From positions 15,826,648 through 15,890,647 of the forward strand of contig CM073329.1 in assembly GCA_037043015.1 (NCBI GenBank): DNA of 64,000 nt. Direction: 5' to 3'. A model generated the notes under the pieces. That model searched no databases. It was not told where the DNA came from and saw nothing but the letters and a program-made list of their open reading frames with translations. The stretch is from Bryum argenteum (lineage: Eukaryota; Streptophyta; Bryopsida; Bryales; Bryaceae). Numbering within the stretch: position 1 is the first letter of the stretch; each line of letters starts with the position of its first letter. Below are positions 1 through 64,000 of the stretch, piece after piece. The position numbers were made by a program, and so were the translations under genes.

Positions 1-637
1 GCTCTGCAGCTACGGGTATGTTTACAATCTCTTTTTGTTTATATAGTTAATTGTGCACTATTTCATATTAATATGACTCATTGGTGTTTGAAAACTGAAC
101 TTCTGATTGGTTTTTTTTTATTGCAGAAGCTTCTATTCATGCGTGCCGCAATGTGAACCGTCACATTGCGGCATTAGAGGCTGATGCGGCAATTTTTGAA
201 GCTTTGATTGCTCCTCTAATTCAACTTCCTCCTGCTATTGAAGGGATATCACAAGATGTTGTTATGTCAGAGGATCCTGATAGCGAAGTTGTTGTTGTTG
301 AGAAGATCGTGAAAAAGTCAAGGTTTAGTAAGTGAGTATAGTTACATTTCTTACTACAAGCGTTATATTTTATGATTTGCTTGTATGTAACGGTTTTATA
401 AACATGTTATTTGCATTTGCAGAAGCGGTATTAATATGAGATATCCTGTTCACCGTCCTTTTTTCTGTGACCCTAACTTCTATCCAAGCCCTACAAAGTC
501 TTGGCAACTCCCTTCGTACGCAAATGATTCTGCCAATGAATTAGCAAGAGGTGCATATCGTACATTTACACCTAAGAAGTTGGTGCTAAGAGGTATTGAA
601 TATGTTGATTTAGAAGCCGTTGAGTCTGAGATTGAAG
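1..637 (+). CDS. 3' exons of a DNA-methyltransferase-like gene, partial, split by the hAT element
   Basis: Three exons join in one frame. Exon 1-15 ends at GTATGT, exon 127-331 follows a TTGCAG acceptor and ends at GTGAGT, and exon 423-637 follows TTTGCAG. The joined peptide begins SAATEASIHACRNVNRHIAA and continues LEADAAIFEALIAPL. A small-residue run followed by an acidic ALEAD strand fits the SAM-binding motif of amino-methyltransferases (family knowledge); the catalytic part would lie upstream of the window. The rest, with HRPFFCDPNF and RGIEYVDLEAV, is unfamiliar. The exon is cut after codon GAA by the hAT insertion and resumes at 15573, ending 9 residues later at TAA. With the element in place the frame runs into it and stops at 663. 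The C-terminal fold also resembles that of the gene at 40960-45009, so this could itself be a transposon gene. Exon structure is clear; the function is inferred. Confidence 0.6.
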
Positions 638-657
638 CAAGGTTGTCATATCGGGCG
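630..657. repeat. Left target duplication and inverted repeat of the hAT element
   Basis: GATTGAAG at 630-637 is followed by the 20-base inverted repeat at 638-657. Copies of CGGGCG and CGGACG continue inward to about 715 and are likely transposase-binding subterminal repeats. Confidence 0.93.
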
Positions 658-777
658 TGTTGAGGCAATCGGGCGGACAAAACGGACGTACGAGTTGTCC
701 CGGACGGACGGGCGTGCCCGCCCACCTTGTTTGAAGGGGGCGTGTAATTTTTTCATGGGTAAGAAACTTTGCGGTAA

Positions 778-895
778 AAAGCCACGTAGGATGTGGCGTG
801 TAAGTCCATCGTGGCGTCGGGCGGGTGAAATCGTGCCATGGCGAGTGAACTTTTGTTAGGGCGAGTGAACTTTTGAGAGGGCGGGTGAACTTTTT
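778..895. repeat. Subterminal short repeats of the hAT element
   Basis: Three near copies of a ~20-bp unit containing GGCGRGTGAACTTTT lie at about 838-895, preceded by GCCACGTAGG near 781. The opposite end (15366-15405) has CCTACGTGGCG and repeated TACGTGGCGCA, an inverted counterpart. Such subterminal repeats usually bind hAT transposase. Confidence 0.55.
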
Positions 896-896
896 T

Positions 897-1280
897 GAGG
901 CGGGTTACATTGGTGGCGGGGGGGGGGGGGGTAGGGCGGGGGGAGCGCGGGCGGGCGCGGCGGCGGGGCGGGCGGGGGGGGCGGGCGGGGGGGGGGGGGG
1001 GGGGGGGGGGGCGGGGGGGGGGGCGGGGGGAGGGGCGGGGGGGGCGGGCGGGGGAGGGGGGGGGGGGGTAGGGGGGGGAGGGGGGGAGAGAGGCGGGGGG
1101 GGGTAGGGCGGGGGGGGGGTAGGGGCGGGGGGGGGGGTAAAGGTGGGGGGGTAAGGGGGTAGGGGGGTAAAGGGGGGGGTAAGGGGGGTTAGGGGGGTAA
1201 AGGGGGGGTAAGGGGGTTAGGGGGGGGTAAGGGGGTAAGGTGGGTTAGGGGGGAGGGGTAAGGGGGGAGTAAGGGGGGTT
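897..1280. repeat. G-rich low-complexity tract
   Basis: Near-pure G on the plus strand with scattered C, A and T, grading into GGGGGTAA-like units towards 1280. It lies beyond the 3' end of the transposase gene. Predicted glycine-rich peptides here are composition artefacts. AT-rich sequence follows to 1357. Confidence 0.9.
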
Positions 1281-1357
1281 GATGCGTTTTCATTTATTTT
1301 TTTTTAAAAATTTTTCTTGAATTTTTCTTTCGAGAATTTTTTTAAATAGAAATATCG

Positions 1358-1530
1358 TAGTATTTACAAATTGATTCATGCATAGGTTGAGTGGTATTAG
1401 GCAAGGTATGCATATGAGCGGTTGGAAGAGTGAGGAGGGGTGGGAATAAGTAAATATGTGCACCCAAATGAAAACAATGTAATTAAATATGTCATAGGAC
1501 TAAGTACACATGCATCGAATAAGAGAAATT
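1358..1530. repeat. Internal duplicate of the downstream flank (pairs with 12995-13135)
   Basis: Sequence such as GATTCATGCATAGGTTGAGT, ATATGTGCACCCAA and ATGCATCGAATAAGAGAA recurs in the same order and orientation near 13011-13133. One copy lies downstream of the transposase gene and the other downstream of the kinase-like gene, so a gene-end module was duplicated within the element. Confidence 0.8.
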
Positions 1531-1803
1531 GCCTTATTTTTCATACATAAGGCGAATGTAATGTAGTAAAAAGTAGAAAGCATGAATAATAATATGATAT
1601 AATATAATTCATAGTGAATAACGATACAACGTAGATATAAGGAAATTATATATATTCTCACAACACACAATCTGAACTTCTCTATTTTTTTTTTCTTTTT
1701 CAATAAACTTATGCACTATAATAGACTAATAATAGTGTCTAATAAAGGACTACAATAATGATGAGAAGTTCTAAAATACCCAAATAGATAATATAAGTCC
1801 GTT

Positions 1804-4800
1804 CTACTTATTAAAACGATTTGATCGCCGCACCCTTTTAGTGGATGTACCCTCCATGTTGGGATCTCGGATAAGGTCTTGGATAACAACGTCATCATCA
1901 TCGGGCGCCTCATCGCAATGTGGGTCACCATCATCGTCGTCGTCGTCGTTGTTGCCACGTTCAATATCATTGTCGTCGTCGCTACCACTTGAAGAACAAG
2001 TAGACTCATTGCGAAGAAGGGCTATTTTTTCGCCGTATAGATTTTCCTCAAGTCTAATAACCTTGTGTCTCTTTGCTCTGGGACACTCCCCATCCGAATT
2101 CACCGGCGGTCCTCTAGGAACAACAAAAGCTGGTGTTGATGAAGTGCGACCAGGAACATATGTGTCCACGAATGGTTCAATTACCGTGTTTGGGTTCCTC
2201 CCCCCTATTCCTAATGAACAACGTCTGCTTGGCCTGGAAGACAAGACATCGCCAACATTCTGTCCCCCTCCATCTACAGTGTCTGCAATGCCTCTAGGCC
2301 GTATCCATTTTGTAGTGGATGTTGAGCCTCCAAACCCTCCGCGGTCTATGCTTCCGCTAGGAGTGTTAGTTCCCCCACGTCCTCTAGCTCCGTTTCTTCC
2401 ACGTGCTTGGTGGTATTGTCCCATTGGATGATGGATAGCTGACATAGGGATAATAGGAGGCCTCCCACGGGACCCATCAGATTGGGAAGCTCTTCCACTA
2501 GCATTTGTTGCTCCTCCACTAGTATTTGGTGTAGGTGTATTTAGCCCAGAGACTGTTCTGGCGACCGGAATATCCGCATGCATAGGGTCAACATCATCGG
2601 TGAATTCGAATGCATCGTGAATCCTCACGATATTCGGATCAAGACATTGGGCGCAACAACGGGTGTAATAGTTCTCCCAATCCCTCCCAATCTTGATGCA
2701 TTTGGGCTATTTCCCACTTCTCGCGGGCCACATCTTCAAAACGATCCACAATTGTTGTATAGGTATTGGGAGTTCCAATAGTACCAATTGTGCCATCTTC
2801 TCCTCGTTTTGCTCATTATCCTCATTGTTTCGAAAGAGGGGTGGTTGTAGTTAACATCATGAGCGGGTATGGTTTGATTTGCTTCACGATCTAGCCCATG
2901 ATCTCGAATCTTCGTTTTCCGAATCCAATCATCGTAATCCGCGCTTGATTGATGCCGACATTAGGCGATTGTCCGGCGATGGAATGCGACGAGTAGGACT
3001 TGTACTCCATGCTCCAAGACCCCAACGGATTGGCTCTTGGTCATCGTCCATTCCATCGTCTTCACCGTAATATTCCCTACTCTCCCTAGAAGGTCCGCAC
3101 CTTGACCCCGAGGAGATCTGGATTTTGTCGGTACTCTCTACCTTCCCAATTGGCTTCCATGTCACTATTGTCCTCTTCTTCTAGGAACTCTCGGTTGGGC
3201 TCATCTACGGGGAATCGGGCCGAGGCATGCAGGTCAATCCTCCGAGTTGGCATTGTCTTCATACCGGTGAAGTGGTTCGGGCCCTGGTCTTTTTCATAAT
3301 CACGGCCATTGGTATAGATATACACTAATGTCTCTGCTTTTTTCGGGCCTAACCGATTTTCGGCTCTTATTGTGCACAAATGAGTAAGCACTCCAATTAC
3401 GCTCACATGAACTAGTGAACATGTGAGAGACAATATGCGTACCGCTATTTTGGAAGGTATGCGATCTCCAATCCTATACCACCATTGATGGGGAGCATGT
3501 TCATTGCACGGATGTCGAAGGCAATGTCGGGGCTATATGGCCTGTACCTTCGTCATACTCTTGTAATTCGGATATGACGTCTTCATACTTCACACCCACC
3601 ACAACTTTTAATTTTGAATTACACGATATAGCGCACGGAGGGCTACGCCATCTTGCTTTAGCGCTGCATTCTCCTTGAGATATGGATTCAAGAGGGGCAC
3701 TGCGTAGTGAAGATCCGTAAAACACATGGCCCTCCTCGCTTTGAATGAATCCTCCAATATTGTTGCAATATCTGGTCGGACGCTAAATGGTGGATCCCTG
3801 AATGAAGTCACATGTTGATGCAATCCTTGTAGTATGAGCCATGCCTTACCCATTGCGGGTTCTCGGCCATCAAACACGCGTAATGCTTTCAAAACCTCCT
3901 GCGTCATGTAAATGAAATTCTTGCACCGCTGCCAGAAGGCCCCATCCTCAATGGTGCGCACGATATTGCGCCAGGCGGTGGCTGCCCGCTCCCCTCCCAT
4001 CCTGTCCCTCAAGGTATTGGTATAGTTCTGAACTCGGGGATGGTCTTTCAGTGCCTCTAGGACAGGCTTGAGTTTGACGAGTCGGTCCATCATCAACATA
4101 TTGCATGCAAAGCGCGTCTCCCCCGGCACCAGGATTGAGAGTTTAGGAATCAATTCACGAAATGTTGCCATTGTTGCATGATGGTTCCTAATATAATGGC
4201 ACAACTTTCTTGCCCTCTCGATAAGGTCCTTGAAGATGTCGATTTTTGCCCAATCTTCCAATAGGAGATCCAAAGCATGAGCCATGCATCCTTGCGAGAA
4301 AATCCATGGATACTCCTCGATGATACATTTCATTGCTCCAAGCATGTTTGCAGCGTTATCCGTACACACTGCAGTCACATTCTTAGGTCCCACCTTCTCA
4401 ATGAATACTTTGAGTTTGTTTGCTATATACGTCGCAGATTTTGTCTGCCCACTGGTGTCAATGCTTCCTAGAAATACATCTCCAGGTGGGCACGTCATCA
4501 TCACATTCATGAGGGGCCTACGATTAACATCGTCCCAACCATCGGTGCATATGGACACCCCATACGCGGATTTTGCAAATCCAGTTCTTGACTCAATCTC
4601 CTTCTCGACTCGCAATCTGCTGGGTTCTATGAGATTAGTCCTGAATTGGTGATAAGATGGAGGAACATAGTCAAACCTCGCCTTGGAAGTTGCTAAAACC
4701 GCTTCAATAAAAAACGGGTTCCTGGCCACGTTGAATGGGATATTTGCGTTATAGAAACAATCTGCCCACTTTTCATCCAATTCTTTTCTCTTCGCGGTGT

Positions 4801-5284
4801 TCAAAGATTCCTCCATGCTACGTTGGCGTACTGCTACGGACCTCGTAGAATTTGATGCGCCTCGGGTAGCTGACATGGAGTGTGGATTCTCACGTCCCTC
4901 TACCACGCACGCATCCCGGCCTCCTCTGTGAGGACTTCCACCCCTCACTCCAACCCCTGTGTTTGTATCAACACCTACATGGCATGAAGAACCACTAGGA
5001 ATTCCGTTGGAGGGACCATGTGTAGTAGAATCTCCACCGTACATGTCTTCATCACTCATTCTGGCGGGAACTATGCCCCCACAATTTGCAAACCTGCTGC
5101 GAACACGATGCGGTACAAGGGAACACACACTCTTCTCGGATTTCGGCATGTAGCCTAGGTGCATGAATGCTCGAATTCGTTTGTAGGTGAATGTTGTGTT
5201 GCAAAAAACACAAGTAATGTTCCCATCATCATGAAATTCATACCACGAATTCCACTCTCTTGTTGTCCTCCGTTGGCTTCCCAT
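1804..5284 (-). CDS. hAT transposase (BED finger, DUF659, hAT-C), frame-disrupted
   Basis: The main open stretch runs from ATG at 5284 to 3608 (558 codons). Residues ~10-75 form a BED-type zinc finger (WYEFHDD, CVFC and downstream C/H residues). The DUF659 region (~220-380) has SICTDGWDD, RRPLMNVMM, VTAVCTDNAANM, GCMAHALDLLLEDW and the RNase-H-like acidic residues. Later pieces in other frames continue with KYEDVISELQEYDEG, CERNWSAYSFVHN and RLGPKKAETLVYIYTNGRDY, the hAT-C dimerisation signature (3640-3300). A low-complexity, acid-rich tail ending KRVRRSNRFNK (2628-1804) is probably the C-terminal exon. The product would bind the element's ends and cut and paste it in the nucleus. At least two frame changes lie between 3608 and 3300, so this copy is probably not functional unless they are introns or base errors. 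Confidence 0.9.
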
Positions 5285-5408
5285 CGCATTCGAGCCTAAA
5301 GGATGAAGGTTCTAGTGGCCAATTTGGTATATCAAGTAAACCCTCTTAATAACTCTTTGCTCTATTCTCTTGCCTGAACCAATTTTGACATTACCTCCGC
5401 TGTCAGCT

Positions 5409-5580
5409 AGCGCTGGTTGCCATCGTTGTAGAAAAAAAAATTGAAAACCTCCTCCCAATGTGCTGAAACGCCCTTCCCCAATCCCCAATCCAACCCTCAC
5501 GAAGAGAAGTGGATCTTGAGAGCTAGGAGGGGCGGGTTACAAATGAGAAGTTCGCCCCTTATATAGTGGTTGTACTCCAT
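5409..5580 (-). promoter_or_regulatory. Transposase promoter, duplicated upstream of the RING gene
   Basis: On the minus strand a TATATAA box (5559-5565) lies about 275 bases before the transposase ATG. Downstream sequence including AGATCCACTTCTCTT and GGATTGGGGATTGGGGAAG is nearly the same as at 12285-12440, which precedes the second gene. A short upstream ORF (MATSAS, from 5419) sits where the second gene has its real start. Core promoter status is inferred. Confidence 0.65.
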
Positions 5581-5631
5581 GGTACATGGATGGGAAGATG
5601 GGGATTTCAATGGGGGTAGGGCCGTAGGGGC

Positions 5632-6160
5632 GGGTTACGGGGCGGGGAGGGGGGGGGGGGGAAGGGGAAGGAGGGGAGGAAGGAAGGGGGGGGCGGGGAA
5701 AGGGAAGGGCGGGTGGGGGGGGGTGAGGGGGGCAGGTGAGGGGGCGGGTGGGGCGGGTGAGGGGCGGGGGTGAGGCGGGTGAGGTGGGGGGGGTGGGGGG
5801 GGGGGGGGGGAGGGATAGGGGGGGGTAGAAGGGGGTAGAGGGAGGGATAAGGGGGTAGGGGGTAGGGGAAAGGGGGGTAGGGGGGATGGATAGGTTATAG
5901 GGGGGGGGGGGGGAGGGATAGAGGGGGGTAGAGGGAGGGGAGGGGGGGGGTAGAGGGAGGGATAGGAGGGGGTAGAGGGAGGGATAGGGGGGGTAGAGGG
6001 GAGGGATAGGAGGGGGTAGAGGGAGGGATAGGGGGGGTAGAGGGGAGGGATAGGGGGGTAGAGGGAGGGATAATGGGGGGGTAGGGGGAGGGGGGAAAGG
6101 GGTGGAAGGGGAGGGGGAAAGGGGGTGGGAGATGGGAGGTGGGATAGGAGAGGGAGTAAG
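5632..6160. repeat. G-rich low-complexity tract
   Basis: Upstream of the transposase promoter. It is near-pure G, turning into imperfect repeats of GGTAGAGGGAGGGATAG. Predicted proline-rich minus-strand peptides are composition artefacts. Confidence 0.9.
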
Positions 6161-6224
6161 GACACGTGCTCCGTTTTTTAAATGTTGTTTAAATTTTTTA
6201 AATTTTTTAAATAAAATGTTATTT

Positions 6225-7545
6225 GAAGAAGAATGAATTAAACATAATACCACCCACCAGTACATTCTTTAGTCCTAATATAAATTGTGAACGTAAAATC
6301 AAATATATGATTAAACCATTAGGATGATAAATTTATTTGTAATATAGTATTGGGAAGAAGAATGAAATAAACATAATACCACCCACCAGTACATTCGTTA
6401 GTCCTAATATAAATTGTGATCGTAAAATCAAATATATGATTAAACCATTAGGATGATAAATTTATTTGTAATATAGCATTGGGAAGAAGAATGAATTAAA
6501 CATAATACCACCCACTAGTACATTCTTTAGTCCTAATATAAATTGTGAACGTAAAATCAAATATATGATTAAACCATTAGGATGATAAATTTATTTGTAA
6601 TATAGTATTGGGAAGAAGAATGAAATAAACATAATACCACCCACCAGTACATTCGTTAGTCCTAATATAAATTGTGATCGTAAAATCAAATATATGATTA
6701 AACCATTAGAATGATAAATTTATTTGTGATATAGCATTGGGAAGAAGAATGAATTAAACATAATACCACCCACCAGTACATTCTTTAGTCCTAATATAAA
6801 TTGTGATCGTAAAATCAAATATATGATTAAACCATTAGGATGATAAATTTATTTGTGATATAGCATTGGGAAGAAGAATGAATTAAACATAATACCACCC
6901 ACCAGTACATTCTTTAGTCCTAATATAAATTGTGAACGTAAAATCAAATATATGATTAAACCATTAGGATGATAAATTTATTTGTAATATAGTATTGGGA
7001 AGAAGAATGAAATAAACATAATACCACCCACCAGTACATTCGTTAGTCCTAATATAAATTGTGATCGTAAAATCAAATATATGATTAAACCATTAGGATG
7101 ATAAATTTATTTGTAATATAGCATTGGGAAGAAGAATGAATTAAACATAATACCACCCACCAGTACATTCTTTAGTCCTAATATAAATTGTGAACGTAAA
7201 ATCAAATATATGATTAAACCATTAGGATGATAAATTTATTTGTAATATAGGATTGGGAAGAAGAATGAAATAAACATAATACCACCCACCCAAAGACATT
7301 CGTTAGTCCTAATATAAATTGTGATCGTAAAATCAAATATATGATTAAACCATTAGGATGATAAATTTATTTGTGATATAGCATTGGGAAGAAGAATGAA
7401 TTAAACATAATACCACCCACCAAGAAGACATTCTTTAGTCCTAATATAAATTGTGATCGTAAAATCAAATATATGATTAAACCATTAGGATGATAAATTT
7501 TTTTGTAATATAGTATTGGGAAGAAGAATGAAATAAACATAATAC
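6225..7545. repeat. 129-bp tandem array with dimeric higher-order structure
   Basis: Units begin with GAAGAAGAATGAA at 6225, 6354, 6483, 6612, 6741, 6870, 6999, 7128, 7257, 7388 and 7520: ten complete plus one partial. The period is 129, with two late units of 131-132. Two unit types alternate, differing at four sites (GAATTAAAC/GAAATAAAC, CATTCTTT/CATTCGTT, GTGAACG/GTGATCG, TAGTATT/TAGCATT). The amplified unit is therefore largely a 258-bp dimer. No coding potential is seen. Confidence 0.95.
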
Positions 7546-7945
7546 CCCCTCACCCCACCCCCTCACCCCACCCCACCCCCTCACCCGCCCCTCATCCTCT
7601 CCCCTCACCCCACCCCACCCCCTCACCCCACCCCACCCCACCACCCCACCTCCCCTCACCCCACCCCCCCCCCCTCATCCTCACCCCACCCCACCCCCCT
7701 CATCCTCACCCTCACACTCACTCCCTCATTCCCCTTACCATCTCCGCCCTACCCCCCCCTTGGTACCCGCCCTACCCCCTTGGTACCCGCCCTACCCCCA
7801 TGGTACCCGCACCTCCCCGTAATCCGCCCCTCCCCCCGTAACCCGCCGCCCCTCTCTCACCCACCCCACGTAGTTTTTGAAAAAAATTTGCCTTCTCTCT
7901 CACCAATCTTGTGTTTTGCAAACAAGCATCATTAATGGGATAAAC

Positions 7946-8013
7946 AAATCCAAACATTCCTCATTAAAGCCGGGATTTGGAGTATCCCGGATATAGTGAG
8001 GAATGTTTGATTT
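7946..8013. repeat. Palindrome, copy 1 of 3
   Basis: The arms are AAATCCAAACATTCC and its complement, with an inner GCCGGGAT/ATCCCGG pair and a short loop. In this copy the right arm has lost one G, so the stem is imperfect. Confidence 0.8.
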
Positions 8014-8680
8014 CCAATGATTGGATTGACCATCATTCCACTCCTCTTCCACTTCCTCCCCTTCTCTCCTCTTCCCTCCCACTCCTCCCTTTCTTCTTTT
8101 CTCCTCCCCTCACCCGCCCCCTCATCCTCACCCGCCCCTCATCCTCACCCGCCTCATCCTCACCCCCTCACACCACCCCCTCACCCCACCCCCCACCCCA
8201 CCCCCTCCCCCCACCCCACCCCACCCTCACCCCACCCCACCCCACCCCCTCATCCTCACCCCCTCACCCCACACCCCCTCACCCCACCCCCTCATCCCAC
8301 CCCACCCCCTCACCCCACCCCCCCCCCTCCTCACCCCACCCCACCCCCTCATCCTCACCCCACCCCCTTCACCCCACCCCACCCCCTCATCCTCACCCCA
8401 CCCCACCCCCCCTCATCCTCACCCCCTCACACTCACTCCCCTCATTCCCCTTACCCTCTCCGCCCTACCCCCTTGGTACCCCCCCCTACCCCCATGGTAC
8501 CCGCCCTACCCCCATGGTACCCGCCCTACCCCCCATGGTACCCGCACCTCCCCGGTAATCCGCCCCTCCCCCGTAACCCGCCCCTCTCTCTCACCCACCC
8601 CACGTAGTTTTTAGAAAAAAATTTGCCTTCTCTCTCACCAATCTTGTGTTTTGCAAACAAGCATCATTAATGGGATAAAC

Positions 8681-8751
8681 AAATCCAAACATTCCCTCAT
8701 TAAAGCCGGGATTTGGAGTATCCCGGATATAGTGAGGGAATGTTTGGATTT
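8681..8751. repeat. Palindrome, copy 2 of 3
   Basis: A perfect 19-bp outer stem (AAATCCAAACATTCCCTCA and its complement), an inner CCGGGAT/ATCCCGG stem and a ~7-base loop. It could form a cruciform, or be a tiny inverted-repeat element amplified with the 737-bp unit. Confidence 0.88.
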
Positions 8752-9417
8752 CCAATGATTGGATTGACCATCATTCCACTCCTCGTCCACTTCCTCCCCT
8801 TCTCTCCTCTTCCCTCCCACTCCTCCTTCTTCTTTTCTCCTCCCCCACTCACCCCCCCTCATCCTCACCCGCCTCATCATCCTCACCCCCCACACCACCC
8901 CCTCACCCCCCCCCCCTCACCCCACCCCCTCACCCCACCCCCTCACCCCACCCCACCCCCTCACCCCACCCCACCCCCTCATCCTCACCCTCACCCCACC
9001 CCACCCCCTCATCCTCACCCCCCCACACCACCCCCTCTCACCCCACCCCCCTCACCCCACCCCCTCACCCCACCCCACCCTCCCTCACCCCACCCCACCC
9101 TCCCTCATCCTCACCCCACCCCCTCACCCCACCCCACCCCCTCATCCTCACCCCACCCCACCCCCTCATCCTCACCCCCTCACACTCACTCCCCTCATTC
9201 CCCTTACCCTCTCCGCCCCTACCCCCCCTTGGTACCCGCCCTACCCCCATGGTACCCCCGCCCTACCCCCATGGTACCCGCACCTCCCCGGTAATCCGCC
9301 CCTCCCCCGTAACCCGCCCCTCCTCTCTCACCCACCCCACGTAGTTTTTTGAAAAAAATTTGCCTTCTCTCTCACCAATCTTGTGTTTTGCAAACAAGCA
9401 TCATTAATGGGATAAAC

Positions 9418-9488
9418 AAATCCAAACATTCCCTCATTAAAGCCGGGATTTGGAGTATCCCGGATATAGTGAGGGAATGTTTGGATTT
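9418..9488. repeat. Palindrome, copy 3 of 3
   Basis: The same perfect two-part stem as the copy at 8681. Confidence 0.88.
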
Positions 9489-9640
9489 CCAATGATTGGA
9501 TTGACCATCATTCCACTCCTCGTCCACTTCCTCCCCTTCTCTCCTCTTCCCTCCCACTCCTCCCTTTCTTCTTTTCTCCTCCCCTCTCTACCCCCTTACC
9601 CACCCCCCCCTAACCCTCACCCTCCTCACTTCCCCTCTTC

Positions 9641-10245
9641 CCCCCCTCACTTTGGATTGACATCCGCTACCGGTATGTTTATTTTTTATTGTCCTATCAT
9701 GTTTATAAGAAATTTATTAATTATTACAAGATTTAAAATAATTTTTTCTCCCACTTAACTATTTATCAAGCTAACCATACAATGACACCATGATAATTAG
9801 CATTCACATGATCATATGATTATAAACACATGCATAGAGTGTGCCAACAAGTTTGCAAAAGAAAAGCATATGTATTTCAAACAGTGTTTAATGATATAGA
9901 AAAAGAGAAGTATATCTTGGTTGCTACATTAGAAAATCGACAATTAGTTCTCGTCCATTCTTTGCCTTTGTTTGGGCGGCGTCGGCATCATTCGTACCCT
10001 CCGCAAATCTTCACTCCCCGCCCAATCGAAGTCTACGAATGGCTGATCGAGTCCTCTCGCAGCCCGTCTTCTTCAAGAATATCCTCGGGAATTGCGATTG
10101 TTGCATGGCTCGAAGCATGCGTCCGGTTTGGGGACTATGTTGTTCCATCGAGAAAATCAATGCTTCGGTGGTGTAAAAGGTCTCCGGTCGGATTCATCCG
10201 TTGCCCAATTAATCTCGTAATCGCGGTCGGAACAGCTCTTCCGAT
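9641..10245. other. Downstream region of the RING gene, nothing recognised
   Basis: About 600 bp of mixed composition, AT-rich at first. No convincing frame on the plus strand. Some minus-strand sequence up to 10245 may belong to the RING gene's C-terminal part after a frame change. Confidence 0.4.
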
Positions 10246-12288
10246 TTAATACATCATTCCATCGGACTTCCATTTTAGCCCTTCGGATGAATCCCAAATC
10301 GAAACTCCTTGTGCGCTTTGTCCCAATACCCGTTGTAAACCTGGTAGAAGAAGTTTCGCTTGCCATTGGCATTTGAGACATTTGATGGAATTAAATGATG
10401 GCAGGCCCTCGTAATTGCCTCCGGATCCCTTTCCCAACCGAATTCTGTGGCGGCCAATCGCTTCTCTATAGAAGTTAGAGACAATTTCAACTCCATACCA
10501 AGTCTTCTCCCATTTCCCTTTGTGTTTAGGGGCATTGGTTTCATTATACTCCCAATGCGGTGGCATGTAATCCTCTAATCCAAAAAGATTGTACAAGCGC
10601 TCGTGGAAGGGAGATTTACATAGCGGACATCGTCGTCGAACAACCATGAAGCCAATCGTGCAAATCGGATGAAACACGTGGCGGCAAGTGCCTACGCAAA
10701 ATCCTCCTTCAGTCCAAATGGGTTGCAACACATCGCACAATTTTCACCATCCGTCACGAACGTTCTTTGGTGTTGGCCACAATTTGGTCGCTTTCTTGAT
10801 GTCCATCGTGTTTTCAAAATCCCACTCATGACCGGGCCCGGTCAATTGTTCCATCCGGTTTTTTGGCAATTCGTCCAGGAAACATCTCGTCTACAATTGC
10901 CCATGATGTCAAAACCAAATACCCGCTCTTGGTTATGATCCTTCCATGTCCTATCGATCTTCCTCAACTCCTCAGCTATTTGGTCACCCTTGGCGACGGA
11001 TAAAATGCATGTCAACTTCCACTGGTAGTATTGCTCAGCCATCTGATTCATTCGACTCTTCAAGACCTCATTATCTCGTCGAACATCTACCAAATCAACT
11101 TCAAGGGGTGTTGCAGACAAGCCTAATACCTCATTCTCTGGTCGAACATCTACCAAATCAACTTCAAAGGGTGTTGCAGGCGAGCCTAATCCTTCGTTGA
11201 AATCTGCATTATCGAATGCCAAGGAGTCAAGCACACTTCCTATGACCAATCCGTTCGGACTAGTTAATGTACTAGGTCGTGTTTGTGATGTAGAAGCCCC
11301 CTTCCCTTTTGCCATGGCCCCCTCAAGCTCCATGATACGTCTTTGCTTAGATGAGATCTCGTCGCTAGCTCTCCGCATGTCCTCTTTTAGCCGTTGATTC
11401 TCTTCCTTCAAGCGTTGATTTTCTGCCATCAATTGCTGAATCTGGCCTTCTCTTCTTTCAAAATGCTCCATCTCGACAGACAAATCTACCGGTGGAATTT
11501 CATCCGCACGCCCCTCACCACAACAACCTCCACTTCTTGGGGTTCAATGTTCCCCCAATCGCATGAACCATCTCCACATCTACTATGTTGGGAAGTAGCC
11601 GCACCGAATCGGTTGTCTTACTTGGGCCAATGAAGCCATGGGCATAGGCTCTAATGATCGAGCTAGCCTCTTTCGCTTATTCCTTTCCATCGTTTTGCGT
11701 CGAGGTAAAACTATCTCGTGGGAGCCATCGGAGTCGGAATCAAGCGGGAGTCGACATATGGTTATGGGGGTCTATTTCCGTAGGTCCTGCTGGGTGTGGG
11801 AAACCACCCGGGATCCTCACGCCCAAGTTCCAAAGCCGGGAAACCATCTTGTACTCGTGGTGCTCGAGCCTTGCCTTCTAAACCCTTCACAAGAGACCAA
11901 TCGAACCTCTTCTTTAAAATGATCTCCACATGAACGCCGCGCACTAAATATAACCCGACCTGGTTCTTGTTTGGTAACTTCTTGGCGTAAAGGAGTTGGT
12001 AAATTTGAAGACATCGGGAAAGGAACTCCGGGTTGGTGCAAAGAGCGCAAATTGGCCTTGTTGCTTCTCAAGTGTAAAACATGGCGTTGGTGGAAGGATT
12101 TGTCGATGTGGCACCACTCAATGTATTGCTTTGCATGGTCAAAATCCCATGGGTCGACTACATCTTCCCCCTACGAATGCCAATTTTAACGGATTATTTA
12201 ACACATGAAGACGGGCCCATTCTTTGTTTTCCTTGTCGCACTCGTTCTTTGTCTTTTTCTTCCTTGCGGATCGCTTTGGTGTCGCCAT
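10246..12288 (-). CDS. hAT-borne coiled-coil and RING-type zinc-finger protein, frame-disrupted
   Basis: The minus-strand start at 12288 gives a basic N-terminus (MATPKRSARKKKTK). Further pieces follow in shifting frames. At 11483-10842 a heptad-like helix (QRLKEENQRLKEDMRRASDE) is followed by a 21-residue internal duplication with two copies of EVDLVDVR (63-bp repeat at ~11081 and 11144). At 10740-10246 a RING-like motif appears: CRHVFHPIC gives C-x-H-x2-H-x2-C, then CPLC, while the first Cys pair (CAMC) lies in the adjacent frame. RING fingers with coiled coils usually act as ubiquitin ligases (family knowledge); that it serves the transposon is inference. It shares its promoter with the transposase gene. 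Several frame changes mean decay, introns or sequence errors. Confidence 0.65.
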
Positions 12289-12440
12289 CGTTGTAGAAAA
12301 AAATTTCAAAATCTCTCCTCCAAATAAACGCTCTTCCCCAATCCCCAATCCAACCTCACAAAGAGAAGTGGATCTTGAGAGCTAGAAAGGGCGGGTTACA
12401 ATGGGGAGTCCGCCTCTTATATAGTGGTTGGACCCCCCCA
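12285..12440 (-). promoter_or_regulatory. Promoter of the RING gene, copy of the transposase promoter
   Basis: A TATATAA box on the minus strand (12417-12423) lies ~130 bases before the ATG at 12288. Sequence between 12285 and 12425 closely matches 5409-5565. Confidence 0.68.
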
Positions 12441-12478
12441 ACCGACCCTAGCACCAAGCCAGGCGGATTCCCAAGGCG

Positions 12479-12900
<422 letters not shown>

Positions 12901-12994
12901 AGCGGCGTTCTTTATTTTATTTTTTTTTTTTTTTTTATTTTTTTCTTTTTGTTAAATTTTTAAAAAATATTTTTTGATTTTCTAAATTTTTTTT

Positions 12995-13135
12995 TCATGG
13001 TATTTACAAACCGATTCATGCATAGGTTGAGTGGTATTTGGCAAGGTATGGAACCAATAAATATGTGCACCCAACTCAAAACAATGCAATTAAATATGTC
13101 ATACGAAGATGTACAAATGCATCGAATAAGAGAAG
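12995..13135. repeat. Second copy of the gene-end flank (pairs with 1358-1530)
   Basis: The same ordered blocks as 1358-1530, roughly 85% alike by eye, lacking the ~40-bp insert seen in the first copy. It lies downstream of the kinase-like gene. Confidence 0.8.
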
Positions 13136-13317
13136 TTCTTTGCGTATATTATATGTATGTGCACAATTGGAAGTACATATAGTATTGTAATTATCCATGC
13201 AATCCTTCTACATACAATAGGCACACGCTAACTTTGGGGACCGCTAAACTATATAGTCAAGTACGGAAACAACACATGGGCATGGTCCAATTAAATGGAT
13301 ACTTTTCCAAGGCCTCT

Positions 13318-14903
13318 TTAACATCGGACACGGTCAACCTTTTGGACACATCCGGTCCCGGAGGCCTTTAATTTGAACGTGAGGTACTCGTGATTCATAG
13401 CGCGGTCTATGCGGTGTGGCAAAAAGTACTTCATATCGTACTCTTCTTGCCAAATGTGTTGCGCTAACCACCCGGCGGAGAATGCATCGTTTGCCTTGGA
13501 ATATATGTGTTTGCATTCCATAACCTCAAGGGGATTGTCGAAACGCGTGGACCATACAAAAACCATAATTCGGTGCCACCCATTTTCGCCATTTGCGTTC
13601 TTCATCCAACTTCTCTTGCTTCGCAAATCCATACTTGGATGGCGCTTGTTCCACCACTCGACTTGAAATCCCCCAATCACAAAGCCCGATGTAAACCGGG
13701 ACGGTTTCCAATCATCGAAATGCAATAGAACATTGGTTGGAGTAATGTCGTTGTGGAGATAATTGTGTTCATGACACTTTTCCATTAATGACAAGCAACG
13801 ACAATGCCAAGTCAAGTCGTCGTTTACGGAATGTTACAACCCAACGTAGTTGTCTGTTCATCGGATAACCCCGAGTTTTGATCTTTTGGAATGTCGTCGT
13901 ATTCCAAGTGATTTGGGATTTTTGATTGATATGGATGTCAAAATCTTTGAAGCTACCTCCGTTCCACCATAGCGAAAATCCATCCATTGTTTTAGGATGC
14001 AAGTACGATAGTCCGATGATTCCGGGGTGCTTTCATGGACATCCACCCGCCTCATTTACGATTGCCATCCGCTTCTCCTCTCGTTCTTCACGTTCGTCAA
14101 TTGTTTACGCGCGAATAGAATCCAACTAGGAATATGTTGAAGTTTTGTAAGCACCACCTTAGTAACCTTCCCATATCCACCTTGGATACGTTGTCCTGGC
14201 ATAGATACCACGGTAACGGTTGATTCTAGCCACTTGAAAGTTCCACTGTTGCAATGAGACATAAGAACATCCTCGGCTTTTAATTTCCATCTCTCATTCC
14301 TCTTGCACGAGCTTTTGAAAAGGTTTGACCAAAACTTTTCACTAAATCTAGCTTTGGAACTAGTTCGTCATCTTCAATTGTCCATTTGCTCTTGTCTGTC
14401 AATTTCTTCCCCGAAATATACGTCCATGCGTCTACGGTGTTGGTAGTCAATTCTACCACTCTGAGGTCCAACCATGCACCGTGGTCGTAGAAGTTGGTCC
14501 AATCACAAAGTTTGTAATTGTTTTCAAAACAACGCTCCGGTATTGGTGAAGATCGTGACACAAATTGTGAAATCCTTCCTCATTCGCCCCAAGGTAAGAC
14601 CTATGCAAATCGGCCATAGTTCGTATCTCATAGAAATGTATACCACTCCGTCGAGCAAATTCGAGATACTCCTCGGTTGGCATAAGTGGTGTCTCTTCCT
14701 CCGTAGCAAGATCGAATTGTTCTTTTTGACCCTTTACTTTTTTTTTTTTCTTTTTCCCTTTCTTTTCCGTGATCCCGATGAAGAAGGGTTTGTAGATTCT
14801 GTCTCCTTTGGAATTTCCTCTATTTCTTCACGACGGTCAAGGGGGTTTCCAAATCTTGATTTCCGTGTCGCATACTCGAACCTTGGCTCCCTTCACCCTC
14901 CAT
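13318..14903 (-). CDS. hAT-borne protein-kinase-like protein, frame-disrupted
   Basis: A minus-strand ATG at 14903 begins MEGEGSQGSS, then a lysine-rich stretch and MPTEEYLEFARRSGIHFYEI. A kinase-like domain follows. The glycine loop IQGGYGKVTKV with FARKQL (candidate ATP-binding lysine) lies near 14200-14100. The catalytic loop LHNDITPTNVLL, which fits H/N-D-x4-N, lies at about 13775-13725. A CDWG metal-binding triad (DFG-like) lies near 13690 in the adjacent frame. The tail reads IWQEEYDMKYFLPHRID. The Asp of the loop and the triad are present, so an ancestor could have been active. Substrates are unknown. At least three frame changes are seen. Kinases are not a normal part of hAT elements, so this is probably a captured and maintained gene. 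Confidence 0.68.
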
Positions 14904-15037
14904 TTCGAATCGAGAAAAAACGGCGAAAAACTCCTCCCTCGTCTTTGAAAAACACCCCACCAAGTGCCCACACTAACTCAATGAAGAAGTAGTGCTTGGC
15001 AACTAGTGGAGTGAGGTGAAGAATGAATCAACTTGGC

Positions 15038-15044
15038 TTTTATA
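15038..15044 (-). promoter_or_regulatory. TATA box of the kinase-like gene
   Basis: TATAAAA on the minus strand, ~135 bases upstream of the ATG at 14903 and just inside the C-rich tract. The spacing matches the RING gene, though the flanking sequence is different. Confidence 0.55.
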
Positions 15045-15096
15045 GGGAGGGGAGTGGAGGCACTTGAGTGTGGTAAAGATAAAGAAGGGTGGGCCT

Positions 15097-15348
<252 letters not shown>

Positions 15349-15544
15349 CCCCTTTCACCCGCCTGTCCTCACCTACGTGGCGCATACGTGGCGCATACGT
15401 GGCGCTGCCAAGTGGCTTGGTTTTACCCAAACCTTGCCACGTCCTCGTTTTTACCTAAATTAAAGTCAACAGAGGTTTGACCGTATCGGGCGAGCGAGAG
15501 CTCTATCGGACGGACAAGGCGGACGGACGGGCGGGCGGGGTGCC

Positions 15545-15572
15545 CGCCCGGTATGACAACCTTGGATTGAAG
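15545..15572. repeat. Right inverted repeat and target duplication of the hAT element
   Basis: The inverted repeat at 15545-15564 ends in ATGACAACCTTG and is followed by GATTGAAG at 15565-15572. Inward of it (about 15485-15545) lie clustered CGGACGG and GGGCGGG motifs mirroring the left end. Confidence 0.93.
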
Positions 15573-15601
15573 ACTCTTCAGAGGCAGAGAGTTCGTCCTA
15601 A
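15573..15601 (+). CDS. Last codons of the gene split by the hAT element
   Basis: Directly after the right target duplication the sequence reads, in the frame of exon 423-637, DSSEAESSS and then TAA at 15599-15601. A short serine/acidic tail is a plausible natural C-terminus. The frame matches only if the element and one copy of GATTGAAG are removed, which supports the mapped insertion ends. Confidence 0.6.
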
Positions 15602-17429
15602 AGTCTCTTTGGCATTATCTGATAGAGTTATGTGATTTCCATTATATGATTTACATGCACTTTTATGTATTATTGCCTATATGATATTATCTCTTTTTAT
15701 TTGATTGTTCTGTGTTCTTTTTGTGTGATGATTTTCATGAATTTTCTTATATGGTCTATTTTATTTTAAATTTTGTTCATAAATGTAGAATTTATTTTCT
15801 ATTCTTTAGTAATAGGCATGTATATTTCAAAATATTCACTCAATTGTTACCTAACATTGATTGTCTCTATTTTTATTATTACTCAGTTTTCTCATTATTT
15901 ATTAACAACAAATGTTATCAGATTTAAAAGTTTAAGGTATAAATAGGTATTCTCTAAGTGGATTTTAATTTCATCATTATTCAACACCAAACCTAGGAAT
16001 ACACAACATGTTTTACAGCAATGAATGTTACATACTTTGTAACACAAATCTAGTCTCGAAGAAGTCACGGTCATTTGCAGAGATTTTAAAACTCCCACTT
16101 GTCTAACTTTTATTATAACAATGACTCCCTTCAATTCTCAAAATTTCCCCCCCCCCCCCAGTGCATGTACTACAGACATAGGCATGATATTTTGCCTATA
16201 ATGTTTATTTATATTCAAATATACTACCTAAACTATGGTCATAGGATATGCTTCACTCAACTATAAATTCCAAATTTTCAGAAAAAATACCGCTCACCGC
16301 TCACTGCTCACTGCTCACCGCTCACTAAATAGCTTTTCCCAGTTAAAGCTTGGGAAACTTATCTTAAGCAACTTTGTTCCTTCCTTGGTAGTTCTACATT
16401 ATTTTCTCCTATCTTTTAAGAATTAACAATCCGGCTCCATTATGTCACATCATTCTTAAAGGTAGAATAGCGTTGTAAGTATAAGGCAATTAATACCGTC
16501 GGAAAACACTTAGGGAGATCAATTCTTATGTTGATATTTATATAAGTAATATTAATTGTCTTATAAACAAATATACATATAACTTGAATAATCTGTCTTA
16601 AGAGAAGAGCTAGCTAGTCTCTAATCTCTTCATGTTCTTAATATCTTCTTAATACTCAACACCTACATGTGAGTTGAATACTCCTAGCATTCAATTATGA
16701 GAAAAGTCTATTCGTTACCCATCTCATTTCTGCATTTTATGTCTTAAGGCACTCGTCAATAACCTTATGTAAGCTTGCTTTCAAAAACTCCTTTCAACTT
16801 GAATACCCTTTTGCATTCAAGTTATATTCTCCAGTAGAATTGTCTCTCTTGGACGATATTCCTCTTCAATACTTATTGTAAATTCTATTATAAGATGCTT
16901 ATAATTGACTTGGAATGTAAGTTGATCTAAATGCTCTAACGTACAAGGTATTACTTCAACTTGACACTATCTTAATATCAAGAATTGCATTGATCAATAT
17001 TAATATTACATCTAATATTAATATTACACATTCATGTCAAACCATATCGAATGTTTGATGTCTTCACTTGGCTTGGATCTCTTGGACTTCAATGGCCCTC
17101 AATTCTCACAATAACTTCAAGATACTCCCGGAGTAACGCAATCGAGTTTATTCAATCTATTAACAATCGATTTACGCAAAGAATTTATTAATATTCAAAA
17201 TGGAATACACGGAGAGAAGATATAGACAAGAATATCTTATCTTTCAACACCTTTTATCTCTCACTTGCAAGGTCACTTGGTTATGCCTTTACAAATCTTC
17301 CTTTCTATTGTTTTATATCTATTCATCTATTTCAATCATGTTCTATTTATTCTACTTAGAATATCATACCCTATTGACATTCCAATGGTCTTATTACCAC
17401 AAAAAAGTTCTCTATATACACTACAAGTT
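15602..17429. other. AT-rich intergenic DNA
   Basis: No gene recognised. It contains a C13 run near 16147 and a short CGCTCACTGCTCAC microrepeat at ~16290-16326. Confidence 0.6.
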
Positions 17430-19560
17430 ACCTTCATGAGTTTGGGAATCATGAGAAAAAAAGATAGTCTATAAATTCCTAAATCTCAAATTTTAGCAAT
17501 TTCTGAAAAAAAAAAAAAAAAGTAATATTATGGAAAACTTTGTATTATGGAAAATTTAGCTCTTGTAGTTTCCAAAGGGTGCCCTTGTAGACTTGGTAAA
17601 AATTTCAACTTTGGTCACTTGGAAAGCCAAGTACGAAATCAATCAAGAAAAGATTATAGAAATAAACCTCAAAAAAAGGTTAAAGATAATAAGTTGTTTT
17701 ACCCACTCCAAAGCTGAAAACCAAAATATGCATTTAAAAACTGCAAAAGTGGAGTTGGACTTTAAAATTCTTCCCACATACACCTTTTAGTATAGGGAAC
17801 ACTTAGTAAAAATCTTATGGAAAAATATTAAGTCTCATCTCTTTATCTAGGTTGTCAAAAGAGAAAATCAACCAAATCAGAGATCTTGCTTGTTTGAAGG
17901 TTAATCAACAAAGGTATTGTTAGAGTTGCAAACTTGCAATTATCTCAATTCCATGCGAATGACAGTTTTCTTTTGCCATTTTGCCAAAGCAGTGATGTGC
18001 CATTTTGTCCACGTTTTAAAATGTGCCAATCTTACATGTTCATATTTGAACTAAAATATATAAATATATATGCTTGTCAAATGGCATGTTTTCTAATGTC
18101 ATGCACGTCCTCCGTAATACCAACTAATTCATATAAAGTCACAAATTTTTCATAATATCACATTTTTAGGGTTTTTGACTTTGAATCTGGTCGAAAGACA
18201 ATATATTTGAAGGGCAACTCAGAAACATTTCAAGTTTTGAACAACATAAATATTTTATCAATAGGTAAATAATCTTGAACGACCGCTCACAACCATTTCT
18301 CATTTTGAACGGCACGTCATAAAAATTTGCTCTTTATGTCAAAACCATCAAATAGCAATGTTACTTCTTTCATTTTGAGCACCCAAACGCGTCATTTTAC
18401 AATAATATTGCCATTTTAACAGATTGAGGTTTGGTTTAAAATTCACCTATCTCCTAAAGTATAAGGAATTTTGAATTGTAAAATAACTTTTTGGAAGGTA
18501 CCAAAAAAATTTACCATCTGCAAAAGGTCTCAACTTCAAACGTTGTATGTTTATTAAATGAGAGGCTTACCAAAGTCCGATCGACCCTATTGGACATCTT
18601 TGTGGATTAGAGTTTAATGAATGAATACTCAATTTTTTTTATTAGTATAGTAAATGATTGATTGTGAATCTTTTAGCCATGGCTATGTGAATTTGTAATG
18701 AGGAATATGTCTTGTGATATTATGAGGTCCTCATCATTGTGCACTTTTGTTGCCATGAAGGACAAAAGTATTGTCCGTGTTGTTTATTTCCCTCCTTTCC
18801 TTTGGTCCGCCTCCTTAATTCTCAAGCCTTCCATCGTCTCACCACCTAATGTGAAGTGATCCTTGAATGTGTACTATATTCATTGGAAAGTTTATGAAAA
18901 TATATACACAATGGCAATGAGATTGGTCATCCGGAAAAGCTTAAAATTGAATAATAATGTGGACAAAGCTTACAATGCTTAGATTAATAATATTTATAAA
19001 ACATGACTCACATTTGGTAGTAGAGGCCTACAATAGGCAACTATGGCCATGCACAATTGTGGTAGTCAATTGGTGCATATGGTAAGGCACCACAAGCCTT
19101 GGCTTGGTGGTTCGGGCTTAGGCCCCCAATGAGGTTGTTGTGGGTTCCATTCCCCATGCCGGTGTGGTGCTCACCACTATAGTCCACCCAACTATTGTGG
19201 GGGGTCTTTAGACCTTGTTGTATGGGTACCTCAAAGCCCTTTGGGGGGATACTATGTCAAGTATCTTCAAGGCATTAGTAACTAGGCTAGAAACTAGCGT
19301 AGTTATAGTGTCCACCCTCGAGAGGGGAAGTACTAGTATCGTTCCAATTTCCCCTTGTCCGGTGGCCATCGGGATATTAGCATTACGAACGGACACTTCA
19401 TTCACGCCGGCCTCTTAGAAAGGGACCGGAGTTTCTATCTATCTATCTATCTGCATATGGTATTGCATTGAAGGAACAAAGTAAACCTCATATAAATAGT
19501 TTGGTCAATAGAACATTTCTAATATGAATGATTCAAAATTTGATGAATCTATGCAACAAA
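17430..19560. repeat. Third partial copy of the large dispersed repeat
   Basis: Blocks matching the tandem copies downstream: CTCTTGTAGTTTCCAAAGGG, CCAAAGCTGAAAACCAAAAT and GTATTGTTAGAGTTGCAAAC, then TCCTAAAGTATAAGGAATTT and TCCTTTGGTCCGCCTCC. They occur in the order seen at 49300-52500 but with internal loss. The repeat is non-coding and interrupted by the SINE at 19085. Confidence 0.8.
19085..19452 (+). mobile_element. tRNA-type SINE, 368 bp, with 10-bp target duplication
   Basis: It is flanked by GCATATGGTA at 19075-19084 and 19453-19462. Near its 5' end are an A-box-like TGGCTTGGTGG (~19101) and a B-box-like GGTTCCATTCC (~19143) of an RNA polymerase III promoter. The 3' end is a TCTA repeat. 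Paralogous repeats at ~46580 and ~52420 lack it and read GCATGTGGTATTGCG or similar, giving empty sites. SINEs rely on LINE enzymes and encode no protein. Confidence 0.88.
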
Positions 19561-19562
19561 TC

Positions 19563-20050
19563 CATTTGTATGCTAACTACATTAGAGAAGGTTTAGACTA
19601 TGCAAACTGAGACAGACATTCCTCACATGGACAAACAAAATAGAGACGGACATTCATCACATGGGCAAACAACAAGACGAAGGAAAACAAGTTAGTGTTT
19701 TAACATCAACACTCAAAACATTGTGGGTTCGAGTCATGTTGGTCTACTTGTCCTCAAAAGCCCTGCTATTTTCTGCATACTTTGTGCCGGTCATACATTA
19801 TACTTTCAACACCTCCAGCCTTAGATGATTGTCTCAAGTGAAAGGGACAGATCTACACACATAATTGCATGGTTTGATTGTAGGTATTCAAGTTGGTTAT
19901 GCTCATGCAAAATTTTAGAGACCAATTCCACTTTTTGACCTTAATGTAAAATATTTTATGAAAGAAGGTCTAAAAACAACCATATAGTAAAACAAGCACC
20001 ACGTATGATATATTTAGTTTGAGAAAAATCTCGACGGTGAGAAGGTGCAT
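19563..20050. other. Intergenic DNA
   Basis: No gene seen. A ~35-bp imperfect duplication (GACATTC.TCACATGG.CAAAC) lies at about 19608-19672. Confidence 0.5.
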
Positions 20051-20480
20051 TTATGATAATGTGAATTTTGAAAAAAAAAATCTTGGAAAAAATCCAAAAT
20101 CTCGAATTTTGGCAATTTTTGAAAGAAAAAATTGTAAAATTACTAGAAATTGTGAAGATTGTTTTTGAAAGTTTTGGAGGCTGCCCTTGTAAAATTGGTA
20201 AACTTTTTGACTTCGGACACATTGGAATTTGAATAGTAATTTGGTAATGAACATATTTCTAAAAAAAAAAAAAAAAATTAAAAAAAATTATTTTAAACTG
20301 CCCGATTTGGACTTGAAACCTAAAATTTCTAGATGAAGGTTATAAAATTAAAATTTGACTTTGAAAATTTTACCACATACACATTACTGCATGTGGAGCA
20401 CCCAATAAAAATCTTAGGCAAAAATATCAGTTTAAATGCTTAAAATGAGCTGCCCGAAATCTCAGAAAACCGAATCGGCT
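20051..20480. repeat. Fragment of the dispersed repeat
   Basis: Matches part of the block at 17460-17830 and 49440-49800 (CTCGAATTTTGGCAATTTTTGA, TGCCCTTGTAAAATTGGTAA, ACCACATACACATTA), with about 20-25% divergence by eye. Confidence 0.7.
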
Positions 20481-20569
20481 TTCCTGGATTTTTAGGGGTT
20501 AAATCAACTTAAGGTGTTTAGAATCAAAACCGTTTGAACGTGTTGTAGTATGCATACACTGCGATCAGG

Positions 20570-20662
20570 CTAGCGCTTCACCCGCAACCCTCGACATTCC
20601 TTCTTGAGAGTCGACTGTGAGACATGCAGCTCCCTCGCCGCTTCGGTCAGAGTGAGAGGAAG
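20570..20662 (-). pseudogene. RWP-RK-like domain fragment
   Basis: The minus-strand frame reads LTLTEAARELHVSQSTLKKE and then CRGLRVKR, ending at TAG. RWP-RK transcription factors have the helix pattern EAA.ELxVxxTxLKxxCRxxGIxRWP (family knowledge), and this fits until the fragment stops before the RWP. It has no upstream context, so it is a broken scrap. Confidence 0.5.
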
Positions 20663-21177
20663 TAAGGGATTAGGTCTGTGATCCTCAAATGGTGCGGTCA
20701 CTGCACATTCTAATTGGAAGCAATAAATATTTTATTGGAAAAACTCGACTACCAAACGACATTGGAGCAATGTAAAAAATTGCTATGTAAACATTTGAGC
20801 AGTGTAAGTTGATTCAAAAATACAAGCGCTGATTCGGTTGAAGAGATACATCAAAGTGTAGAAGTGGTTGCCATAGCCATAGTGCAAGCAAAGCTTTCTC
20901 GGATTTTCCAAAACTAAGTAGTTAATCGCTATAAACAAAGATCAGAAATTAAAATATGAACTCGTGTGTTTTCAATGTTGGATTACTTACCCTTCTGTGT
21001 CTCACTTGAGTTGGACTTCCATAAGCTGGTGCTAGCTCGTTCTTCATCACACTTATAGCTTATAGGCCGCACATACTACTCTGCACCTTCCTCACCTGGA
21101 CACACAAGTATTCTTGCCTTATTGCATAGGAATTCAAATTATCACTTTCAATGTCCTCAAGGGAAGAATTTCAGGAA

Positions 21178-21310
21178 GGATGTGGTCTACCTCTCGTACA
21201 AGCCAACGTCTCAATCCAAACTGCTTGCAAGCCCTCATTAGTGTCTCCAATGAGACACTCAACTCCCTTTGGAGACACTCAACTCCCTTGCCGCGGCTAC
21301 CTTAGTCAAG
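21178..21310 (-). pseudogene. Second RWP-RK-like fragment with internal duplication
   Basis: On the minus strand LTKVAAARELSVS is followed by a duplicated 19-bp block (GGAGTTGAGTGTCTC twice), then SLETLMRACKQFGLRRWLVRE. The pattern matches RWP-RK with RRWLVRE in place of RWPxRK. The duplication creates a stop, so the gene is broken. It lies ~500 bp from the fragment at 20570 on the same strand. Confidence 0.55.
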
Positions 21311-21606
21311 TGAAAACATGCCGACACCTTCCAAATTGTTAACTGCGGCTGCTAAGCACCTATTCTGCGTGGCTCCTACACAATCCAACCGAATCAACAT
21401 CAAAAAGCTCATTCTAACGGCAAATGTATCACGAAACTTATTCAAACAACAACAACATCACAAAAATTGATCATTCAAGGAACAAAGCCACACGAGTTGC
21501 ATGACCTCGTATCATTGAGGGGGTTGAAGCGGCTCACCATTGTGCTGCGAGTTCGGTTTACGAGAGCTTGTGTGCTTCTTGCTCTTGGCGTGTTTGGTGA
21601 ATGTCG

Positions 21607-21816
21607 CTCACTCTTCAAATCTCTCATCTAATGATCAAGTGAGCGTCCTAATGGCGTACTAAAACATGGAGTGAAGCCTACTCTTCAAATCTCTCATCTA
21701 ATGATCAAGTGAGTGTGCTAATGGCGTGCTAAAACATGGCGTGAAGCTCACTCTCCAAATCTCTCATGTAATGATTAAGTGAGCGTGCTAAGGGCGGGCT
21801 AAAACATGGCGTGAAG
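21607..21816. repeat. 70-bp tandem repeat, three copies
   Basis: Units start near CTCTTCAAATCTCTCATCTAA at 21611, 21681 and 21751. Each contains GATCAAGTGAG and CTAAAACATGG. Non-coding. Confidence 0.9.
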
Positions 21817-22690
21817 CTCGAGTGAAGTTTCAAGTTGTGGTGAGCTCGGCTAACCCCGCGTGAAGCCCAAGTTAGCCGGGACGGGTTAGTGGGCAAAGCT
21901 ATCATTAGCCTCCGTACGGCAAGGAATTGACATCTTGCAAGTTTAGCCGCCTTGCAAGTTAATGGGTACATGGAATCATGGCCACGTGCAAGTAACCGTG
22001 CACTACTTCTTTGTAACAACATATTAGCTCATTATTGGAGTCTTTAATATAATGGTGTATTGTCATGTTGTAGATAAAATGTTGTAATGCATCATTGCAC
22101 TTTGCTTGACTTTAACAATATTATTGATTCTATTTTGATTTGAAGTTTATTTGGAAAGGTTACTCTTCTTATACAGTTTAGAAGATATTGATCCATAAAA
22201 AGTTGGTACATCAATATTTCTTTGATTTCTAATATATTTGCATACCTTTGGTATCATAATAGTACTGGTACCATTGGACATTATTGACTTGCCATGATAA
22301 TAGAGACTAATGCCTTAATTTAAAAGTATCATTGTAACGAGGCTCATACACACAAGCCACTTTGAAGATGAGTTTATAAAACCTCTTGCCTCAGTCCTTT
22401 TAGATTTCAATCAATCAAATTGCAAGCAATACAATCTTATACCTTATTCGTAGAAATGGGTGTTTACTACAATTGAGATTGTCTTTAATGACTTAACCAT
22501 AACTACATCATGAATAGTAGAATTTAGAAAAGATATGGGTAGACATGTTGTGAAGTTATTCTACTTTATTAGTGTCTCTATCTGCGCAAGAGAGCCTCGC
22601 CGAAGCTTTGCAATAGAGCCGCACGAAGCTTCGTAACAGGCTTCGCGATTTTCATTAAGCCTCACGAACCTAAATCAATCACGAAAAGAT
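21817..22690. other. Intergenic DNA with GAAGCTTCG-type palindromic words
   Basis: No gene. 22575-22680 has clustered words such as CGAAGCTTCG and GAGCCTC that recur at 47160-47280 and 52985-53160. Confidence 0.5.
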
Positions 22691-22714
22691 TTCAGGAAAA
22701 AAAAAAAAAGAAAG

Positions 22715-22761
<47 letters not shown>

Positions 22762-22763
22762 AA
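22691..22763. repeat. A-rich tract
   Basis: Almost pure A with a few G, between repeat blocks. Confidence 0.85.
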
Positions 22764-22779
22764 GTTTTTTCTACCCGCC

Positions 22780-24904
22780 CCAAGGCTGAAAACTAAAATT
22801 TGCGTTTAAAAACTCCATCGGTGGAGTTTGACTTTGCAAATTTTCCCACATACACCTTGTAGTATAGGGAACATTCAGTAAAAATCTCAAGCAAAAATAT
22901 CACTTTTAACATCTTTACTTAGGTTGCCCCAAATTGCAAATCTCCTAATTGGAGGCCTTGGTAGTTTAGGAGTTAACTTCCAATAAGGTCTGAACATGTT
23001 TTATTAATTTTCAGCTTTCTATATGATTTTTGCACTACTAGTAATTGTACAACTAAATACATCCTGACATTTACTATAAACTACTTTGATGATATTTCAT
23101 AATATTACATAGGCCAATTATAAGAAACTTTTTAGGCTATCCCATCCTTTTTTATTTGAGACTTACATTTACAATCACTAAGCCAACTATAGTATGTACA
23201 AATCATTGGTAAAATGATTTGATAAATTATTTGATAAGAACCAGTTAAGCACTTGAAAGAGACCTTGCAATACAAGCTTTGGTTTGAAATTACAATATCT
23301 ATGTATCAAAATTTGCCCCAATTAAATGCCAGATAGAAGTATGTTCAAAGGGGTTCATATTTATATCATGTTGATAAGATTGGAATTTGAATTTATAGAC
23401 GGGGTGGAGCATATATCCTCACGAGAACGTGAGCCTAAAATATAAGCATTATGGCTTGCAATTAAGATAATTACACATCTTCTAGTATTTACTATGGTTG
23501 TTCTATTAGGTGAAAACTTATTAGACACTCATTTTGCTTTTTGAACCTTCATGCAATTTATTTATTAGAAGAAGGTAGAAATCAAGGATTTGGTAAAACA
23601 TGCACCACGTTTATTGTATATGGTTTAGGGGGAAAATGAACAGCAAGTATATACCTTCTTGAGTTTTTGAATTTCAAGAAAAAAGAAATTCAAGAAATTC
23701 CAAAATCTCAAATTTTGGCAAATTTTGAAAGAAAAAATTGTAATATCAAAGAAAACTATTTTCGTGATTGATTTTAAATTCTAATAATCATCATATCGGA
23801 GATAAATGGCAACTCACTCTTTACCCTCCCCATTTGTGATTCCTTTAAAGAGGATATTTGGACTGATAATTAAATTCCCCTCCCCTCCCGTCCCCAACTT
23901 GAACTTTCCAAGATTTTAATTTTCCTTTTCTCCGACTGTTTGCCTGCCCGCTGCCCACAATTGGTGCCACAGGTACACCAGTGCAGAAGGTTTACCGACA
24001 GTTGTATATTCGGCATTCCTCGGCCCCTAAAGGATCATGGTGTTTTGGGAGCTCCAACCTCCAAAACAACGTTTTCATACCACCATGCCGGGTTCGGGAA
24101 ATAATTTCATTTTTACTTACCAATATCCTACAGTTCCCATGTCCAACCGGTTTTACGTTTTATGTGAAACTATCCCGGCAATTGTCTCTATTATACGGAG
24201 TACTTAGAATAGAAAATTTCCTGTAATTTTCATTGGTTTTTAGCTGGTGTTTTCAAGAATCAACCGGCTAATAGGTTACTTCCATCGACTCATGATGAAC
24301 TAGTTGTCCATTATTCTCGATCATGCCACCATGTAAACCTTGGAGTATGAGATTTCTTTTTACACTAATTTGGAACTCTCAACTGTAGGATGTTTAGAAG
24401 AACTACCATCAAAAGTAGTGGTGAAGATTTTAGCCGTTGGATTTTTGCCATTTGTAAGATCATAACATTCAGAGTTAATGCAATTTTTTTTCAGCAAACA
24501 TAGTTTGTTTTGTGTAGAAGAAAACGTGATGCATATTACCTTAACAATCTTGCTCATATTTTTTTTCACGCAGATAACTAAGTTGAGCATGCCCATACTC
24601 ATTTGGCTTTTTGAAACTTCATGCAATTTCCTTACTAGAAGAAGGTAGAAAGTCAAGGATTTAGTAAAATATGCACCACATTTATTGTATTTGGTTTACG
24701 AAAAGAATAAAGTGTGAGTGAGTAACTTCATGAGTTTGGGAATTTCAAGAAAAAAGATATTCAAGAAATTCCTAAATCTCAAATTTAAGCAAATTTCGAA
24801 AGAAAAAATTGTACTACTAAGAAAGACTTTGAATCTAGCTCATATAATTTTTGAATGATAAAATCAGTCAATAAAAGATTATACACTTTGTTGTATAGGA
24901 AATA
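22780..24904. repeat. Left part of segmental copy A
   Basis: From ~23771 it runs parallel to 48361 onward (TAATAATCATC, AACTCAC, TCCGACTGTTTGCCTGCCC, GGATCATGGTGTTTTGGGAG). 22980-23295 instead matches 48024-48350 in the opposite orientation. No coding sequence. Confidence 0.75.
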
Positions 24905-24909
24905 CCTAG

Positions 24910-26350
24910 TGTGAGCCAAAAAACCACCATGGAGTGGCCTTTGGTCACAAGGGGTTTTGGGAAACGAGATTGCATGAAGGAAAGAAGAAGAGAGAAGAGG
25001 AGAAAAGAAGAGAATGAGGTAGAAAGAAAGAAGAAGGAAAGAACCACCGGCCGAATGCCTTGGAAGTGACCTCTAGTCTTTTGATCACCATTTCTTCGTC
25101 GTAACTCCAAATGGGGCGTGCCATAGTTTTTTAGAAAGTTAACTTCATTTTGCACGCACGCTTAAAATCTCAAAAGCATAGGGTTGAAAACCCATGACTG
25201 ATTGCCATTTGATTGTGGCTCTTTTTGGCCATTGCCGGGAGGAAACCGTTTTCAACACCCCGACTTTGGGAGCCGGTTTCTCCCTCTCTAACAATCGGAT
25301 GGGAGCATGCCATATACCTCTAGAAAGCTCTCTTAGAGTTCTACCTATCCTAGAAATCTTAAAAGCATTGGACAAAAACTATGTGACTGATTGTCATTTG
25401 AATACCGCTGATTAGTTCACTGCCGCGGTGGGAACTCATCCAACACCCCAACTTTGGGAGCCTATTTATCCCTCTCTATAATTCGGAATTAGACATGCCA
25501 TATACCAATAGAAAGTTACTCAAGAGATCTACCATCATCTCAAATCTATCAACAACTAAGCAATTCAAGAAGAGATCAAGAGAAACAAAATTGAGAGGGT
25601 AGTTCACCTACCTCCCTACTCCTACTCTAACTAAGCATTATAAAGAAGAAGAGGTAGAGAAAGAAGAGATTGATGAGATAAACAAGATGGAGGAGAAGGA
25701 GGCCCATGGCCTTTTTTCTCCTACTTTTACTAGATTGAGTGGTCAAGATAGCTTGGAAACAAGCTATTAAGTACAAAATCGGAGCCGCCAAAGAGGCGAC
25801 TCACCCTGACCCTAACTAAGGCTCAAACCCTAACTAGGCCTCTATAGATGAATGGTGCTCCTCCACGCCGTTCCATCTTGAAGAACCTTCACAAATGGAT
25901 GTAACTCACAACTACTTCCACGAAGTTAAATGAACAAAACCAAGACAATCAAGCCATAAACACAAACATGAACATTAAAAGCTAATTGCGCAAGGTCCAT
26001 GATAAAACACTCAATCCTAAATTAAGCAACTAACCATATTCTTAATTCGAGGATTCACTAGGGGGGATTTTCCCTCCTTTAGACCTTCTCCATCATCAAT
26101 TAGATTCATTAGGGGGGATCTTCCCTCCTCTAGTCCTTCCATACTAAATCTAATCTAAACCTTAAAGTAGTACCAAACGTCCTATCTAAGACCTTGCAAC
26201 AACCATCTTCTAACATGCATATTGTATTCATAACTTAATTAACTTAAATTTCATCAAATTACCTCATAAAGGCATTGCTTGTTAACATTACATTCATAGA
26301 AGTAACAAATAAACAATAACGAAACAAAAGAGCTATTACGAGCTCTCACA
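24910..26350. mobile_element. Solo LTR of an LTR retrotransposon (fossil)
   Basis: 1,441 bp beginning TGTGAG and ending CTCACA, flanked by the 5-bp direct repeat CCTAG (24905-24909 and 26351-26355). TG...CA ends and a 5-bp duplication are LTR hallmarks. No internal region or coding sequence is present. The paralogous site at ~49770 (AACACCTAGTAAAAATC) is empty, so the insertion came after the segmental duplication. Superfamily cannot be told from the LTR alone. Confidence 0.85.
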
Positions 26351-26355
26351 CCTAG

Positions 26356-28058
26356 TAAAAGTCTTCAGCAAAAATATCATTTCTAACCTCTTTATGTAGG
26401 TTGTCATTGTAGAAAAACAACCAAATCAAAGGCCTCAGTTGTTCGGAGCTTAAAAAAGAAGGGTATTGTTAGAGTTGAAAACTTGCAATAACGGCAATTT
26501 TGTTGAAATGGCGGTATTCTTTGTGCCATTTTGCCATAGCCGTGATATGTCATTTAGGCAGGGTTCCAAAATGTGCCTTTTTAGAGGTGTATTTTTTAGC
26601 TAAAATTTAAAAATATTTATGCTTGTAAAATGGCATGTTTTCTAAGATCATGTACATTCTCCATAATATCAACTAATTTCTATAATATCACAACTTTTTT
26701 CATAATATCACACTTTTGTGGTTTTTGACTTTGAATGCAGTCAAAGGGCAATATTTTTGAAGGGCAGCTAAGAAACAACGCCAAAAACATTTTTCATTGA
26801 AAGGCAAATATTCCTCAATGGTTGTTCACAAACATTTCTCCTTTTGAACGACACTTCATAAAAGTTTGCCTTTTGATGTCTAAACCAACAAAATTCGATG
26901 TTACTTATTTCATTTTAAGCACACCAAACGCATCATTTTACCAAAAGAACGTCATTTTAACAATTTAAAGTTCAATGTAAAGTTCACCTTTTAATGCATA
27001 CTGTAACCGATCACCAAAGAAGTTGAATATTTCATCAACTGATAAAAGTTTTTGAAAAGTCATACCAAGTCGAAGACCTAAAATTTTTTGAACCCCTAGA
27101 GAGAATGGTCTCAAAACTACCTCTTTTAGTGCAAGGTGTAATTTTGAATTTGTGATGTAATTTCACGTATGTAACCGCATGATCTAGTACCTGTTTGTAT
27201 ATGTATGTGTACACCACATCTCAAATTCCTCATCATTTGTGAGATCATAATGATCAAAGTTTAAAAAAAAATGTTTTTACTTTTTTCAAAGAAGCATCAA
27301 AGTGTTTTGTGAACCAAAAAAACTAATTCCATAAGTAAATTTGATATGAAGCTCTTCAAGTTCTTCTTCATAGGTGGGTTAGGTTCATATTTTGTTAAGG
27401 AGGTTTTCCTAGAACCAACTCAACAACAATATTGAGCTATTATTATCATCTATAGAAATTGATAGCACCTAAGTTGGTGGAGAACGAGTTGTAACCAATG
27501 GGGGTGTTGTTCAATCTTCCAAATCGTTGAGCTGAGCTGTAGAAGGGGTTGAGAATGAGGTCAACGAGTAGTTATCTTCCCCTAAGTTGATTGGCGAGAA
27601 GGAAAACTCAAAGCAAATGCAACAACATAATTCAAATCACTAACTTACAACAAGAATGGAATGCAAGTTGACTGCAATAAGAAGGGAGAAGTGCAAAGTA
27701 TACAAAGGTTACCAAGAAGAGTGAAAGATACATAAAACTAGCAACACCTTCTTAAAGAGAAAGACATGTATATACGGGGTTGAGGTTGTGTTTTAACTGT
27801 CAGCCCTAGTTGATTGGTAGGTTGACGTACGTGGTGGTAGGTGGGTTGGCCATAGGGTGTAGACCCGAGTCCGGCTAATTGTTGAGTATTTACAATTCAA
27901 ACTTAGCTTGAAGGAATATTCGGGGGAATATTTGAATAACATGTTTACATAATTTTTATTCTCATATGACCTATAAAAACTATAGAAATACTTAATATTC
28001 ACATGGTAGTATTCTGAGAATCAACTACAAAGGCCCGTCTTTGACAATAAAAAAAGAC
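26356..28058. repeat. Middle part of segmental copy A
   Basis: Collinear with 49775-51523: GTATTGTTAGAGTT, GGCGGTATTCTTTGTGCCATTT, GTAGGTGGGTTGGCC and CTACAAAGGCCCGTCTTTGAC all recur in order. It stops where the 17.3-kb transposon begins. Confidence 0.85.
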
Positions 28059-28093
28059 ATATAACACAATATTGAGGAAAACCGCTCATGGCC
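28059..28093. repeat. Left ATAT flank and inverted repeat of the 17.3-kb element
   Basis: ATAT (28059-28062), then the 31-base inverted repeat starting AACACAATATTGAGG and ending CTCATGGCC. An inner CCGCACTTG (28102) also occurs just inside the right end. Confidence 0.88.
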
Positions 28094-28402
28094 TTTGAAA
28101 ACCGCACTTGCTCCCTCGCTCATGACTTTAGGTGTTTTAGAGATTCCAAAAAACAAATCTGCAAAAATTGCACTTTTTACCAATGCAACCCGGAATAAAT
28201 GTCAAAATTCCAACATTAGGTACATCTCATGGTTTTATACATGTTTAGATTAAGAAGATATGATAAAATAGTATGTATTATATATTTTCATATATATGCT
28301 TTGAATACACAATAGAATTTCAATATCTAATAAGACTAGGGAAAAAATTAACCTATATATATATATATATTCTAATGCTAACGCTTCTATACCTATTTGC
28401 AA

Positions 28403-31400
28403 CTACTCTAAGTCATCTTCTTCTGTTGCATCTCCACTGTTGTCCACTTGCTCGTCATTAGTTGTATGAGATTGATTTGCCATGTGCTCCAAGAGATGAA
28501 AAGTCATTGCTTTTGGAATAGATATCTCTTTCTCCACACTAGTTTTTTCAACCATACAAGTCTCGAATTTTGAAGATGGTGCCCATGAGGTAATTGCTGT
28601 ATCTAAGTCCACCCAATTTGACGGCTCATAAGAAGGAATCCATTTTCGTTTTAGGCATTTTTCATATCTATGAGTCCACATGCCCGGATCATCTTGCAGA
28701 ATTGTTGGTTTTGGCCAATACCATATTACCTTCATGCTTCCTGATCTTGCAGAAACATTTCTTGTAGCCTTGACTTTTCCTAGAAAAAAAGGTATGTCTA
28801 ACCTCATATCATCGATACTGCTATTCATAGCAACAAAATGTCCAACTTTAACATCGTTAAATGGATCAAATTCTGGATAAGGGCCCAATGTAGATTCCTC
28901 CAAAGATGTAACATGTGCCGTATAAGGAGTTCCTTGCTTCCTTGTGGATTTGTAACTTTTCTTTCGTGGTTTGTCACGTCTCGGCCCAAAATATCCTCTC
29001 TCTTGTACTTCTGGAAGATGATTCAAGATTGTTGGTGCGTCCAAAGTGCCTTCGCCTACTTGAAGTCCTCCAGGTCCATCCATATTCTCCTCCCTCTCAA
29101 CATGGTTTTGCGACTCCATACGTTCAGGCCAAAAGTTCGATTGTTCCCACACTTCTGAGTTGCTCTTCTTGGGAAATTCATCGAGATATTGTAACAACCA
29201 CTTTGTATTGTGAATGGCTTCTAGATTACGCTCAACATGCATGAACTTCAAGATGCATCGTTCTTTCCATTTGATAAATTCCTCCAAAGCTCTCATTTCT
29301 TGTTCAGTTGCTTATTCCACTTTGGCGAACTCCGGTTTTGAACCTCCTCCCGGCACTTCATTTAGGCATTGATAGCCGTTTGCAGGCTCCCAAGATGAAT
29401 CTCGAGCATAGTCCTTGCTCTGAACAAATGGTTTATTGTTTTTCAAATAAAACCTAAAGTGATGGGGTTTGGAAATCCCCGTAAATGCGTCCGGACCTGT
29501 ATACATGTATGGAGTGATGAATTTCTTCCAATCCCAGATGTATTCCAAGTGACGAGAACTTTTGAACGACTCCGTCAGAGATGTGCCTCCTTTCACCAAG
29601 TCTAACAGTTGTTGCATTGAATCGATGTCTTGGCGCTTTAGTACTCCAGATATAACACTAAATCTTTGATCTATGTCCTCATGCGTGTGCCTAACAAGAA
29701 GAAAAGCTAAATGTATCTCTGCAAAATAGCCCAAACCCACAAGTGCAGCACACATACCAAACATGTATTGGTTCTTGTTTTTCCGCCACGCTTGTTATGC
29801 TTGGATGCGTAAGGTTGGAGGAAGAATGCCACCACGTCGAGCTTTCACATCGGCAATACCATACATTATCGATGTAATCACCTGATTGCTATCATGCTTA
29901 TGATGGGAGTCAATCCAAACATCAGAATACAATCCTTCTCCATGTACGAGTACACCACACAAATGTGTCTTCACATAGCGTCCTTCCATTCCCTTCACTG
30001 ATTGCCGTAGCTTTGGTACCATTGTAGTATTTTGGTCCATCCCATCAACGATCAAGCAAAGAGATTGGTTTGGAAACAATTTCGCATTATCTTTAGCCTC
30101 CCAGTAATCCTTCCTCTCTTCAATCTGTAATGCTTGATGTAGTAGCAAATTTTCCTCAATCAAACGCTTTTGTGTTGGATTTGTGGTACTTGACTCCAAG
30201 CATGTTCGATATTCCCAACAAATCTGGCATTTGGAAAATCGAGAGTTTGGTGGTATCTGTACGTAAGTATACTCTTCGCGCCACATACGATAAAATGAAC
30301 ACTCCCCAGGTGATTTTTCAAGTGTCAATTTCTCCACGTTTGTTGACACTGCTAGAAAAACATCCTTTCGTGTAGTATTTACGGGCAGTAGTACGAGTGG
30401 CACCATTTCATTATCACTCCTTCTCCGACATTGTCTATGAGGTTGAGTGCATCCGGCTTCTCTTACAAATCTCTCAAACATTGTCCTCATTGATTGTACC
30501 CCGGGTGATGTACGTGATACATGGACAGTATTTCCGTGTACTGCCGATATTCTGCCATTGCATTGGATATCATGTACTTCTGAAACAATCCCCCTGCTTT
30601 TGATGTCCGATTTCAGTTCTTCAATCCGCCTTCTTGAATATCCAAGCGCGATTGCATAGCAACCATTGCATATGTCTTGCCCACAAAGTTTTGTCTCAAA
30701 CTTATTCGTTTCAGCGTTGTAAACATCTGTAAGGCTCTCAAGAATCCAAGATGCCCTCTCCTCATACTTCTCTGATCCCCATACTTTGAATCGCTTCATC
30801 AACACAACACTTGCTTCCAACTTCTCCAAGCATCTTTTTGAGCAATTTCTTGATCGCAAGTCAATATGCACATTTCTGAGTGTTACTTTCTCAGACCGTG
30901 CTATCCCAATTTTTCTTGGTCTTCCTTCTTGCGTTCGACGTTGAACCATCACATACTTTCGCTTCTGAGAGCTTTGTGGCAATCCATCAATTCCAGATAC
31001 ACTGCGTATGTGGTGTATCATTGACGGACTTTGTTCATGTGGTGAATCGTTGCATCCTCTGTCGTGGTCCTCACTTCTGAAATTTGAATTCTGATCTACA
31101 TTGTTGCTCGATCCATAGGGCCCTTCTTCAGAAAAATCAAAACGGCGGGATACATCATTTAAACTCGAACTATTACCATTGTAATATTCAATCGCTTTGA
31201 TTGAATCCTTCGACCATCGAACAATCTGCCCAATGCAATCTACCATGGATTCGCCATCTTCATTTATATCCGCAAGTCTTGTTGCATGAACTTCTAAAAT
31301 ACGGACAGCGCATTGATGTGGAAACAAAATAAGACCTCCAACACTGTCGCCTACTTGAAATTTTGTCTCTAGAATTCCTCTTCCTATGACTGTTCCATTT

Positions 31401-31699
31401 CTATCTTTTAGATGCACACCAACCCGTTCCTTACTCTTACAAAATCTCTCTGCCAAATTCAAAGGAGAACTATTGCGTCGATTATGGCCTGATGTAGATG
31501 CTAAAATTCGTCTCCCCAATGATAATTGTCTGTGACTTCCGTGACTTTGCTCTCGGGTTGGTGTAACGTTATTGATGGACGAAGGAACATTCTCCTTATT
31601 GCTCATATATTCTCCCCGATCCATATCCAACCTACACTTTGACACCATGAATAAAATTTTATTAAATACATTGCTCAATACATTCACATATTTTGGCAA
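28403..31699 (-). CDS. DUF7869-family (RNase-H-like, transposase-like) protein with two in-frame stops
   Basis: One frame is open for about 1,098 codons except for TAA at 29795-29797 and 29312-29314. The start could be 31699 or the downstream ATG at 31624 (MDRGEYMSNKEN). The N-terminal barrel-like segment (VHLKDRNGTVIGRGILETKF, VGDSVGGL, CIGQIVRW) resembles TNP1/En-Spm-type domains. The core has KCQICWEYR, CLIVDGMDQ (first acidic residue), HLCGVLVHGEG and PPTLRIQA. The usual DN after QA is replaced at the first stop. THEDIDQRFSVISGVLKR is a hallmark of DUF7869 proteins. A C-terminal SH3-like segment (VKVGHFVAMN, PFFLGKVKATR, KVIWYWPKP) follows. The probable role is as the element's transposase. 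The stops, one at a probable catalytic site, suggest a recently dead copy. Confidence 0.75.
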
Positions 31700-32834
31700 T
31701 CCCTACTGTGTACAAATAGATTTGTATTTTTGGGACTAAGAGTTTGTAAAAACATTTATTTTTTGAACTAAGAGTTTATAAAAACATTTATATACACACG
31801 ATCCTAGTCGGGTTTGTTTGTAAACAACCCAAAAATATTGGGCCAATCCATTCAAAGACACATTAATTACATGTTTTTCCATTAGTTAATCTTTGAAGAT
31901 ACTCTTATGTTGACACTAAGTTAATTAAGGTTAAGTTGGGAGAGTTCTTGACTATTGAGCTTAGTAATTAAACCGATAATTTAATTGTAACTTAAAGTAC
32001 TTAAATAGATTATACTAAAAGGATCTTAAATATTTTTATTTTTCATTTTAAAAATAGATGGTAGAAACCTTTTATACGTATTACGTTTCCTAACATTCCA
32101 TATAGACTAATATGAAAATCTAATTCGAAGAGCAAATTAATATGAAATTGTGTGAACTTCAAGTGTACTTGGAATAGATTTACGTCAAAAGAAAATTAAC
32201 CGTTTATTCAGAAACACCTATTATATATGTGGTTTTAAGCTTGTATAGTTTTTTGTTGACTAAACAAATGTGTTGTACAACACATGCGCTACCTCCAAAT
32301 ACTTCACGCCATGAACTTTGATATTACTCCCTACAAATACAAAATGCTACAAATACAAAATGCAGTGAATCAACAAAGCACCTTAAGATATATGTACAAC
32401 CTTTATAGTAGAGCACATATTTTATAAAACTTAGAAGCATACAATTTAATTACGATTCTCAAAGCTCATGTTGTTTTAAATATTAATTTTTGATTTTCTA
32501 ATTTTAGGAAAAAAATCATCAAATATGGTCATTAATGACATTAAAATATTTTATGCTAGTTTCGTCATTTATCTCTAATATTTTTCAATGAAGAATACAC
32601 TTACGAAGGAGATCCTTCAATACATCCGATATAACATTTTCAATTATGTTTACAAATGGCGCTTGCAGCATTTAACCTCTAAACGTCCCATGGGAATAGT
32701 AGATACAAGGAGGTATAAATGATAATTCATTGAACAAAAAACTCAAAATTGACATTAAGTATGAATAATTGCACATTAATAAACATTGAACTAAAGCACT
32801 GTATGCATGGCCAAAATTTTAGATTTTCCAAGAC
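31700..32834. other. AT-rich DNA inside the 17.3-kb element
   Basis: Upstream of the DUF7869 gene and probably containing its promoter, but no specific site can be defended. Confidence 0.5.
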
Positions 32835-32837
32835 TTA

Positions 32838-33201
32838 GGGGCACTTCACACTATGGCCGTCCAAGTCGAGAGGCCGTGGAATTGAGAGTCCAAACTTTGT
32901 TGAGAGTCCAAAGGTATTTATTGAAAATAACCAATAAAATATTGTAATTGAATTTTTTATTATTAAAATCTGACGGACTCTCGACCATAGTTTGGGTCTT
33001 GCAAAATGCAGGACCCAAACAAATGTCGAGAGACCGTCGCCTTGGTCAAAAAGTGCTGCCACATAGGCCATTTGGAGAGTGACGGATGGTGGACTTTGGG
33101 TTCTAGTGTGAAGGCTCGAGAGGCCGAAATTAGGGTTTCCTGCAATTTCATTGGCTGAAATCGACGGCCTCTCGACCTTCAGCCATAGTGTGAAGTGCCC
33201 C
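32838..33201. mobile_element. Tourist-like MITE, 364 bp, TTA target duplication
   Basis: Perfect 20-bp inverted ends (GGGGCACTTCACACTATGGC) are flanked by TTA at 32835-32837 and 33202-33204. A 3-bp TTA duplication and G-rich ends fit the PIF/Harbinger superfamily. CTCTCGAC and its complement are scattered inside. It has no coding capacity and depends on a transposase supplied elsewhere. Confidence 0.88.
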
Positions 33202-33204
33202 TTA

Positions 33205-35881
33205 AGTACTATTAAGAAGAATCCTAACTACCTAACTCGTAGGTTTGAAATTTTTTGATTTTAAATACTATATAAAATCATATGGAGAAGTATTAAATGT
33301 AAATATTTATGTAAAATTTATAAACTTGATCTCACAAGTACATACTCAAAAAAGTAGCAAACTCAAAAGTTTCACCTTGCATTGGATAATTGCAATTTCA
33401 AAAGCATTTGGTAGTTTTGAGGCCTTTCATATGTCAAACAATTGGCGGGCATGGAGTACAAAAGATATTAAATAGCAACTTCAAAGTTATATTACACCTC
33501 TTCATAAACTCTATTGAAAAATAACTTGTGCTTTCTAATTAGGGTGAGATTTTGAAAGCAAATTTTATTTTCAAAACTCTCAAAAGGGATGGCATTTTCA
33601 AAAACTGAATAATCTTATGGGGTTCGCGGTCCCAATGATCAAACATTCAAAGGTAGGTAAGACAAACTTTCCTCAAGTAGAGGTTTGAAGCTTTATGTGG
33701 AGTTTTTTAATTTGCATATTTTCATCTACACCGTCACCCGAAGCAATCAATATTCATCTACAATAAACAATATTCATCCACGTGCATGAGTCGTTTCTCT
33801 GAAAGCAAATCCAAACTTACCAGCTGCTTGCCTTTGGTTCCAACTCTAGCTGTTGTTTTTCTTTGCTCTAACCATCTTTTTGAGAATCTTGTCGTCAACG
33901 TTGCATTATTGATCCCGTAACCACCATTTTCATGCTGCCAAAAAACATAAATTAACTTCCAATTTTGTCACTGCCTCTCTGTGGTCTCTCTTCCTTCTCC
34001 TTCTCTACAAGTATAATCAGATCACAATCACAATCAATTTCACTTCCCCCTTTCGAGAGTGGACAAACAAACCACACTAGTTTCTAGCTAGTTAGTGCCT
34101 TGAAGATACTTGACATAGTATCTCCAAAGCGCCATCATAAGATCACTCTTATGGAAAACAAGTCCATGAAAAATTCATAGTAATCAAAATGACATAACAT
34201 GCCCCATGTTTCAAAATTCTAAAACAAATATCACTTGCACTAAAATGCATGCCACAAAATGACCTAGTTTTAAATCTGGCACAATAACAAGAGGGACATG
34301 GTCAAAGTATTCAAGTGGTCATGGCAATGCCGCGAGGGCGTACTGGTTATAGATTACATATTATACTGGCTCTAAAAATATTGCCATAAAAATTTCCTCT
34401 ATACTTTACACACACTGTAAAAATTTGGGGGAAAAATCAAATTCAAGTGTTACAAGTAGGTGTCCAAAAGCTGCAAAAACCTCATTTGTATTTTACAAAA
34501 CTCTATGAATTTATGTAGATAACTAGATACTCTTTGTAGCTACATAACTCTAACTAGTTTTCAATAACAACCCTCTGAAGTCACAAGTTATTTCTCACGT
34601 TTTCAATTCATTATTTCACAAGTGTTAGATACTCTTCTAGTGCCCCAACAGTCACATATTATTTACTATATTCCCGTAGCTCTTATAACAAGCTACTTTT
34701 GGTGAGGCATAACACAATGGTAAACTTCCACCATCTCAAAAGAAAGCTTTTTTGATACACTATCTACATATGCAATTGCTTTTTAGAAAGAACTTGAATT
34801 GTACACCCAAAGAAGCTGGAGATTGGACCTCCGTACTCTAAGTAGATGTCAAGATAAACAAGAGCAACTTCAAATGATCATATCCAAAACCTAGAATATC
34901 CAAATTCCATCAAACTACCACCAAAGTCTTCAAATCAGTAACAAATATTATCAAAACTATCTCTTTCATGCTAATCCAAGCTCCATGTGTTAAAAAAATC
35001 CATAAGCAATCATTGCACTTCAAAATATGTATGTAACTTTTTCAATAAGAGACAACATCAAGGTTTCTTACATCAACTCAACTCAATATTTGTAACTGCG
35101 AGCCACATATATGTAAAGGGCATCAAAAGAGGTTTCTAAAGAGATATTAGTACTCTCTTCCTTAACAAACCTCACCATGTAATGGTCTTCATAACAACTA
35201 AAGGTAGTTTTTAGAAAGTAAGTTACAAGATACTAAAGTTGTCAAATGAATAATTTACACTTTTTTGGAAGTTTTTCATGTATTGGTAAAGTTAATGCAG
35301 TACCTTCTTTCATACTTCATGATTTGCAATTTGAATAGATTTTACAAAAATGGTGATCATATGAAAGTTGAAGGTATGTTATCTCTTCTTGCTCTGAACA
35401 TAAACTTGTTGGTGGGTACTGTACAGTACATGTACCCCTCATGGCGTTCCAGTGTGCAGTCAGTACTCAACACACCAAGAGCTCTTGTGGCTTTACAATC
35501 AATATACAGTACACATGCACACAAGTTGTGAGAAGCTACCGAAGTAGAGTCCTGACCTTCAAATCTGTTCAGGTGTACTTCCTACCAGTTTTATTTGTAA
35601 GATGCAAACTATAAAATTGCAGGTTCACGAAAAGCAGCTGCAATGAGTCTCTGGTGCTCTGGATATGCTCATATAAGCTCTAACTTTCCAGCCCCACAAT
35701 ATAATACTATATGTTGAAGTCACAATGAGCATGTCCTGACAGCAGCTCATGGCGGCTGTGCTTGGGGGCATTGAGCAGTCCACCACGCCATCCCATGTGG
35801 GGTTCCTTTGAACTATCAATTTGGCAATTTCACTTTTTCAATAAGAATAGCGTGCATGCATATTTCCCTTGAGAATAGAAG
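33205..35881. other. AT-rich DNA inside the 17.3-kb element
   Basis: Apart from a SINE remnant (~34050-34135) no gene or element is recognised. A short palindrome, GTACTGTACAGTAC, lies at ~35417. Confidence 0.5.
34050..34135 (-). mobile_element. Decayed SINE fragment
   Basis: The reverse complement contains GATACTATGTCAAGTATCTT then CAAGGCA, AGAAACTAG and GTCCACTCTCG, matching the centre of the SINE at 19085-19452 (19246-19325). No ends are left. Confidence 0.75.
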
Positions 35882-36040
35882 CTGATTCCCAGGAACACGG
35901 TGATCTCGACAAAAAAGTCGCAGGTGTTCACGACTTACCAGGAGGAGCAGACGATGGTGTCGATCCAGGTGTTCGAGGGAGAGTGGAGTCTACGAAGGAC
36001 TGCCACGAGCTTCGGAAGTTCTACGGCTGAGCGACGTTGG
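35882..36040 (+). pseudogene. BiP/HSP70 fragment captured in the transposon
   Basis: Translation reads [20 protein letters not shown], then [12 protein letters not shown], and after a frame change [10 protein letters not shown]. This is the substrate-binding-domain start of ER HSP70 (BiP), which normally has [17 protein letters not shown] and [15 protein letters not shown] (family knowledge). P to S and R to W changes and the shift show it is non-functional. Only ~50 codons are present, with no intron. Confidence 0.88.
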
Positions 36041-36101
36041 AGAATTCAGCCCGGGTTGCACATCCATCCGGATGGGGAGCGATCCCTAATCACCTCGACG
36101 T

Positions 36102-36470
36102 GTCAAGTCCCTACGACGGATATGTCTAAATAAAGACGGGGCTCAGTCTTTTCCTCGTCTCCCTTGTCCTCGCCCCAGAGGTCTGCGCGCGGGGACCTCC
36201 ATTCTCCTTTTTCCTGCCTCGAGGGGGGGGTCTGCGGCCGGAGAGCTCCTTTCTCCCTGCTCCTACCTCTCTCTGTTCGAGGGTCAAGTCCCTGCGACCT
36301 TAACGGTAACGGATATGTCTAAAGACGGGGCTCAGTCTTTTCCTCGTCTCCCTCGTCCTCGCCCTAGAGGTCTGCGGGCGGGGACCTCTAATCTCCTTTT
36401 TCCTGCTTCGAGGGGAAGTCTGCGGCCGGAGAGCTCCTTTCTCCCTGCTCCTGCCTCTCTCTGTTCGAGG
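36102..36470. repeat. Tandem duplication, ~180-190 bp, two copies
   Basis: The block from GTCAAGTCCCT through GACGGGGCTCAGTCTTTTCC and CTGCGGCCGGAGAGCTCC to CTCTCTCTGTTCGAGG occurs twice (from 36102 and 36283) with ~93% identity by eye. GC-rich; it may be a 5' untranslated leader of a captured gene. Confidence 0.9.
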
Positions 36471-36535
36471 GAAGGAATCTGCATAGAAAGAAGGAGCGCT
36501 GAAGAAGACTTCTGCTTTTAGGGTAGTCTGGCGCG

Positions 36536-36591
36536 ATGGACGCCGCTTCAACCGCTTCTGCTTCCGACGGCGGCGCGATGGACGCCAACAG
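36536..36591 (+). pseudogene. Probable captured first coding exon, gene unidentified
   Basis: ATG at 36536 gives MDAASTASASDGGAMDANR up to a CAACAG/GTATGC donor. The Ala/Ser-rich start after a CT-rich leader looks like a plant first exon. No clear following exon could be recognised, so it is most likely a fragment. Confidence 0.4.
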
Positions 36592-37625
36592 GTATGCGCC
36601 TTTGTAGATTCAGATTTTGTAAGCAAAGAAAGGTCTTGGAGCAGAAGAGGCGAAGGCGTTGCAAGGAGACTCCCTTTCGCGTCCTCCAGGCCTTTGTACA
36701 AGCTCGATCACAACATGCTGCAGCTGAAAGTTTACATTCGAGTGAGCAGGTGCGCCTCCTGGCCCAGCCAGCGCTCGCAGTGACTGTCCGTGGGATCGGC
36801 TCCCGTTCGACGAAGAAAGCCCAGACTAAGGTCCAGTATGGCCAGGCCAGGTACCGCCCTGCTCTCCTGTCCCTAGCTCTATCTCACTCTAAATGCTTTG
36901 CAAGCTTTCCGACCCAAGCGGCACCTGCGTTACCAGCTCCCTGCGTTACGTTGCTCAGAATAGTCATGTCCTCGTGACACGCCTCGTGCTTGTACAAGAA
37001 CGGCTCCCATTGCTGCAAAAAACGGATTGCAACACATATGAATCGAAGGCAGTGACGGCGGAGCAGGAGCAACATCACCATCCTCTGTTACCTCCGGTGT
37101 TTTCAAATTGCTGAAATCAGTTTCGCTCGGCGGTGCTTTCGGTTTCCTGGAATCGATGTCGAGTACGTTTCCAGCATTCCGAAATGCCTCATTAAGATAA
37201 CTCAAAGCATCGGAATCAGCAGCATCTTCAGCAGGACCACTCTCCCTTGTTGCACTGTCAACTGCATCCTGCACATCAGCCGGTTTCATACATTTCTTCA
37301 GTTCAATCTGTCATTGAGATCTTGACAATGTTGTCATTACAACATGAACAGTCGTTGAAAACGATACAATTGATTGGAAATGTGTCAGTTGAGCCCCTCC
37401 CAGACAAAAGATCTCTTTACAGGTAAAAGTTGAGCTTTGACTGATGTTCCATGAACATTCACAACAAGATTGAACGATTAGGGTGATGGGCTAGAATTGA
37501 GAACACGGAATCCTAATTCGATGTGATTCAAAAATGACAATCTCCAAAGATAACAGTTCGATTAGGTTTTTAGCAGTTTTAGGGTTTGGAGTCTTATGGA
37601 GTGAGGTTGTATTTTTGCTGTTTAG
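36592..37625. other. Coding-like scraps on both strands, unidentified
   Basis: The minus strand has an open acidic segment (37289 to ~36990) containing DALSYLNEAFRNAGNVLDID and KPKAPPSETDFSNLKTPEV, preceded by an acceptor-like CAATGACAG and continued in another frame by EPFLYKHEACHEDMTILSN. The plus strand at 37325-37421 could be an exon ending LPDKRSLYR at a GTAAAA donor. I recognise neither. They look like further gene fragments in the cargo block. Confidence 0.35.
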
Positions 37626-38427
37626 CACCTTCAAGAAGATGGCTTTATGTGAAGGAGATCAGGAAGGTTGCGCAAAAGAAAGCATTTGAGGTGGGTGCTT
37701 TCTTATTATATTAGAGGTGAGAGCAGAGGGAGTCATTAGTCACTTTCATTTCAAGCATTGACTGTAATGGGCACTTGTTAACAGTCGTGTAATATGCTCA
37801 GGAGTTGGTGAAAAACGATGGATTCTATACTGTTCGTATGCCTGCGAACTTGATCCAGCCCGGGAAGAAGCATGTCTTGGCGTCAGTTAAGGCAGTAAGT
37901 GAACAACAACCTCATTAGTCCAAGTTTTCAATGGACTCTCTTTTTCTGTTTAACGATAACACCTTCATTGCATGTGTTGGACTGAGAACTCTTGTGCTGC
38001 ACTGGCTGGGGTTTCTTACTTATTTTAGTATTCTTGTATCATTGCAGCGGTGTTTAGCTGCTGCCAATTTGAAGGAGCGTTTTGACCTATTCATGGTAAG
38101 TTTGTTCGTTCGTCGGTCTACTGCATCTTCGAGGAACGGTTGTTCCTCTTTGTACAATCCTCTGTATGAGAAGTGTGGGATTATGCATGATTAATATACA
38201 GAGTGTTTCTTTACATGATCAAGGCAATCTGATTGGCGTTGGCTACTCTCCAATTGGCGACTGCACTTACCCTCGTCCTCAAGTCAAAGTAAGTGAATAT
38301 CTGGCGACCCCATACATCAAATGATGTGATTTTCGAATAGAGGTCTAACATGTTTGTGGGCCTGACAGCCAGCAGAGTGGACATTTGATTCGTTGATTGT
38401 TGCAAAGGCCAACGAGCAAGCTCCGAG
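37626..38427 (+). pseudogene. EMC10 (ER membrane complex subunit 10) fragment with introns
   Basis: Five exons join in frame with GT-AG borders: 37626-37690 (ending RKVAQKKAFE), 37802-37894 (ELVKNDGFYTVRMPANLIQP, then HVLASVKA), 38048-38095 (RCLAAANLKERFDLFM), 38202-38288 (GNLIGVGYSPIGDCTYPRPQ) and 38369-38427 (PAEWTFDSLIVAKANEQAPR). The series matches the luminal domain of EMC10, which helps insert membrane proteins at the ER. The signal peptide and the C-terminal membrane anchor are missing. Introns are kept, so the piece was taken from genomic DNA. Frames are intact, so capture is recent or the fragment is under constraint. No symbol is given because it is partial. Confidence 0.72.
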
Positions 38428-38499
38428 GTACACGAGGTACACTGCAAGCAGAAGTGAGTTGAGCGATAAAATATGATGCAATGGCAGTTAAAGAAGGTG

Positions 38500-39240
38500 A
38501 ACTTGGAGACAGGCGCGGTGACTATTCTAGACTCCCCGACGTACGATGTGCCGAATGGGTTGGTACTGGACAAGCAAGGTCGTCTGCTCGTATGTCAGCA
38601 AGGGAACAAAACACAAGGCGGTTTCATTCAGCCGCATCGACCTTAAGACATCGAAACGATCCGTCGTCGCGGACAATCGGTTCGGGGTTCCCTTCAATAC
38701 CCCAATGATGCAAAGTCAAAAGCGGCGGCTCCTCCATCTGGTTCATCGACACGAGCTATGGCCGTGCTCGGGGCTTCGAACCGCGCCCAAGGTGAATAAT
38801 CGGTGTCTGAGAATCGGCGCCGCCGGCGTTGTCGACGCCATGGCCGACGGCTTCACGCAGCCCAACGGGCTAGCATTCTCCCACGACGAGAAGCGCTCTA
38901 CGTCACCGACACGGGATTTGCGCTTGGGTACGTCCCACGATCTCATCTCACCAACTCACCGTGCACATCTCGATTGAGAATCGTGAATGTCCATTCTTTA
39001 CCCTAACCAGTCTTTGGGGGCGAAAATGGGACGATTCGACATATAAAGACCGCACTCAATCACGGTGTGGAGCGGAGGAGTCCGGAACGTTCCCACGAGA
39101 TCCGAGCACGCACATCGCGAAGCGTAACGATGATGAGGATGCGACGAACGAGTTCTACTCGTATGTATCCGTTCTTCGAGGTGCCCTCTTTGAAGGGTTT
39201 AGGAATTTGGGAACCAAGGTTGTAGAGGTGGAGGATTAGG
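38500..39240 (+). pseudogene. SMP-30/gluconolactonase-like fragment, frame-disrupted
   Basis: From 38500 the frame reads NLETGAVTILDSPTYDVPNG then LVLDKQGRLLVCQQGNKTQG. After a shift it reads SRIDLKTSKRSVVADNRFGV and PFNTP, then VNNRCLRIGAAGVVDAMADG and FTQPNGLAFSHDEK. PNGL...GRLLVCQQGN and ADGFTQPNGLAFS are typical of the beta-propeller SMP-30/gluconolactonase/LRE-like superfamily. At least three frame changes occur before 38940. The sequence to ~39240 (VFGGENGTIRHIK) may be a last exon. It is a broken copy adjoining the EMC10 piece on the same strand. Confidence 0.65.
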
Positions 39241-40959
39241 TCCACGTTCCTCCCCGCTTTTCTTTTGAGCTTCGATTATGAGAAGCTTATGTTTCCCGAT
39301 TAAAACCAGTAAAAGAGGTTACCGATTCGTTGAATCGTTGGTCAACTTACGCTTGATTGTCTCTTGTGAGGAATAAAATCTTTGTGATCAGTCGGCTAAC
39401 CATTGAGCTACTTGTGTGTGTGCATTTTTTTGTTGTGAACGAAATGAAGACCTTTCTTTGCTTGCTCTCCATGTCATGAGCTTACCTCGTTGGCCAATCC
39501 TGTCGAGTTTCCTCTTATCGATTCGGTGTTGGATCGGAAGTTTCCTTGTGGTGGACCACGAAACTCGCAAGTCGCATTTAAAGCATATCGATTTTGAGAT
39601 AACTCAATGTTGAGTTTTATTTAGTCGATCGCTTCATCAGTCGGCCAACCATCGATTGTGCATATTCGAATGTTATCACCACTTCTTTTGTGTTCAGGAT
39701 CGTGAATGTTTACTTTCCATGTCATGAGTTTACCTCGTTGCTCAATTATGTCACGAGTTTCCGCAAATCAGGTGTTCTTGGAGTTGGAGTTGGAGGCGGG
39801 ATGAACAAGCAGCTACCTGTATCTACTAGCATCCAAAATTGACAAGTGCCATATCCAAGAAGACTCGAAGATAGGAAACGTGTTTGTGCCTGGAGCATCT
39901 AATAGTAGACTCTTAGTAGCAGTGATGAATCACGTCACATGTAGTTTTATACCTATTTTTGTAATTTGTTTAGGTAAAAATACCCTTTACTGGGACTAAA
40001 TTACAAGAAATCTTTTTGTGAAACTTTACTTTTTCTATTATTATTTTATATTGTTATACTTTTATTCTTGTTTGAGACTATATAATATTTTGTAGATGAG
40101 TTTAAGATTCTTTTTGATTATCACGTGGTTTTGAAGGTGAGAGCCTTAATGATTTGTTCATTTTGAATGATTTGCAATTATGTTTTTTTGAAATTGGTGA
40201 ATTCATTAAGACAAACATGGTTTGTGAAAATTTACATGTTTTGTGATTAAATTCCATGTTGAAAGAAATGCTTTGAGTGTTAAATTGTTTTTAAGTGAGT
40301 AATAAACATTTTATTATTCGTTTAATATTATATCATATTTATGGTATAATTGATAATTTTTATTTCTTAGATTTTATTTGAGTAGGTTAATTCTGACCAT
40401 GGAAAAATCTCATTACAAACTCTTGAGACGAATTTATTATATAAATATTGTATTATTACAGAAAACTTAAGGTTTTGCGAAAGTTCTTTAATTGCTGTCT
40501 TATAAATTTTAATAGGGATGTAGAGTATTAAATAATAATCAAAATATTATTTATTTATTAAATCAATCGTAATAATTTCAATTTAATATATATTTGCTAG
40601 CAAGTTTAGTGGAGTTTGGGTTTGTTTTAGATTGTTTATCTTTTCAGTTTCCTATATAATTTACTTTATTTGGCTATAACACATAATTCGTTATAATGGA
40701 ATATTCAGATTATCAAATTGATGACAATTGAGCTTGAGTTGAGCCAAATGTACTGCGTGGGTACATTTAGCTCGACTCGAGCTAAACCTACATTTCTCAA
40801 AATCAATGAATAATACCATTATAAGAATTATGTGTTCTATGATGTATATAAGTATTTTATGAATTTTTTTAAATTTTTGCATTATTTATGTTAAACTGAT
40901 ATGATTTACGTTCTGTTGAAAAATTCACCTTTTTATTTGATTACACTCAGGGTACAATC
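39241..40959. other. AT-rich DNA upstream of the methyltransferase-like gene
   Basis: No gene. A possible 3' splice site (ACACTCAG, ending 40950) just before the ATG at 40960 suggests an upstream untranslated exon. A ~40-bp near duplicate (CCATGTCATGAG.TTACCTCGTTG) lies at 39470 and 39718. Confidence 0.45.
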
Positions 40960-43900
40960 ATGGACGCGGGAGGATCATCTCTCACAACCATATTTTATGA
41001 CTACGGCTATTGGATGAAATACAAAAGTCCTACAGAGGTGGAGCTTTGGATAATTGAGGACTATCTCGGCAACAATGGTATGATCACGGGCATTGGTCAA
41101 AGTACTGGGACCATTGACAAGGTCATAATCATGGCGGAGAAGCTTCAACATTTTTTCATCCATACCAAAAGGGATGGGAAAATATTCAAATATAAGCTGA
41201 AGAAAAAGAATTTATTATCGCCGATAGAAGATTTGGTGCTTCGGATGCAACCTATGATTAACGGGATGAGGACAATCGCGAAGTGGTGGTCAAAGTTACC
41301 TTCGGATGTAGCCGATAGCCGCAAGGCGGTTGTGGCAGCTGCAACAACCATGATGGCAACTGATAAGGAAAATTACGCTGCTGCATTGAGGCATATCAAG
41401 TATAAGCGAAAACAGAAGGAGAGGAACAAGGGCGTTGCTTCATCGTCGCAAGTTGTTAGAGACATGACAGCTCCAAGACCACCGCCTGAAGATCCATTGA
41501 CAAGAGCATTTGCAAAGTGTTTTGCGTTAGAGCCACATCATCCGTCGTTTGGACCTGCCCAACCAAGAAGAACAAGTTCTTATATACCAGGTATGTTTAG
41601 GTGTTATTAATTGATCAATGAAATTTGCTTTAAGGATTTTTTTACAATTATATCTCAGAGAAAGAAAATGAAGGATCTTAATTTGAATACTTCTATATAG
41701 AATAAATTTCAAAGGTGACTAAATAATTAGGATTAAGTGCATTTTATAAGTGTTATCAAAATATTTTTTAGATAGATTATAAAATAATTCATTAAGATAT
41801 TAATTTGAAGGTGAAACAAATTTTAATGTTATTATATGTGAAAATCAGGTTTGTTGGCAGAACATGGAAGAGGTCGCCCAGAAGATGATCTTGAGTGTGA
41901 CGTATACCCGGGAGTAATCCAAGAACATGACATACATGAGAATGATTTTCAATTGGACACGGAAGGAGAGGTACAAGAAGAAATGGAGGAAAGGGAGAAT
42001 ACAAAATACAAAATCGAAGGACCGACTCCCGTCGATGAACTAGAGGCAGGATTTACTTTTGGGCGAGACCAAGAATTTGAGGTGAACATGAGAAATGTGC
42101 TTCCACCTTCATCGACACTTACCAATATGCGAATATTGGACATGGAGCATGCCAAAGTAATTTATGAGCGTTTGTTGAATAAACAAAACGTGTCATCTTT
42201 GACGTTGAAGCCCGTTTCGTATTTTAACGTACAACTTCAAGAACAAGTTGACTTTAAGTTAGAAGGAGCTCGACAACAATTCCAGGAGGTTTGCAATGAT
42301 TGGAGCGTTGGAGCATCTAAAGATGATGCATGGAGAAATATGTTGCAAACAATCATGTGGGAACCATGTGACGGTCAACACATATTGCACGCATGCAAAG
42401 TCTTGGCGGAAGAGGCATTTCAGAAAGGCGAGATTACAGAAGAGAATTTGAATAATCTCTTTCGGATCAGAAAAGCGGTTGTAGTGGTGTATGACAATCC
42501 TAAGATGTACCTTGAGATGTCAAAGCGACAAAACGACTTTAACATTCCAAACCGAAAGGATGGTCATGCGAGTGCCTGGCAGAGTTTGATAAAACTTCGT
42601 GCGTTATGGGATTATTATGGAAGACCTAAAGCCCGGGAAGTCAAAGATATCACTTGTCGTGGTGATATATTGATGTGCATGGCGACAGTTTTGGGTCTGA
42701 AATTGGAGGGTGAAAAAAATCTCACAGTCACCAAGCTATCAACAAAGTTGTACGATTGGATCTCACACGCGTGCAGAGATGATGATGAAGCTTTTGATTT
42801 GATTATACAAATTGGAAAGGAGGTGGACAACCGTTTATTACATTTGGATCCCGCAAGAGCAAAAGCTTGGAGAAAATATATACGAGCTGGACAGGAGAAT
42901 GCTAAGATCAAAGAACCAAAGCCTGCCTCCATGACAATCAATTGGTTGAGGCCACTAAGGGCATTACTGGATGACGATTACAAACAACTTGTACGAACAG
43001 CATTGTATGATGAGGTGAGACAGACTCAGAAGTTATACTTCAACGACGTTGAGAAGCCATTTCCGGAGTCTAAGACACTAGAGTTTGTATCGCTTCGATT
43101 ACGACAGCGATACGCAGTGAAGAATGCTTTGCGGTGGTTAGAGGTGGAAGGTCATGCTGGAAGTTACAAAACCATGAAAGATTTTTTGCAGATCGATGTT
43201 TTGAGGTTTGGAGAGCATGACACATTAGTTGCACTTGGGCAATTGGGCACCAGAAGCTTTATCAATCATTGGGCTTCGCCACTATATGTTTTTGTTTCTG
43301 CACTGAAGAAGTATGCCGAAGAGATACCTGGAGCCATAAGAGCTCATCATCGCGATATTGTGAATGGCGGTAAAGGTTTTGTGGGAAAGGTTAAATTTAT
43401 CGGGAAAGACACCTACAGTTTGAAGGGGTGGTTGTGGGAGACAAAGCTGAAGAAGCGGATTCAAGGATCAGAAGAACAACGTGAATTGCATATTATGCAT
43501 CGAGGTGGTCTATTTACGAGTGGAGGTGGCCAACTGGTGGAACCAACATTATGGGTGGTGGACTGTCGATGGGGAAGTACAGCTGGAGAGGACAAACCAT
43601 GGATTGAAAAAGATTACAAGGAAGCAATTCAATTACTGGAGAAGTGGATGAACGGTTGTCCCAAATGGAATGTGGTGTTTCTTTGTCCTGAGAATGCAAA
43701 CATGCGGTTTTTGATGGATGATTTGCAAGAATCGCATCGAATCATTCGTTATAGGACATGGGTATTTACACCGGAGACAACTATAAGGAAGGACAACTTA
43801 TTATTTGGCGGGCAAGAAGTTGTATCTCTTGAGGCGATAGGAGATGTGATCATTGTGATGGTGTGTCCTAAAGATTCTAACCCTATCAACAATGTATCTC

Positions 43901-45009
43901 GTACGGGAATGCCTCTCAACCGAGCTTTTTATGATCGTGAGTCAAAGTATGCACCAGTAAAAGGAGATGCAAAGAGAAGAACACCGGAGGAATTAACCAA
44001 GTTGATCAATTGTTATTTGCCAAAAGATTGGACACTAGCATTAGTGGGACTCACCTCAACTATCCCAGCAGTCGTTGACGAGGGTTTCAAAGGATCTCAA
44101 ATCTTAAGCTTTGATGATAACATTGAAAGGAGCATGAGGTTGTCTGAGTGGGTTCGACAACATGATGGGGTTGTACTTGATTTTGCATCACAAAAATCTG
44201 CTGGCAATGAATTGGAAAGTGATATCGCACAAGGAGAAGAAACCCATGAAGCAGATACGAACACCGAAATGGAGGACGAGTCAGATGAAGATGATATGGA
44301 TGATGAAGAGGACGAGGATGAAGACAATGACAATGATGATGATTTAGAGATGGACAACATTGGTGACGATGATGGTACTACACCATTTTTGGGATCAGAA
44401 GTTGTAGCTCCAGAAGAGACAGGAATGAAAAGACAGAGGATGGATCCGGTACTTACGAATGTATCAGGATTGGAAAGCTTTGCGATTCAGGATTCTCAAC
44501 CATTACGACGTTCCAATAGATCAAAGAAACCAACAGAGAAAGTTATGGGGGGAGGTAAGGAACAAACAATAGCAACTGGCACAATTCTGAAGAAAAGACG
44601 TTCGAGTACTTCGAGGAGACCATCAACAACAATTACGTTTTCATCAGGTGAACCCACAGCTGCAACGATGAGCGGGATTCTAAGCAGCTCACTTGATCAT
44701 AGTGTTGCAAGTACACAAACAACGACCACTGAAGTCGTGTTTAAGGTTGGTGATTGTGTGAAATTACTGGATATTTACGATGACGTTACAGTGGCGATTG
44801 CAAGAATCATATCGCTTCCAGGGTCCGCACACTTGCATAACAGGATGCAACCAGAGGGCTTTTACAAAGTGGCTGTAGAGAAGGTTATTGTTGGAGAAGC
44901 ACTTCTGATGGTACCGAACAAAGATGATGATCCAGAGCAATTGATTGTTCGAGATGTTGAGGGTACGATGACTGCATGGCAACATGATCGTATCGCACAT
45001 ATTGGATAG
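40960..45009 (+). CDS. Large protein with degenerate DNA-methyltransferase-like domain, 1,263 residues
   Basis: Exon 40960-41590 (GTATGT donor) joins exon 41849-45009 (AAATCAG acceptor) in frame, making 1,263 codons with no stop. The N-terminal half is mostly helical and unfamiliar. A Rossmann-like region at ~775-970 has VDCRWGS (~782), where amino-methyltransferases have D/N-PP-Y/W, and DWTLALVGLTST (~937), where they have the G-x-G SAM loop. Spacing and order fit such enzymes but both key motifs are altered, so it probably binds rather than methylates (inference). Then come an acidic stretch (~1018-1046), basic patches (KKRRSSTSRR) and a C-terminal TNP1/En-Spm-like barrel (VKLLDIYDDVTVAIARI, GFYKVAVEKV). 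It lies near the right end of the 17.3-kb transposon, paired with the DUF7869 gene, and probably helps transposition or evades silencing. Confidence 0.7.
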
Positions 45010-45319
45010 ATTTAGTTGATTAGCACAAGTTTTTACGGGCGTGTTTATCGAATGGTTTTGATGATTTTTACTACATGAATATTATATTTCATATGTTTTC
45101 AATTACTTTTTTAATATACTTATTTTCACATCGTATATATTTATTTGAGTATGGTTGAATGGAATTATTGTTTATAATAAATCGTTTATAAAATAGCATG
45201 TATACAAATAAGTAGATTTTTTAAAGGCAATGCATTCCTTCAAACTAAATTTCATTATACCAATATTTTTTTACATTATCATTATATTTGAATTGTTATA
45301 TCAAGCACAAACCGCACTT
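45010..45319. other. 3' flank of the methyltransferase-like gene
   Basis: AT-rich. It contains TTTATAATAAATCG-type polyadenylation-like words near 45170 and ends at the transposon's right inverted repeat. Confidence 0.4.
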
Positions 45320-45354
45320 GGCCATGAGCGGTTTTCCTCAATACTGTGTTATAT
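45320..45354. repeat. Right inverted repeat and ATAT flank of the 17.3-kb element
   Basis: Starts GGCCATGAGCGG and ends CAATACTGTGTT at 45350, followed by ATAT. Confidence 0.88.
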
Positions 45355-47284
45355 AGAGAATAATCAAATTACAAATCTGAAAGGTGAAATCATTCTTTAA
45401 AACCTTATTTACATATAGAGAAAAACAAAATTTGAAAAAAGTAAGATCTCAACTTTTGGTGAATTTTTGAATTTTTTTTTATTGATTGATTTTGGGCAGA
45501 TTTTTGAGAATGAATGAGCATATACCACTGTGTGGGCAATTCCTTGTAAATCTTAAAGTATTTTTAAACCTTGACCTATCTACTAAAGCATGAGGAATTT
45601 TGAATCGTGAAATGAGTTTTAGGAGAGGTATCGGAAAAACTTTATAATGTGCAAAAGGTCTCAAATTCATGCGTTCTATATTTAACAACTGAGAGGGTGA
45701 CCAAAGTTGGATCGACCGTGATTGGGCTTCTTTGTGCATTAGGATTTAATGAATGAGTAATCAGTTTTTATGATTAATATAGTAAATGACAGGTTGTGGT
45801 TTTTTGAGCCTATGGCTATATGAATTTGTAATTAGGCTCACCTCTTGAGAGATTATGAGATCCTCATCATTGTGCACTTTTGTTGCCACAGAGGGTAACA
45901 ATGTTGTCCATGATGTTTTTTTTCCTCCTCTCCTTTGGTCCGGCTCCTTAACCCTTAAATGCCCAAGGAAGCCCAAGGGGCTCCTTTCCAACAGAATCTA
46001 CTCTGTAGCTCTCATTGTAATGAACTTTTCACTTATATTTTGATATCAAATTGGTTAGCTTCTTGTGATGTATTCAAAAAGTGAAATTCTTTAAGTCACA
46101 ATTTGCATGAGTGATTTTGTGCTTTGAAATGATTGTGGTAGGTAGGTTGGGGTTGTACATAACCTTGTAGGAGGTTGCAAGCTCATCATTGATTGGTTCA
46201 CTCATGATGCCCAAGTCCAAAAGATGCTGTAATTCAATTTTGGGCTGCCCATTTCAGACCCCATGGACGTTCAAGGGTTAATTCCTAAGCCTCCCGTCGG
46301 CTCAATTCTTTTTCTCTTGGCTTCTCACACCTAATGAGAAGTGATCCTTGAATGTGTACTATATTCATTGAAAAGATTATGAAAATATATATAGAGTGGC
46401 TATGGGATTGGTCATCCGGAAAAGCTCAAAATTGAATAATAATGTGGACAAAGGTCACAATGATTAGATTATTTAATAATATCTTAAAAACATGACTTGG
46501 GTTTGGTAGTAGTGGCATACAATAGGCAACTATGGCCATGCAGGTTGTGGCAAATATGGCCAATACTAGTCAATTGGTTCATGTGGTATTGCGTTGACAG
46601 AACAAAGTAAACCTCATACAAATAGTATGGCCAATAGAGCATTTCTAATATGAATGATTATAAATTCGATAAAGCTATACGAAAAGGTAAATAAATATTA
46701 GTCTTAGATTCATGACATATTTTAGGGAGTTCTTCATGAATGACCTTGGACTTTGAGATGTATTAGGACAAAGTCTTACTCGTTAACTTGTCTAAAATTT
46801 TAAAATATATAATTTTCAGTATATAGGCATGGATAGAGCAATATCCTACATTTATATAATTAGTCAAGGGTAGTGGGCCATTAACCAACTAGTAATAAAA
46901 ACTAGCAACTAGTCATTACGTAAGTTTGGGTGGATCATCTTATAAAGATTAATAATGTGTGACTTTGGGCAAGCCTTTTATTGCGAATATTATTTTTGAA
47001 ATATTTCTAATTTTAAAATGGAAGGTTCGACATCCTATCGTGTTGACGAGGTCTTTGAAGCTTGATAGTTGATCCTCTCAAAGTTTTGACCGTGCTCAAT
47101 ATGGTTCTCGCATTTGAGCTCTTGAAATTAAGTGGTTAAGATTGTGGAAACTTCACAATTGATGAACCTCTGGAGGCTTCGCGATAGAGCCTCATGAAAC
47201 TTTGTGAGAGGCTTAGGCAATTGAGCCTTAATGAGTCTCACGAAGTTTCGCGAGAGGCTTCATAATCTTCGCGGTTGAACAAAC

Positions 47285-47375
47285 CATGCGCAACACGCCT
47301 GCATGAAACCGTGCGCAACAAGCCTTTATGAAACCGTGCGCAACACGCCTTCGTGGAACCGTGCGTGATACACCC
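47285..47375. repeat. 25-bp tandem repeat, about four copies
   Basis: Units of AAACCGTGCGCAACACGCCT followed by TYATG, each slightly different. Copy B has only one or two related units (~53155-53190), so the array expanded in copy A. Confidence 0.85.
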
Positions 47376-47579
47376 TTATGTAAAATTTCTGCCGTTCTGC
47401 TTTTCGTTCATGAAACACATTAAATATTTAATCCATTTATAAATTATCAATAAAAGTTGATAAAGTTGAAAGATTTGATTTTTGATTTTTGATTTTGAAA
47501 TCCACATGTTGAGTGAAATATAAGACCAAACCAATGAACAAAGAAGTTTAAAAACCAATAAAAGTATCAAAAATGAAAA

Positions 47580-47926
47580 TTTGAGAGGAGGACGGCTGGA
47601 TGAATGATAAACGCAAAACACAACGATTTTCGTCGGATCGTCGTCCTCCTCAGTGGAGAGAGAGTCCAGTGCAGCTTGCTGTAGTCCCTGAGTTGCAGAA
47701 TCTTCAATGATAAAACCTCCATAGCTCTTCGAAGCCCTAGAGGCAGGACAGAACTCGGGTCCTTTCGGTATAAAAGCGCACCAGGTGTGCTGATGTTTTC
47801 GAACAGGTGACGATGGCGAGCTCTGGTGGCTCGCCGGAGCAGCAGCAGCGCGTGCTGCCGAATGCGTCATCTGCGACTCCTCCCCTCGCTCCGGCGGATG
47901 GTAAGTTCTGATCGCCCCTTCGATTC
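47580..47926 (+). promoter_or_regulatory. Duplicate promoter and first exon of the exonuclease/KH gene
   Basis: It contains TATAAAAG (47769-47776), ATG at 47813 and an open exon (MASSGGSPEQQQRVLPNASS then ATPPLAPAD) to GTAAGT at 47901, exactly like 53597-53684. About 240 bp (47686-47926) are identical to the downstream copy, whereas the adjoining intron differs at about 10% and the upstream repeat at ~15%. Exon phase is the same, so a transcript starting here could splice to 54038 and encode the same protein. Confidence 0.8.
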
Positions 47927-48023
47927 TTTCCTTATTGCAACTTCGATTGTCATCAAACCTTAAATTTCCGATTCTAGTCACAGTTTCCCAATCCGTCAAT
48001 CTTGTTTTTGTTCAAAATAGTTG

Positions 48024-48350
48024 TAATTTCAAACCAATGCTTGTATTGCAAGGTCTCATTCAAGTGCTGAATTGGTTATTATCAATCATTCTACAAATGA
48101 TCTTTACATAGTATGGTTCTCTTGGTGATGGTGAATATAAGTCCCAAACAAAAAAGAATGAGATTACCTGGAATGGTCCATATAATTAGCCAGTATACAA
48201 TTATATTATGAAATCTCATCAAAGTAGTTTATAGCAAATATGAGGATGTATTTAGTTGTACAATTACTAATAGTGTAAAATTCACATAGAAAGTTGAAAA
48301 TAAATAGAACATGTTAAATCCTTATTGAAAAGGTCATGTGTCATTTACTT
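48024..48350. repeat. Inverted copy of 22980-23295
   Basis: The reverse complement matches CTTGCAATACAAGC.TTGGTT, AGTAATTGTACAACTAAATA and TTTATTAATTTTCAGC.TTCT from 22980-23295. It marks the breakpoint between copy A and copy B. Confidence 0.75.
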
Positions 48351-48360
48351 CAAGCAATGT

Positions 48361-51300
48361 CTAAATTCTAATAATCATCTTATTAGAGATAAATGGCAAC
48401 TCACTTCTTTACCCTCCCCATTTGTGGTTCATTTAAAAGAAAGAGGATACTGGACTGATGATTGAAATTCCCCTCCCCTCCCCAACTTGAACTTTCCAAA
48501 ATTTTGAATTTCCTTTTCTCCGACTGTTTGCCTGCCCTCTGCCCGCTGCCCGCAATTGATGCCCTACGTACACCCAGTGCAGAAGGTATGGTATGGTGCT
48601 CTATAATGGCTCAATTTTTAGCACGAGAAATCTACAGGGATGTCACCAGTACAAGCAATTTTCGTGCATGGGGAAAACTAGTAGAAGAATAGAGCAAGAG
48701 GAATCATCATTTTTGGACTCTTTTACAATGAGTTATGAATTTTTGAAGTTGAAAGTATAGGTGTTCCTAAAATGGTGCCCTAAAAAGATACCCTATAATG
48801 TCTGCGGTGAGTACATGATACTATTGCGTGGGGAATCTATTATGTACCTCTGACTCAAAATTACTAGGGCTCCATTTTTGGCACTGCGCCATTTTTGGCA
48901 CTACTACCATATACCGACAATAGTATGTTCCGCATTCCTTGGCCCATAAACGATCATGGTGTTTTGGGAGCTCCAAACTCGAAAACGGTGTTTCCATATC
49001 ACCATGTAAACCTTGGAATATGAGAATCCTTTTTACACTAGTTTGAAACTCTCAATTGTAGGATGTTTCAAAGAACTACCATAAAAGGTAGTGGTTAAAA
49101 TTTCAGCCGTTGGAATTTTGCCATTTGTAAGATCGTAACATAAGGTCATAACATTTGTAAGATCAATGCAATTTTTATTCAGGAAACATAGTTTATTTTG
49201 AGCGGAAGAAAATGTGATGCATATTATGTTAATTATTTTGTTGATATGTTTTTCCATTTAGATAACTAAGTTGAGCATGCCCATTGAAAAAAGTAAACAA
49301 TCATTTGGCTTTCTGAAACTTTATACAATTTCTTTACTAAAAGAAGGTAGAAGTCAAGGATTTTGTAAAACATGCACCAAGTTTATAGTATTTGGTTTAG
49401 GGAAAAATAAAGTGTGAGTAGGTACCTTCATGAGTTTGGGAATTTTGAGAACTCAAGAAATTCCTTAATCTCAAATGTTTGCAATTTTTGAAAAAAAAAA
49501 AAATTGTACCATTACCAAAAACTTTGAATCTAGCTCTTGTAGTTTTTGAAGAGTGCCCTTGTACAACTGGTAAAATTTTCAACTTAGGTCACTTGGAAAC
49601 CCAAGTACGAAAGCAGTCAAGAAAAGATTCAAAAAATAAATCAGAAAATAATCAGAAATAAAAAGTTTTTTTTCCTCGCTCCAAAGCTGAAAATCAAAAT
49701 TTGCACTTAAAAACTCCAAAAGTGGAGGTTGACTTTGCAGTTCTTCCCACATACACCTTGTAGTATAGGGAACACCTAGTAAAAATCTCAGGAAAAAAAA
49801 TATCAATTCTGACCCCTTCATCCGGTTGCCCAAAATAGAAAAGCAACCAAATCGGAAACCTCGGTCGTTTAAAGGTAAATAATTAAATAAGGGCATTGTT
49901 AGAGTTGCAAACTTGCAAGTACCTCAATTCCGTTAAAATGGCGGTATTCTTTGTGCCATTTCGTCAAAGCCCTAATGTACCATTTTGGCCACATTCTAAT
50001 ACGTGCCATTTCACTAGTTTATTTTTGAATTAAAATTTAAAAACATTTATGCTTGTAAAATGGCATGTTTTCTAATATCATGCATGTCCTCCACAATAAG
50101 AACAAATTTCTATAATATCACAACTATATTCATTATATCACACTTTTATAGTTTTTGACTTTGAATGCTATCAAAAGGTTTTTTTTTTTTTTTTTTTCAA
50201 ATTTATTCATTTAAAAGGGCCGTTCGGGATCATTTATAATTTTGAACGTCGTCAAAAGACAAATATTCTTTAACGGCCGTTCACAAACATTTCTCGTTTT
50301 GAACAACACTTCATAAAAATTTGCCCTTTGATGTCAACAACCTACAAAAATTGAAGTGGCTTTTTTTCATTTTCTAGCACCCCCAAACACATGATTTTAC
50401 CATAACGCCTTTTTAGCGTAATGAGGTTCAATGTAAAGTTCCCCTTTTAATGCATGCTATTACCAATCACAAAGAGAAGCTCAACATCCCATCAAATACT
50501 CCTCATCGAGTCAACAACCATCAAATGAAAGAAGTTTTTAATGAGTCATATTTAGCCTAAGATTTGAAATCTTTCAAACCCCTAGAGCCGAATGGTCTCA
50601 AAATGCCCTCTTCTAATGCAAGGTGTAATTCTCAATTTGTGATGTAATTTTAGGTATGTAACCACCATATCTCAAATTCCTCACCATTTGTAAGATCATA
50701 ATGTTTAAAGTTTGAAAAAGATTACATTTTCACTTGATTCAAGACGCATCAAAGTGTTGTGAGCCAAAAAAACAATGTCAAAAGTAAATTTGACATGACG
50801 TTCTTTAGATTCTTTCTTTTAGGTGAGTTTGGTTCATGTTTTTGAGAGGGTTTTCCTAAATCCGACTCACTAACAATAGTAAGCTATTATAATCAACTAT
50901 GGAAACTGACAGCAACTAAGTTGGCAGAGTACGAGTTGTAACCAAAAAAGGTGTCGTTCAACCTTCTAACAAATCCAACTAAGAGGAGGTTGATAATAGG
51001 AGTTATTTAGTCAATTGTCCCCCATGTTGATTTTCAAGAAGGACAAATGAAAGCAAATACAACGACAATTCAAATCACTAACTTAGAACACAGATAGAGA
51101 GCAAGTCGACTTGCAACAAGAAGAGAGAAGTGCAAAATATACAAAGGTTATCAAGAAGAGAAAAAGATAGATAAAGTTAGCAACACTTCTTAAAGAGATA
51201 GGCATGTATATAAAGGTAAAGGGCCTGCTCTAACTACCTACCCTAGTTGATTGGTAGGTCCACCTTACGTGTTAGTAGGTGGGCTAGCCGTTGGGTATAT

Positions 51301-53363
51301 ACCCGAGCACCGCCATCTCTCTTGGATATTAACTACTAAGTATATGACTACCGGCCATCAACAAACCAAACTGAGCCTAAAAGAATTTTTGGGGAATACT
51401 TGTATTATATGTTTACATGATTTTAATTCTATATGATCTATGAAGACTATAGAAATACTTGATTTTTACATGGATGTATGCCATAATTCAACTACAAAGG
51501 CCCATCTTTGACGATAAAAAAGGCATATGATGAATAATTGGATTGAAAACTTCAAAGGTGAGAACATGCTTTAAAACCAATACACAAAAAAATACACAAA
51601 AACTCAAAATTTGAAAAAAAATAAATTCTCAACTTTCGGCGGATTCCTGAAATTTCTTTCATTGATTGACTTTAGGGAGATTTTGAGGATGAATGAGCAT
51701 ATACCACATTGTGAGCAATTCTCGTTAGATTTCAAAGTGTTTTAAATCTTTCACCTGTCTCCAATCTTTCACCTGTCTCCTAAAGTACGAGGAAGTTTGA
51801 AGCGTGAAATGATTCTTTGGAAAGATACCAAAAAGCTTTACAAGCTCAAAAGGTCTCAACTTCATGCATTTTATATTTGACAAATAAAAGGATGACCGAA
51901 GCCGGATCGACCTTGATTGGGAATCTATCTCCATTAGGGGTTAATGAATGAGTACTCAATGTTTATGATTGATATTGTAAATGATAGATTGTGGATTTTT
52001 TAGCCAGTGGCCACGCGAATTCATAATTAGTCCCACGCTTAAGGTATTTTGAGGTCCTCATCATTGTGCACTTTTGTTGCCACGGAGGACAAAAGTGTTG
52101 TCCATGTTCTTTTCACTCCTCTCCTTTGGTCCGGCTCCTAAATTCCTAAGCCTCCCATAGGCTTAATTCGTTTTCTTTGGCTTCTCACACCTAATGTGAA
52201 GTGATCCTTGAATGTGTACCATAGTCATTGGAATGTTTATGAAAATATACAATGGCTATGAGATTGGCCATCTGCAAAAGCTAAAATTTGAATAATAATG
52301 TGAACAAAGCTCACAATGCTTAGATTGATAATATTTGAAAAACATGACTTGTATTTGGTAGTAGAGGCCTACAATAGGCAACTATGGCCATGCACGGTTG
52401 TGGTGGTCAATTTTGGTGCATGTGGTATTGCGTGGATAGAACAAAGTAAACCTAATTTAATTAGTAGGGCCAATAAAGCATTTCTCATATCAATGATTCA
52501 AAATTTGATGAAGCCATAGGAATAGGTTAATAATTATTGGTCTTTGATTCATCACATATTTTAGGGAGTTCTTTATTGATGACCTTGGACTTTGAGATGT
52601 ATCAGCCTATCAGGATAAAGTCCTACTAATTTACTTGTCTAGTAATTTGAAAATATAATTTGTAATATATAGGCATGGGTAGAGCAATATCCTACATTGA
52701 TATAATTAGTCGAGGGTAGTGGGCCATTAACCAACTAGTGATATAACTTAGCAACTAGTCATTACGTAAGTTTGAGTTGATCATCATATAAGATAAAAAT
52801 GTATGTCTTTGGGTAGGCCTGTTATTATTATATAATTTTTGAAAGTTTTCTAGTTCTAGATGGAAGCTTCAACATCCTATCGTGTTGACCACATTTTTGA
52901 GATTTGGCAGTTGAGCCTCTCAAAGTTTCAGATTGTACTCGATATTCCTCTTGCATATGAGCTCTTGAAATTTAGGGCTTGAGGTTCTGAAAACTTTATG
53001 GTTGATAAGCCTCTCGAAGCTTTGCGAAAGAGCCTTATGAAACTTCGTGAGAGGCTTCAATTACAAAGAGGTTGCGTAATTGAGCCTCATTTGAGACTCA
53101 CGAAGCTTCTCGAGAGGCTTCGAGATTGAGCCTCTGGAAGCTTCTTCACGGTTGAACGGACCGTGCTCCGTGCTCAACACGCGTTCATGAACTTTTTTTA
53201 AGTTCTACTTTTCGTTCATGAAACATGAACATTTTCCTATTTATAATTAAGATAAAATTTGATAAAGTTAAAAGTTTTGATAATTAATTCATGTTAAGTG
53301 AAATATAAGACCAAAACAATGAACAAAGAACTTCAAAAACCAATAAAGTATCAAAAATATTAA
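48361..53363. repeat. Segmental copy B (uninterrupted)
   Basis: Same order of blocks as copy A (23771-28058 plus 45351-47580) without the solo LTR or the 17.3-kb element. It therefore provides empty sites for both. No intact gene seen; predicted short frames are chance. It continues into the true first exon of the exonuclease/KH gene. Confidence 0.85.
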
Positions 53364-53552
53364 TTTGAGAGGAGGACGGCTGGATGAATGATAAACGCAA
53401 AACACAACGAGTTTCGTCGGATCGTCGTCCTCCTCAGTCGAGAGAGAGTCCAGTGCAGCTTGCAGTAGTCCCTGAGTTGCAGAATCTTCAATGATAAAAC
53501 CTCCATAGCTCTTCGAAGCCCTAGAGGCAGGACAGAACTCGGGTCCTTTCGG

Positions 53553-53560
53553 TATAAAAG
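53553..53560 (+). promoter_or_regulatory. TATA box of the exonuclease/KH gene
   Basis: TATAAAAG 37 bases before the ATG at 53597. This would make a very short leader, so the real start may use other elements. Confidence 0.5.
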
Positions 53561-53596
53561 CGCACCAGGTGTGCTGATGTTTTCGAACAGGTGACG

Positions 53597-56063
53597 ATGG
53601 CGAGCTCTGGTGGCTCGCCGGAGCAGCAGCAGCGCGTGCTGCCGAATGCGTCATCTGCGACTCCTCCCCTCGCTCCGGCGGATGGTAAGTTCTGATCGCC
53701 CCTTCGATTCTTCCCTTTTTGCAACCTCGATTGTCATCAAAGCTTAAAATTCCGATTCTAGTCACAGTTTCGCAATTCGACAATCCTGTTTTTGTCCGCA
53801 ATAGTTGTCCGATTCGTCAAGTTCTTGTTAGGCCGAACAGCTGGAAAAAGCACACGCAGCCTTTTCTTTCTATAAGAACGGGTGATTGCTCAATTCGGGA
53901 CAATGTTGTGGATTTAGTGAGAGAGAGAACAGGAGTGTGTTAGAGAGAACAGGTGGAGGGTTAATCATCAGGTGGAGGGTTTAATTGCTTCGAGGCTGTC
54001 AATTGTGAGTAAGCTTAGACGATTGTGGAGGTTTCAGGGGGCAGGAGTGGCAATCGCCCTCGCCAAATGGAGCGGGGGATGTCGCCGATTCCAGTGACTG
54101 TCGTGACACACCATTCGCAGCTTCCTCGGGAATTTGTGAATCCCAGTTACACGCACCCGCTTGTAATTGGTTTCGATTGCGAAGGGGTTGAACTTGCTCG
54201 CTATGGCCGTCTCTGCGTCATGCAGGTAAGTACCCCTCGAATTTCGAAGATCCTGTTTGTGTGTGATCATCTTTGGGCTCTTCCTTTTCAGGAGCCGCAG
54301 GAATCGATTATACTAATGACTTTTGTATTAATGCATTGTGAATGACTCTATTTCTACATTTGTTTGTGTGGCAGTTGGCATTCGAACATGCCGTATACCT
54401 TGTAGACGCTGTGGTAGGAGGACCCGAGCTGATGAAAGCGTGCAGAGCGGGGTTGGAGTCACCTTTCATTATGAAAATCTGTCATGACTGCAAACGCGAC
54501 AGTGAGGTAGGTGCCTTTCATCGTAGTTTTATTGTCGTTTCATTTTTGGTTAAGTTTGCTCTGGCATGTTGAGCCTCTGGCTTGACTTGATGTGTTTGTC
54601 TATCAAGGTTTTGTGGTGATTTGTAGAAATTGCGAAGAAGTACCGAATAGCTGTTTACTCTTTCTCGAGTCTCTGCATCTTCTCATTAAGCTTCAGAAGC
54701 ATGGGACCTTTTTATCAACTGTGGAGGCTTTACTAGTGTCTCTTCTGCTTGTGTGATTTGGAATGGTTTGTCCCAGAGTTACGAATGCTAATAAGCTTCT
54801 TTCGGGTGCACTGCAGGCCCTGTATTTCCAGTATAATATCAGGCTAAACAACGTGTTCGACACTCAGGTAATTGCTAAGATGAAATTAGAACTCATTGTA
54901 TTCTTGCTGCAAAAGTGGTTCGTATTTAACATATCCTCGTGGGTATGCCAGATCGCTCACACGTTGCTGGAGGAACAACGTGGGAAAGCGTTGAAGCACG
55001 ATTATCACATCTCCTTCGTGAACCTCTTGGCAGATGGACGATATTGTGGTACAATTTTGTTTCTGTTTCTATGTTTTTTTCTGTACTAACCGTTTTCTTC
55101 TGCTGGTACTGACGGTTGTCTAATTGTTTTCCAGGTATCAATTACGATGAAAAAGAGGAGGTCCGAGAGCTTATGAAGGCGGATAAGAACTTCTGGATGA
55201 CTCGACCCTGGGATGATATGATGAAACGGGTAGCAGCCGACGATGTCCGCTTTCTCCTTCACATTTATGGACGAATGTGGGGATTGTTGACGGAGCTCTC
55301 CAAGTGGCGTCTCAGTGTTCGCAGCGCTCTCTACTGTCGGTGTTTCTGCTCGGTGGATCCGAACTTCCGCCCTTGGCCGACTCCATCATTTACAGGTGAT
55401 GCATTGTGTGTTATTTATCTCTTATTTCGATATAAATATTTCGGATGAAGTGTTAAGCTGATACTTTGCCCATTGTTCGATACCAGGTGTAGGGATACAC
55501 CACCCAGAGATTGAAATACTTGGTGTGGTCGATGTTCCTCAAGGACAAATGGGTCGCGTCATCGGCGCAAGGGGTGATTCCATCCGAAAAATAAAGGAAA
55601 AATTCAGGTAATATTCTCGATACTCCCACCTGAAACAGTTTGCTTCTACATTATTACCTTCACATTGACTGAAAAGGTGTGATTTATATCATCCAGGGGG
55701 GAGATTTTCATCGAGAAACACAGAGGTCCTCCAGATAAGGCAAGTGTTTTACCGAAAGATTAGAGTTTCCTTTGTATCAACTTCTGGATTCATGTAAAGA
55801 AGTGTCTGAAACTAAACTGGGATGTGTCAGTGCAGATATTCCTGATTGGGACCCCCCACGAAGTGGCCAACGCAAGGAGACTTCTCGACGAAATATTGGG
55901 TCGCATTGTGGATACAGTAATGTACAATCCAGGCTTCCAAGTCCCAGTGGCCCCAATGCCGACAGTATTGTTAGGGCCGAAACCGCCGAGCAGGGGTATC
56001 AAGATCATAGACCCCAAGACAGGCAATGAAATTTTACCGCCGAACAGGGGCAACACGAGCTGA
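53597..56063 (+). CDS. 3'-5' exonuclease domain plus KH domain protein
   Basis: Nine exons: 53597-53684, 54038-54225, 54375-54506, 54817-54867, 54952-55048, 55135-55395, 55487-55607, 55697-55739 and 55836-56063. They join to 1,209 nt, 402 residues, without a stop. Eight splice pairs are found; one donor is GC (AAG/GCAAGT at 55740). Residues ~60-250 form a DEDD-type exonuclease fold: VIGFDCEGVEL (D76, E78), KICHDCKRDSE, VFDTQ (D151) and AADDVRFLLHIY (D222). The Tyr/His normally four residues before the last Asp is Val218, so nuclease activity is uncertain. Residues ~284-355 form a KH RNA-binding domain with GARG (299-302). The architecture matches plant exonuclease/KH proteins such as Arabidopsis AT2G25910. 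It probably acts in RNA processing or decay. It converges on the pectinesterase gene. Confidence 0.92.
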
Positions 56064-56155
56064 GCACTAAAGCTGTGCTCCCTCAATAGAGTTCTTACTC
56101 TGAATGTCACAGGGACATTGTGATCCCTTTTACCCATTTTGTACTGGTATCAGTG

Positions 56156-56161
56156 AATAAA
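56156..56161 (+). terminator. Polyadenylation signal of the exonuclease/KH gene
   Basis: AATAAA about 93 bases after the stop codon, in the 230-bp gap between the two convergent genes. Confidence 0.55.
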
Positions 56162-56297
56162 TTGATTATTTATTACATCATCTGGTGTCCTTAGTCTCTC
56201 CCTTTAGTCTCTGCCCTACCTGAATATGAATAATAGCATTCTGTAATTGATGCATGGATCCATGCAAGGATTCAATGAACACATATTATGTCCTACT

Positions 56298-58092
56298 TTA
56301 GAGGGTAGTTGTTGATGGGATGCGGGAGCGCCAGAGCCACAAACCTACTTGGACGAAATTCTTAGCCATGTACTTTCTGGCGATGGAGGGAAGCGCGATC
56401 TGTTTCGACCAGCTGACTCTCTTGGTGGGGTTGGCGCCAGCGCCCGAGCTTCGATACTCGGCTAGGAAGGAAGTGTTTAGCCCGAAGGTGGAAGTGTTCC
56501 ATGGCAGCCATCCCGTGGGGTCGATGTGGCCCATGAGCTCCGACTTGAGCAGCACGCTCCTCGAGTACGCCTTCCATGGCCGCCCCAAGTACGTCTTGTA
56601 ATACGTCATGTTCGCCTTCACGCTTGGAATGGCATCGAAGACGCAGTTCTGGAAGGACAGGCCCGTGTTCTGGTGCGGGTCCGTCCTGCCCTGCGCACAG
56701 TACGTGTTCTGCTGCCCGAGTAACGAAGTTCTCTTCGCCACCACCTTGCAGTTCTGAAACGCAGCCGCCCCGTTCCCGAAGATCATGTCCACGGTCCCTC
56801 GAATGGTGCAGTCGCGGTAAAATTGCCGACCCGCGTGCGCGTAGAGAGTGTCCTGATAACCGTCAAATGTGACCTTGTACATCGCAATCTTGTCCGCTGA
56901 GCCTCGGAACGCCACCGCTTGTTGCCCCACCGATCCAGCCGTGTTCACGACCTTGAATGACTTGCCAATGAACCCGCGACCACCCACACCTGCACAGACC
57001 CAAAGTATCAGCAATTAGGGGCACCTGTAGTACTAGCAATCTACCGCTCAACCCTCATTCTCACCATCCACCGAAAGCGCTCAGCTCCTCATTCTCACAG
57101 TTGCTCCCGTTCGTCTCCTCCATCCGCCCCATCCATGGGTCACCCGATGATGTCCCAGGCGGCTGGTGATCGCTGATAGTGTATTACTACAGTTGCTAGC
57201 GATTGAGAGTTCAGGGAAAGGGTGCTTACTCAGAGTAGCGGAGTGGTACGTTGTCATGTTCGGCATGAGCGCGACATTCTTGTTTCCTGTAATAACAGTC
57301 TTCTCCCCCGCTCCAACAATCGTTAGGTTCTTGCAGGTCTTGGGCACTTTCACTTGCTCGTGGTAAGTTCCAGCCGCGACGTAGATCACTAACCGCTCCT
57401 CGTTAACCTTGTGCGCATCCACCGCGCCTTGGATCGTTCTGAAGTCTCCTGTTCCATCTTTCGCCACCTTCACATCGTACGAATCTTCGAGCTCCACCCA
57501 ATCCGTATCGTCGTGCACACTGCCTAGATCCGCCGTGTTCTTCCAGGACTTCATGGTTCGACATCGCGTTCACAAAAGCAAGTCCGTTGCTGAAAAGCTG
57601 GTCCGCGTGATTCATCGCTTCCATCTCCGGGACTGCATCGATGCAAGTCGTGTGAAACTCCATGGCGGCGCTCACCCATGCCTTGATGTTGTTCATCGCC
57701 CTGGCTGATAGTGGAACCGATTGAAGCTCTGTCAATGCAGCGTCGATGTAGTCCTGTGAGTACTCCAGGGTCTCCGAGCAGACGTCCTTGTCGGAATTTG
57801 CATCGTCGAAGGTGTCGATGGTTGGATTGTCCAGAGCGAGGATTTGATGCTGCGTTTGAAATGCGGCTGCTTTGGCGGACTGCAACGAGTGTCGGATCAC
57901 CGAGAGTGCACTGTACCTTCCTCCGGCGAGAGTTTGCTTGCAAGTGTCGGTGTATAAGGTTGTTGCTTCGCACAAACTGGCTATGGAGATGGAATTCTCC
58001 TCGAGCTCCGAATCGTCTGTGGCGGAGGTGACCGGTGACAATCCGATCAGCACCACCATGGCCATTATGGCCAAGCAACTATAGTGCGCCAT
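56298..58092 (-). CDS. Pectin methylesterase with N-terminal inhibitor (PMEI) domain, one frameshift
   Basis: Exon 58092-57230 joins 56989-56298 over a GT-AG intron (SATL/SVGGRGF). A signal peptide (MAHYSCLAIMAMVVLIGLSP) is followed by a PMEI helix bundle with four spaced Cys (LCEATTLYTDTC, DVCSETL, TTCIDAV). The catalytic beta-helix has AGTYHEQV, GQQAVAFR, GYQDTLYAHAGRQFYRDC, DMIFGNGAAAF (usually DFIFG) and LGRPWKAYSR, all family motifs. It would act in the cell wall, removing methyl esters from homogalacturonan. The total exon length is 1,555 nt, one base out of frame. The PMEI and PME parts are in different frames, joined somewhere near 57400-57600. That means a recent pseudogene or a base error. 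The rest is intact. Confidence 0.9.
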
Positions 58093-58450
58093 GGTTTGAC
58101 GCTCACTTCTCTACTAGAATTCAGCTGTTTTCACATGACATTCTTCACAAAACAAAAAAAAACACAAGAGCACAAGGAGGGAGGAAAAAAGCACGAGTTG
58201 GGAGGAGGAAAAGAAAGGAGATGAATTGAGGAGGTGTGCTTTTTGTGGTCTTAGGGCTAGTTTACGGTATGGTGAAAAAAACCTACCGGCCAAGGAATGT
58301 AGGGATGTAGGAATGTGATTGGTTGAAAGTCAGACTCTTGAGATGTGATTCGTGGAAAACGAAATTCTTGACCAATTGGTATCATAGAGTAAGCTCACCT
58401 TTGCCTATATCAAAACATGGGTATTCATCAAAAACAACAAGAGCATATTT
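58093..58450. other. Upstream region of the pectinesterase gene
   Basis: AT-rich, with purine runs at 58150-58225. It presumably contains the promoter, but no clear TATA box is assigned. Confidence 0.4.
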
Positions 58451-58645
58451 GAGACCTTTCATAGGAGGTTGGCATCATTAGGCTACCATGTTAATTATCT
58501 TGCAACATTTGCCCTTTCGTTGATTATGAATTTTGGCGCTGAATTTGAGACCTTTCATAGGTTGCGGGCATCATTGGGCTACCATCATGGTTATCTCGCA
58601 AACTTTGCCCTTTCGTTGATTTTAAATTTTGGCGCCAAATTTGAC
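58451..58645. repeat. 96-bp tandem duplication
   Basis: GAGACCTTTCATAGG...TTGCCCTTTCGTTGATT occurs at 58451 and 58547, with ~85% identity. The period is a multiple of three, so a short repeated frame (ALSLIMNFGAEF and ALSLILNFGAKF) results; it is not a credible gene. Confidence 0.9.
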
Positions 58646-59362
58646 TTCAAAGAGACTGTTTAGGTTGGTGTTAGACTTAATGAGCCACCAACAAACATGT
58701 AGTTTTCAATACCCATTCCACCCTTGGCCTATCTTTAACATGTTGTAGCCGTTAAAAGCTACACTCAAGGTGAATATTTGATTTTACTCAAAGATGGTGT
58801 TTTAGGGTGCTTCTACCTTGTAAGGGTAAATACACCATAATTTGTAGTTGTTTTGGTAGCTACGTCGAAAAGTTTTTGCATAATCGTAAAAGTTTGTATC
58901 AAAAGTAAGATAGAGCCAAATAGAATTGACAACTATTCTAAAAACTCCCATTGGTTGATCGTTGATTAGTAGAAAATGCTCGGAGCGTGCGTTAGTGTAT
59001 TTAATTTTAAGTGTTTAAAAGATGGGATGAAGGGTTTTATTGGTTCTTTTCTTCAATTCCATAGTGCCTTTTCAATGCATACATTCGTATTACAAAAATT
59101 CTGATATATTTATCTTAGGTAGAGCACCCTTCACATCTTGCACGTAGGCGTGTGTTTTTTATAATGTGCAAAAGAAGGGCTTATATTAAGGTTCAACAAG
59201 TTAAAAAAAAAGGGTGAGGTTAAATGATTAAGACAATTGCGCTTTTCATTCTATGATACACCTCATAATAGATACCTAATACACCCTAATTAATTGATGA
59301 GGGCTCGTGAATTATTTTTGCAAATAGAATGTCTTTATCATTTGTCTATATAAATTTTTTTT

Positions 59363-59365
<3 letters not shown>
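58646..59365. other. AT-rich intergenic DNA
   Basis: Nothing recognised. Confidence 0.6.

Positions 59366-59423
<58 letters not shown>
59366..59423. repeat. TA microsatellite
   Basis: About 29 uninterrupted TA units. Confidence 0.95.
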
Positions 59424-59427
<4 letters not shown>

Positions 59428-59541
59428 TGCTTTACATGGAAGTCAAGCCGTACATGGCCAAGAAATGAATCAATAATATTGAAAGGATTTTTGCCCTCCT
59501 GGAGCCCCATGTACACCTTTGATTCCCATGTAAAGTGTTTC
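59424..59541. mobile_element. Small inverted-repeat (MITE-like) element beside the TA tract
   Basis: The left arm GAGATGCTTTACATGG.AGTC and the inverted right arm GAAACACTTTACATGGGAATC share ~80% over ~34 bp, including TACATGG twice in each arm. Placement at the edge of a TA run would hide a TA target duplication. The family is not known to me. Confidence 0.5.
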
Positions 59542-59816
59542 TAAATCCTATCATAACACTTAGGGCGGTTTTTAGTTTTGGGAAGTTATATTGTTACATA
59601 GAATCTTATGTTCAACTTCTTGGTAGAAATTTGCAAATTCTACTCAAGGTCTTGTTTCCGTACGGTGAAGAAATCCACGAGTCAAGAAGAAATCTCATAT
59701 GTGGTTGGTTGAAAAGAAAACTCTTCAAATGTTACTGGTTGAAAATAAAAATCTTGAAATGTGATTGATTGAGTTTGAAATTCTCGATGTCAAAGAAGCT
59801 CAACAAAAAGGTGGCA

Positions 59817-59890
59817 TGCTCTGTACAGGGATCGAACCTGTGACCTTCGCGTTATTAGCACGACGCTCTAACCAGCTGAGCTAACAAAGC
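59817..59890 (-). tRNA. tRNA-Ile (anticodon AAU)
   Basis: A 74-nt cloverleaf. The acceptor GCTTTGT pairs fully with ACAGAGC (one G-U). The D stem is GCTC/GAGC, the anticodon stem TCGTG/CGCGA with loop CTAATAA, and the T stem ACAGG/CCTGT with TTCGATC. The discriminator is A. The B-box GGTTCGATCCC and A-box TAGCTCAGCTGG are intact. No intron; CCA is not encoded, as usual for a nuclear gene. Confidence 0.95.
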
Positions 59891-60741
59891 CACTTGATGT
59901 CCAATTAGTCGAGCGACAGCCAATTAAAATAATGGTAGGGAGATAACCACTAAGGCGCAAACGGAATCACCGGAATGTGGTACATTCTGTCAGCAGCTTC
60001 AGAACATTTGCAACAACCGACCATACCGAGAAAATTGGCACAATTGAAGCAGCATTGAATGAATAGACTTCTGGGATGATTCTAGTTAGCTCATGAGTCT
60101 GTGAAGGTTTGGTAAGCCCATACGCTGCAGTAAGAGATAATTCAACTGCTGTAGCCCACATTCAATCGTGTAGTCGAGGAACGGAGACTTCCTCGATAAC
60201 AACCATGTCCCTGACAAAGTTATCATGATGGTAAAGAGTTTCTCAAAGACCATTCTGAAATACTCACACCTATGTTTCCTCACAAGCAGCATTCCTTCAA
60301 GACGACGGCAAGTGCACCGAAGAATCTACATAGAAATTGACGCCATTTTTACAAAACAGCTGGTACATTCCTCCTGTCTCAGAGATGTTTTCAAGTGGAG
60401 ACTCCGCTATTCTGCTTGCACACTATCAACTGTAACAGACCTATCAATCAGTTGGTGAGCCTCATCACAGTCGGAACATGATCCAAGCGATAAAAAAGAA
60501 GATCTGATCTACAGATGGCTAGAAGATCTCTACCAAGTAGCCTACTTCTGATGACGGACGAAAAGGCTCAATGCTCACAGAGCATAGTGCGGCTTCGGAT
60601 CGGAAGTGGCGAGATATGGTTGGAGTTTAGGCCAGTCATAAAACGACATCCTCTCCAAAATGCTCCTGTAATGCATGATACAGCCACGAGTTTCTGTCAG
60701 TCAAATCATCCTCAGCGAATGTGTTTTTACCAAATGCTACC
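59891..60741. other. Intergenic DNA and 3' flank of the CHZ-like gene
   Basis: No convincing gene on either strand. Confidence 0.5.
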
Positions 60742-61377
60742 TCACTCATCGTCGTCGTCATCATCGTCTTCGTCGAGATCGCCACTGCCAAAGTCGTAGT
60801 TCACAGGCTGAGCTGTGCGTCTCCGGGTCCGCGAAGGCAAAATATTGTCCGGGTCCACTTCCTCCAACGGATCCTCCGACAACTCGCTATCGTCCCCATC
60901 ATCCACACCGTTCTCGGCGCCGCTTTCGCCGTCGTCATCGTCCGCCTTTTTCTTTCCCTTCCCCTTGGAGTCTTTCACCGGAGCGACTGCTTTCCCCTTC
61001 TTCGCAGCTGGCGCCTTAGCTACAGGCTTCGCAGCGGGCTTCTTCTTCTTCGGCACGTCGGAGTCTCCTTCCGAGTCGGTGTCGGGAGCATCCTCCTCCT
61101 CCTCCGACTCCCCAGTCACGTCGTCCTCTTCTTCCTCTGAGGTTTCCGAGCCACTGTCCCACTCGTCGGCCTTCTTCTTCGCGGGAGTCTTCGCCTTCGC
61201 CTTCCCCTTACTCGGAGGCGCCTTCGCTCCTCCTCCACCAGTCAGTTTCACGTCCTTCCGACCCCCGACCATTCCTACCGCCGCGGCCTCCTTCGGCTTC
61301 TTCCTGCCCCCGGCTTCATTGTCCGCCTTTCGCTTCGCGGCAAGAGCTGCCAGCATTTTCCGCTTGTCCTCCGGCAT
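60742..61377 (-). CDS. Small acidic/basic chromatin-type protein with CHZ-like C-terminus
   Basis: A single exon of 211 residues, starting MPEDKRKMLAALAAKRKADN. It alternates lysine/alanine-rich basic segments (KGKAKAKTPAKKK, KKKKPAAKPVAKAPAAKKGK) with acidic ones (SGSETSEEEEDD, ESEEEEDAPDTDSEGDSD) and ends in a run of Asp/Glu. Near the C-terminus EEVDPDNILPSRTRRRTAQP resembles the CHZ motif of H2A.Z-H2B chaperones (D-x-x-N-I-x-x-x-R-x-R-R); that likeness is my reading. It is almost entirely disordered and probably nuclear. GC-rich coding with strong codon bias, unlike the flanks. It could equally be another lysine-rich chromatin factor. Confidence 0.75.
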   Translation of the reverse strand: MPEDKRKMLAALAAKRKADNEAGGRKKPKEAAAVGMVGGRKDVKLTGGGGAKAPPSKGKAKAKTPAKKKADEWDSGSETSEEEEDDVTGESEEEEDAPDTDSEGDSDVPKKKKPAAKPVAKAPAAKKGKAVAPVKDSKGKGKKKADDDDGESGAENGVDDGDDSELSEDPLEEVDPDNILPSRTRRRTAQPVNYDFGSGDLDEDDDDDDDE

Positions 61378-62164
61378 GGCTGAAATTACTTTAAACCAAA
61401 ATATAGGAAAATGAGCAGGAGCTTGAAGGAAAAATTGAGGGAACGCAAGAACGTCCGGAGAGTCGCCCTGGCTCGTCTCCCGTTAGCAGCTCCCCCTCCA
61501 ACGCAAAACCCTAACCCCACACAGACAGACTCCCGTTGGGGGGAGCTCCCTCCCCGAAGCGGAAAGTCTCGCCACTCCCTCGTTCCGCTCCTGGTTGCGG
61601 CTTTCGCTTCGTTTGAGTGCGCGGTCCACCACGTGGTTCCGGGAATTTGCCTCTTGCTTCGTTTACACAGGATTTAGCTTCCTCGAGATATAGACACGTG
61701 CATCATCAATGTATTAGGATGTAGTGTGCATTCCCATACATGGGATGAACCGTATACCGTGGAAAATAAAAATTGCGGGTGCTTTCCAAGTATTCATTTA
61801 AAAAGGGCCGCTCACTCCTGCGAGTGTTTTTCTAGTTCATAAAATATCATCAAGGGTCACTTATTCTAGTTAATTTAGTCACAAATGACAACAACCAATC
61901 ATAGGATATGGTGGACAAATAAGGTCGGAGATGATCTTAAAAGAAAGCAAACAAGTGAATGTTGTAATGTAGTATTAAGGGCAATGTGCACATTCAAATC
62001 AAGTATGCTTTTGATTTGAGCAAGCTCATAGAAAGGTTTTGCGTGTGCGAGCTAAAACAAGCAAGTGAATGTTGTAATCTAATTTAAGGCATGGCAGGAT
62101 AGGGTGGAAGTAGGTATGAATGAGATTGAGTACACTTGCAAGAGAGGTCATGTCTTGAGGGTGA
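61378..62164. other. Upstream region of the CHZ-like gene
   Basis: The GC-rich part to ~61670 is the likely leader and promoter; then AT-rich DNA. No gene seen. Confidence 0.45.
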
Positions 62165-62375
62165 TTGATTACTCTTACATGCAAAATCATGTATAGACTT
62201 GTTACTCTTACTTGCAAAATCATGTGGAGATCGTGACTGGTTACTCTTACTTGCAAAATCATGTCAAGAGGGTGACTAGTGGCTCTTACTTGCAAAATTA
62301 TGTCATGAGGGTGATCGCTTACTCTTACCTGCAAAATCACGTCGAGAGGGTGACTAGTGGCCCTTACTTGTGGAG
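62165..62375. repeat. 39-bp minisatellite, about five units
   Basis: Units contain TTACTCTTACTTGCAAAATC and ATGTCGAGAGGGTGACTAG. The period is 39 (the first unit is shorter). Because 39 is divisible by three, frames are open on both strands (YSYLQNHVKRVTSG repeated on plus), which is not evidence for a gene. Confidence 0.9.
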
Positions 62376-62399
62376 CATGCATACAAAAAAGTAGTCACC

Positions 62400-63651
62400 T
62401 CGGGGCCATATTTGTAAATTGGTTCATGTGCTCTCACTCTAAAGATTCAGCATATTCATAAAAATACTAAAGAACGTGCATTATGTTACATAAGGATGTG
62501 TGCGCTCTTACAAAGTTTCAAGTATGTGTCTTCGTTAATTTGAACATATGATAATTGCTAGTATGACTTATACATAAATTCCTTATTATTATGTTACTTT
62601 TTTTCATTGACAATGGCTTATGGTGTTGACAAAACCATATCTATACTGAATGAGTTATAAGCATTGACGCTATCATTACAACATGGCTAATTCGGTAAAA
62701 ATTAGGTCTCCTATTTAGGTGCCAAAAATTTGGAGTTTTTCTTGTTTTATAAAACTCATATTGGTACTTTAAAAACCAAATCCCAAATGAAGATGGGTTT
62801 GCCGATTTCAAAACACAAAATCAATTATTCATTTGGCACTACATTACCAATTTGGCCATGGGGGTACCGTAGTGTGAAAAACTACAGTTAAGTTATGAAA
62901 AGTATTTTTTGATTCTAAATTTGGCATTAGGTATTGGTGCTGATTTGATTGAACCATTTGGGAAAGGAGACAATGTGATTGGTTTTTTAATATTTATCTT
63001 ATATGATACTACATTCTTAGTTTTGATTACTCATTCAATTAAAATAACATCGCCATATTTACTCATTTATTATGGCTTATCCCTAGCTATATAAAATCAG
63101 AATACTTCATTTGCATAAGCTCATACATATTAAATCAATAACTTATTTATGTATAGAAATTCTACACACATGGGTTTGTTGTTGTATACAAAATATATTT
63201 AGTTTGTTAAATATAAGATCAAACTTATATTGTCTTCTATTACAAATCCTCCTTTTCAATAAAATTTGATTCTTACACTACAAAAATTCAGAACAAAAAC
63301 CTGAAATTTCATCACTTGTTCCACTAAGAAATCTAAGAATCTATTATTTTGATTAATCAACTCAGCATTGTATGACTTTCCACTTACATTCTTGAATTTA
63401 ATCTGGAAGAATTGATAATTCAGTATGTTGAACGAGTTTACATTTTAGGCAAGCATGGCAGACATTGGTTGTTGCTCCGTCATCCATAAAACTTCATCCA
63501 TATTTGTAGTTTTCATCCATCATACCTTCACTTCCTCCAGCGAGACTTCACTTACTTCAGCACACCTTCTTCAGAATTGGCATCATTTCATGTTTCACTT
63601 TTCAACGCGCTCGTGATTCTTGCAAGCAAATTACAGAAGGCAACATCCAAC
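62400..63651. other. AT-rich intergenic DNA
   Basis: Nothing recognised. Confidence 0.55.
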
Positions 63652-63727
63652 ATGGCAGACGCAAGCGGCAGCGATCGCAAGGGCTCTCTGAGGCCACGAC
63701 GTACGATACTACGTGCAATTCCTGCGC
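63652..63727 (+). CDS. Possible first exon of a gene running off the window
   Basis: ATG at 63652 gives MADASGSDRKGSLRPRRTIL and then RAIPA up to a GCGC/GTATGTTG donor. It is preceded by CT-rich leader-like sequence (63520-63640) and is GC-richer than its surroundings. No second exon could be recognised before 64000. Confidence 0.35.
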
Positions 63728-64000
63728 GTATGTTGAACGAATTCAAGCTCATTCTTAATTACTTACTGATTCTCAGTTGCTTTCAAGCACTAGATTCTCG
63801 TATTTATGATCTATTTCTAGTTAGTAAATCTTCTTACATGAGGCATAAGATTGTTGTCCTCGATCACACTGTAATACTGTGAACGTTTCGAAACCTTTTT
63901 CAAATTATGTACTCCGTGCTCATGTTTGTAGACTCCGGAGTCTACAGAAGCTTTAGAACTGTTACTAGGAACAGAATTCAATGAACATGACTTTAAACAG
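63728..64000. other. Right edge, probable intron or intergenic
   Basis: AT-rich. An exon may begin near the window end but cannot be supported. Confidence 0.3.

Follow-up and report, generated by a model that had tools for sequence, protein, structure and literature searches.

A DNA transposon of apparently unnamed type in the moss Bryum argenteum, with a DUF7869 gene, an orphan partner gene and probably captured host DNA

In the Bryum argenteum assembly GCA_037043015.1, positions 15,826,648 to 15,890,647 of the forward strand of contig CM073329.1 make up the 64,000-nt stretch that we analyzed (the window, to which all positions below refer). A pectin methylesterase gene that includes an inhibitor domain likewise indicates a land-plant host. 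It contains an element of 17,288 bp, not counting the flanking ATAT, at 28063-45350. Inverted-repeat and flank comparison delimits its ends as terminal inverted repeats of 31 bp with one mismatch, at 28063-28093 (plus strand, AACACAATATTGAGG..., on the side of the DUF7869 gene) and 45320-45350 (minus strand, AACACAGTATTGAGG..., on the side of the gene that we denote protein 2), and the sequence has a 4-bp target-site duplication, ATAT, at 28059-28062 and 45351-45354; with the ATAT on each side included, the arms (28059-28093 and 45320-45354, 35 nt) are 97% complementary. When the flanks are fused over a single ATAT, they align to an uninterrupted paralog outside the element, near 51478-51560 (plus strand), with mismatches and with no gap at the insertion point. 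The first-pass annotation of this locus had proposed a DNA transposon of about 17.3 kb with 31-bp inverted ends containing one mismatch, ATAT flanks and an intact empty site at 51478-51560, and all of this holds, the transposon reading itself being borne out by the empty site together with the recurrence of the ends and of 4-bp duplications described below.

On the left side of the element, Pfam and frame analysis place a predicted transposase gene of the DUF7869 type (28403-31702, minus strand) that in the window copy carries two in-frame TAA stops. The two pieces of the broken frame match the Pfam domain PF25273 (DUF7869) with E-values of 5e-27 and 2.6e-07, so that a DUF7869 gene indeed lies near the element end, as had been claimed. 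Elsewhere, at C2:11.86 Mb and C9:10.80 Mb, copies have open DUF7869 frames of 1,099 codons, and an intact copy matches the domain with an E-value of 6.2e-53. As curated in Pfam, the DUF7869 domain occurs in a liverwort as well as in many animals. In an alignment of 54 of the 120 listed homologs (209 were found), the more distant members share only 21-26% identity with the intact copy, and the invariant residues are the same in the proteins of animals, liverworts and the element. The conserved acidic residues agree with a predicted RNase H fold, and on this modeling the domain is probably the RNase H-like core of a DDD/E transposase; the earlier RNase H-like label is supported to that extent, by fold prediction and acidic residues, and the Foldseek E-value is not significant. 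CACTA, hAT, MULE, piggyBac, Harbinger, mariner and P transposases all have Pfam models, none of which matched the intact protein (P0001), for which a Pfam search at E <= 5 yielded, besides DUF7869, just a single unrelated model below threshold. No named plant transposase occurs among the VIA-align matches listed, an absence that excludes nothing.

The second gene lies on the plus strand on the opposite side of the element and, judging by splice sites read from the sequence, consists of exon 1 (40960-41590), a GT..AG intron (41591-41848) and exon 2 (41849-45009). With this predicted splicing, protein 2 of the window copy is an open frame of exactly 1,263 codons, that is, the gene is intact in the same copy in which the DUF7869 frame is broken. 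The first-pass annotation had described a methyltransferase-like protein of 1,263 residues; the length is correct, and the methyltransferase label found support in no search. Members of the protein 2 group, when compared with Pfam, PHROGs and PDB sequences, gave only sub-threshold and inconsistent matches, of which none to Pfam or PHROGs was credible, and a methyltransferase identity is unsupported. A further protein search with the protein 2 alignment added two partial relatives and no more, and an AlphaFold model built from 7 sequences had a pLDDT of 36.8 and was unusable. By these sequence comparisons, protein 2 is an orphan with nothing alike in the libraries searched. A viral origin was also considered and rejected: when viral contigs were scanned with both proteins, none of the 34 and 49 pattern matches proved to be a relative.

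The ends of the element recur throughout the genome. In family 1, to which the window element belongs, AACACARTATTGAGG occurs at 47 exact sites in the 259-Mb genome as against 1 for the reversed control, a count far above chance. The whole 31-bp end is kept with at most 2 changes in 44 of 46 distinct flank-plus-end contexts, and the flanks diverge right up to AACACA. Perfect 4-bp duplications border six of ten facing end pairs. A second family, which, like the central cargo described below, goes beyond anything claimed in the earlier annotation, has AACACGCAATTAAGC at 361 sites (3 for the control) and perfect inverted ends of 28 bp, and includes copies bearing divergent relatives of both genes. 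All ten sampled pairs of this family, a non-random sample taken from the first 100 of the 361 sites as exact ends 11.5-11.9 kb apart, have perfect and varied 4-bp duplications. The duplications are mostly AT-rich and also include ACTG, ATGA, GTTA, TGAG and TCTT. At the C4:6.04-Mb locus, no ends were found within the 1 kb past the DUF7869 gene that was covered. Thus, the recurrent 4-bp duplications that the first-pass annotation had proposed to look for are there in both families, and so are several copies with the same ends, both genes and different flanks, and the genes co-occur in the divergent family 2 as well; within this genome, the ends are not unique and the two genes do occur together elsewhere.

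After merging (47 matches to 40 loci and 51 matches to 34, the latter being the protein 2 loci), a DUF7869 gene was found within 25 kb at 20 of the 34 protein 2 loci, compared with a mean of 0.27 and a maximum of 3 under random placement, and the orientation is divergent in all 20 pairs, which extends to the genome the divergent arrangement noted earlier at this locus. Between families 1 and 2, identity is about 43% for DUF7869 and about 31% for protein 2. Both genes look to be under purifying selection, with dN/dS of 0.23-0.37 where measurable; these estimates, which carry no significance test, come from open frames only, with 10 of 21 protein 2 pairs and 5 of 6 DUF7869 pairs saturated and hence unmeasurable.

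Between the genes lies a central region (34660-39760) delimited by comparison between copies. In the C2, C4, C8 (5.745 Mb) and C9 copies, the center is mostly other sequence, short GC-rich repeats excepted, and the C7 copy has the first ~1.96 kb of the window copy's central region in common. This region begins with part of a dispersed repeat (34660-35425 by genome matches; its start may precede 34660, where the query began) that is found at 85-96% identity in at least 33 further places (40 of 245 candidates scored), and also includes GC-rich repeated units of ~95 bp (36131-36471, plus strand), with related short stretches in the centers of other copies. The cargo fragments were recognized by genome matches: 37052-37559 (98% identity to C3:12513502-12514009), 37676-38438 (99% to C5:7435397-7436159), 38454-39068 (93% to C5:21235530-21236146) and 39065-39760 (92% to C6:14821007-14821707); pieces at 36637-36688 and 37560-37679 match the C6 place too, in the same order. 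The cargo of the window copy is a mosaic whose pieces match four unlinked places at 86-99% identity. One of these places holds a longer open host frame: C5:21235530-21236146 falls within an uninterrupted 266-codon frame of the SGL (gluconolactonase) type (E 1.9e-26), and in the corresponding host-gene fragment of the cargo this frame is disrupted, with a sub-threshold SGL match (E 0.02). We infer that the cargo was copied from the host loci into the element. Taken together, the open frames, the perfect duplications and the captured DNA suggest recent activity.

We consider it quite likely that the element is a cut-and-paste transposon with a DUF7869 transposase, a co-inherited partner in protein 2 and the ability to capture host DNA between its two genes. 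The DUF7869 protein, which we infer to be the transposase of these ends, would be an RNase H-fold DDD/E enzyme specific for the 5'-AACAC ends, which it would join to target DNA cut in a staggered fashion, yielding the 4-bp duplications; movement would presumably be by excision and reinsertion. The divergently transcribed protein 2 would have been co-inherited with DUF7869 since before the split of families 1 and 2, and most likely takes part in transposition or in its regulation, perhaps by binding the ends or chromatin, rather than being a passenger. The element would gather host-gene fragments, along with other DNA, between the two genes, so that lineages differ in cargo.

Conceivably, the element belongs to Sola or another named superfamily with 4-bp duplications, so that only the partner gene and the cargo would be unusual. 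The 4-bp, mostly AT-rich duplications seen here fit Sola, the Sola2 traits as outlined in PMC3627910 (AT-rich 4-bp duplications, short inverted ends, an optional extra gene) are similar, and Sola1 is mentioned for a moss, Physcomitrella, in PMC9033089; however, ACTG, ATGA, GTTA and TGAG are not AWWT, and we regard this assignment as possible and rather unlikely. A comparably doubtful proposal, by analogy, is that protein 2 may be an anti-silencing factor shielding the transposon, like VANC of VANDAL or, as proposed, TET/JBP in fungi: it is conserved, element-borne and not the transposase, and such genes are known in transposons according to the accounts in PMC5735166 and PMC12730594, but protein 2 has no credible Pfam or PHROG match.

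Distinctly less probable is a degenerate fusion of ParB-like and amino-methyltransferase domains related to phage enzymes. Fusions of ParB_N with N6_N4_Mtase exist in phage and halovirus, and by eye protein 2 has a conserved WEPxDGQHxVxAC, a DCRxG at the position of DPPY and a later PxELxRLxxAYLPxxW. Nevertheless, the profile comparison with seven such fusions (aligned out of eight retrieved from 476 phage records, 60 of them listed; H43, a split gene, was omitted) failed: with thin profiles (Neff about 2), the hhalign probability on the percent scale was 0.06 for whole alignments as against 0.12 for an unrelated control, and for sub-regions it was 0.23 and 0.03 for matching and 0.18 and 0.09 for mismatched regions. 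Such an origin would also imply loss of the catalytic and SAM-motif residues. The many copies of the element and its cargo, given that cargo capture is frequent in Helitrons, might bring to mind movement by copying, whether replicative or rolling-circle; yet the inverted ends and the 4-bp duplications, which vary in sequence, are what DDD/E strand transfer would give, and Pfam detected no rolling-circle protein among the element frames scanned, making this the least plausible alternative, and a very improbable one.

The name DUF7869 was absent from the literature searched, and by title and abstract we found no description of the element, which may still be described in Repbase, in Dfam or in subscription papers, most of the latter being outside this scope; the transposon type looks unnamed but may belong to a known family. 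We would tentatively go further, with rather less than even confidence, and propose that DUF7869 defines an unnamed eukaryotic DDD/E superfamily with 5'-AACAC ends and 4-bp duplications, in which a plant branch has an obligate second protein of undescribed fold and gathers host gene fragments. For a domain of unknown function, known from a liverwort and many animals, the transposase reading offers a role that can be put to the test, with both the ends and the target size specified. Because the long-conserved protein 2 resembles nothing found in the searched libraries, an undescribed component may take part either in the chemistry of transposition or in the evasion of silencing, and the captured DNA suggests a further route for the shuffling of plant genes.

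In its terminal inverted repeats and its 4-bp duplications of fixed length at different sites, the element conforms to the class of TIR DNA transposons. The piggyBac, Kolobok and Tc1-mariner elements target TTAA or TA, whereas the duplications here vary (ACTG, TGAG, TCTT and others). Pack-MULEs and Helitron-type elements capture genes and, as here, contain host gene fragments and unlinked DNA; internal sequence matching unlinked host loci is a Pack-type feature of this element, but its captured DNA sits between two conserved genes, one of them for DUF7869. MULEs make 9-bp duplications, in contrast to the 4 bp found here. VANDAL, a plant DNA transposon described in PMC5735166 as encoding the anti-silencing protein VANC, resembles our element in that a conserved extra protein is encoded, a likeness to VANC by description only, but the DUF7869 transposase matches no MULE model. 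Sola2-type elements, in the account of PMC3627910, share with it 4-bp AT-rich duplications (AWWT, such as ATAT, AAAT and ATTT), inverted ends and a possible second gene, for example Fanzor1; compared by description only, our element differs in its non-AWWT duplications and in the fixed position of its conserved second gene. The 8-bp duplications given for Zisupton in PMC12730594 set the Kyakuja-Dileera-Zisupton (KDZ) group apart from an element with 4-bp duplications. A parallel in organization is offered by the fungal transposons treated in the same source (Dileera, Kyakuja, IS3EU, PHISTA and others), which are mostly DDD/E elements with an additional conserved gene, TET/JBP, proposed there as an anti-silencing enzyme; that gene, however, is a recognizable dioxygenase spread over superfamilies, whereas the additional gene here encodes an orphan whose association, so far as observed, is with a single transposase.

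The 31-bp inverted ends (28063-28093 and 45320-45350, one mismatch, ATAT beside each) and the empty site described in the first-pass annotation both withstood re-examination: the ends delimit an element of 17,288 bp, and the flanks, joined over a single ATAT, align with the uninterrupted paralogue near 51478-51560 with no gap at the insertion point. In this copy, the putative transposase gene on the left side, DUF7869 (PF25273), contains two stops, and the second gene, on the right side, is open over 1,263 codons once a 258-bp intron is spliced. Near-identical reading frames are present at 47379-48011 and 53292-53816, either side of 51 kb, and, from these paired frames and the empty-site paralogue, the flanks of the element look like an old duplication. 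Elsewhere in the window, a gene piece at 3611-5311 matches DUF659 (PF04937, E 2.8e-36) and is read as hAT-like; positions 8001-10000 show an extreme GC skew (-0.71 across 2 kb), with proline-rich plus-strand reading frames that recur at ~740 bp; and a pectin methylesterase gene with an inhibitor domain (PF04043, PF01095), suggestive of a land plant as host, occupies 56301-58110.

Elements of this type (family 1) recur across the 258.8-Mb genome, in which the end AACACARTATTGAGG was found at 47 sites versus one for the reversed pattern (all counts are from this one genome and are lower bounds). These sites represent 46 distinct contexts; two on contig C6 have a common flank and end, and one may be a duplication copy of the other. 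The whole 31-bp end is kept with at most two changes in 44 of the 46 contexts, with four changes in one, and the flanks diverge right up to AACACA. Exact ends face each other in 10 pairs, and the other 27 lack an exact partner opposite them; perfect 4-bp duplications accompany six of the pairs (ATAT three times, TTAT, ACTG and ATTA) and are absent from four. Of eight compared copies, seven have most of the left arm, which bears the DUF7869 gene, in common, and six the right arm of ~4.5 kb, which bears the second gene. Both main frames are open in the C2 copy (1,099 and 1,055 codons), and at 10.8 Mb on C9 a copy retains an open DUF7869 frame. Shorter forms, of 7 kb and 1.8 kb, arose by deletion. 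Mobility seems to have extended to short non-autonomous copies, as one 1.8-kb derivative (L045, C10:523786-525589) retains the two ends, flanked by a perfect ATTA duplication. Two family-1 ends also face each other in a 125-bp miniature element (L048, C2:3197504-3197628), where one of them, in the remaining one of the 46 contexts, breaks off after 20 bp; the flanks of this element, CATA and TATA, differ at one of four bases.

A search of the genome with the intact DUF7869 protein yielded, among the best 42 of 1,764 candidates, at least 40 loci after merging, one group being 74-100% identical to the query and another 42-49%, plus small pieces at 51% and 27%. One locus of the 42-49% group, C5:21304871-21317821, represents a second, divergent family: its DUF7869 frame is open (1,125 codons), as is a relative of the second gene product, protein 2 (1,402 codons; 29% identity across an alignment of 796 residues), and it is bounded by a perfect 28-bp inverted repeat starting with AACACGCAATTAAGC, with an imperfect flanking duplication (TAAA/AAAA). 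This end occurs at 361 sites at no more than one mismatch versus three for the control, and 10 of 10 pairs picked for exact ends and 11.5-11.9 kb spacing have perfect 4-bp duplications (ATTT, TCTT, TTTA, ATGA, TATA, ACTT, GTTA, TGAG, CTTA and TATA). In one sampled copy, read whole, both genes are decayed and the arrangement is unchanged. In four inspected copies, the two families end alike in AACAC and have GCACTT/AAGTGC as a common subterminal motif.

A DUF7869 locus lies within 25 kb of 20 of the 34 merged protein 2 loci, versus 0.27 on average and never more than 3 in 2,000 random placements, and all 20 paired loci are divergently transcribed, with the 3' ends facing the termini. Part of the 14 loci without a DUF7869 neighbour is explained by the use of the best 42 of 1,764 DUF7869 candidates: the family-2 copy read whole has DUF7869 remnants outside that set, and downstream of each of two partnerless loci (C5:0.57 Mb and C6:4.52 Mb), at a distance of 1.2-1.3 kb, lies a family-2 end.

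At least seven relatives of protein 2, none of them named, were found among some 8,000 word-sharing candidates scored from a set of 5.8 billion proteins, and no credible match was detected in Pfam, PHROGs or PDB sequences. An identity as ParB plus amino-methyltransferase, a likeness noted by eye, gained no support from comparison with phage fusions. The dN/dS of 0.23-0.37 (11 measurable pairs) suggests that protein 2 matters to the element. One acidic stretch of protein 2, in which D or E fills 27 of 60 positions, precedes a basic stretch. We prefer to regard it as a partner or regulator of transposition, a reading that we hold at about an even chance. Ranked next is an anti-silencing role, possible but rather doubtful; PMC5735166 and PMC12730594 describe precedents for transposons with a conserved, possibly silencing-related second gene.

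Between the two genes lies the cargo (34660-39760), of which only the first ~1.96 kb is in common with the C7 copy; the centres of the C2, C4/C8 and C9 copies are mostly other DNA, short GC-rich repeats excepted. GC content is 35-47% in six centres (window, C7, C2, C4, C8 and C9) versus 36-39% in their arms. Among the best 40 of 245 candidates from the genome search with the cargo, the segment 34660-35425 is a dispersed repeat with at least 33 further places of ~765 bp, 85-96% identical. Its 3' end is also matched on the other strand by at least 19 short sequences, ~0.1-0.2 kb past copies, an arrangement which suggests that the repeat belongs to a longer element with inverted ends. Other cargo pieces match C3:12.51 Mb (98%), C5:7.44 Mb (99%) and C5:21.24 Mb (93%), and three match C6:14.82 Mb with their order kept (86-98%). 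The sequence at C5:21.24 Mb sits within a frame that runs uninterrupted for 266 codons and matches SGL (SMP-30/gluconolactonase; E 1.9e-26), and this frame is disrupted in the window element; the frames tested at the C3:12.51 Mb and C5:7.44 Mb places have no Pfam match. The three C6 pieces are 48 and 264 bp apart at C6 and in the window have C3 and C5 fragments between them, so these fragments were probably inserted later. A piece of the C7 copy gives a leucine-rich-repeat match barely below the cut-off, and one of the C2 copy matches AhpC/TSA.

The only Pfam match in the transposase is DUF7869. PiggyBac, Kolobok and Tc1-mariner elements target TTAA or TA and are ruled out by the duplications found. 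The 4-bp duplications likewise rule out the families with 8-bp duplications (KDZ, Zisupton), the latter so characterized in the relevant section of PMC12730594. Sola1 has been recorded from Physcomitrella, according to an excerpt of PMC9033089. The AT-rich 4-bp duplications together with the extra gene resemble, as compared by description only, Sola2-type elements, a possible affiliation; PMC3627910 ascribes to these AT-rich 4-bp duplications and the capacity to carry an extra gene.
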